Notes under the pieces: generated by a model
Databases searched by the model: none
Told to the model about the DNA's origin: nothing
The model's input: the letters and a program-made list of their open reading frames with translations, nothing else
Shown here: in pieces, positions 1 through 38,640 of the stretch
Layout of the letters: each line of letters starts with the position of its first letter
Position numbering within the stretch: position 1 is the first letter of the stretch
From: Acidobacteriota bacterium
GTDB taxonomy: Bacteria; Acidobacteriota; Terriglobia; Terriglobales; Acidobacteriaceae
Length of the DNA stretch: 38,640 bases
Assembly (NCBI GenBank): GCA_003225535.1
Contig: QIAL01000396.1
Span: 1 to 38,640 of the forward strand
Direction of reading: 5' to 3'
Program-made: the position numbers and the translations under genes

Positions 1-1
1 C

Positions 2-820
2 ATGGCTTCGGCCGCGGGCGGCATGGAGATCGAGCAGGTCGCTGCCGAGAATCCCGACGCCATCCTCAAGCAGCACATCGACCCCGGCATGGGCCTCGAA
101 TCCTTTCAGGCCCGCAAGATCGCCTTCAAGCTCGGTCTGAGCGCGAAGCAGATCAATCCCGCGGTGCAGTTCCTGACCAGCCTCTACAAAGCATTCCTGG
201 ATACGGACGCTTCCCTGCTCGAGATAAATCCCTTCATCACGACGACCGATGGCCGCCTTTTCGCTCTCGACGCCAAGATTAACTTCGACGATAACGCTCT
301 CTTCCGCCATGCCGATCTGCGTGAACTGCGCGACATCACCGAAGAAGATCCGCTTGAAGTCGAGGCCTCCAAGTACAGCCTGAACTACATTAAGCTCGAC
401 GGCAACGTCGGCTGTATGGTCAACGGCGCCGGACTCGCCATGGCCACGATGGACATCATCAAGTACGCCGGCGGAATGCCCGCGAACTTCCTCGACGTCG
501 GAGGAGGCGCCAGTTCCGAGCAGGTCGCTCACGCATTCGAGATCTTGCTCAGTGACAGAAACGTGAAGGCTGTGCTGATCAACATTTTCGGCGGCATCCT
601 GCGCGTCGATACGCTCGCCACAGGCGTGGTCGAAGCCGCGCGCAAAACGAACATCAAGCTGCCGATCGTCCTGCGGCTGGAAGGCACAAACGTCGATGAA
701 GGCAAGAAAATCCTGATGAACTCAGGCTTCAACTTCGTGGTAACCGACACCATGAAAGACGCCGCGGATAGAGTAGTCGCAGCGGCGCGCGGCACAGCGG
801 GCGTCACAGAATGGCGCTAG
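2..820 (+). CDS. sucC: Succinyl-CoA synthetase beta subunit (C-terminal part)
   Basis: This is the C-terminal 272 residues of the ADP-forming succinyl-CoA ligase beta chain, which with the alpha chain interconverts succinyl-CoA and succinate with substrate-level phosphorylation in the TCA cycle (cytoplasm). The window begins inside the gene. The family is about 390 residues, so roughly the first 120, mostly the ATP-grasp N-terminus, lie outside. Visible family marks are the [10 protein letters not shown] segment near the start, the metal-binding EINPF stretch, the [10 protein letters not shown] and GGGAS segments of the C-terminal ligase domain, and the INIFGGILR motif. sucD follows 72 bp downstream in the same direction, the usual sucCD order. 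Identification is secure; the true start is not visible. Confidence 0.97.
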
Positions 821-822
821 GT

Positions 823-859
823 TTTCTCTGTGCCTCTCTGTGTCCTCTGTGGTGAAAGA
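823..859. repeat. Intergenic dispersed repeat (GTGGT-type)
   Basis: The sucC-sucD gap carries a pyrimidine/GT-rich string of the pattern TCTCTGTGCCTCTCTGTGTC followed by CTCTGTGGTGAAAG. Related strings, with CCTTCGTGGTTGA cores, occur at 5173-5249 and 11611-11646. Here it sits between the sucC stop and the sucD start, so it would be transcribed within the operon. No function is evident. Confidence 0.5.
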
Positions 860-892
860 TTTTGAAACTGCCGTTTACGAGGTACTTTTCAT

Positions 893-1771
893 ATGGCAAT
901 CCTAGTTAATAAAGATACGCGAGTCGTAGTCCAGGGCCTCACCGGCCGCGAAGGCACGTTCCATGCGAAAGCCAGCGCCGCCTACGGCACCAAAATCGTA
1001 GGAGGCGTGACGCCCGGCAAAGGTGGCACCACCCACGAAGGCTGGCCCATCTTCAACACGGTTCGCGAAGCCGTCGATAAAACTGACGCGAACGCGACGG
1101 TTATTTTCGTTCCGCCGCCGTTCGCCGCCGATGCCATCATGGAAGCCGCCGACGCCGAGATCGACCTCATCGTCTGCATCACCGAAGGCATTCCCACGCT
1201 CGACATGGTCAAAGCCTGGGAATTCCTGCAGGACCGCCGCTCGCGCCTCATCGGTCCCAACTGTCCCGGCATCATCTCGCCCGGCAAATGCAAGATCGGC
1301 ATCATGCCCGCCTCGATTCACAAAGAAGGATCGATCGGCATCGTCTCGCGCTCCGGCACGCTGACCTACGAAGCGGTGCATCAACTGACGCAGCGCGGCA
1401 TCGGACAGTCCACCGCCATCGGCATCGGTGGTGACCCCATCATCGGCACCAATTTCATCGATGCGTTGGACCTGTTCAACCGCGATCCCGAGACCGAAGC
1501 CGTAATCATGATCGGAGAAATCGGCGGCAACGCCGAGGAACAGGCCGCGGACTTTGTGAAGACTCATATGAAGAAGCCGGTCGTCGGATTCATCGCCGGC
1601 CAGACCGCGCCTCCCGGCCGCCGCATGGGCCATGCCGGCGCCATTATCTCCGGAGGGAAGGGAACCGCCGCTGAGAAGATCAAAGCGCTGGAAGCTTGCG
1701 GAATCCGCGTTTCGAAGTCTCCAGCCGCAATTGGAGAAACGCTGGCGGCTGCAATAGGAGTAAACGTTTAG
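893..1771 (+). CDS. sucD: Succinyl-CoA synthetase alpha subunit
   Basis: Alpha chain (292 residues, normal full length) of succinyl-CoA ligase. It binds CoA in its N-terminal Rossmann-like domain and carries the histidine that is transiently phosphorylated. In order: the CoA-binding start with [13 protein letters not shown] (about residues 13-25), the [19 protein letters not shown] signature (121-139), the SRSGTLTYE segment (152-160) and the active-site loop [14 protein letters not shown] with phospho-histidine H247. The start is the ATG after a repeat-containing gap downstream of sucC. A long reading frame runs antisense across it, but that is a composition effect of this GC-rich gene. Confidence 0.98.
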
Positions 1772-1806
1772 ACCGAGCAGATCTAGATCTCCCGCGACGT
1801 TTGGGT

Positions 1807-2097
1807 ATGCTTGCGCTGCCACTGAAGTATCGATCGGGTGAAGACATCAGAAAGGGCGACCGCGTACGTTTCCACGGAAAAGAAGCTGAGATTGAGTTCG
1901 TAGCTTGGAATGCAACCGATCCCGACCCGGCCTGGGGTTGGTACATCAACGAGTATGGCGGGGGAGTGATGATTCGGGAGCCAACCGCTTTCGGCAGTGC
2001 ATTCATTCCGGCCGACCAGTTAAACGATTGCGAGGATTTGGAATTTGTAGCGCGGCTGAAGATTCAAGCCAATGAGCACGATTCTAATATCGACTAA
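1807..2097 (+). CDS. Conserved small protein of unknown function (96 aa)
   Basis: A 96-residue cytoplasmic protein without signal peptide or membrane segment. The open frame continues upstream into sucD, but the in-frame ATG at 1807 is the sensible start because it gives a compact protein beginning MLALPLKYRSGEDIRKGD and avoids overlap with sucD. The body, rich in beta-type residues (GDRVRFHGKEAEIEFVA, then WYINEYGGGVMI and EDLEFVARL), resembles a small SH3/KOW-like barrel. That is inferred from composition only. It lies 35 bp after sucD and 19 bp before ndk, so it is probably co-transcribed with both. No function can be assigned. Confidence 0.75.
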   Translation: MLALPLKYRSGEDIRKGDRVRFHGKEAEIEFVAWNATDPDPAWGWYINEYGGGVMIREPTAFGSAFIPADQLNDCEDLEFVARLKIQANEHDSNID

Positions 2098-2116
2098 GGA
2101 CTAACCGACCGAATTT

Positions 2117-2542
2117 ATGAAGACTCTCCAACGCACGCTGACCATCGTCAAACCTGATGCCGTCCGCAAGAACGCTATCGGCGACATCATCGAACAATTC
2201 GAGAAGGGCGGCTTCCGTATCCTTGCCATGAAGATGCTGCAGATCTCCAAGCATCAGGCCGAGCAGTTTTACGCCGTGCATGCCAGCCGTCCGTTTTACA
2301 ACTCGCTCACAGACTTCATGTCGAGCGGCCCAATCGTGGCGCTGGCGCTCGAAAAGGAAAATGCCATCGCCGACTTGCGCAAGCTGATGGGTGCCACCAA
2401 CCCGGCCAACGCCGAGGAAGGCACCATCCGAAAAAAGTGGGCGACCAACATCGAGTTCAACGCGATTCACGGCTCCGACGCCGAAGACACCGCCCGCTTC
2501 GAGCTAAGCTTCTTCTTCGCCGGCTATGAATTGGCGAAGTAG
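2117..2542 (+). CDS. ndk: Nucleoside diphosphate kinase
   Basis: 141-residue cytoplasmic enzyme that transfers the gamma phosphate of ATP to NDPs through a phospho-histidine, balancing NTP and dNTP pools. It begins with the family hallmark [12 protein letters not shown] (residues 8-19) and carries the active-site signature around [12 protein letters not shown], where H118 is the phosphorylated residue. Length matches bacterial Ndk. It directly follows the sucCD group, and succinyl-CoA synthetase is known in some bacteria to associate with Ndk, so the placement makes functional sense. The start ATG is 19 bp after the preceding gene. Confidence 0.97.
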
Positions 2543-2617
2543 TTCTCAGTTCTCGGTTCTCAGTTCTCAGTCGCTGAAGTCGAGAGCGATTTTGCTGAGA
2601 ACTGACAACTGAGAACT
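2541..2617. repeat. Imperfect inverted repeat of GTTCTCAG units
   Basis: The gap between ndk and the tautomerase gene holds a run of GTTCTCAG/GTTCTCGG units (2541-2570) and, after a 24-bp centre, the same units inverted (CTGAGAACTGACAACTGAG and on, 2595-2617). The arms could fold into a long imperfect hairpin in the transcript just upstream of the tautomerase start at 2624. The left arm starts at the ndk stop codon. This is directly visible; the role is unknown. Confidence 0.75.
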
Positions 2618-2623
2618 TCCTTT

Positions 2624-2818
2624 ATGCCAATGGTTCAAGTAACGCTGCTCGAAGGCCGCACGGCCGACCAGAAACGCAAGATCGCCAAGCGCATCACTGA
2701 CGCGCTGGTGGAGGAAGCCGGCGCCCGACGCGAAGCCATCGTTATCGCCTTCCACGAAGTCTCGAAGGAAAGCTATGCCTCCGGCGGCGAATTGATGATC
2801 GACAAAACTCCGAAGTAG
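2624..2818 (+). CDS. 4-oxalocrotonate tautomerase family protein
   Basis: 64-residue protein, the usual length of 4-OT tautomerases, small oligomeric enzymes that use an N-terminal proline (exposed after Met removal) as general base for keto-enol tautomerisation. The sequence starts MPMVQVTLLEGRT, giving Pro after the initiator Met, followed by the typical RTADQKRKIAKRITDALVEE helix and a second beta strand AIVIAFHEV. The physiological substrate cannot be told; many genomes carry 4-OT paralogues not linked to aromatic catabolism. No catechol pathway genes are nearby. It is co-oriented with ndk but separated by an inverted repeat. Confidence 0.9.
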   Translation: MPMVQVTLLEGRTADQKRKIAKRITDALVEEAGARREAIVIAFHEVSKESYASGGELMIDKTPK

Positions 2819-2896
2819 TTACTGCCGGATTACGCTCGTAATAATTCTCTCCCGCGCCTACTATTTATACTGCGATTCGAAAGCGAGGAGATCATC

Positions 2897-3184
2897 ATGA
2901 AAACGTGGACAGTGGCCGCTGCTCTGCTTTTTGTGTGTACCTACGGTTTTGCCCAGACGGAACAGGCGGCTCCCGCAAGAAAACCCTGCGAAGACCTCAA
3001 AGCTGAAATCGCCAAGAAACTCGACGCGAAGGGCGTCACCGCCTACACCCTTGACGTGGTCGAGAAGGGCAAGGAAGGCGATGCCAAAGTTGTAGGAGGT
3101 TGCGACGGCGCGACCAAAAGCATCGTGTACAGCCGGGCCGCATCTTCTGAATCGAAGCCCGCAGAAGCGAAAAAGCAGCAATAA
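2897..3184 (+). CDS. Small exported DUF1161-like protein
   Basis: 95-residue protein with a Sec signal peptide (MKTWTVAAALLFVCTYGFA, cleavage probably before QTEQ). The mature part has CEDLKAEIAKKLDAKGV, then YTLDVV, and VVGGCDGATKSIVYSR. This two-cysteine pattern with a K/E-rich helix followed by VVGxCxGxxKxIVY matches my recollection of DUF1161, a small periplasmic family of unknown function. A lysine/glutamate-rich tail ends the protein. A Shine-Dalgarno GAGGAG lies just upstream of the ATG (CGAGGAGATCATCATG). The two cysteines could form a disulfide in the periplasm. Family assignment is from memory of the pattern. Confidence 0.82.
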   Translation: MKTWTVAAALLFVCTYGFAQTEQAAPARKPCEDLKAEIAKKLDAKGVTAYTLDVVEKGKEGDAKVVGGCDGATKSIVYSRAASSESKPAEAKKQQ

Positions 3185-3199
3185 TCTGGTTAAGAACAT

Positions 3200-3332
3200 G
3201 TAGCCCCGGACGCCTTCGTCCGGGGTTGCGCGAAGCGCAATGAGGACGGCTGGGAGCGAAGAAGACTCCGGCACGTTACAGGCTGTCGCACGCTCGCTTT
3301 GCTCGCGGGGCTGACGAAGGCGTCCGCCCTAC
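3200..3332. repeat. Inverted pair of REP-like hairpin elements
   Basis: The left end (3200-3240) is a tandem double hairpin: CCCCGGACG-CCTT-CGTCCGGGG (9-bp stem) immediately followed by TTGCGC-GAA-GCGCAA (6-bp stem). The right end (3313-3332) is GACGAAGGCGTCCGCCCTAC, the inverse of the left terminus with a few changes. The whole is a roughly 133-bp unit with imperfect terminal inverted repeats, between two convergent genes. It resembles a REP doublet or a tiny non-autonomous element. No transposase of its own is present. Confidence 0.75.
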
Positions 3333-3341
3333 ACAAACCAG

Positions 3342-3629
3342 CTAGCCCAGCGGTTCGAACAAGTGTCCTTCCACACGATCCGCGAATTTGGGCAGATCCT
3401 TTTTCGCGTGCTGCAAGAAATGCGGCGCGGCGCGATGGGCTTCCAGCGCGGCATCATCCTTATATTGCTCGTAGATAAAGAACCGGCGCGGTTCGGTCTT
3501 GTGCCGGTGCACCTGGTACATGGCACATCCCGGTTCCTTGCGGGAGTGTTCGGTCAATTTCCCGAGAACTGCAGCAACGTCTGCTTCGTGTCCAACTTTC
3601 GCCATCCAGGTGACAGCCAACACCACCAT
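3342..3629 (-). CDS. Antibiotic-biosynthesis-monooxygenase (ABM) fold protein
   Basis: 95-residue dimeric alpha+beta-barrel type protein of the ABM/YgiN group, whose members include cofactorless quinol monooxygenases. Visible marks are the opening strand MVVLAVTWMAKVGHE, the helix ending LTEHSRKEPGCAMYQVHRH, FFIYEQYKDDAALEAH with the conserved E-x-Y, and HRAAPHFLQH. The frame extends to a GTG at 3647, but the ATG at 3629 is preferred because AAGGAG sits 6 bp upstream of it. It lies 46 bp downstream of purA in the same direction and may be co-transcribed. The substrate is unknown. Confidence 0.88.
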   Translation of the reverse strand: MVVLAVTWMAKVGHEADVAAVLGKLTEHSRKEPGCAMYQVHRHKTEPRRFFIYEQYKDDAALEAHRAAPHFLQHAKKDLPKFADRVEGHLFEPLG

Positions 3630-3675
3630 CGCTTGCTCCTTGCCCACGGCTGAGGGTGAGCCGGGGAGAGCAATT

Positions 3676-5001
3676 CTAGGCCTTTTTTGCGGCTACCTTC
3701 AACTCCGTAATAAAGTCGTCCATCAGGATGGTGTGGTCGCGATCGGGACCGGTTGAAATCATCCCCACCTTCGCTCCCGATTCTTTCTCCACGAATGCCA
3801 GATAGGCGCGCGCCTGCTTGGGAAGCTTGTCGTACGCAGTAATGCCCTCGGTCGAAGTCTTCCAACCCGGTACCTTCTCGTACACGCACTCGATTTTCTC
3901 GTAGCCGCTCGCTTGTGCGGGTGCCTCGATCGTCGGCTTTCCATCGAAGTTGTACCCAACGCACACCGGAATCTCCGCCAAGTCGTCGAGCACATCGAGC
4001 TTCGTGACGACCAGCCAATTTGTGCCGTTGATCATCCCCGAGTAACGCAGCAGTGGTAGATCCAGCCACCCCGTGCGCCGCGGACGCCCTGTCACCGCGC
4101 CATACTCATTCCCGCGCTTGCGCAGGTTCTCACCCGCATCGCCATGATCTTCGGTCGGGAATGGCCCTTCACCAACGCGCGTGCAGTACGCCTTGGTGAT
4201 GCCGATAACAGACTTGATTGCATTCGGGGCCACGCCGGTGCCGATCACAGCTCCGCCGGACGTCGCGCTCGACGACGTCACAAATGGATACGTCCCGTGA
4301 TCGATGTCGAGCATTGTCCCCTGCGCGCCTTCGAACAGAACCGACTCGCCCTGCGCCAGCGCCTGATTCAGCAGCACTGCGGTATCCGCCACAAACGGCG
4401 CAATCTTTCCCGCCGCCTGCGCGTATTCCGTATACATCTTGTCGGCATCGAGCGGCTCGGAGTTGAACAGCGCGTGCGCAATCATGTTTTTCTCGCGCAC
4501 CGCGTTTTCGATATGCTTCTTCAGCAGCTTCAGGTCAAGCAGATCGGCGACCCGCAGCCCGCGCCGCCCCATCTTGTCCTCGTATGCCGGACCAATCCCG
4601 CGCGATGTTGTCCCAATCTTTACGCGACCGGGCGCATTCTCCGCCGCCAGTTCGATCATGCGGTGATACGGCAGAATCACCTGGGCGCGATTCGAGACAA
4701 ATAAATTTCCGTCGACCTGCACGCCGGCCGCTCGCAGTGCTCCGACTTCTTTCAGAAACGCCAGTGGGTCGAGCACCACGCCATTGCCAATAACGCTGCG
4801 GCACCCGGCGCGCAGCACCCCGCAAGGCACGAGCTGGAGTATGAACTTCTTGCCATTAATGATGACGGTGTGGCCGGCGTTATGTCCTCCAGCGTAGCGG
4901 GCAACCACCTGAAAGCTCTCCGACAATACGTCAACGATCTTTCCCTTGCCCTCATCGCCCCACTGGGCGCCAACGATCACCGCGGTTGTGCCTTTTTTCA
5001 A
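3676..5001 (-). CDS. purA: Adenylosuccinate synthetase
   Basis: Enzyme that joins IMP and aspartate with GTP hydrolysis to give adenylosuccinate, the first committed step to AMP (cytoplasm). About 441 residues, normal length. The N-terminal GTP/IMP signature VGAQWGDEGKGKIVD is intact with its catalytic Asp, followed by GGHNAGHT, GTTSRGIGPAYEDK and the late TGRPRRTGWLDLPLLRYS region. There is no ATG. Two in-frame TTG codons lie at 5007 and 5001. The latter is preferred because GGAG is spaced 6 bp from it, whereas it abuts the first. A non-ATG start for a housekeeping gene suggests modest translation. Confidence 0.96.
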   Translation of the reverse strand: MKKGTTAVIVGAQWGDEGKGKIVDVLSESFQVVARYAGGHNAGHTVIINGKKFILQLVPCGVLRAGCRSVIGNGVVLDPLAFLKEVGALRAAGVQVDGNLFVSNRAQVILPYHRMIELAAENAPGRVKIGTTSRGIGPAYEDKMGRRGLRVADLLDLKLLKKHIENAVREKNMIAHALFNSEPLDADKMYTEYAQAAGKIAPFVADTAVLLNQALAQGESVLFEGAQGTMLDIDHGTYPFVTSSSATSGGAVIGTGVAPNAIKSVIGITKAYCTRVGEGPFPTEDHGDAGENLRKRGNEYGAVTGRPRRTGWLDLPLLRYSGMINGTNWLVVTKLDVLDDLAEIPVCVGYNFDGKPTIEAPAQASGYEKIECVYEKVPGWKTSTEGITAYDKLPKQARAYLAFVEKESGAKVGMISTGPDRDHTILMDDFITELKVAAKKA

Positions 5002-5172
5002 GTCCAACTCCGTCAGGGGAATTCGGCCGGCGCATGGCTGCGCCGCTCCCGGGTTCGCACACTCCTCACCCGCGGGGTGCCATCAAAAAAGTTACTGGGA
5101 TAGAAGCGGAGAAGCGTGTACGAGATATCTTATCGTGCCAGCGCAGCGAATAGCAACGCGCGAAAGAGCGTT

Positions 5173-5249
5173 AATCACAAAGGGCACGAAGGACCACGAA
5201 GGAGTGCAAGGTTTCCTTCGTGAACCTTTGTGCCCTTCGTGGTTGATGA
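5173..5249. repeat. Palindromic CACGAAGG repeat
   Basis: In the gap between purA and the DUF2461 gene, CACAAAGGGCACGAAGGACC (left arm) is answered by CCTTTGTGCCCTTCGTGGTT (right arm). CACGAAGG units are repeated within each arm, so the region can fold into a long imperfect hairpin. Single-sided relatives are at 823-859 and 11611-11646. The two flanking genes diverge, so this lies in their shared upstream region (5002-5290). Function unknown. Confidence 0.75.
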
Positions 5250-5290
5250 TTTTCGCTTTCGGTTAGAATTGCAACTTCGGAATTCATCCT

Positions 5291-5956
5291 ATGCCCGCCT
5301 ACTTCACTCCCGACCTCTTTCGCTTCCTCACTCGTCTGAAACGAAACAACAACCGCGAATGGTTTCAGGCTCACAAAGAAGAATACGAAGCCGTGGCCCA
5401 TCAGCCGGCGGCACAGTTCATCACGGATTTCGCAGCGCCCTTATTCAAAATTTCGCCCTATCTCGTGGCTGATCCGCGTTCCACGCGAGGATCGTTATTC
5501 CGCATCTACCGTGACACCCGCTTCTCGCCCGATAAGCGTCCCTACAAAACGCATATCGCGATGAAATTCTCGCACCGCGGCAAAGACGTGCACTCGCCCG
5601 GCTTTTATCTCCACCTCGAGCCCAAAGGCTGTTTCGCCGCATCAGGCCTGTGGCATCCCGAGCCGCCGACGCTGTTCAAAGTCCGCAATGCGATGGTGGA
5701 ACGTTCGAACGAGTGGCGTCCAGTCCGCAAACTGCTTAACTGGGACGACGCGACGAAACTCTCGCGCCCCCCGCGCGGATTCCCCTGCGACCACGAATTC
5801 GTCGAAGACCTCAAGTTGCGCGACCTGGGCACCGCCATCGAGTTCACCGAAGCGCAAATCTGCAGGCCGAAATTTATGACGACCTTCGCGACAGCTTGTC
5901 AGAAGATGTCACCGCTGGCCGGGTTCCTAAGCAGCGCATTGGGATTGCAGTTCTAA
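5291..5956 (+). CDS. DUF2461 family protein
   Basis: 221-residue cytoplasmic protein matching the DUF2461 (TIGR02453) pattern: opening YFTPDLFRFLTRLKRNNNREWFQAHKEEYE, the RIYRDTRFSPDKRPYKTH core, and the GKDVHSPGFYLHLEP segment. The family is widespread in bacteria and some fungi and has no established biochemical function. Length is normal. The start ATG has no strong Shine-Dalgarno. The gene stands alone, divergent from purA and convergent with the RraA-like gene, with a double-hairpin element immediately after its stop. Confidence 0.9.
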   Translation: MPAYFTPDLFRFLTRLKRNNNREWFQAHKEEYEAVAHQPAAQFITDFAAPLFKISPYLVADPRSTRGSLFRIYRDTRFSPDKRPYKTHIAMKFSHRGKDVHSPGFYLHLEPKGCFAASGLWHPEPPTLFKVRNAMVERSNEWRPVRKLLNWDDATKLSRPPRGFPCDHEFVEDLKLRDLGTAIEFTEAQICRPKFMTTFATACQKMSPLAGFLSSALGLQF

Positions 5957-5972
5957 GAAGAGGTTTTTGTGG

Positions 5973-6011
5973 GGACAGCCGCCTTCGGCTGTCCGTCGAG
6001 CGCAGCTCGAC
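5973..6011. repeat. Tandem double-hairpin element
   Basis: Perfect 9-bp stem GGACAGCCG-CCTT-CGGCTGTCC (5973-5994) directly followed by a perfect 7-bp stem GTCGAGC-GCA-GCTCGAC (5995-6011). It sits between convergent stop codons (5956 and 6016) and has the same architecture as 3204-3240 and 8406-8440. No T-run follows on either strand, so a classical intrinsic terminator is not supported, although a 3'-end stabilising role is possible. Confidence 0.85.
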
Positions 6012-6015
6012 AGAT

Positions 6016-6951
6016 CTACTGTTCCCCGCGCTGCTTGCGAATCTCCTCCAACCTCCTCTTCAGATACTCCCGATACTCCTCCTGCAGCTTCGGATCTTTC
6101 GGAGATCCGTAGATCTCCGACGATTTGTACTTCCCTTCGTCGAATTTCTTTTTCGTCCATTCATCATGGACATGAATCTCATCCGCCCGGTCGAGCACTT
6201 CCTTCACGAACTCCGGAGGAATGAAGTAGACGCCTTCACGATCGCCCACGACCAGATCGCCCGGCATCACCGTAACCCCTCCGATACGCACGGGTACGTT
6301 AATCCCGGTCAGCATCACGTTGCCTATGGGAGTGGGATCCGCGGAGCGGAAGTATCCCGGCATGTCGATCTCAGCTAATCCATCGAGATCGCGGATGCTG
6401 CCATCCACCACGAGCCCGCCGCTTTTTGTGGCTTTCATCACATAGTAAAAAAGATTGTCGCCCACGATCGTGCCGTCGACTTTCTTCCCAAACAGATCAA
6501 CCACCAGCACGTCTCCGGGCTGAAGCATGTCAATCGCAGCTTGATTCGTCAGGCGAGGCAGGCCGCGCTCCTTCACCTTTGCCTCCGCGACATCCTCCAC
6601 GTCGGCGCGGCGAGGCATGAACTGCACCGTGAACGCCCGCCCCACCATCGTCTTCCCCGGATGCAGCACCTGAAATCCGTCGGCGTACTGATTGTTGAAT
6701 TCTTTCTCGTGCAGCGTGGCCCAGACTTCTTCCGACGAAAGATCGCGGGCGCGCTCGATCAGTGCATCCGGCACCTTCGGCCTCCCGTCGGGGAGCCTGT
6801 CGAAAGAAGACTTCGCTGTGTAGTCGATAAGATCCTGCTTGGGAAAGGTGAACAACTGCGCGTGAGCGTTGGATCCCAGCATGAGGGAAATTGAAAGAGC
6901 CGCGCCGACGGTTACAACCGTGCGCCTGACCGCACGCGAGAAGAAGATCAT
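6016..6951 (-). CDS. Exported RraA-like (HMG aldolase-type) protein
   Basis: 311 residues with an N-terminal export signal (MIFFSRAVRRTVVTVGAALS and on, likely cleaved after AHA) and a domain of the RraA / 4-hydroxy-4-methyl-2-oxoglutarate aldolase superfamily. Core motifs are GRAFTVQF, LQPGDVLVVD, GDNLFYYVMKATKSGGLVVDG (split by the G-D pair at 164-165) and SIRDLDG, whose R187-D188 correspond to the substrate and metal-binding Arg-Asp of the aldolases, then MPGDLVVGDREGVYFIP. Regulator RraA itself lacks the aldolase function; here the aldolase-type residues are kept. A strong AAGGAG precedes the ATG by 8 bp. Export is unusual for this family. It is divergent from the enolase-superfamily gene by 62 bp, suggesting joint control. 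Confidence 0.85.
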   Translation of the reverse strand: MIFFSRAVRRTVVTVGAALSISLMLGSNAHAQLFTFPKQDLIDYTAKSSFDRLPDGRPKVPDALIERARDLSSEEVWATLHEKEFNNQYADGFQVLHPGKTMVGRAFTVQFMPRRADVEDVAEAKVKERGLPRLTNQAAIDMLQPGDVLVVDLFGKKVDGTIVGDNLFYYVMKATKSGGLVVDGSIRDLDGLAEIDMPGYFRSADPTPIGNVMLTGINVPVRIGGVTVMPGDLVVGDREGVYFIPPEFVKEVLDRADEIHVHDEWTKKKFDEGKYKSSEIYGSPKDPKLQEEYREYLKRRLEEIRKQRGEQ

Positions 6952-7013
6952 TTCCCAGTCTCCTTGGTCGATGGATTTTCGACATCTGCTGTTGCTGACG
7001 AGCTTACAATTCT

Positions 7014-8387
7014 ATGCTCATGAGCGAAAAGAGTTGGACATCGGTAGGCCGCCGTGAACTGTTGAAGACCTCCGCCCTTGCGATCGGCGGAGCCCTGTTG
7101 GCCGACTCGACGGAGGCCTACCCCAAGGCAGTCAACACTAACTCAAGTCCCTCCACACTGAAGATCACAGACCTGCGCATAGCCACCGTGGTGAAGCCCG
7201 GTCCGAGCCCGTGCCCAATCATTCGCATCGATACCAATCAGGGAGTCTACGGACTGGGCGAAGTCCGCGACGGTGCCAGCCCGACGTATGCGTTGTTTCT
7301 CAAGAGCCGGATACTGGGCGAGAATCCGCTGCAACTCGACAAGACTTTCCGCAAGATCAAGCAGTTTGGCGGACACGCGCGCCAGGGCGGCGGAGTCTGC
7401 GCCATCGAAATGGCGCTCTGGGATATCGCCGGCAAAGTCTACAACGCTCCCGTGTACGCGCTGGTAGGCGGCGGCAAGTTTCGCGACAAGATTCGTATCT
7501 ATGCCGACACCACCGAGTCGAAAGATCCGAAAATTTACGCGCAACGCATGAAAGAACGCAAGGAAGTCATGGGCCTCACCTGGCTCAAGATGGATTTGGG
7601 CGTCGAGATGGTTTCCGATACTCCCGGCACAGTCACCAACGCCACCGACCTGAATCAATGGCAGGCCAACCAGCTTCCGCATCCGCTATTGGGTATGGAG
7701 GTGACGGATAAGGGCATCGCCATGCTCGAGCAATATGTCGCAGCGGTGCGCGACGCGGTCGGCATGGAAATCCCGCTCGCGATGGATCATCTCGGCCATC
7801 TGGGTGTGAAGTCCATCATCCGGCTAGGGAAGGCTTACGAGAAATACAACTTGTCCTGGATGGAGGACGTCATTCCGTGGATGTACACCGACCTGCTCAA
7901 AGAAATTTCCGAGCAGAGTCCGACGCCCATCCTGACCGGAGAAGACATTTATCTGAAGGAACCGTTCCGTGTCTTGTGTGAGACGCACGCAGTCAGCAAG
8001 ATTCAACCCGATCTCGCCACCGCTGGCGGCATTCTGGAGACGCACAAAATCGGCGACATGGCCGAGGAGTTCGGCGTCCCCATGGCGATGCACTTCGCCG
8101 GCACTCCCGTCGCCTGCATGGCCAACGTGCATTGTGCCGCCGCCACACAAAATTTCCTGGCACTCGAAAACCACTCGCTCGACGTGCCCTGGTGGTCCTC
8201 GCTGATCGAAGAGGGAGTAAAGACACCGATCGTCAATCACGGCTGGATCGAGGTCCCCGACCGCCCCGGCCTCGGTGTGACCCTGAACGAAGACATGGTG
8301 CGCCAGCACCTCACCCCCGGCACCGGCTATTTCGAGCCCACCACCCAGTGGGATCAAGAGCGCTCCTGGGACCGTCTGTGGAGCTGA
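7014..8387 (+). CDS. Tat-type exported enolase-superfamily enzyme (mandelate racemase/dehydratase-like)
   Basis: 457 residues. The N-terminus has an Arg-Arg pair followed by a hydrophobic stretch (GRRELLKTSALAIGGALLAD), typical of Tat or twin-Arg-like leaders in this group. The rest matches the MR/MLE family: N-terminal capping domain (about 48-170) and a barrel with candidate metal ligands D258 (AMDHLGHLG), E284 (WMEDVIPW) and E310 (LTGEDIYL), K192 at the end of a strand (WLKMDLG) and H360 (AMHFAGTPVA) as candidate acid/base residues. Members racemise or dehydrate sugar acids; the substrate is not readable. An alternative start is the ATG at 7020. It is paired divergently with an exported RraA-like protein, which could act on a keto-acid product. 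Confidence 0.88.
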   Translation: MLMSEKSWTSVGRRELLKTSALAIGGALLADSTEAYPKAVNTNSSPSTLKITDLRIATVVKPGPSPCPIIRIDTNQGVYGLGEVRDGASPTYALFLKSRILGENPLQLDKTFRKIKQFGGHARQGGGVCAIEMALWDIAGKVYNAPVYALVGGGKFRDKIRIYADTTESKDPKIYAQRMKERKEVMGLTWLKMDLGVEMVSDTPGTVTNATDLNQWQANQLPHPLLGMEVTDKGIAMLEQYVAAVRDAVGMEIPLAMDHLGHLGVKSIIRLGKAYEKYNLSWMEDVIPWMYTDLLKEISEQSPTPILTGEDIYLKEPFRVLCETHAVSKIQPDLATAGGILETHKIGDMAEEFGVPMAMHFAGTPVACMANVHCAAATQNFLALENHSLDVPWWSSLIEEGVKTPIVNHGWIEVPDRPGLGVTLNEDMVRQHLTPGTGYFEPTTQWDQERSWDRLWS

Positions 8388-8405
8388 TGAATTAGTGCAT
8401 GTGGG

Positions 8406-8440
8406 GACAGCCGCCCTCGGCTGTCGATCGAGCGAAGCTC
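8406..8440. repeat. Degenerate double-hairpin element
   Basis: GACAGCCG-CCCT-CGGCTGTC (8-bp perfect stem, 8406-8425) followed by a short stem GAGC-GAA-GCTC (8430-8440). It lies just after the enolase-superfamily stop and is a weaker copy of the element at 5973-6011, so the enolase gene and its divergent neighbour are bracketed by related elements. Confidence 0.7.
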
Positions 8441-8846
8441 ACGCCTTTTGCCGCGAGACTCCTCGAAAAGACGCAACGTCGTTCGTGATCTCAGATGCAT
8501 GGGCATTATGGCAGGGCGCTTTTTCCGGGATCATATAGCGCCTGTGAGGAACTAAAAGACCGGAATTTCGGAGTAAAGCCGGCACCTTGCGCGCATTGGC
8601 CACGATCACTTCATGCCCTAACTCGCTGAGCAAGGGACTGATCCAGGGCGAATGCGTCCCGATTTCCAGTGCGATCCGACTGCGCGGCAGCGCGCCGAAG
8701 ACTTCGCGCAACGCTTTCGCATTCGTACGGACTCGCTGTTCCCGTTGTATCTGGCCCGCTTCGTCCAGCACGCAGTACCAGCTGTTGCGATCTCCTAGAT
8801 CCAATCCAATGGTCAGTTTCTGCTGCGAAATATTCCTGCTCGGCAT
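8439..8846 (-). pseudogene. IS110-family transposase, truncated remnant
   Basis: The first about 80 residues from the ATG at 8846 read as the N-terminus of an IS110 (DEDD) transposase: LTIGLDLGDRNSWYCVLDE with the first catalytic Asp, then RIALEIGTHSPWISPLLSELG with the catalytic Glu, and VIVANARKV. After that the similarity stops (near 8580) and the frame runs into unrelated sequence to a stop at 8439. The remaining Asp residues and the C-terminal Tnp_20 domain with its Ser are missing. A full element would encode about 340-400 residues, so this is a dead fragment. Repeat debris flanks it on both sides. Confidence 0.85.
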
Positions 8847-9033
8847 CGTCGCCGCAGTGCGGGGACAGCGACCACACGGTGGTTTGAAGACCGGGACGAT
8901 CACCGGAGCGCATGCTTCCGTACGCCTTACAAACAAACGCCACGGAAAAAGCGGAGCTTCACATCTCCATCGAGGTCAACCTGTGAAGATCCGTGCTAAT
9001 CCGTGGCAAATTCTACTCCGAGTCGCCTGACAC
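8847..9033. other. Non-coding debris after the IS110 remnant
   Basis: No credible gene. It contains a partial copy of the GGGGACAGC string (near 8861) and a stretch around 8980-9012 (GATCCGTGCTAATCCGTGGC) of the kind that recurs as dispersed intergenic sequence in this type of genome. Together with 8388-8438 it forms a patch of transposon and repeat remains between the enolase-superfamily and peroxiredoxin genes. Confidence 0.5.
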
Positions 9034-9720
9034 TTACTTCGGCTGCTTCGCGACTCTGAGATACGGCTTGATCGTTTTGAAGCCAGGGAACTTCTGCTGT
9101 GCCTCGTCGTTCGAAACCGCCGCCGTGAGGATTACATCCTCACCCGGCTTCCAGTTCACCGGCGTCGCCACTTTGTGCTTCGCCGTGAGCTGCATCGAAT
9201 CGATCACTCGCAGGATCTCGTCGAAGTTCCGACCCGTGGTCATCGGATAGCTGATCTGCAGCTTAATCTTCTTGTCGGGGCCAACCACGAAAACAGTCCG
9301 CACCGTGGCGTTGTCGGCTGGTGTGCGGCCCTCGCACGAATCCCCGGAATCGCCAGGCAGCATCCCGTACAACTTGGCTACTTTCAATTGGGGGTCGCCG
9401 ATCATCGGGTAGTTCACCTTCGTGCCCTGCGTCTCTTCGATGTCGCCCTCCCACTTCTGGTGGCTCGACACCGGGTCGACGCTCAACCCTATAATCTTCA
9501 CGTTGCGCTTGGCGAACTCAGGCTGCAGCTTCGCCATGTAGCCGAGTTCCGTCGTGCAAACTGGCGTGAAGTCCTTCGGATGCGAAAACAGAACCGCCCA
9601 TCCGTCGCCGATCCAGTTGTGGAATTGAATGGTCCCTTGTGTGGTCTCGGCGGTGAAATCCGGGGCAGTATCGTTGATTCTGGGAACGCTAGTGGTCTCG
9701 TTTGCGGTCGCAGTAGTCAT
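9034..9720 (-). CDS. Peroxiredoxin of the 1-Cys (Prx6) type
   Basis: 228-residue thiol peroxidase that reduces H2O2, peroxynitrite and organic hydroperoxides. The active-site strand FSHPKDFTPVCTTELG places the peroxidatic cysteine at C55, with the conserved Thr and Pro of the PxxxT/SxxC motif just before it. GLSVDPVSSHQKW and the long C-terminal extension (KVATPVNWKPGEDVI...FKTIKPYLR) are typical of Prx6 rather than AhpC. A second cysteine, C129, lies in a loop. Whether it resolves C55 is unknown. A strong AAGGAG lies 6-7 bp before the ATG. It is a single gene, and no reductase partner is adjacent. Confidence 0.95.
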   Translation of the reverse strand: MTTATANETTSVPRINDTAPDFTAETTQGTIQFHNWIGDGWAVLFSHPKDFTPVCTTELGYMAKLQPEFAKRNVKIIGLSVDPVSSHQKWEGDIEETQGTKVNYPMIGDPQLKVAKLYGMLPGDSGDSCEGRTPADNATVRTVFVVGPDKKIKLQISYPMTTGRNFDEILRVIDSMQLTAKHKVATPVNWKPGEDVILTAAVSNDEAQQKFPGFKTIKPYLRVAKQPK

Positions 9721-10027
9721 AGGTTTCTCCTTCTTTCATTTCTTAGTCCTGAATATTCCGAAAGTCGGCCCGCCCCGGCTCCCAGCGTATAGAAGCGGAT
9801 GAAAGTGAAACCCACCCGCTTTCGCCGGGTGGGTGGGAAGAATTTCGCTGGTTCCTACCCACACGCCGGCATCGGGCAACAACAACACATAACCCCGATG
9901 GCGAGTGAGTGAATCATACGGGTTAGGATAGGCGGCGGCTGCTATCCCTGTCAATCGCGGCCGTCCGTTCAGAACCCCGGCAGATTGCATCTTTTCTGCA
10001 TCGTAAACACGACACCGCTCATCGTTC
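9721..10027. other. Intergenic region with a GGGTGGG hairpin
   Basis: This is a 307-bp divergent upstream region. It holds a perfect 9-bp hairpin ACCCACCCG-CTTTCGC-CGGGTGGGT at 9810-9834, a palindromic sequence that looks like another dispersed repeat. No convincing gene is present. No clear promoter hexamers are assigned. Confidence 0.6.
9810..9834. repeat. Perfect 9-bp hairpin, ACCCACCCG stem
   Basis: Arms 9810-9818 and 9826-9834 with a 7-base loop. On the minus strand the hairpin is followed by a weak T-rich run, but it lies upstream of the peroxiredoxin gene, so a terminator for that gene is excluded. A dispersed palindrome is the more likely reading. Confidence 0.6.
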
Positions 10028-10957
10028 TTGATGACAACTCAATTTCGACTTCACGGGACGAACATGGGCAAGGAACAGCGCCGTCTGTCGATGTCACAGT
10101 GGGACGTATTTACTTCCAATCCGCTCGAAGGCAACTCTCTGGCTGTATTCTCCGATGCCCGTGGACTCACGAATGCCGAAATGCAGGCCATCGCCAAGGA
10201 GATGAATCTGTCCGAAACCACGTTCATTTTTCCCCGCGACCCCGCGACCGAGCGTGAACGCGGCGTCCGCGTCCGAATCTTCACGGTGGAAGAGGAACTT
10301 CCATTCGCCGGACATCCCACCCTGGGCACAGCATTCTCGCTCCGAAACGGAAGTGCCGCAGGCGAAGTTGTACTTGAATTGAATGTAGGAAAGGTTCCAA
10401 TATGCTTTGAGCAATCGCCGGGGCAGCCGATCTTCGGAGAGATGAAGCAGGTTGATCCCGTTTTCGGAGTGGTACACGATCGCGAAGCGATGGCTCGTGC
10501 TACTGGATTGAATCCAGACGACTTCGATCCTTCCTTGCCCATTCAGACGGTATCCACCGGGCTCTCATTCACGGTGACGCCACTGAAATCATTGGCCGTG
10601 ATTCAAAGGATTCGCGTCGACGTTCAGCGGGCCACCGAATATTTGCAAAGTACGGGAGGAAAGTTTCTCTACTTCGTTACTCGTGAAACCGTAGACCCCG
10701 CGGCGGGTCTGCACGCTCGCATGTTCTTCTACAACGGCGAGGATCCTGCGACCGGGTCCGCCGCAGGTTGCACGGCGGCCTGGATGGTCGCCCACGGCGT
10801 CGCCGCTCCCGACCAGCGAATGCTCATCGAACAGGGCGTCGAGATGCAACGGCCCAGCCGTATTTTTGTCCGCGCATCGAAGCACGATAACCGGATAGTT
10901 AACGTCCGCGTTGGAGGCAGTTCCGTCGAAGTTTTGCGTGGCGAAGTCTTTCTCTAG
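10028..10957 (+). CDS. PhzF-family isomerase-like protein
   Basis: About 309 residues of the PhzF fold (two diaminopimelate-epimerase-like halves). The first half has WDVFTSNPLEGNSLAVFSDA and LSETTFIF, whose glutamate matches the PhzF acid/base residue. FAGHPTLGTAF closes the first half and the second half contains DPATGSAAGCTAAWM, the glycine-rich active-site loop. PhzF proper isomerises a phenazine precursor. Most genomic homologues have unknown substrates, and no phenazine genes are nearby. Start choice is uncertain: ATGs at 10028, 10064 and 10091 are in frame and none has a strong Shine-Dalgarno; family alignments would favour 10091. Confidence 0.92.
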   Translation: MMTTQFRLHGTNMGKEQRRLSMSQWDVFTSNPLEGNSLAVFSDARGLTNAEMQAIAKEMNLSETTFIFPRDPATERERGVRVRIFTVEEELPFAGHPTLGTAFSLRNGSAAGEVVLELNVGKVPICFEQSPGQPIFGEMKQVDPVFGVVHDREAMARATGLNPDDFDPSLPIQTVSTGLSFTVTPLKSLAVIQRIRVDVQRATEYLQSTGGKFLYFVTRETVDPAAGLHARMFFYNGEDPATGSAAGCTAAWMVAHGVAAPDQRMLIEQGVEMQRPSRIFVRASKHDNRIVNVRVGGSSVEVLRGEVFL

Positions 10958-11114
10958 CTCTCGTGGTGCAACACGCGATAAACATTGACGCACACTCGCC
11001 GCGAAATAAATCAATGGCTAAAAGGTTCCATTAGCATCGGCGGCACTTTACAGCAGCGCGATTTCCTTTTAGCATCCATGTCGCTCTGTACAATCTTCAT
11101 ATTGAGAAAAGCCT

Positions 11115-11145
11115 CCATTGGCAAGTGCGGCCGTCCCGCCAATGG
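11115..11145 (+). promoter_or_regulatory. Inverted repeat in the leader of the receiver gene
   Basis: CCATTGGC (11115-11122) and GCCAATGG (11138-11145) form a perfect 8-bp hairpin with a 15-base loop, ending 5 bp before the Shine-Dalgarno GGAAGG (11151-11156). Outside it AGCCT (11110-11114) can pair with AGGCT (11154-11158), which would cover part of the ribosome-binding site. An operator or an RNA switch are both possible; 8-bp repeats also arise by chance. Confidence 0.35.
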
Positions 11146-11159
11146 GTTGCGGAAGGCTA

Positions 11160-11585
11160 ATGAAACCCAAGCGCACCATTCTGTGTGTCGACGACAACGA
11201 ACAGTCTCTGTCCCATCGCAAAATCGTGCTCGAGACTCGCGGCTACCGGGTAGCGAGTTTTACGCGCGGAGAAGACGCCTTGGCGCGCTTTTTGCAGGGC
11301 GGAGTTGATCTTGTCATCGCCGACATGGCCATGCCCGGTCTCGACGGCCCGCAACTGATTTCCCGAATCAAGGACGCGTCGCCCCACACTCCCGCCATTC
11401 TGATTTCGAGCAAAGTCCGTATCTACGATCACGATTCGCAGGCAGATGTCTTTCTCACCAAAGGAATGTATTCCCCCGCAGACCTGCTCGAACGCGTGCG
11501 TCTCTTACTGATACGCAAGCGCGGCCCCAAGCGCCTTCACCAGCGCCAGCAACCTGCCATGGCGAGCCATATCGGCGCGGCCTGA
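11160..11585 (+). CDS. Stand-alone response-regulator receiver protein
   Basis: 141-residue single-domain CheY-like receiver. Acidic pair D11-D12 (CVDDNE), phospho-acceptor D55 (VIADMAMPGLDG), a serine at the switch position (LISS) and K101 (FLTKG) are all present, so it should accept phosphate. A basic C-terminal tail (about 112-141) has no output domain. The frame is open further upstream, but ATG 11160 is chosen because GGAAGG precedes it and the receiver starts there with KPKRTILCVDD. No histidine kinase is adjacent, so it is an orphan; partner kinase and output are unknown. Confidence 0.9.
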   Translation: MKPKRTILCVDDNEQSLSHRKIVLETRGYRVASFTRGEDALARFLQGGVDLVIADMAMPGLDGPQLISRIKDASPHTPAILISSKVRIYDHDSQADVFLTKGMYSPADLLERVRLLLIRKRGPKRLHQRQQPAMASHIGAA

Positions 11586-11610
11586 TTCGATAATCTCGTC
11601 GAAAGTGTTT

Positions 11611-11646
11611 TCCTTCGTGGACCTTAGCGCCCTTCGTGGTTGAAGC
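11611..11646. repeat. CCTTCGTGG dispersed repeat
   Basis: CCTTCGTGGACCTTAGCGCC followed by CTTCGTGGTTGAAG lies between the receiver gene and the ABC ATPase gene. It matches the right arm of the palindrome at 5215-5249 in spelling and orientation. A run of nine Cs follows at about 11660. Confidence 0.6.
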
Positions 11647-11716
11647 TTTTTGCCTTTCAACCCCCCCCCGCTGCCGAACCCTCGCAGCTAGTGGTTCGTG
11701 TAAGATTCTTCCAGAT

Positions 11717-12421
11717 ATGGCCGGAGCATTCATCGAAGCAAGAGAACTTCGCAAGACCTACCACGTGGGCAAGATCGAGGTGGAGGCCCTCCGCGGCATC
11801 TCCTTCTCCGTGGAAAAAGGCGAATTCGTCAGCGTAGTCGGCCCATCAGGAAGCGGAAAATCCACGCTTTTCTATCTCCTGGGCGGCCTCACGCGCGCCG
11901 ATGGCGGCAGCGTGGTTCTTGACGGCGACGATCTAGCCAAACTCTCCGACGCCGAACGCACCCGCATGCGCAAGCGCAAGATTGGATTCGTCTTCCAGAA
12001 ATTCAATTTGCTGCCTACGCTCGATGCAGAGTCGAACATCTTAATGGCGAAGGAAATCTCTGGAAACGGTGATCGCGATCCTTCTCATTTCAACCGCATC
12101 ACCGACCTTCTCGGTTTGACCAAGCGGCTAAAACACCGTCCTTCCGAGCTTTCGGGAGGCGAGCAACAGCGCGTCGCCCTGGCTCGAGCCCTGATCAACA
12201 AGCCCACGGTAGTCCTGGCCGACGAACCGACAGGGAACCTGGATTCTAAGAACTCCGACATCGTGCTCAAGATGCTGCGCCTTTCCAACAAGGAACTCGG
12301 GCAGACCGTGCTGATGATTACGCACAATCCCGAGGCCGCCGGCTACGGCGACCGCATCATCCACATGCGCGACGGCCAAATTGTCAATCCCGAAGACGAC
12401 CCGCAATGGGTGCACCACTAA
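11717..12421 (+). CDS. ABC transporter ATPase of the LolD/MacB type, without a permease
   Basis: 234-residue ATPase subunit with Walker A GPSGSGKST (42-50), Q-loop FVFQKFNLLPTL, signature LSGGEQQR (145-152), Walker B VVLADEP (165-171) with catalytic E170, and H203 in ITHN. The sequence style (LRGISFSVEKGEFVSVVGPS, EPTGNLDS) is that of ATPases that pair with FtsX/MacB-like permeases in lipoprotein release, export or cell-envelope mechanotransmission. No permease or periplasmic adaptor is adjacent: upstream is a receiver protein and downstream a convergent GH92 gene. The start at 11717 is chosen from the domain start; no clear Shine-Dalgarno is visible. Confidence 0.94.
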   Translation: MAGAFIEARELRKTYHVGKIEVEALRGISFSVEKGEFVSVVGPSGSGKSTLFYLLGGLTRADGGSVVLDGDDLAKLSDAERTRMRKRKIGFVFQKFNLLPTLDAESNILMAKEISGNGDRDPSHFNRITDLLGLTKRLKHRPSELSGGEQQRVALARALINKPTVVLADEPTGNLDSKNSDIVLKMLRLSNKELGQTVLMITHNPEAAGYGDRIIHMRDGQIVNPEDDPQWVHH

Positions 12422-12572
12422 GAACTTGTCCCGATCAACCAATTGTGAGGCGAACTCTTGTTCGTATGCAGAAGCGACGCGCTTCAAAACCCGCTGATGA
12501 GATACTTGTCTTGAGATTCTAAGAAAGCCCGCGCATCGAAAGCGAATACGAGAGCGGATACGAACAAACGCT

Positions 12573-14894
12573 TTAGCTCGTCAGCGAAGGCGGGATCGCT
12601 TCTTCTCCGGTGCCGAATTGCGTACTGGGGTGAGGGCCCATGCTGAACTCGAGAACCGCTCCGTCAGCGATCTCGGAGTGTTTGAACCAGAGCTTTGGGT
12701 GGGGCTTGCCATTCAACGTGACTGACTGGATGTAAGTATCGCCGGGCGATGTGCGTTTCACTTCAATTCTCAGTTTCTTGTTGTTGCCGAGTTCGACCTC
12801 AGCGCGATCGATGAGCGGCGTGCCGAAGACGTAGTTGCCGCTTACGGGGTCGACCGGATAGAAACCGAGCGAACTCATGATGTACCAGGCGGACATCTGT
12901 CCGCAGTCTTCGTTGCCGGCCAGCCCGTCGGGCTGATCGTCGTATTCAATCTCCAGCAGGCTGCGCACTCGTGCCTGCGTTTTGTGCGGCACGCCTGCAT
13001 AGCAATAGAGATAGGCCATGTGGTGGCAGGGTTCGTTGCCATGCGCATATTGGCCCACCATGCCGGCGATGTCTGGAGGGGCATCGGCGGGAAGCTGCGA
13101 GCTAGTCGTAAAAAGTGTGTCGAGTTTCTCGATGAACGCTTCCCTGGTCCCGAACAGCTTGAAGTAACCAGCCGGGTCATGCTGGATAAAAAAAGTGGTC
13201 TGCCACGGGTCCGACTCAGTGTAGTCGCGCCACCGCTTGGAGTAACCCATCTCGGTTGGCTCGAAAGGCTCGGACCACTGGCCGTTTTCGAGACGCGGAC
13301 GAAGAAATCTGGTCGATGGATCAAGAAGATTCTTGTAGTTCTTCGATCGCTCGATCAGGAGCTTGTAGTCGTCCATCTGTCCTAGCGCTTTCGCGATGTG
13401 AGCTACAGCCCAGTCGTCGTAAACGTATTCCATCGTCTTGCTGACGGATTCTTCTTCCTTGTCACACGGAATATAGCCCAGCTTGCGGTAATAGCCGAGG
13501 CCGCGATAGTCGTCGTCCATGGCTCGACGCCTGAGCGGAGGATACACTTCGCTGAAATCGATTCCTTTAAAACGCTTCACGCAAGCCTCTGCGTAGACGG
13601 AGCTCGAGTGATAGCCGGTCATGCAGAAAGTCTCTCTCCCCTGGAGTGGCCAGATCGGCACGCCGTCAGGGCTCTCCTGCGCCATACGAATCAGGCAATT
13701 GACGAAGTCGGGAACGCGGTCGGTGAGGAACAGGGTGTACATGGGATGCGCGGTGCGATAGGTGTCCCACAAGGAGAACGTGCTGTAGTTGTGCGCTCCG
13801 GCCGGCAGGCGGTGAATCTTGCCGTCCATGCCGCGGTATTGGCCATCGACATCATCGAAGAGAGTCGGCGCGCAGAGAAGGTGGTAGAGGGCGGTATAGA
13901 AGATCGTTTTGTGACGCGGGGTCACGGTTTCGACTTTGATTCTGGAAAGGTTCGCATTCCACGATGCATGCGCTGCGCGGCGGACTTTTTCGAAATCCCA
14001 GCCGGGGATTTCTGCAGCGACGTTCTTGCGTGCTCCCTCTTCGCTCACAGCGGAGATTCCTGTCTTTACCGAGATCACTTCTTTGTCCTCGGTTTGGAAA
14101 TGCAGCAAGCATTTCAGCGACGTACCTTTCGCTTCGCGCACCGACGGATCGAGGCGCTTGTTGTCGGAAACAATTTCGGCTGAGACGAACGGCCTCGAGA
14201 ACTGCATAGCGAAATAGATTTCGCGCCCCGGAGCCCAGCCTTTAAGGCTGCGGCCGCCCACGATGGTGTCGTTACCGACGATCTTCAAGGAAGCCCAGAT
14301 GATTGGAGTATTCGAGAATGAGTGCACCAGATCGAGAATGAAATGGCTGGTGTCGCTCTTGGGAAAGGTGTAGCGGTGGATTCCAGCATGCTCGGTGGCG
14401 CTAAGTTCAGCACGAATGTTGTAATCGCGAAGGATCACTGAGTAATATCCCGGGACCGCGGTTTCTTCTTCATGGCTAAAGCGGGAGCGATATCCTTCGC
14501 CGGGATTCTGCCGGGCTCCCGGAAATAGCTTGGTCGGCCCAGTGCCAGGCATCAATAAGAAATCGAGCATGTCGGACGCACCGGTTCCGCTCAGGTGCGT
14601 GTGGCTGAAACCCATGATGGAGCTGTCGGAGTAGTGATAGCCCGAACACCAATCCCAGCCATCGTTGTAAGTATCGGGACTGAGTTGCACCATGCCGAAG
14701 GGGACGGTGGCTCCGGGATAGGTGTGGCCGTGGCCGCCGGTGCCGATGGCGATCTTCACGAATTTGGTGAAGTCTTCGGAATCCTGGGTCGGTGTGACGG
14801 TAGAAGGTCCATCGGAGGTTGCGAGTCGAATGCCGAGAAATTTTGCAAACGGGATGGAGGAGAAAGCAGCAACAAAATCACGCCGAGTAAGCAT
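12573..14894 (-). CDS. GH92 family alpha-mannosidase, exported
   Basis: 773 residues, a full-length member of glycoside hydrolase family 92, calcium-dependent exo-alpha-mannosidases that trim mannose from glycans. It begins with a twin-Arg-type leader (MLTRRDFVAAFSSIPFAKFL). The N-terminal beta-sandwich starts with GTGGHGHTYPGATVPFGMVQLSPDT and GFSHTHLSGTGA. The (alpha/alpha)6 domain carries YAHGNEPCHHMAYLY, with E621 as the likely catalytic acid, and the family signature GNEDCGQMSAWYIMSSLGFYP. AAGGA lies 7 bp before the ATG. It is a single gene, convergent with the ABC ATPase. The exact linkage specificity cannot be told. Confidence 0.95.
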   Translation of the reverse strand: MLTRRDFVAAFSSIPFAKFLGIRLATSDGPSTVTPTQDSEDFTKFVKIAIGTGGHGHTYPGATVPFGMVQLSPDTYNDGWDWCSGYHYSDSSIMGFSHTHLSGTGASDMLDFLLMPGTGPTKLFPGARQNPGEGYRSRFSHEEETAVPGYYSVILRDYNIRAELSATEHAGIHRYTFPKSDTSHFILDLVHSFSNTPIIWASLKIVGNDTIVGGRSLKGWAPGREIYFAMQFSRPFVSAEIVSDNKRLDPSVREAKGTSLKCLLHFQTEDKEVISVKTGISAVSEEGARKNVAAEIPGWDFEKVRRAAHASWNANLSRIKVETVTPRHKTIFYTALYHLLCAPTLFDDVDGQYRGMDGKIHRLPAGAHNYSTFSLWDTYRTAHPMYTLFLTDRVPDFVNCLIRMAQESPDGVPIWPLQGRETFCMTGYHSSSVYAEACVKRFKGIDFSEVYPPLRRRAMDDDYRGLGYYRKLGYIPCDKEEESVSKTMEYVYDDWAVAHIAKALGQMDDYKLLIERSKNYKNLLDPSTRFLRPRLENGQWSEPFEPTEMGYSKRWRDYTESDPWQTTFFIQHDPAGYFKLFGTREAFIEKLDTLFTTSSQLPADAPPDIAGMVGQYAHGNEPCHHMAYLYCYAGVPHKTQARVRSLLEIEYDDQPDGLAGNEDCGQMSAWYIMSSLGFYPVDPVSGNYVFGTPLIDRAEVELGNNKKLRIEVKRTSPGDTYIQSVTLNGKPHPKLWFKHSEIADGAVLEFSMGPHPSTQFGTGEEAIPPSLTS

Positions 14895-15051
14895 TACGGG
14901 TCCTTTGGAAAACGGGAAAAATAGATTCTAGTACTCGGGCAGCGAATTCGGGACTTGACAAGTATTCCAGATCGCGAGAGCATTCCGTGCAAATCCCAGC
15001 CTCGTGAATTGGGGCTCCCCATCGCAGTATTGAGACGTCAGACATTTCCCC

Positions 15052-15083
15052 GCAGGACATAGGCTGGCGCTTTGGTGTCCTGC
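15052..15083. repeat. Perfect 8-bp inverted repeat upstream of the HEVGE protein
   Basis: GCAGGACA (15052-15059) and TGTCCTGC (15076-15083) are separated by 16 bases. It sits 66 bp before the start codon at 15150, so it could be an operator or a leader hairpin. A perfect 8-bp repeat at this spacing is not rare by chance. Confidence 0.4.
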
Positions 15084-15149
15084 AAACACTGGATATTTTT
15101 GCGCTTTCTTTACAGGTTCTGAGGCGTGCTGATGTCGAAGGAGGTTCCA

Positions 15150-16289
15150 ATGAAACGCTTGCTCGTACGGTTTCTAACCACCAGTCTTCTTTGCCTGGCT
15201 GCTGCTGCTGGCTATGCGCAGACCCCGGCCGACGGCACGCCGCAGCGGTGGACGCCTCGCTACAAAGTCATGCATATGAAAAATGGCCACGCGCTGATCC
15301 CAGCCATTCGGCGGCAGGCCGCTGCCGGCGCCACCATTCCATTGTGGAATTACAGCGTGGTCTCGCCCTTGGACCATCTCACTTATACCGGACAGATGGT
15401 GGGCCGCAGTCCCTTCTATCACGGGTTCCGCTCCACCAGCATTCAGAGTTTTCTGATTCCCGTAAGGTTCGTATTTTCGGATGGAACTGTGCTCGATCCG
15501 ACGGTTTCGAATGCCTGTCTCGGGGCCACGACTCTGAGTGTTGTACAGAATTCACCGATATTCCAGACCACCGACTGGGTCATGAACGGAGTGGATGTGG
15601 GAACGGCGCAGTACATCGATGGTTTTCAACGCGCCAATTTCTGGAACAAGGTATCGGTGGCCGGCAACAGCTATCACAACCCGTTGGCTGTGACCACGCT
15701 CGCAAAAATTAGCGTCACGGTTCCCGCCGCTGACGGCGCGACTACTGCCTTTTTTTGCAATGAGGGGGGAATCGACATCAACTGGTGGGACGCACTCGTC
15801 GAAAACACTATTTTGCCTTCGCTGGTTTCCAAAGGCGTAGGGCCGACAAGCGTACCGATCTTTCTTTTTGACAGCGTTGAAATGTGCGACGTTGGAGGCT
15901 GCGGCATTCTCGGATACCACAACGCTTTTACCCCTGGTGGCGTGCTGCAGACGTACTCGGTCAGCGACTTCGATAATTCCGGATTTTACGGCGGCGATAT
16001 CTCCGTTCTTGCTCACGAAGTCGGGGAATGGATGGACGATCCCCTGACCACCAATCCAACTCCGGCGTGGGGCAACATCGGGCAGGTCGCGGGGTGCCAG
16101 AACAATCTGGAAGTCGGTGATCCTCTGACTGGGACATTCTTCCCGGCGGTCACGCTCGGTAATTTCACTTATGACCCGCAGGAACTAGTGTTCTTCTCCT
16201 GGTTCTTCCGGCAGTCGCCTTCGATTGGCGCTGGTGGCGCCTTCTCGAACAACGGTTCGTTCAACACCAGCCCCCCATCGTGTCCTTGA
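15150..16289 (+). CDS. Exported protein with HEVGE motif, putative zinc metalloprotease
   Basis: 379 residues. The start ATG 15150 is preceded by an excellent AAGGAGG. A Sec signal peptide (MKRLLVRFLTTSLLCLAAAA and on, cleaved after YAQ or before it) leads the mature protein. The segment VLAHEVGEWMDDP holds H289, E290 and E293: this resembles a metallopeptidase helix in which the usual HExxH second His is replaced by Glu, followed by a DDP. Cysteines at CNEGG, MCDVGGCG, AGCQNN and near the C-terminus suggest disulfides. The late YDPQELVFFSWFFRQ segment resembles other exported acidobacterial and actinobacterial proteins I recall. Catalysis is inferred, not shown. It is co-oriented with the ASH-repeat gene 94 bp downstream. 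Confidence 0.8.
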   Translation: MKRLLVRFLTTSLLCLAAAAGYAQTPADGTPQRWTPRYKVMHMKNGHALIPAIRRQAAAGATIPLWNYSVVSPLDHLTYTGQMVGRSPFYHGFRSTSIQSFLIPVRFVFSDGTVLDPTVSNACLGATTLSVVQNSPIFQTTDWVMNGVDVGTAQYIDGFQRANFWNKVSVAGNSYHNPLAVTTLAKISVTVPAADGATTAFFCNEGGIDINWWDALVENTILPSLVSKGVGPTSVPIFLFDSVEMCDVGGCGILGYHNAFTPGGVLQTYSVSDFDNSGFYGGDISVLAHEVGEWMDDPLTTNPTPAWGNIGQVAGCQNNLEVGDPLTGTFFPAVTLGNFTYDPQELVFFSWFFRQSPSIGAGGAFSNNGSFNTSPPSCP

Positions 16290-16383
16290 GGCTGAAATAC
16301 AGGGGAGTGATTTTTGGTTCCCTGCTGAAATGGCCAAGGGATTGAAGCGGGAAAAACGAAAATTGTTTATCACGGAGGCTGTC

Positions 16384-17970
16384 ATGTTGGACCGAACTCA
16401 ACTGATTCGGCTGTGCGGTCTTGTGGTGCTGCTGTCGCTGGCAACGACGGCCTGGTCCGATACCATGACGGGCGTGTCCAGCAAAGCCAGCCAGGGCTCC
16501 AATGACTCCGTGCTCTGGTCCCAACTCGGGGCCGATGCCACCGTTCTCGCCGCCAGCGCCAAAGCGACCTCGGGAGCCGGGGTGGCCGTGAACGTCGCTT
16601 TTGCAGGGGCTAACAGCCTAGCCTCGGCTGTGTGTGCGGCCGCCCCGACCTGCAGTTGGTCGGGAACTGGTTTCGCCTCCGGCGATCGCATCATCTGGAC
16701 TGCCGATGCCGCCGCAAGCGGCAACGGACCCGTAAGCTTGAGCTTTGGCACCAGCGTCTCCGGGGCAGGCGCGTTGATTCAGGCGGACGAACCCGGGCAG
16801 TTCACTGCACTAATCCAAGCGTTCAACGGTTCTACCCTGCTCGGTTCGTTTTCAGTAACGAGCAATGCCACTGGCGATGCGGTTTATGTCGGCATTCTGG
16901 ATCAGACCGGAGCGAACATTACTTCTGTGACTTTCAGTCTGACGGCTTGCGGCACCGCCGATGCCAGTTGCGTACGGTCGGACTTTGGGCTCGATACAGT
17001 CTTCCTTAACGTCGGTTCTGGCTCGGGTACCACCGTCTCGCTCACCCCCACCAGCCTGAACTTCGGCGCGGTGGCTGTGGGTGTCACCAGCGCAGTGCAA
17101 AGGGTCACGCTCAAAAACACCGGTACCGCCGCGCTCGCCATCTCCAGCATCGCGATCACCGGCACCAATAGCACCGAGTTCATCAAAACCGCCACCACCT
17201 GCGGCGCTTCTCTGGCCGTCAAAGCGGCCTGCACCATCAGCGTTGATTTCAAACCTGCCGCGACGGGCGCGCGCGCAGCCGTCATCAGCATCATCGATAA
17301 TGGTAGCGGCAGTCCGCAGCAGGTGCCGCTCAGCGGAACTGGCACCACAGTCAAATTCGCGCCCGCCAGTCTGTCGTTCGGCGACGTGGCCCTAGGCGTC
17401 AGTTCCGTCAAAACCATCACGCTCACCAATATCGCGACCACGGCGCTGTCCATTACCGCAATTGCCATTACTGGCACGAATGCCGCGGATTTCACCCAGA
17501 CTCATACCTGCGGCGCCTCCCTAGCCGCCGGCGCCAAGTGCACCTTCAGCATTACTTTCACCCCTCTAGTCATCGGTACACGCAGCGCATCCCTCAGCGT
17601 GGCCGACAGTGCCGCGGGCAGCCCGCAATTGATACCACTCAAGGGTGTCGGCACCACCGCCAAGCTCGCTCCTACCAGTTTGAACTTCGGCTCCGTCACG
17701 GTTGGCACCACCACCGCTGCCAAGCTCATCACGCTCACCAACATTGGGACGACAGCACTCACGATCACAAGCATCACCATCACCGGAGCAGCCGCGGGAG
17801 ACTTCTCGCAGACTCATACCTGCGGCGCCTCCCTGGCTGCGGGCGCGAATTGCACCATCAGCGTCCAGTTCAAACCCACAGTGGCAGGTAACCGAGGCGC
17901 CGCCATCAGAGTCACCGACAATGCGGCCGGGAGCCCGCAACAAGTGCCTGTCTCGGGTAAGGGCATCTAG
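16384..17970 (+). CDS. Exported protein with three ASH-type (choice-of-anchor D) domains
   Basis: 528 residues from ATG 16384, which has ACGGAGG upstream; the frame is open further but overlaps the previous gene. Signal peptide RLCGLVVLLSLATTAWS. Residues about 25-215 form a unique N-terminal region with one disulfide candidate pair (CAAAPTC). Then three tandem domains of about 103 residues (about 17035-17340, 17347-17652, 17659-17967), each with LxPTSLNFGxVxVG, ITLTNxGTTAL, HTCGASLAAGAxCT and SPQxVPLSGxG, the ASH/ASPM-SPD2-Hydin immunoglobulin-like fold. Such domains bind partners outside the cell or act as spacers. No anchor or sorting signal is seen at the C-terminus. Domains 2 and 3 are the most alike, pointing to duplication within the gene. 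Confidence 0.9.
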   Translation: MLDRTQLIRLCGLVVLLSLATTAWSDTMTGVSSKASQGSNDSVLWSQLGADATVLAASAKATSGAGVAVNVAFAGANSLASAVCAAAPTCSWSGTGFASGDRIIWTADAAASGNGPVSLSFGTSVSGAGALIQADEPGQFTALIQAFNGSTLLGSFSVTSNATGDAVYVGILDQTGANITSVTFSLTACGTADASCVRSDFGLDTVFLNVGSGSGTTVSLTPTSLNFGAVAVGVTSAVQRVTLKNTGTAALAISSIAITGTNSTEFIKTATTCGASLAVKAACTISVDFKPAATGARAAVISIIDNGSGSPQQVPLSGTGTTVKFAPASLSFGDVALGVSSVKTITLTNIATTALSITAIAITGTNAADFTQTHTCGASLAAGAKCTFSITFTPLVIGTRSASLSVADSAAGSPQLIPLKGVGTTAKLAPTSLNFGSVTVGTTTAAKLITLTNIGTTALTITSITITGAAAGDFSQTHTCGASLAAGANCTISVQFKPTVAGNRGAAIRVTDNAAGSPQQVPVSGKGI

Positions 17971-17985
17971 CGACGTGGAAACCTT

Positions 17986-18009
17986 GATTGGATGGGTCAA
18001 AATCCAATC
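17986..18009. repeat. Hairpin after the ASH-domain gene
   Basis: GATTGGAT (17986-17993) and ATCCAATC (18002-18009) form a perfect 8-bp stem with an 8-base loop, starting 16 bp after the stop of the ASH-domain gene. No U-run follows, so it is at best a weak 3'-end hairpin. Confidence 0.45.
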
Positions 18010-18050
18010 GGTAGCGACGGCGACACCGTCAGAATTCAACAATTTCCCCT

Positions 18051-18079
18051 AATTCCAGACAACCGTTTAACGGTATACT
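18051..18079 (+). promoter_or_regulatory. Possible promoter with overlapping operator for the kinase gene
   Basis: TATACT at 18074-18079 is a good -10 box. The region 17 bp upstream has only a poor -35 match (AATTCC). The symmetric site ACCGTT-T-AACGGT (18062-18074) runs into the -10, the position expected for a repressor operator. The kinase start is about 107 bp downstream. Confidence 0.35.
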
Positions 18080-18185
18080 GCATGGGTCTTCTCTTTGGTG
18101 GGGACGTGACACCCAGCTCTCGTGGGGCTGATTGGGGATATTTACTTGCCACGCGAAGAACGTCACGCCGTTCCCGGACCAGACC

Positions 18186-21100
18186 ATGGACGACCCAAAA
18201 CCAAGCAGGATCGAGATTGAGGCGGCTACGCTTGTGCCTGATCGCAATCCCGGAAGTCCTTCCCCTGCACAAGACTCCAACGTCTCGCAAACTCCGAAAT
18301 CACCTTTTGACCCCGGTCAAGGTTTCGATGCGCCCACCATTCTGGAAGGCGCTCTCCCGCCCTTGGCTCCGGTGACTGGACAGAAGCCGCCCCCTGATCG
18401 CGATTCACCCCCTCCGCCAGCCAGCACCTTCGGGTCCCCCATTCTTCCGCCGGGAATGGTCATCGGAAACCGCTACCAGATTTTGCAGATTCTCGGCGAA
18501 GGCGGCATGGGTGCCGTGTACAAGGCCAAAGACCTCGAACTCAACCGCGTCATTGCCCTCAAAGTCATCCGGCCTGAACTTGCTAGCAATCCCGAAATTC
18601 TGCAACGTTTCAAGCAGGAACTCATACTCGCCCGGCAAGTCACCGACCGCAACGTGATTCGCATCTTCGATCTCGGCGAGGCTGCCGGCATCAAGTTCAT
18701 CACTATGGAGTATGTAGAAGGACAGAGCCTGTATCAGATCCTTAAAGAGAAGGGCAAGCTGCCGGTTTCAGAAGCCATCAACATCATGCGCCAGATGTTG
18801 AGCGGTTTGCTCGCTGCTCACCGCGAAGGCGTCATCCATCGCGATCTGAAACCCGGCAATATCATGCGCGATAGCCAGGGCCGCGTCGTCGTCATGGACT
18901 TCGGACTCGCCCGCTCCCTCGTCGGCGACGGCATGACCCGCACCGGAACCATGATGGGCACGATGGAATACATGTCTCCGGAGCAAGCGCAGGCCAAGGA
19001 ACTCGATGCCCGCTCCGACATTTTCACCTCGGGACTGATCTGCTACGAACTGCTCGCTGGCAAAATGCCGTACCACGCCGACAGCGTGGTCGCCAGTTTG
19101 CTCAAGCGCATGCAGGAGCGTGCGATCCCGCCGTCGGATTGGGATGCCTCCATCCCGCAACCAGTCAGCGAACTGGTGTCCAAGTGCCTGGAGCGCGATC
19201 CCGCGGACCGCTGGCAGAGTGCTGAGGAAATTCTCGACCGCATAGACGAGATTCAGGGCAAACGGCCGATGTCGGTACTGACCAGCCGTCCGCCTGTGTC
19301 GTTGACCGCACAGTCCGTGTACAGCGCGCCAGCAGCGTCGCCTCCAGGTGCCAGCAGAAAACGTTTGGTGATGATCCTGGTCGTAGCAGCGATTGTGGGC
19401 GCCGCAGGAACTGCCGGATGGTTCCTGAAGCCGCGGCCGCAATCGGCGCCCGTACACCAAAACGTCAGAGTCCTGCTGGCTGATTTCCGGAACGCGACCG
19501 CTGATTCGGTTTTCGATGGCACCATCGAACCGACGGTCGCCCTGCAGCTCGAAGGCGCTCCGTTCATCAGCGTCTTTAACCGCGCCCAGGCTCGCTCGAC
19601 GCTCGCCGAACTCAAGCCCGGCACCACGCAACTCGATGAAGCCAACGCCCGGCTCGTCGCTGTGCGCCAAGGGGTTGACCTTGTGGTCAGCGGTCAGGTG
19701 ACCGCGTCCGGCTCCGGATACAAGATCCTCAGCAAAGTCACTGATACCCTCACCGGCAAGACCATCGCCACCGAAGTCGCCGACGCGTCAGACAAATCCG
19801 GCATCCTGCGCGCCGTAGCCAATCTCGCGGACCAGATGCGTACGGCACTGGGCGATACGGCCTCGGAGTCGGCCAAGCTTGCCGAGGCGGAAACCTTCAC
19901 CACCGCCTCCCTCGAAGCGACCCACGAATACGCCGAGGCCCAGGAAGCACGCTACGCCGGAAAGACTGCCGAAGCGATCAAAGGATTCCGCCGCGCTGTC
20001 GAACTCGATCCTAACTTCGGCAGTGCCTATGGAAATCTCGGTGCGCTCTACTGGAATGAGGGCAATCAGGCCGACGCCATCAACTACTACAAGCTGGCGA
20101 TGCAGCACATCGACCGCATGACCGACCGTGAGAAATATCGGACGCGGGGCGGCTACTACCTTGCGGTTTCCGATGGGGACAAAGCCGTCGAGGAATTCAG
20201 CGCCCTCGTCAAGCAATATCCTGCCGACAGCATGGGCTTGAGCGCACTCGCCCACGCGTACTATCTGCGTCACGATATGGCCCAAGCTGTGGATGCCAGC
20301 CGGCGCGCGGTCGAGATTTATCCCAAGAACGTCGTCTACCGCACCAACGCCTCTCTCTATGCGCTGTTCGCCAGCGACTACGACACTTCCGAGCGGGAGG
20401 CGCAAGCCGTCCTTCAGATCAATCCAATCTATGAGGACGCCTACACGATTCTGGCTTTGTGCGAAACCGCAAAGGGAAATTTCGACCAGGCCAACCAACA
20501 CTGGCACAAGGTCGAGAGCCTTAGTGCGGGAGGCGCTTCTTCCGCCGCAGGGGGTCTTGCTGACCTCGCGCTTTATCGCAGCGATCCTGAACAGGCGATC
20601 TCCGCTCTGAAGAAAGGCATCGACGGCGACACCGTCGCCAAAGCCAGCGACGCGGCTGCAAAGAAATACGTTCTCCTCGCCGAGGCCCAGCTCATGGCAG
20701 GCAACAAGTCAGGCGCCCTGCAGTCGGTGAAGCAAGGCGTCGCCATGAGCAAAGCCAACGTTCTGTTCGCCGCCGCGCGCGTCTACTTAATGGCCGGTGA
20801 TACGTCGCAGGCCACTGCCCTCGCCTCCGAGCAATCGAAACAACTCGAAGGCACACCGCAGTCTTTTGGCAAGTTGATCGAAGGGGACATTCAGCTTTCG
20901 CGCGGCAACGCCAAGCAAGCCATTCAGCTCTACAAGGAATCGGAGCGGTTGCTCGATTCATGGCTCGCACATTTCGATCTTGCGCGCGGATATATCGCGG
21001 CCGGAGCTTTTACCGAGGCCAGCACCGAACTGGAAACCTGCCTCAAGCGCCGCGGCGAAGCCACGGACATCTACATCGACGAGCAACAAACCTTCCGCTA

Positions 21101-21260
21101 TTTTCCTGCCACCTATTATTACCTGGGCCGCGCGCTCGAAGGGCTCAAGAGCTCCGGCGCCGCCGATGCCTACAAGAGCTTCCTCGCGATGAAAGTGCCC
21201 AATGCGCACGATCCCATGGTGGACGACGCCAGGAAACGACTGGCGAAGATTACCCCATAG
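18186..21260 (+). CDS. Membrane Ser/Thr protein kinase with C-terminal TPR sensor region
   Basis: 1024 residues. After a Pro-rich leader (1-95) comes a Hanks-type kinase domain (about 97-355): glycine loop GEGGMGAVY, K126 in ALKV, HRDLKPGN with catalytic D220, DFG at 238, and the APE-equivalent MSPEQA. A transmembrane helix follows (RLVMILVVAAIVGAAGTAGWF, split; about 393-414). The C-terminal part should lie outside the cytoplasm: a domain VRVLLADFRNATADSVFDG resembling the FlgO/TolB-like fold (about 427-572), then about ten TPR-type helical repeats to the end (FRRAVELDPNFGSAYGNLGA as example). This is a known acidobacterial architecture. The substrate and ligand are unknown. ATG 18186 is chosen over 18132 from the start of conserved sequence; its Shine-Dalgarno is weak. 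Confidence 0.92.
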   Translation: MDDPKPSRIEIEAATLVPDRNPGSPSPAQDSNVSQTPKSPFDPGQGFDAPTILEGALPPLAPVTGQKPPPDRDSPPPPASTFGSPILPPGMVIGNRYQILQILGEGGMGAVYKAKDLELNRVIALKVIRPELASNPEILQRFKQELILARQVTDRNVIRIFDLGEAAGIKFITMEYVEGQSLYQILKEKGKLPVSEAINIMRQMLSGLLAAHREGVIHRDLKPGNIMRDSQGRVVVMDFGLARSLVGDGMTRTGTMMGTMEYMSPEQAQAKELDARSDIFTSGLICYELLAGKMPYHADSVVASLLKRMQERAIPPSDWDASIPQPVSELVSKCLERDPADRWQSAEEILDRIDEIQGKRPMSVLTSRPPVSLTAQSVYSAPAASPPGASRKRLVMILVVAAIVGAAGTAGWFLKPRPQSAPVHQNVRVLLADFRNATADSVFDGTIEPTVALQLEGAPFISVFNRAQARSTLAELKPGTTQLDEANARLVAVRQGVDLVVSGQVTASGSGYKILSKVTDTLTGKTIATEVADASDKSGILRAVANLADQMRTALGDTASESAKLAEAETFTTASLEATHEYAEAQEARYAGKTAEAIKGFRRAVELDPNFGSAYGNLGALYWNEGNQADAINYYKLAMQHIDRMTDREKYRTRGGYYLAVSDGDKAVEEFSALVKQYPADSMGLSALAHAYYLRHDMAQAVDASRRAVEIYPKNVVYRTNASLYALFASDYDTSEREAQAVLQINPIYEDAYTILALCETAKGNFDQANQHWHKVESLSAGGASSAAGGLADLALYRSDPEQAISALKKGIDGDTVAKASDAAAKKYVLLAEAQLMAGNKSGALQSVKQGVAMSKANVLFAAARVYLMAGDTSQATALASEQSKQLEGTPQSFGKLIEGDIQLSRGNAKQAIQLYKESERLLDSWLAHFDLARGYIAAGAFTEASTELETCLKRRGEATDIYIDEQQTFRYFPATYYYLGRALEGLKSSGAADAYKSFLAMKVPNAHDPMVDDARKRLAKITP

Positions 21261-21268
21261 TCGGCCGC

Positions 21269-21297
21269 AAAAAAACTCTCTTCGCTCGTGGCGAGAG
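21269..21297 (-). terminator. Possible intrinsic terminator for the giant secreted protein gene
   Basis: Read on the minus strand, CTCTCGCCACGAGCGAAGAG and a closing AG form an interrupted 7-bp stem (CTCT/AGAG plus CGC/GCG, with a 3-base bulge) followed by seven Ts. It lies about 200 bp beyond the stop of the giant gene and next to the stop of the convergent kinase gene. The distance and the bulge keep confidence low. Confidence 0.4.
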
Positions 21298-21338
21298 TAC
21301 CGCAGCGGCTAAAGCGGCGATAATTTTGTGAGACTTAC

Positions 21339-21359
21339 GGCGCGGCTTGAAGCCGCGCC
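21339..21359. repeat. Perfect 10-bp palindrome GGCGCGGCTT / AAGCCGCGCC
   Basis: Arms of 10 bp (21339-21348 and 21350-21359) around a single G, between the two convergent stops at 21260 and 21494. CTTTC follows on the plus strand, so it might serve as a weak terminator for the kinase gene. It also looks like a common short palindromic repeat. Confidence 0.6.
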
Positions 21360-21493
21360 CTTTCAAAACCGAGATCAGAGACGAGTTGCTCAGCAGCCTG
21401 TTAGATTAGTCGGTCCCATGCAAAGAGGCAGGGGAGTGGAAGAATTGGGAGTGGGCGCCACGGCCAACCCTTTCGCCTGGATAGCTCTGCGGG

Positions 21494-24400
21494 TTAGTGT
21501 GCTCCGGTGATCGTGACGTTATCGAACGTGTACTGGGCCGTGTCGACTGCATAATTGCCCGTCGCGATAATACGGAAATAGTAGGTACCGGCCGGCAGAG
21601 TCCCGCTTATCGGCAGGGTGTAGCTGGTTTGGGCATAGAAGCTCGGCGGCGTGAAGTTCGCAATGGTTGTCGGCACAGGAGTGATGAAATTCGGATCGGT
21701 ATCGTACTGCAATGAGAAGCTCTGGGCAGTGTTGCACCCGGTAATCTGTACTCCGCCGTTCTGGCAATCGTTGTTGAACTCGTGGAAACTGACAGCTGCT
21801 CCTGAGATCGTCGTGCTATTCGTGATCGCAAAGTTATAGCTCGATCCGGAGACAACGAAATTCACATCGATGCAATTCGCGACCACGCATCCATAACTGT
21901 TGATACCGAGGTCTTGGGCGTTGGACACGGTAAACGTACTGCCGGAGATATTGGGCGCAGCAAACGACGGCGGCGCCGAGACCGACGCCGCACCCTGCGG
22001 CACGTTGTCAAAGTTGTACTGCATGAGCGTCGTCACGCTGCCGGGCGCCGCGAGCGTGACCATCGTGGCATAGACCGATTGATCACTCAATCTCACCACG
22101 ATGTTGTAACAGCCCACGGGGGCCGCTCCAGTCGCCCAGTTCACGGTGTAGACGGCATCGGTGGGCTCAAACGCGAATGATCCGGTGCTGGTCGCTGCAT
22201 CGTACAGAACAATGCTGGCTGCGCCGCTCGGTGGAGCGCCGGAACATCCGGCGTTCGCGTACACCGTCACGTTATTGAGCGTGACGTTTTGTGCGGTGTC
22301 GTTGCCGACTCCGGGGATGTTCAATTCGAACATCACCGGAATCGTGGATCCGGCGTCAAACGTACCCGCATTCGAAGGGTTCGCAGGCGCCGCGCCAGTC
22401 GTCAATGGCGCATCGAAGCCTGCAAACGTATCTGCAGAGAGGTGCACGATGGTGGACCACTGGGCGGTGTCGTTGGTGGTGACCACGAGGTTGTAGCAGC
22501 CCGCCGTCGCGCCCGTGGTGTTCCAACCGAAAACGAAACGGTTGTTTGGACTGTCGTACGTGAAAGCAGCTTGCCCGGTGGACGCGTTGTAGAGGGTGGT
22601 ACCGGCTCCCGCGGCCTGGCCCGCGCACGCTGGATTCGGTATGGCCACAATTGACGTAAGCGTAGCCGGGTTCGAGATATAAGCATTCGCCGCGTCCTGC
22701 AACCGCCACGTGATCGGGATGGTGGTGCCGATGGTGAAACTTCCTGAGTCGCTGGGCTGAGGCGGACTTGCCGGGTTGGGCGGATTCAGCATCACTGCCC
22801 GCTGGAGCGGCGACTGGAATCCGGTGAAGTTGTAGATCACCAGGTAGCTGACCGTCGGGTCAGGACTAGCGGCGTTCCCAGCCTGGTCCACGGCATGGAT
22901 GCTGAACATGGCGGGCCCGACAGAACTCGCTGGATACGGCGAGGTGGACGGATTCGCGGTGCAGGTGGTTGTATCGCCACCCGAGTTATCGCCGCAGGTG
23001 AAGTTCGGGATGATCTGCTGGTTCAGCACATACGTCTGCGCGACCGGCGTAGTGATCATGACTGCAGGAGTTGCTGTGTCGATCAGCACCGGGCCGAACA
23101 AGGCAGTGCCGGTGTTTCCAGCGATATCCTGGCAACTCCCGCTGGCCGTATACGAACCCTGCGATGTGTAGCTCGTGCTGCCCACGATCGAACCGGTCTG
23201 CACGCCGGAGAGCGCATCACCACAGGCGAACGTTACTACCACGGATTGGTTCGTCCATGTCCCTGCTGTATAGACCGCTCCGCTTGAGTTGTTGAGATTC
23301 GCCGTGGCAGTGACGGTGGGAGGCGTCGTGTCAATCAGAATCGGCCCGAACGAGACGGGCGGAGCGTTGTTACCGGCGAGATCCTGGCACGAAGCATTCA
23401 GCGTGGCGCCTGCTACCGATGTATTTACAGTAAGCGTTACCGTGGCGGCCGAAGTCAACGCATTCGGCTGACTGTACGTGAGCGTCGAACCGACAGCCGG
23501 GATGCCGGTGATGATCGGGTTTGTTATCCCGCTCACGACCGGTCCGGATAAATTGTCCGCGCATGTGAATGTCACGGCTACGCTGTGATTCACCCATGTA
23601 CCTGCCGTGTAGGCGGAGTTGGTGCTAATGGCGGGCGCAGTCTGGTCGATGTTGATGCCATTCACGGTGAACGCCGCGGAGTTCCCTGCCTTGTCCGCGG
23701 TGGCTCCGGGGACGCTCTGACTGGCGCCGTCGGTCGAGAGAATTGTCGGCACAGGACAAGTTGCAATGCCCGATTGCTGTCCGGCCGGCCCATTCAGCGG
23801 GTCCGGATCGCTGCATCTGAACGTCACAGTCACCGGAGAGTTGTACCAGCCGTTGTTGTTAGACGCACGATCGGGCTGTCCTGAAATCGCCGGCGGCGTT
23901 TTGTCAATATTGAAACCGGACGAAGTGAACGGTAAGGCCGTGTTTCTTGCGTAGTCTGTCACGGTCATGACACCCGAAACGGGCTTGCCTTCGGTAGTGA
24001 GCGTCATCGCGCCAATGCCGCTCGCGTTGATGCCGGTGGCGGCCGACGGAGACGTCGCAACCGCCGAGGCTACTCCAGAGAGATTGTCACCGGTAGAGTA
24101 AGGAATGACGACCGGTGTGTTGTACCAGCCCGGAGCGCTCTGAGAAGTCGCACTCACTCCAAAAGCCAGCGTTGGCGGCACGGTATCGACGGTCAACTGG
24201 GAAAGCAGGTTGGTCGGCGGCACCGTCATGGTGGTCGCGGTAGCTAGAACATCCGCGGCAGGGTTCACGTAGTGGCCGCTCGCGCCGGCCGTGAACGTCA
24301 CACGTCCGTTGCCACTCATCGCGGTGCAGGTGAAATTGAAGATCTGGGCACCAGTGCCCGCAATGCTGGCGCTGGCAGGCATTGGCGAAGTGCAAATCAC

Positions 24401-27400
24401 AACCGGCACGGGACCAGATGGCGTCCCCGCCGCTGTGGCATTGACCGTCAATCCCGCAATCACATTGGTTGCATTAGCCGGTCCGGTGCTATTTACGGTA
24501 ACTGCCACGGTGGCTACATCCCCAGCCTTCATGTAGCCCGTGCTTCCGACTTCATTCGCGACCTGGGCATCTACACTGGCAATCGTGAATTGGTTCACCT
24601 CCAGCGGCACTTGCTGCACGTCGAGCGCTGGCGTGAGTGAAGCTCCTGTACTCGCCGAGTCCTGCACCTGCACGCTCACGGGATAGGTGCCAGGCTGCGC
24701 CGTCACAACGCCCGTGCTGATCTGGCCCGAGACGTTGAGGGTCAACGGAGCGACCAGCAAGGGCTGCGTCGAGTTCGGCGGCGGTGCTGGGATCACTGCA
24801 ACCGGATTCGCTGGATCGGCCGGAATCGTCCACGCCGTCGCCCCGAATCCGCCAACCGAGGCAAACGCCGTGTTCGTGTAATGCTGCCCCACCACCGCGA
24901 CGGGCAGTGCCGACGTCGTGATGGCGAGCGATCCAGGAGGAGTATTTTGGCCGGTGTTCGGAGTGAACGCATTTGCCTGGGTCAGGAACGAAGACACTGT
25001 CTGCTGCACCGGCGGCGCAACCACGCGCAGCGTGACGCGGTTTCCTTCGCCCGGGGACAACGAAAGCGTCGAACTCGCCGGATTCGATGGCGGCTGCACG
25101 GTAAGATCGCAGGTCGGATTGATGTTCGTCGAGTCGCGATTCACGACGGGGCTCTGGTACACCTTGTGCTGCACCAACTGGCAGACCGAACACTGCGTAC
25201 TGCAACTGCTTGGGTTGGCCGAGCAACTCGCGGGACAACACTGGACCCCCGAGGACTTGACCAGTTCTGTGGTGTTGTAACTGGAACTGGTATTGCCCTT
25301 GTTGTTTACCTTCCAGCTGTAATCAGTCAGGCTGTTCTCCGCCAGGTTCGTGATTTTCGGCGTGAAGATATCGGGGCTCACGATTTTTGGCGTAAAGATC
25401 TTGGGCGTAAATATTTTGGGCGTGAAGATCGTGTCCACGATGGTTGGATTGGCCACCTGGATCGAGTTAATCTTCGGAGTAAAAATCGACGTAATCTTGG
25501 GCGTGAAGATTGTGGGTGTCTCGATCGCTGGGGTGTTGTTGGCAACCGTTCCAATTTTCGGTGTGAAAATCGCGGGTTGGCTGATCTTGGGCGTGAATAT
25601 GCCGCTCGTCGGATCGGGAGGCGCGTCCACCGACGGGTTGTATTCTTCGCCGGCCGCGATTGGCAAGTTCGCATAAGGCGCTTCCACGTCCGGATTATCG
25701 TTGTCAGTATTCAGGAAATCTGCTTCAGCCAGCGATGGGTTGGTCGTGTCGCCATTCAACACCGCCAGCGCTTGCAATCCGGCGAAGCGGGGAGCTGCGG
25801 CACATCCGTTCGAACCCGGAATGCAAGCCATCTGGGCCACCAGGACATTGATGCTGGCATTCGCTCCTGTCGAAGGCACATTGATCGCTTCGGACAGAGT
25901 CGTCTTCGGGTTGATAGCTAAATCCAGGTAACAATTTGGGGTCCCCGGGAAACTTGCGGGCACAGCCGCTGTGTTGCACACTCCTGTCACACCCTGGCTG
26001 GTTGACGCTTCCCCCAGAATGAGACGGTAGTAGGCCGGAGATCCCGGAGGCGTCGTGCTCAGCGGCGCCATTGTGTTTTTCACCAGCAGCGAATAGGACC
26101 GCTGCGGCGGAGCATTTGTATTCACCGGCTGAACTTTGGCGTTCTCGCGGAACCGTACGATCAGTCCGTTGCTGATGCGCGAGGTGTACACATTCTGATT
26201 GCGGTCGCCGCTATACGAAGAGGTTCCCGGCGTTCCATCCGCGTTGGTGACGTTCACCAGGTTGCATGCAGGCTGGATTGTCGTGCACGTCGGACATGCC
26301 AATCCCGTTCCAGAGTACGTGCTGATTTGCGAATTGCCACCGTTCGGAGGCACATACTGCGTCCAGTCCTGGGAGCCGTTCACAGCCGGCGGAGGTACGA
26401 CGTCGCGGTTATCTGTCCACGCCACGTGGAAATCTGGAGCATTCGTCGCCCCCGTTGCATCCGTCGCCAGCGTGTTAAACACCCACGAATTCCCGCTGGG
26501 CATGATGCTTTGCGCAGCGATGTCGATATAGTCGCCGATAAACGGAGTAGTCCCCTGCACAAACATGGGCAAGTTCGGTGGATTGAAGAATCCCTGCTCG
26601 ATCTGCCCGTTGCCATCGTCGACGTAGTACGGGTATTGCGAGATCTGGAACCCTTTAAAGGTCGCCGGACCCGCGGCGGGATTGATCACCGCGCCGTATA
26701 CGTCAATCGTGTGGCGCACACCCGAATTCGGATCCGAAATCAGCGGGGTGAACACCGTCGCGGGAGTCGAAACAGTGCTGCCCGGAATCGCCTGATCAGT
26801 GACCGTGACCTGCGAGAGGTCGCTGCACGGCGGGCTCGCGCATTGCAGCACGCTCTGCATGTTGTCGCGCCTCGAATCGAACCACGCCAGCATGAGCTTG
26901 CCATACGCGAAGTTCAACGACGGATTGAACTGGTGTCCATAGGTCGAGGCGGTCGGCGCCGTGCCGTCGGCTACATATGGCGTGGTCCAGGTGCTCGAAC
27001 CCTTCGGCAGGGTCGTGATCATGATTCTCGATCCGTACGTTCCCGCCGTTGGCCCGTTAAACCGCTGCGAGTAGGCGAGCCACGCTCGCCCCGTCCCATC
27101 GACGGCCAGACTGGGAACATCCAGCGAACGAAACGTCGTCCCAGTCGCTTGCGGCTGGTCGAACACCGATCCGGGAGGATATGGATTCTTTGTTGTAGGT
27201 GGTACGAATGTGTAGGCCGGAGGCGGCGCGCTGAACGACCAGCCGCCATTTGTTGAAACCGCGTACTGAATGGCATCCGGCTGATTCTGATTTCCTGGCA
27301 CGCCAATCTGCCGCCAGGCAACGATCACATTTCCTGTCGTAGGATCGATCGCAGCTACAGTCCCCTGCGCCAGTTTCTGGGCTTGGCTCAGGATCTGCGG

Positions 27401-27925
27401 TTGGTTCCACGTTGCGCCGCAGTTTGTCGAGCTCACCACCTTAATCTTCGAAGCAGGATTGTTTTGCGACCCATTAAATTGCGTATACACCACATAGACG
27501 TAACCGCTACTGAAGGTTTGGCCGTTGATCTTGCACGTCGCCGTCCGACCCGGCCTTGGGATGTCGACCGCGATCCATGGCTTATCGAGAAACTGGCCTG
27601 AAGTTCCGGTGTCGACCAAATTCACGCCGATGTACAGGAATGGGTTTCCGTGGGTCGTACCGTTTGCATTGGATTGCAGATACGCGCCGTCGCCATTTCC
27701 TTTGTTGTTCAGGTCCTGAAGAGTGGCAACAAAAACTCCGCTGGGCGATCCCGTCCCGCGGTTAAACACCAGCCCGCTGTAATACAACAATCCATTTGTT
27801 CCTGCCCGCACGGTGGGATCGGTCGCGACGGTGTAGGCGTGCAGGGGAGATGCCTTGCCAACGGTGGAGGTGTCCTGCGGATATCCCGGAAGCAGGGTAC
27901 TCTTCCATGTGTCGCCGCCATCCAA
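21494..27925 (-). CDS. Giant secreted multidomain protein, main body
   Basis: 2143 residues in one frame; the frame opens at a TTG (27925) that is really mid-gene, since the signal peptide and first 74 codons lie one base out of frame just upstream. Residues 1 to about 560 look like a sialidase-type beta-propeller with Asp-box-like turns (LDGGDTWKS, STNCGATW, STNGGWSF). Residues about 775-858 hold eight FTPKI peptides. A Cys-rich patch (QCCPASCSANPSSCSTQCSV) follows. From about 1010 come Ig-like segments, then five OmpL47/Ig-like repeats (GWYNTPVV, GWYNSPVTVTF, GTWVNHSVAVTF, GTWTNQSVVVTF, IPNFTCGD; about 1265-1650), two PxKF-like modules (about 1700-1950) and a unique C-terminal jelly-roll-like segment. 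Likely an adhesin or surface glycan-binding protein; no enzyme activity is proven. No sorting signal is seen at the C-terminus. Confidence 0.85.
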   Translation of the reverse strand: MDGGDTWKSTLLPGYPQDTSTVGKASPLHAYTVATDPTVRAGTNGLLYYSGLVFNRGTGSPSGVFVATLQDLNNKGNGDGAYLQSNANGTTHGNPFLYIGVNLVDTGTSGQFLDKPWIAVDIPRPGRTATCKINGQTFSSGYVYVVYTQFNGSQNNPASKIKVVSSTNCGATWNQPQILSQAQKLAQGTVAAIDPTTGNVIVAWRQIGVPGNQNQPDAIQYAVSTNGGWSFSAPPPAYTFVPPTTKNPYPPGSVFDQPQATGTTFRSLDVPSLAVDGTGRAWLAYSQRFNGPTAGTYGSRIMITTLPKGSSTWTTPYVADGTAPTASTYGHQFNPSLNFAYGKLMLAWFDSRRDNMQSVLQCASPPCSDLSQVTVTDQAIPGSTVSTPATVFTPLISDPNSGVRHTIDVYGAVINPAAGPATFKGFQISQYPYYVDDGNGQIEQGFFNPPNLPMFVQGTTPFIGDYIDIAAQSIMPSGNSWVFNTLATDATGATNAPDFHVAWTDNRDVVPPPAVNGSQDWTQYVPPNGGNSQISTYSGTGLACPTCTTIQPACNLVNVTNADGTPGTSSYSGDRNQNVYTSRISNGLIVRFRENAKVQPVNTNAPPQRSYSLLVKNTMAPLSTTPPGSPAYYRLILGEASTSQGVTGVCNTAAVPASFPGTPNCYLDLAINPKTTLSEAINVPSTGANASINVLVAQMACIPGSNGCAAAPRFAGLQALAVLNGDTTNPSLAEADFLNTDNDNPDVEAPYANLPIAAGEEYNPSVDAPPDPTSGIFTPKISQPAIFTPKIGTVANNTPAIETPTIFTPKITSIFTPKINSIQVANPTIVDTIFTPKIFTPKIFTPKIVSPDIFTPKITNLAENSLTDYSWKVNNKGNTSSSYNTTELVKSSGVQCCPASCSANPSSCSTQCSVCQLVQHKVYQSPVVNRDSTNINPTCDLTVQPPSNPASSTLSLSPGEGNRVTLRVVAPPVQQTVSSFLTQANAFTPNTGQNTPPGSLAITTSALPVAVVGQHYTNTAFASVGGFGATAWTIPADPANPVAVIPAPPPNSTQPLLVAPLTLNVSGQISTGVVTAQPGTYPVSVQVQDSASTGASLTPALDVQQVPLEVNQFTIASVDAQVANEVGSTGYMKAGDVATVAVTVNSTGPANATNVIAGLTVNATAAGTPSGPVPVVICTSPMPASASIAGTGAQIFNFTCTAMSGNGRVTFTAGASGHYVNPAADVLATATTMTVPPTNLLSQLTVDTVPPTLAFGVSATSQSAPGWYNTPVVIPYSTGDNLSGVASAVATSPSAATGINASGIGAMTLTTEGKPVSGVMTVTDYARNTALPFTSSGFNIDKTPPAISGQPDRASNNNGWYNSPVTVTFRCSDPDPLNGPAGQQSGIATCPVPTILSTDGASQSVPGATADKAGNSAAFTVNGINIDQTAPAISTNSAYTAGTWVNHSVAVTFTCADNLSGPVVSGITNPIITGIPAVGSTLTYSQPNALTSAATVTLTVNTSVAGATLNASCQDLAGNNAPPVSFGPILIDTTPPTVTATANLNNSSGAVYTAGTWTNQSVVVTFACGDALSGVQTGSIVGSTSYTSQGSYTASGSCQDIAGNTGTALFGPVLIDTATPAVMITTPVAQTYVLNQQIIPNFTCGDNSGGDTTTCTANPSTSPYPASSVGPAMFSIHAVDQAGNAASPDPTVSYLVIYNFTGFQSPLQRAVMLNPPNPASPPQPSDSGSFTIGTTIPITWRLQDAANAYISNPATLTSIVAIPNPACAGQAAGAGTTLYNASTGQAAFTYDSPNNRFVFGWNTTGATAGCYNLVVTTNDTAQWSTIVHLSADTFAGFDAPLTTGAAPANPSNAGTFDAGSTIPVMFELNIPGVGNDTAQNVTLNNVTVYANAGCSGAPPSGAASIVLYDAATSTGSFAFEPTDAVYTVNWATGAAPVGCYNIVVRLSDQSVYATMVTLAAPGSVTTLMQYNFDNVPQGAASVSAPPSFAAPNISGSTFTVSNAQDLGINSYGCVVANCIDVNFVVSGSSYNFAITNSTTISGAAVSFHEFNNDCQNGGVQITGCNTAQSFSLQYDTDPNFITPVPTTIANFTPPSFYAQTSYTLPISGTLPAGTYYFRIIATGNYAVDTAQYTFDNVTITGAH
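25352..25603 (-). repeat. FTPKI peptide-repeat block within the giant protein
   Basis: Eight copies of the pentapeptide FTPKI, seven to eight preceded by Ile, in 84 residues. Three are directly abutted (TIFTPKIFTPKIFTPKIV). The others are separated by 4-20 residues of variable linker. The codons differ between copies (for example ATA TTC ACG CCC AAG ATC against ATT TTC ACA CCG AAA ATT), so the peptide, not the DNA, is conserved. Confidence 0.95.
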
Positions 27926-27926
27926 C

Positions 27927-28148
27927 GAACATGTCTACCGTCCGGTAGTCGTTGGCGCCCCCCAGCATGTGTTCCGGGTTGCGGCTCGAGACCGCGATCG
28001 AAGGCTCATTCTGCCGCTGCAGGTAGGGATCGCCTGCTGGCCAGTTTGTTCCTGAAACCATGTTGATGTTTTGGCTCGCGACCTGGGCGATCCCTGCTAC
28101 GCATAACGACACCACAACGACCAACACAGCTAGACAGCGGACGACCAT
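27927..28148 (-). CDS. Signal peptide and N-terminal segment of the giant protein (frame-broken)
   Basis: Begins at ATG 28148, with GGAGGG 7 bp upstream, and encodes a Sec signal peptide (MVVRCLAVLVVVVSLCVAGI, cleaved near AQV) and then NEPSIAVSSRNPEHMLGGAN and DYRTVDMF, the usual opening of secreted BNR/sialidase-like proteins. The natural continuation (an Asp box, LDGGDTWKS) is in the frame that starts at 27925: after ATG TTC (27932-27927) a single extra G at 27926 must be skipped. Continuing in its own frame it ends about 55 residues later in unrelated sequence. Either a real frameshift mutation, a sequencing or assembly error, or a recoding site. Confidence 0.85.
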
Positions 28149-28503
28149 CGTGCATCCCTCCGGGGACCTGCCCGAGAAACCACACACTTCGACAACTCAA
28201 TTTTTGGGTGAACAACACAATTGGGGAAGAGCCGCCCCCGCAGCTCTTGAAGGCTAGTAAATCTCGACTGGAACGCCCACCGCCGGAGTTTCCCCCAACC
28301 GTCCGGCAGCTGCTACGAATCCGCTGCTCCGAGCGCGATCGCCCATCTACGTGGGATTATCGCGCGCCGGAGGCCCATCAATCTTCTGATGCGCTCTTCC
28401 ACTTGTCAACCCTACACAGCAACTAGCAGGAAATAATCCTCGAAAAGCCGGGATGCAGCAAATGCAATGTTCAGCAATTTTGATTGGCTGGAAAATTCCC
28501 TGC
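28149..28503. other. Intergenic region upstream of the giant protein
   Basis: 355 bp between the giant protein start and the stop of the next minus-strand gene. It contains a 6-bp hairpin AAGAGC...GCTCTT (28227-28248, 10-base loop). Its far end is the 3' end of the neighbouring gene. No clear promoter hexamers and no small gene with a good start were found. Confidence 0.5.
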
Positions 28504-29214
28504 TCATGGCAAGTCATCTTCGTCCGGCCATTCGTTTCCGCCGCATGATTTCACAGCCAACTGTAGGGCTTTTCTTGCCTTCTCGGCCGCAGCGGGAACC
28601 GAGAAGAATAGGCTAAGGTCGCGCCTGGTTTGCTTGACTCCTTCGTGCTCTTTTGTTGTCCCGTTTGCTTCTGACCTGCGAATCACCTGCATCGCCTTCC
28701 CCGGCTCTGAGCGACTGCTCACCTTCAGCACTCCCGCGCCCCCAGCTTCGCATTGTCCGAATTTCTGCGTTTCCACCAACACCGGTGTCGTCAATTCTGA
28801 CAAATCCGCATACACAATAAACTCGATCTCCTGCGGCCCATTCGCAGACTGCTTTTGGTCGTCTGTAGATCGATGATCTAACGATGACGTTTTCCCCTCT
28901 TCCGCAGGGCTATCGATCGCTCGGACGTCAGCGGGGCGAGTCACTTTTCGCGCCCTCACCACCAGCTTGCAACCGTCTGTCTTAATGACTTCAGCTGTCT
29001 CCTCAATTTCGATGTCTTTCCCCTGAACCCGACATCGATTTCGAACGATAGCGTTTCCGTTCACTGCCCGCTCAAACTTTCTGGTCGACACCAGAATATC
29101 TTTAGAGCTTCCAGGCCGCTTCTCCTGCTCCCCCGCCTCTTGTGTCATCGGAAACGACGAGATGTCGTGAGAACCTAGCAAGAGAAGTCCCGCGATCCAA
29201 AAGACCTGCCGCAT
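28504..29214 (-). CDS. Exported protein of unknown function (236 aa)
   Basis: The frame is open from 29259, but the ATG at 29214 gives a protein starting with a clean hydrophobic signal (MRQVFWIAGLLLLGSHDISS). The mature part is charged and hydrophilic, with four cysteines (RNRCRVQG, TDGCKLVV, FGQCEAGG, KSCGGNEW) that could form two disulfides, a central Asp/Ser-rich linker (SSLDHRSTDDQKQSANG), and beta-type strands on either side. The tail is acidic (NEWPDEDDLP). I recognise no family. It lies 355 bp upstream of, and in the same direction as, the giant protein gene. A GAGG lies 11 bp before the ATG, a weak site. Confidence 0.7.
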   Translation of the reverse strand: MRQVFWIAGLLLLGSHDISSFPMTQEAGEQEKRPGSSKDILVSTRKFERAVNGNAIVRNRCRVQGKDIEIEETAEVIKTDGCKLVVRARKVTRPADVRAIDSPAEEGKTSSLDHRSTDDQKQSANGPQEIEFIVYADLSELTTPVLVETQKFGQCEAGGAGVLKVSSRSEPGKAMQVIRRSEANGTTKEHEGVKQTRRDLSLFFSVPAAAEKARKALQLAVKSCGGNEWPDEDDLP

Positions 29215-29538
29215 AATTTGCTTAGCCTCTAACCAACCGATACTTTCGCAGCGAACCACTAACCACGATATTCGCAGATCCTTTCGTATCGACAGCTACG
29301 TCATGATCATCCTTAAGCTTAGTCCTGCGCATCCGCATGCAGTTTTCTGCAACCGCAATGAGCAAAGGTACCAGATGGGCACGTCTGGAGATTCCCGTTG
29401 CGGCACTCCTTGCGCGATGTCTCTCCAAGACAAGTCGCCGCTTAGCCACCGAGAGTACACTTCCGTGAAAGTGCGCGGATCTCAAATTCGCGGCAGACGC
29501 CTGGAGTCACGCCTGGCGAATGCGTGCGGGAGGAGCCC
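29215..29538. other. Divergent intergenic region upstream of the TonB receptor
   Basis: 324 bp separating the unknown exported gene (-) from the TonB-dependent receptor gene (+). A small minus-strand frame (29222-29485) ends in a plausible-looking hydrophilic stretch but has no good start or recognisable family. No convincing sigma-70 promoter pair was identified by eye. A 5-bp hairpin (CACTT/AAGTG) lies at 29458-29473. Confidence 0.45.
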
Positions 29539-32500
29539 ATGCGAGGCATAAAGGGGTGTGCTCTTGTTGTAACAGTGTGGCTGGCCTCGGCCGGCATAGC
29601 GGCGGGACAGGGATCATCCTCGTCGCTTCAGGGAACGGTCACGGACCCAAGCGGAAGTGCCATTGCGGGCGCAAAGATCGTGCTCTCCAACGATGAATCC
29701 AGGATCGAGCGTTCGACCGAGAGTGATGCACGAGGAGAGTATCGACTGCTAGCCCTGCCGCCCGGCACTTACAGGCTAGCGGTGAACTCCAAGGGCTTCT
29801 CGCAGTACGTGCAGACTGGACTGCAGCTGCTGGTCAGTACTCCAGCAACCGTGAACATTCAGTTGAAGGTCGGAGCAACGACCGAGAACGTTACGGTCAC
29901 CAGTGAAGCCCCGGCGCTCAATCTGGTCGACGCATCCATCGGCAATCCCTTTAACGAGACACAGGTAAAACAGATCCCTTTGGAGGGCCGTAACGTTCCC
30001 GACCTGCTCAGCCTGCAGGCGGGCGTTGCCTACACAGGCAACCGGTCAGATAACGAGACGCCCGCGGTAAAGGACCAGGATTCGCGAAGTGGCTCGGTGA
30101 ATGGCGCTCGCAGCGACCAAAGCAATATCACCCTGGATGGCGTCGATGTCAATGACCAGTCCCACGGATATGCCTTCACCTCCGTTCTGCCCGTCACGCT
30201 CGATTCAGTGCAGGAGTTCCGGGTCACAACCTCGAACTACAATTCCGATCAAGGCGGAGGATCCGGAGCACAGGTCTCTCTCGTCACCAAGAGCGGCACG
30301 AATAAACTCCACGGATCTCTGTACGAGTACAACCGCAACACATTCACCAGCGCCAGCGACTACCTGCTGAAGCAGCCGCTGAAACTCAACCGGAATATCT
30401 TCGGGGCATCGGTCGGAGGGCCGGTTCAGAAGGACCGTCTTTTCTTCTTCGCCAACTATGAGGGTACGCGACGCCGCGAAGCGAGCAGCGCCGTGCGCAG
30501 TATTCCAACCCCTTCCATGTGCGCTGGAAATTTGAGCTACTACGCCTATACGAACAACGATTCCAGCCAGCCTGTGGTGACGCAGACTCTCTCGGCTTCA
30601 CAACTCCATGGTCTTGATCCGTGGACGGGGCCAACCCCGGGGATCAATTCGGCCATTGAAAACGCGGGCAAGACTGGTTATTTCGATACAACGTTCTGTA
30701 ACGGCAAGTTCAACACCAACGATACGTCGGTGGGCGATGGTCTCAACTATTCCGGCTATCGTTTCGCCGCCCCCATCAAAGACGACAATAACGCCTTCAT
30801 TGCGCGGATTGATTACCATCTCACCGCGGATGGCAAGCACACTCTATTCTGGCGCGGCGCTCTGCAGAATGAATACAACCCCGAGGAACCCTTTCTGCCC
30901 GGTTCTTCCCCGATGACAGTCTTTACTGACCACAGCAAAGGATTCGCGTTCGGGTATACGGCAGTCCTGAGTTCGAACAAGGTGAATAACTTTCGATGGG
31001 GTTTTACACGCCAGAGCCAGGGCTTTGTGGGGAGCTCAAATCAGGAATGGAACGTCTTCTACGGACTCGACCAAGGGATCAATTACACCCACAACGCACA
31101 GACGCCGGTGCATGATTTCGTGGATGATTTTTCCTGGACCAAAGGCGCGCACACCCTGCAGATCGGCGCCAACATCGGCATTGCGCGAAACCCGCGCGTC
31201 AGCTATGAGCATTCCTTCAATATCGGCAAGGGTGCAACGAACTGGATGTCTCCGACTGGGTTTTCGAACACCGCTATACACAGTGATTCATTGAATCCGC
31301 TGAATTGCGGAGCAATCGGAAGTTCGACGGGCGGAAGTCCTCTCGATCCCTGCCACGGCGGGTATGCCGAGCCCATTTCCTCCCCTCAGTTTGATTACCC
31401 GATCATGGCAATGTTCGGCATGGTCTCCGACGTGATCGCAAATTACAACTACGACAAAAACGATAACCTGTTGGGTGGAGGCGCGCCCGGCGTGCCGGTC
31501 AAGCGCCGTTACGGGCTGAACTGGTATGAGTTCTACGAACAGGACTCTTGGCGCGTTAAGCCTAATCTGACGGTCACGTATGGGGTGCGTTGGTCAATGT
31601 TTCCCCCACCGTGGGAAGTGAATGGTTACCAGGCGTCCCCGACTTGCGATCCCGCAGTGAATGACCCGGCTTCAGGCGGAGTGGGGTGTCCCTCATGGTC
31701 TTACGATCTGGGCTCCGAATTCGCGCACAACGCGCAGGCGATGAAGCAGGGCATCGGCTACGATGCTACGCCCCTGGTCTCGTTCATTTTGGGTGGTCCC
31801 GGAAATCCTGGCCCAGGTTTCTATCACTTCGAAAAATCAGACCTCTCGCCGCGTGTCTCTTTTGCGTACTCACCTCGGCCGCACGGCGGTTGGCTCAAGA
31901 GCTTTTTTGGCGATTCAGACAAAACCGTCATTCGCGGTGGGTTCAGCAAAGTGTACGACCGCGCCGGAATGCAACTGCTCAGCACGTTCGATGCAAACGC
32001 TCCCGGCGGTTTGGCTGCCACGGTGCAAAATCCCTGCTGCTTCGCCGTCGATCCAGCGGGCTCGGGCACTCCCTACGATACGGCTGACGGTGTGCCTCGA
32101 ATCAGCAACATCAACCAGGTTCCATCCACCAACATCTTCGGCAACATCTTCAAACAGCCGAATCCGCAAAGCGGAGCCTTCCCTCAGGCGCCAGCGCCCA
32201 TGGGGCAAGCCATCACATGGGGAGTTGACCAGTCCATCAAAACGCCTTATGCCTATGCATTCGATCTGTCCATTGGCCGCGAACTACCCAAGAGATTTTC
32301 GCTGCAGCTGACCTATGTGAACCGTCTTGGCCACAACCTTCTAACACAACGCGACCTGCGACAGCCGATCGATCTCTACGACCCCCAGTCTGGAGTCGAC
32401 TATTTTTCTGCCGCGACTGCACTGGCCAAGGTCGCGAAGCAGCAGATCGCCGGTGGAGGAATCAATCCCTCCGTGGTTACCGACGCCATGGTAGATGCCG

Positions 32501-33654
32501 CGGGGGGAAAGCCGACCTCTGCTTTTTGGCACCATATGATTTCTCCGCTGGTGGACCCCAATTCATCTTACGCAAACCTCTACACTCCGTTTGTCGCCGC
32601 ACCCGGCCCCAATGGCCTGATCCAGGCGGTTTACGACCTTTACTATGATCCGTTCCTGTCCTACCTCGGCAACGAAGTCGTGGGCCTCGGATATACAGAC
32701 ATTTATTACGGGCTCACGGATACCACCTATGCAAACTACTATGGGTTCAAAGGCCCGTCCTGCAATGACCCGCTTGGCGTCGGCTTCTGCCCGGGGACTT
32801 CTTTAAACAACCAGGCGACCAGCATGTTCGGATGGAGTTCGATCGGCAAGTCGGATTACAACGGGCTTCAAGTCAGCCTTCGGAAACAAATGAGCCATGG
32901 GCTGCAATTCGATCTGAACTACACCTTCTCCAAGTCGCTCGATTACACCTCGGGTGCGACGCGGCTTGGCTTCAGTTCGAGCACGAACGTCGGAGCCCCG
33001 GGCAGTCGGCTGGCGAATGCATTTTCTCCCCAATCACGGTACGCGGTTTCTGATTTTGATGCCAAGCACCAGATTAATGCCAACTGGATTGCCGAATTAC
33101 CTTTCGGCAAAGGCAGACACTTCGCCGGGACGGCTGGCCCAGTGGCCAACGCGATGATCGGCGGTTGGGAGCTTTCCGGGGTCGCGCGTTGGACCAGCGG
33201 TTTCCCCTTCTCGGTAGACAACGGCAATTTCTGGTCTACCAACTGGGACGAGCAGGGGATTGCCCAGATGGTGACGAAGCCAAAAACCGGCCGCTTCGTG
33301 CAGTCGGGAGGAGCCGTCAGCGTGTTTCCCAATTCAAGCGCCGCGTGGGCCGACTTCCAGAACCCGTATCCAGGGCAGGCTGGGTCGCGTAACGTCCTGA
33401 GGGGCGATGGATTTGCTGGTTTGGATATGGCCTTGAATAAGCGCTGGACGATCATCGAAGGCCAGAGCCTGCAATTCCGCTGGGAGGTGTTCAACGTCCC
33501 GAACCTACATCGCTTCAACGTCGCCTCGGGACTGCAGTCCGGAGCCGCCTGTGCCTGCATCGCTTCCATGCAAGACCAGTTTACTTTCGGCGATTACACT
33601 GGCCTGTCAACTTCGAACCGTGTCATGCAGTTCGCATTGCGCTACGAATTCTGA
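29539..33654 (+). CDS. TonB-dependent outer-membrane receptor, Oar-like, with carboxypeptidase-regulatory domain
   Basis: 1371 residues from ATG 29539; GGAGG lies 5 bp upstream, so this start is preferred to the GTG at 29524. Signal peptide (about 1-24, cleaved near AAGQ). Residues about 30-112 are a CarboxypepD_reg beta-sandwich (SLQGTVTDPSGSAIAGAKIV and GEYRLLALPPGTYRL). The plug follows (IPLEGRNVPDLLSLQAGV, then NITLDGVDVNDQ and VTKSGTNKLHGSLYEYNRN), then a beta-barrel to a terminal aromatic residue (ALRYEF), as expected for Bam-inserted porins. This class is abundant in Acidobacteriota and is thought to import oligosaccharides or peptides. The substrate is unknown; no TonB/ExbBD genes are in the window. 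An APC permease gene follows after 49 bp. Confidence 0.94.
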   Translation: MRGIKGCALVVTVWLASAGIAAGQGSSSSLQGTVTDPSGSAIAGAKIVLSNDESRIERSTESDARGEYRLLALPPGTYRLAVNSKGFSQYVQTGLQLLVSTPATVNIQLKVGATTENVTVTSEAPALNLVDASIGNPFNETQVKQIPLEGRNVPDLLSLQAGVAYTGNRSDNETPAVKDQDSRSGSVNGARSDQSNITLDGVDVNDQSHGYAFTSVLPVTLDSVQEFRVTTSNYNSDQGGGSGAQVSLVTKSGTNKLHGSLYEYNRNTFTSASDYLLKQPLKLNRNIFGASVGGPVQKDRLFFFANYEGTRRREASSAVRSIPTPSMCAGNLSYYAYTNNDSSQPVVTQTLSASQLHGLDPWTGPTPGINSAIENAGKTGYFDTTFCNGKFNTNDTSVGDGLNYSGYRFAAPIKDDNNAFIARIDYHLTADGKHTLFWRGALQNEYNPEEPFLPGSSPMTVFTDHSKGFAFGYTAVLSSNKVNNFRWGFTRQSQGFVGSSNQEWNVFYGLDQGINYTHNAQTPVHDFVDDFSWTKGAHTLQIGANIGIARNPRVSYEHSFNIGKGATNWMSPTGFSNTAIHSDSLNPLNCGAIGSSTGGSPLDPCHGGYAEPISSPQFDYPIMAMFGMVSDVIANYNYDKNDNLLGGGAPGVPVKRRYGLNWYEFYEQDSWRVKPNLTVTYGVRWSMFPPPWEVNGYQASPTCDPAVNDPASGGVGCPSWSYDLGSEFAHNAQAMKQGIGYDATPLVSFILGGPGNPGPGFYHFEKSDLSPRVSFAYSPRPHGGWLKSFFGDSDKTVIRGGFSKVYDRAGMQLLSTFDANAPGGLAATVQNPCCFAVDPAGSGTPYDTADGVPRISNINQVPSTNIFGNIFKQPNPQSGAFPQAPAPMGQAITWGVDQSIKTPYAYAFDLSIGRELPKRFSLQLTYVNRLGHNLLTQRDLRQPIDLYDPQSGVDYFSAATALAKVAKQQIAGGGINPSVVTDAMVDAAGGKPTSAFWHHMISPLVDPNSSYANLYTPFVAAPGPNGLIQAVYDLYYDPFLSYLGNEVVGLGYTDIYYGLTDTTYANYYGFKGPSCNDPLGVGFCPGTSLNNQATSMFGWSSIGKSDYNGLQVSLRKQMSHGLQFDLNYTFSKSLDYTSGATRLGFSSSTNVGAPGSRLANAFSPQSRYAVSDFDAKHQINANWIAELPFGKGRHFAGTAGPVANAMIGGWELSGVARWTSGFPFSVDNGNFWSTNWDEQGIAQMVTKPKTGRFVQSGGAVSVFPNSSAAWADFQNPYPGQAGSRNVLRGDGFAGLDMALNKRWTIIEGQSLQFRWEVFNVPNLHRFNVASGLQSGAACACIASMQDQFTFGDYTGLSTSNRVMQFALRYEF

Positions 33655-33703
33655 GCTGTAACGGCGCCGGACGCCTGGCACTCCGCTACACTCGTGCTCA
33701 TCT

Positions 33704-35023
33704 ATGACGAACCTCGCACGCAAGCTGCGTCTGGTGGACTATTTCGCCCTCGGCTTTGGCGTAATGGTCGGCACGGCGTGGCTGGTGGTGATGGACGACA
33801 TACTCAACCGCGGCGGACCGCTGGGTGCGGCTCTGGGATTTTCCGCTGGCGCTCTCATCTTGCTGCCGATTGGATATGTGTATGGCCAACTGGTAAGAGA
33901 GATTCCAGATGCCGCCGGCGAGGCGGCTTACGTGGCGAAGTTCTTTCCGCCCGCTGTGAGTTTCGCCACCGGATGGATGATGTTCCTTAGCTATTTTCTG
34001 ACCCTCAATACGATGGAGTTGTATCGGTTGGGCGGATATCCCGTGTACCTGCCCCATGTGCTACTCGGGCTGAATCTTACTCTGTTCCTTACCTGGCTGA
34101 ATTATCGCGGAATTCAGGCCAGCGCGCGATTAAGCAAGGCAACAACTTTTACCTTCCTGACCCTCGTGGTGATTTTCGCTTTAGCGGGCGCCAGTCATGG
34201 CTCGACTTCGAACCTGCACCCGCTATTCAGTCACGCGCCGCTGCTTTCGATTCTTCTGGTATGGCAGGTCGTTCCCTGGCTGGTGTCAGGATTTGAGTCG
34301 GTGGGAAAAGTGGCAGAGGAGGCGAGTCCGGAATTTGCGCATCGAAATTTTTCGGTGGCTATTCTTCTGACAATCTTCTCCGGGTTGATTTTCTTTCTCG
34401 TTGTAATTGGAGCCGTTTCCTACGTAGCTCCCTGGCAAAGCTTGCAGAGCAACCGGCAGTTTCCTACAGCGGTTGCTTTCGAACAAGCTCTGCACGCGCA
34501 TTGGATTGTGGCTCTCATTATGGGCTCGGCGATGGTGGCCCTGGTGCAGGCGTTCAATGCGAACGTGGTCGCATCGTCGCGGCTGCTGTTCGCGATGTCG
34601 CGGAGAAATCTGCTGAACCCAGCGATGAGCCGCGTCCACCCGAATAACCAGACGCCTTCGACTGCCGTGATTGTAGTCGGAATCGCCACGGCTGCGACCA
34701 TCTTCCTCGGGGAAGCCTTGCTGGTACCCATCCTCGAAGTCGGAGCGGTCAGTGTCGCTATTGCCTGGATGGCCGCCTGTGCCTCCTACTACAAAATGAA
34801 GCCGGGTGGTCTGCGCCGCGTCGCGGCGCTATGGGGCCTGCTTGTGACGGCCGTAATGATCCTGGTCAAGATTGTGCCTTGGATACCAGGTCATTTCACG
34901 TGGCACGAATGGCTTGCACTCGCTATTTGGGGATTGCTGGGCGCCGGCATTCGAGCCACGCGCCGCAAAAGTACGGTGCCACAGGCCAAACTTGAAACCA
35001 GCCCTGTCGCTCCCTTGCCGTGA
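33704..35023 (+). CDS. APC-family amino acid permease
   Basis: 439-residue inner-membrane transporter with about 12 hydrophobic helices. The first helix carries the APC-type unwound segment (DYFALGFGVMVGTAWLVVMDD), followed by LGAALGFSAGALILLPIGYV and the region EIPDAAGEAAYVAKFF. The helix-6-type segment QVVPWLVSGFESVGKVAEE, with conserved Phe-Glu, and the loop LLFAMSRRNLLNPAMSRVHP, are typical of APC/amino-acid and polyamine transporters. The substrate cannot be read. It starts 49 bp after the TonB receptor and may be co-transcribed, which would link outer- and inner-membrane uptake. No good Shine-Dalgarno is visible before the ATG. Confidence 0.92.
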   Translation: MTNLARKLRLVDYFALGFGVMVGTAWLVVMDDILNRGGPLGAALGFSAGALILLPIGYVYGQLVREIPDAAGEAAYVAKFFPPAVSFATGWMMFLSYFLTLNTMELYRLGGYPVYLPHVLLGLNLTLFLTWLNYRGIQASARLSKATTFTFLTLVVIFALAGASHGSTSNLHPLFSHAPLLSILLVWQVVPWLVSGFESVGKVAEEASPEFAHRNFSVAILLTIFSGLIFFLVVIGAVSYVAPWQSLQSNRQFPTAVAFEQALHAHWIVALIMGSAMVALVQAFNANVVASSRLLFAMSRRNLLNPAMSRVHPNNQTPSTAVIVVGIATAATIFLGEALLVPILEVGAVSVAIAWMAACASYYKMKPGGLRRVAALWGLLVTAVMILVKIVPWIPGHFTWHEWLALAIWGLLGAGIRATRRKSTVPQAKLETSPVAPLP

Positions 35024-35178
35024 TCGAATATTCAAAATACAGTTTCTGGCTTGCTGGCTTGCGGTTCGTTATATGCAGAACGCACTCCTGCGCATTGATG
35101 AAGCCGGCAAAAAAGGGGAGGAGCAAGCCCTTGGATGCGTTCGTGACAGAGTTCCTGGGCAAACACTGATGGCCCGGT

Positions 35179-36189
35179 TCAATTCAGAGTGGCCTCACTG
35201 GAATTGAGCGTCTTCACGCGTAGAAACTGATTTCCATCTCCGGTACTGCCCCCTCGTGTTGCACTGTGCGCTCGAAAGGTGCGTGCCGAAATTCCGAACT
35301 GCTTTCGGAACGAGTGGCTGAAATGAGCGGCATCAGAGAACCCTCGAGCAAACGCGATCTCAGTAATCGACCTGTCCAGCAGCCGGGCATTGGAGAGATC
35401 CCTACGGCATTGATCGAGACGCAACACCCGGATGTAGTCTCCCACCGAGCAACCGGTTACGGAAAAGACCCGATGCAAGTGGCGAACCGAAATGCCAATC
35501 GCCTCTGCGATCACAGACGGGCTGAGCGTCTGTTCCCCAAGGTGAACACCGATGAATTGTAGAATCCGCGCTTTGAGTTCCGGCGCGGTGGCCGTTTGGG
35601 CTACATCTCCGCGGATACAAGCCGTGAGCACCTCGAAATACTGATCGAGCGCTCCGGCGAGTTCTTCCCCGGTCATCCAGGACGCTTCGTCGTAGAGATT
35701 CTGCGAAAGCCGAGACAAGATGGCTCCCGGGGCCGTTGCTCCCGCGATCTTCCGGGCGGTCGGAATCTGATGCATGCACAGCCGGTCCTGCATGACCCAG
35801 CGCGGCACTCGAAGGTAAAGACGAACACAATCGGTGTTGCAAGTGGAGGACCAGGGAACCGCTGTATCAATAATCGTGCTGTCCCCAGGTTTGAGCAGTA
35901 TCTCTTCACCTCGCTGCAGATACAGGCGAGATCCGGCGATCTGTGTAATGACCACGCAAGAACGACTGGGCGCGCTTGCGCTGTCAAATGGCCATTTCCA
36001 GAAAGACAAAGCGCTGGAAGAAAATCGGGTTAAGGCGACGCCGGCAACGTTCCGGACTTCTATCGATCCGTGAAAGGACACCTTTGGAAGTCGAATCCGA
36101 CAATCGCCGCAGATTTGCTGCGCATTCCATTGCCATGCATCGATTCGGTCTGACGCCGGTAGTAGATCTGTCGAGAACAGCTGTGACAT
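35179..36189 (-). CDS. AraC-family transcriptional regulator
   Basis: 336 residues from ATG 36189 (the frame is open to a TTG at 36243; an AGGGA 10 bp upstream favours the ATG). The N-terminal half (about 1-170) matches the AraC-binding-like domain (type 2) with LYLQRGEEILLKPGDSTIID as cupin-like strands. The C-terminus (about 215-320) has two helix-turn-helix motifs: SPSVIAEAIGISVRHLHRVF and ITEIAFARGFSDAAHFSHSF, followed by RKQFGISARTFR. It faces the APC permease gene tail to tail, so it does not obviously control it. A ligand cannot be inferred. Confidence 0.92.
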   Translation of the reverse strand: MSQLFSTDLLPASDRIDAWQWNAQQICGDCRIRLPKVSFHGSIEVRNVAGVALTRFSSSALSFWKWPFDSASAPSRSCVVITQIAGSRLYLQRGEEILLKPGDSTIIDTAVPWSSTCNTDCVRLYLRVPRWVMQDRLCMHQIPTARKIAGATAPGAILSRLSQNLYDEASWMTGEELAGALDQYFEVLTACIRGDVAQTATAPELKARILQFIGVHLGEQTLSPSVIAEAIGISVRHLHRVFSVTGCSVGDYIRVLRLDQCRRDLSNARLLDRSITEIAFARGFSDAAHFSHSFRKQFGISARTFRAHSATRGGSTGDGNQFLRVKTLNSSEATLN

Positions 36190-36508
36190 GCTGATTTTCC
36201 CTGGGACCGTGATGTCACTACGCCGTGCCTTGTTCTGGCGCAATTCGGTGCATCGGATTGGCTGTTATGCGCCCCGCAAGCTAGCCGCCGCGGCGGAAAG
36301 TAGCACATAAAGCATCGGGCGTTCAAGCTCATTTCTGAATTAGTCGAACCTATCATGTATCTTCCAGGGGGGACTTCCTACCCCAGTGTCCCTGGCGCTA
36401 GATTTCTTGGCAAGGAGATGCGAGGAGAGGAATTGAGGGGCCTATGACACCATCACACGCGCAAAACAAACGCCGTGATCAAAGTTAGATTTTATGCGGG
36501 AGAAAATT
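36190..36508. other. Intergenic region between the AraC regulator and the tRNAs
   Basis: 319 bp. It holds the upstream region of the AraC gene and a perfect 12-bp palindrome CCGCCGCGGCGG (36285-36296). No gene is supported; no strong T-run follows the tRNA-Cys 3' end on the minus strand. Confidence 0.5.
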
Positions 36509-36583
36509 TGGAGGCGCGGGTCGGAATCGAACCGACGCATAAAGGTTTTGCAGACCTCTCCCTTACCACTTGGGTACCGCGCC
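36509..36583 (-). tRNA. tRNA-Cys (anticodon GCA)
   Basis: Read on the minus strand: acceptor GGCGCGG pairs with CCGCGCC, D arm CCC/GGG, anticodon stem GAGGT/ACCTT with loop CTGCAAA (anticodon GCA), T arm GTCGG-TTCGATT-CCGAC, discriminator T and an encoded CCA at the 3' end. All four arms close. It lies 76 bp downstream of tRNA-Gly and is probably cut from the same transcript. Confidence 0.97.
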
Positions 36584-36659
36584 CCTGCTCTTGCGAACAG
36601 CGTTCCGAAACCGAGCTGGTGCGTCATCGGAGCACGAGCCAGTTGGAAACAAAGAAATC

Positions 36660-36734
<75 letters not shown>

Positions 36735-36745
36735 TCAGCCTTACC

Positions 36746-36774
36746 ATTGTAAAACGGGGGTGGGGTTCGCGCAA
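36746..36774 (-). promoter_or_regulatory. Sigma-70-type promoter of the tRNA-Gly/tRNA-Cys unit
   Basis: On the minus strand TTGCGC (36769-36774) and TACAAT (36746-36751) are separated by exactly 17 bp. The tRNA-Gly 5' end is 12 bp beyond the -10 box, so transcription should start only a few bases before the mature tRNA. Position and spacing make this the best promoter in the window. Confidence 0.75.
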
Positions 36775-36836
36775 TTGGCCCGTCATTACGTAAGTTGCAA
36801 CTCCTTCAATTGCGCGATTTTGCCGCTATCGGCACG

Positions 36837-37397
36837 TCAGGGCTCGGAGCCAGCCACGTCTGGTTGGTTCCTCCGGCGCAGTGTGAATACCATGGCCGCA
36901 AACAATATCGCGGGAAGCCAAATCCATACAAATTCGCTTTGAATGATGGCGAACCCTCGTGGCGTGAAAAAACGCGAGACAGCGATTGGTGAAACGCGAA
37001 CACGTCTCCAGGGCAGGAAATAGCGATTGTTGTTGAAGGGTGAGAAAAATGCGACCCCCAGCCCACCATTCGTTATGGAATCGAGCAGGCCGTGGCTAGC
37101 AGTGGCCAGAAATAAATACCCAAATAACGCAAATCGCCTGATCCCTGATATTCCGCGCCAGGACATAACGACCGCGATTGCGCTGGACAGGAGAACGGCG
37201 AAGACCAGTGAGTGCGTGAATCCGCGGTGTCCCCAGAAATCGCCGTAGTGAATACCAAAACGAAAGCCGATCACATCGAGATCAGGAATGACCGAACACG
37301 CCACTCCAGCTACCCAGACACCTTTGGAGATTTGGGATCGGTAGAAGCACGATCCGATGCTGAGGGCCGCGACCGCGTGCGAGAAGGCAGATGCCAT
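36837..37397 (-). CDS. YdjM-like inner-membrane protein (predicted metal-dependent hydrolase family)
   Basis: 186 residues with about four hydrophobic helices. Conserved polar motifs lie at the membrane face: opening SAFSHAVAAL, then VIPDLDVIGF, the hallmark HRGFTHSLVFA, and ASHGLLDSITNGG, with His/Asp residues arranged as in the YdjM/DUF457 family (PF04307), often annotated as membrane-bound metal-dependent hydrolase. E. coli YdjM is SOS regulated; whether this applies here is unknown, and no LexA box was recognised. It stands alone between the tRNAs and the aldo/keto reductase gene, all on the minus strand. Confidence 0.88.
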   Translation of the reverse strand: MASAFSHAVAALSIGSCFYRSQISKGVWVAGVACSVIPDLDVIGFRFGIHYGDFWGHRGFTHSLVFAVLLSSAIAVVMSWRGISGIRRFALFGYLFLATASHGLLDSITNGGLGVAFFSPFNNNRYFLPWRRVRVSPIAVSRFFTPRGFAIIQSEFVWIWLPAILFAAMVFTLRRRNQPDVAGSEP

Positions 37398-37472
37398 TGG
37401 TCCTTAAGCTAAACCTATCTCACCTTAAATGCGCGGTTGGTAGCGGGGTGTTTCCACTCCAGATTCCCCCAC

Positions 37473-38640
37473 TCAGACCAATAGCAATTCGTTCAGTTGG
37501 CCGATTTTGCGCGCGATCTGCACGGTGTTCCGGCAGTGCGCCTGGCACGACTGGCAGGAGCGGCAGGCATCAAGGCCTTGTCCAACGTCGGATCTGGCTA
37601 ACAGATGCCGGGCCATGCTGACGTTGCGGTATTGCACGGCGTACATGTGCGATCGCATGAGCGCCGGGATATCGACCCGCTGGGGGCAATCTTCGCGGCA
37701 CTGGCCACATTGCTGGCAGAACTCGGCTTGCGCGGTGAAGGTCTTATCGGCGAGAAATTTCTTCTCGGCGTCGGTGTATGCCAGGTTGCGGACCACAGTA
37801 AAGTCCTGCTCCAGGTGCTCATAAGTGCTGAAGCCCGGGATGGCGGTCGTGATGAAATCGTGGTTGAGCACCCATTTCAGGAGCGCAGTTTGGCTTTCTG
37901 GCGGCAGTTCTTTAGGGAGTTTGGCATCTGGGCGAACCGTGCCTCCGGCCTGAGTTTTCATGGCTACGATTCCGATGCCGCTCTTGGCTGCTTTTTCAAT
38001 CGTGGCTAGTTTTTTGGCGTCGTGCGCCATCGTGTAGTTCAGCGTGACCAGGGCCACGTCAAACACGTTCAGAGGAACGACGGCGTTCAGGACTTCTACC
38101 GTGTCGTGGGTTGAAATACCTATGAAACGGGTCTTGCCTTCTTTCTTCAGAGTTTGCAGCGCTTCGATCGGCCCTTCCGCCTTGGCGTGGTCGGCGGAAT
38201 CCACCCCATGGTGGTAGAGGATGTCGACATGATCCATCTGCAGGCGCTTGAGGCTGGCCTCAACGCCGTCGATGAAACGCATCTTCGCGTCGGACGGATT
38301 TTGCATGCTAGCGCGGATTCCCTGCTTGGTAGAGATGACGACCTTGTCGCGGATGCCCATTTCCTTGATGACACTTCCAACCATCTCTTCGTTGCGGCCG
38401 TTCTGGTAGACCGCGGCGGTATCGAAGTGACGGATGCCCAATTCGTAGGAGCGGCGGAGGATTCCGGGCACGTCGGCATTCATCACGCCCATGCTCACGA
38501 TCGGCAACTTGAGGCCGGTGCGTCCCAGGGTGCGCTCTAGCAATGCGCCTCTAGTTGTATCGGCGGTTTCAGCCAGCAGATTGGTTCCAGCCAACATGCG
38601 TGCGGCGCCTGCCCACACGATCGGTTTTACGATGAAGTCT
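37473..38640 (-). CDS. Aldo/keto reductase with C-terminal 4Fe-4S ferredoxin domain (5' end outside the window)
   Basis: About 388 residues visible. The frame stays open to the window edge, so the GTG at 38618 need not be the start; the edge sequence DFIVKPIVWAGAARMLAGTN looks like the hydrophobic part of a Tat leader. The AKR barrel shows LGRTGLKLPIVSMG, catalytic Asp and Tyr in HFDTAAVYQNG, Lys in VVISTKQG and His in ILYHHGVD. The tail carries two cysteine clusters (CQQCGQCREDCP and CRSCQSCQAHC) of the 4Fe-4S type. Such enzymes are NADPH or Fe-S linked oxidoreductases of unknown substrate, common in Acidobacteriota and Planctomycetota. It ends 75 bp upstream of the YdjM-like gene start. Confidence 0.92.
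   Translation of the reverse strand, partial: DFIVKPIVWAGAARMLAGTNLLAETADTTRGALLERTLGRTGLKLPIVSMGVMNADVPGILRRSYELGIRHFDTAAVYQNGRNEEMVGSVIKEMGIRDKVVISTKQGIRASMQNPSDAKMRFIDGVEASLKRLQMDHVDILYHHGVDSADHAKAEGPIEALQTLKKEGKTRFIGISTHDTVEVLNAVVPLNVFDVALVTLNYTMAHDAKKLATIEKAAKSGIGIVAMKTQAGGTVRPDAKLPKELPPESQTALLKWVLNHDFITTAIPGFSTYEHLEQDFTVVRNLAYTDAEKKFLADKTFTAQAEFCQQCGQCREDCPQRVDIPALMRSHMYAVQYRNVSMARHLLARSDVGQGLDACRSCQSCQAHCRNTVQIARKIGQLNELLLV

Follow-up and report, generated by a model that had tools for sequence, protein, structure and literature searches.

The described systems closest to the repeat region reported here are the pentapeptide repeat proteins (PF00805, Rfr fold), which include MfpA, HetL, and Alr5209. 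The family is defined by at least eight contiguous pentads of the form (A/C/S/V/T/L/I)-(D/N/S/K/E/I/R)-(L/F)-x-x (PMC8145042, PMC7337050), and Pro is outside the consensus that the second paper gives for position i-2 (PMC7337050). In the solved structure of Alr5209, as tabulated there, phi of the i-2 residue is about -70 on three of the four faces, and phi of the i+2 residue is positive on three faces (PMC7337050, Table 2). The Knotted Solenoid fold of Brevundimonas is described as a beta-solenoid, and its closest relatives without a knot are the pentapeptide repeat proteins; the Brevundimonas coil is three-sided, with conserved Phe and Cys (PMC13123833). That residue pattern is absent from the pentads described here, and the Brevundimonas fold was dropped as a match. 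Near-uniform pentads are found in synthetic beta-solenoids (4yfo, 5dra, and the beta1 series), which we take to be designed quadrilateral solenoids. Short Pro-containing repeats are also known from elastin-like VPGXG and NANP sequences, in which Pro recurs every few residues beside a turn-prone neighbour.

The window analysed here is a stretch of 38,640 nucleotides from an Acidobacteriota bacterium (contig QIAL01000396.1). Its minus strand encodes, in the open frame 21494-27934, 2146 residues of a large secreted protein, which carries eight exact copies of FTPKI, each with Ile before it, from the first F codon starting at 25597 to the last I codon ending at 25352. An earlier sequence-only reading had counted eight copies, three of them abutting, and both counts were confirmed. 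The F codons of the abutting copies lie at 25426, 25411, and 25396, and the remaining spacings are 10, 20, 8, 19, and 10 residues. The pentad array with its eight IFTPK(I) copies occupies 25352-25600 and aligns to the NPNIS array of a relative (L008). A chance origin was ruled out, as the composition of the whole protein predicts 0.0006 copies and no more than two appeared in any of 20,000 shuffles of the 86-residue block. The 18-base spellings of the eight copies are all distinct, and codon differences between the copies reach 1.13 times the background of the same amino acids' codons elsewhere in the ORF. Therefore, the DNA of the copies was not freshly duplicated, in agreement with what the sequence-only reading had concluded from their varying codons. 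Shortly before the array, the peptide EEYNPSVD (25625-25648, minus strand) resembles by eye the E-[VIL]-Y-[NDS]-P pentads found near the start of many relatives' arrays.

The region upstream of the array (26141-27928, minus strand) may form a sialidase-like (BNR) propeller. This assignment is a lead only, based on alignment and a weak Pfam BNR_2 match (PF13088; 16.8 bits, E 0.0045) below the cut-off of 31.4. It is followed by an Ig-like domain (25748-26101, minus strand; residues 1-118 of the AlphaFold2 model), for which the best PDB similarity was 8cem_B (Z 7.1, rmsd 2.4, 81 aligned residues), tied with other beta-sandwiches; a Z below 8 may reflect just a common arrangement. After the array comes a second beta-rich domain (DYSWKVNNKGNT ... 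VTLRVVAPP; 25010-25324, minus strand), which lies outside the structure matches and whose strand pattern and conserved GNT motif suggest that it is also Ig-like. Near the C-terminus, a PxKF ('rightmost') domain (22052-22381, minus strand) passed the NCBIfam cut-off (NF038114; 67.2 bits against 35, E 1.5e-18), with residues 1852-1961 as the better of two stretches. The sequence-only reading had placed the repeats at the junction of a propeller-like and an Ig-like half; its flanks were roughly right, but the array itself sits between the Ig-like and the second beta-rich domain.

A search with the protein found the array region in four of 150 related genomes, including the window's own, where it occurs at a single place. 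FTPKI was common to one further genome among the 150 (G049, locus L006; seven copies). In a same-genus relative (G012, L007), FTPRI/NTPRI stands in its place, and the eight Lys of the window align to Arg (seven) or Gln (one). The relative in G108 (L008) is 33% identical across the array region, and its array is mostly (NPNIS)n. With L008 as the query, matches were obtained in 61 of 399 genomes of the class, of which 22 (G108 counted) fell below E 1e-20; at least two weak matches, L033 and L037, are by eye ordinary pentapeptide repeat proteins. Scanning named genome contigs with the single window-region protein gave no relative, and the family was reached via the G108 relative and then with a six-sequence alignment as the query, a 17-sequence alignment being too diverse for searching. 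The contig scan yielded 43 loci, mostly in Acidobacteriota MAGs (Terriglobia, Bryobacterales, Vicinamibacterales, Blastocatellia, Aminicenantes, and others); single MAGs labelled Myxococcales, Betaproteobacteria, and Deltaproteobacteria were also among them, and such labels may err. No description of this array family was found among the matches listed from the open-licence PMC literature.

The relatives share a layout of a propeller-like head, an Ig-like domain, the array, a second beta-rich domain, and a variable tail, and in those aligned the array keeps the same position behind the head, between the two beta-rich, Ig-like segments. As an example of the tail, the C-terminal part of the L007 ORF was identified from its sequence as NHL-like repeats (VAVDSAGNLYIAD), unlike the tail in the window.

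Arrays were examined in 68 loci. Removal of 11 duplicates left 57, of which 52 had at least six copies of the modal pentad. For the tree, L023 (two copies), L076 (four copies), L080 (period six), and L081 (atypical) were dropped, giving a set of 53. Modal pentads were rotated to the best fit of the frame N-P-x-[IV]-x, a procedure that favours the frame, and the window pentad then reads T-P-K-I-F at positions i+2, i-2, i-1, i, and i+1. In this set, i-2 was P in 48 of the 53 modal pentads (A, Q, or F in the other five), i was I, V, or L in 51 and I, V, L, A, or W in all, i+2 was N in 46, and i-1 was D or N in 40. The median share of an array's pentads that are modal was 73%. Thirty pentad types were distinguished over the 53 rows, including NPDIE, NPDIS, NPNIT, NPSIT, NPSVG, GPAIT, GPGIT, QPEIA, NQNIS, NFDLT, NPNWS, NPNAP, NADIE, and TPKIF of the window, one of the least canonical with its Thr at i+2 and its Phe at i+1. 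Two of the arrays dropped from the tree depart from the common form: L080 repeats with gaps of six residues where the other relatives have a period of five, and the acidobacterial L081 combines an acidic insert with two pentad kinds (NPRVM and SALLN types) in one array.

The five-residue register was kept through interruptions. Among the gaps between non-adjacent successive modal pentads, 129 of 145 were multiples of five, compared with about 29 by chance; as related sequences are not independent, no probability is given for this count. Interrupting pentads such as NAEVY and NVRVA stay in frame. Of the 16 exceptions, six were from L080, two from the window (its 8- and 19-residue spacings), one from L006, and one each from seven further arrays, and L007, too short for the gap count, has one more.

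On a tree built from the flanks only, the 30 pentad types require at least 31 changes over the 53 rows. This is near the floor of 29, so the pentad types are distributed by lineage. A starred group (100) unites the window with L006 and L007; it lies within a seven-row set (support 91), and the other four members of that set are NPDIT. The nesting of the window group among NPDIT rows makes TNPDI to FTPKI the likely path, as read from a quick tree with 17 of its 50 inner branches open. The array is very probably one lineage's version of a five-residue frame, with FTPKI as such not the conserved unit; judged from the sequences, the conserved feature is the frame P-x-[IV]-x-[NT]. The earlier idea that FTPKI is itself a conserved functional motif thus found no support in the comparison, as one other of the 150 genomes shares it and the other relatives have other pentads. 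Two paralogues on contig JAHECP010000025.1, approximately 13.6 kb apart, have different pentads, NPDVE (L067) and NPDIS (L078).

Codon usage within the arrays was then compared with that of the surrounding ORFs. Across 52 arrays, codon differences among identical pentads had a median of 0.89 of the same-ORF background (range 0.58 to 1.43). In the closest pair, L016 and L079, codon agreement was 0.87 for copies in place against 0.43 for shifted copies, which indicates that each copy was inherited on its own. The same pattern was weaker for L025 and L028 (0.76 in place, 0.53 shifted). Agreement in place between the window and L006 was 0.31, below that of shifted copies (0.49), and synonymous sites in the remaining pairs had no clear memory of position. 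These data support the earlier proposal that selection maintains the peptide as the codons diverge.

The array peptide was more conserved than the flanks in 19 of 21 hand-chosen pairs, equally conserved in one (L022/L024), and less so in one (L006/L007; 0.67 against 0.75), a comparison in which the array is favoured because repeats align readily with each other. In L030/L069, array peptides agreed at 0.98 and flanks at 0.91, with codon agreement of 0.51 inside and 0.54 outside the array; in L056/L062, the corresponding peptide identities were 97% and 79%. L015 and L017 have 106-residue array stretches of the same layout that differ at 15 residues, 14 of them N versus S at i-1 and one F versus L, and their flanks are 80% identical. 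Such an array-wide N/S change together with near-saturated codons is expected if the copies must match each other.

The frame resembles that of pentapeptide repeats (A[DN]LXX), with Pro in place of Ala. The two have in common the period of five, the aliphatic residue at i, the usual D/N at i-1, and the common N at i+2; in contrast, Pro at i-2, near-identical copies, and a secreted multi-domain context set the present arrays apart from PF00805 proteins. One of the 16 members of set A5, L071 (NADIE), passed the PF00805 cut-off (42.9 bits against 20.2); it has Ala at i-2 and belongs to an eight-member starred clade with NPD[IV]x arrays. The NCBIfam model penta_Alr5209 was matched by five of the 16 (best 9.4e-12). 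For the L054 array (NPDIE), phmmer gave an E of 1.2e-18 with the synthetic solenoid 4yfo and, among natural pentapeptide proteins, 4.7e-5 (NP275-NP276) to 0.0099 and weaker, while the L015 array (NPNIT) and the L061 array (NPDIT) matched solved pentapeptide solenoids at 8.5e-14 and 1.1e-5, respectively; two repeats with equal period can look alike through convergence, which limits these matches. The reversed L054 array (119 residues) gave no PDB match at E up to 10, a small control of one sequence. In all, the sequences of four relatives match solved members of the fold. Synthetic solenoids were the best PDB matches of the NPDIE and NPNIT arrays; unlike these arrays, they are not natural proteins, and the 4yfo stretches inspected have mostly Ala, not Pro, at i-2.

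The window array itself gave no PF00805 match and no PDB sequence match, and Pfam and NCBIfam returned just a sub-threshold Extensin hit there (PF02095; 10.2 bits, compared with 60.1 for L054 and a cut-off of 105), which is compositional. Its longest uninterrupted stretch comprises about five pentads (three FTPKI, VSPDI, and FTPKI) with Pro at i-2, short of the eight contiguous pentads of the published consensus, and Ile occupies the hydrophobic position i in all eight copies. The sequence-only reading would be refuted if the motif proved to be a known domain repeat; on this point, the window array matches no Pfam repeat above the cut-off, but the repeat region to which it belongs is PF00805 in the homologue L071.

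The backbone geometry and the structure predictions give a mixed picture of the fold. A phi of about -70 suits Pro and a positive phi suits Asn or Gly. On the other hand, the residue before a Pro disfavours the alpha-L shape needed by type II turns, and Pro is without the amide that would close such a turn. When the block was modelled with AlphaFold2, as the sequence-only reading had proposed, the Ig-like domain was obtained, and the window array had pLDDT 28-41 and no secondary structure. The L054 array was predicted similarly (pLDDT 29-40, no secondary structure), in contrast to the Ig-like domain before it (84-94). The propeller fragment of that model was also low, with residues 1-104 mostly below 50, which suggests that shallow alignments blunt the result for the array; with confident structure in neither array, the fold is unproven, and values this low indicate neither the presence nor the absence of a right-handed quadrilateral beta-helix. 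Matches listed by Foldseek for the L054 model and by VIA-align for the window model were mainly complement, integrin, chaperone, and other beta-sandwich domains. The absence of solenoids from these matches is uninformative, given the low confidence of the arrays in both models and the extent of the VIA rows (residues 1-120). Non-modal pentads showed no excess at multiples of four pentads (202 of 1001 pairs), the 20-residue periodicity that a four-sided coil might give.

The related proteins thus carry arrays at the same place, with strict register, codon drift at constant peptide, and, between close relatives, array-wide letter differences. We consider that the FTPKI block is a register-locked pentapeptide-repeat beta-solenoid serving as a spacer, with a probability of about 0.5. 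In this model, the array would most likely coil into a solenoid of beta-strands like that of pentapeptide repeat proteins, with Ile pointing inward at i and Pro replacing the usual Ala at i-2, and would act as a stalk that holds the propeller-plus-Ig head away from the tail. A spacer appears to be the most economical reading of the array's place between Ig-like segments behind the head. The other residues would stack in ladders of like residues, so that selection would favour copies that match one another and leave the exact pentad free to change from lineage to lineage. Of the three roles named in the sequence-only reading, a beta-solenoid-like linker fits best, with the reservation that AlphaFold2 gave no confident array structure. 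A stronger proposal, which we put forward tentatively and regard as rather doubtful, is a proline-type solenoid with obligatory ladder matching, in which the copies stay identical through selection, with no homogenisation of the DNA, and all letters of the set shift together, as in the N/S change in 14 pentads or the step from TNPDI to FTPKI.

The similarity of the copies could instead arise at the DNA level alone, by slippage or gene conversion with no selection on the peptide. Some arrays do contain few DNA types (4 for 14 copies in L068, 6 for 17 in L057), codon agreement in the L025/L028 array is highest at an offset of 15 residues (three pentads), possibly a trace of segmental duplication, and two distant FTPRI copies in L007 share 18 identical bases. 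From these signs, DNA exchange seems to occur, but it is not the main force keeping the copies alike: the window copies are all distinct in DNA, median codon diversity is 0.89 of background, and in L016/L079 each copy retains its own codons in place. Homogenisation alone is therefore very unlikely. Even less credit can be given to a processing or cross-linking site at FTPKI, the first of the roles suggested earlier. Lys is present in all eight window copies, but in the same-genus relative it is replaced throughout by Arg or Gln, and in 50 of the 53 modal pentads its place is taken by D, N, S, A, E, or G. The different pentads at the same place among relatives argue against any sequence-specific site of this kind, and we regard it as scarcely credible.

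Identical peptide copies with free codons would also be expected of a ladder of short binding motifs whose partner, a cell-wall polymer or another surface protein, co-evolves with the pentad in each lineage. The distribution of types by lineage and the different pentads kept by L067 and L078 on one contig agree with it; however, binding motifs carried on a linker would not have to keep a fixed register of five across interruptions, and the I, V, or L at position i looks like a core, so we consider a binding ladder improbable. More weight is due to an extended, flexible or elastic spacer with one beta-turn per pentad (N-P-x-I type I turns) and no hydrophobic core, for which the elastin VPGVG and malaria NANP repeats are turn-forming analogues. 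Pro every fifth residue in most modal pentads, the two arrays for which AlphaFold2 gave no structure, and matches of the proline-rich Pfam family Extensin_1 to all 16 members of A5 are in line with such a spacer, the Extensin_1 scores shown (L054; seven of ten proteins in one set) being below the cut-off. Against it, nearly every array retains the hydrophobic position i and the register of five; A, Q, or F replaces Pro in five modal pentads, which a Pro-turn spring should forbid; and the PDB matches of the forward L054 array were absent from the reversed control. The arrays also differ from elastin-like and NANP repeats in that Gly follows Pro in one of the 53 modal pentads and in the constancy of I/V/L at i. 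A flexible spacer is accordingly possible, and we do not favour it.

The odd short motif of one genome is thus a local dialect of a repeat region found in secreted proteins of many Acidobacteriota, and the comparison provides a natural series of 53 versions of a single pentapeptide array in a shared context. Should the solenoid reading be correct, these are ready-made scaffolds and a test of how protein-identical copies persist with diverging DNA; otherwise, what is left to describe is a family of register-locked spacers, most of them rich in proline. If the proposal of obligatory ladder matching is true, the arrays would represent natural concerted evolution driven by protein structure, not by DNA exchange, and a new beta-solenoid subclass.

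The protein is known from genome sequence only, much of it from MAGs, and the start of the window gene is irregular. A signal peptide and conserved start (MVVRC ... QNINMVSGTNWPAGDPYLQRQNEPS ... NDYRTVDM; 27930-28148, minus strand) lie in another reading frame than the rest, the frame changing within 27925-28148 between the NDYRTVDM part and SLDGG (27928 on). In L006, L007, and L008, both parts belong to one open frame, and about 18 of their residues are by eye absent at the window's frame break. Because of these missing residues and the frame change, a small deletion appears to have disrupted the window gene, unless the assembly is in error. Several neighbouring genes were also identified: an enolase-superfamily (MR_MLE) enzyme (7014-8384, plus strand), a glycoside hydrolase of family 92 (12576-14894, minus strand), a protein of ASH/HYDIN-like Ig domains (16225-17967, plus strand), and a Ser/Thr protein kinase with TPR repeats (18132-21257, plus strand). 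Divergent from the array gene, a large protein of outer-membrane type is encoded at 29524-33654 (plus strand), and its sequence indicates an N-terminal carboxypeptidase-regulatory-like segment.
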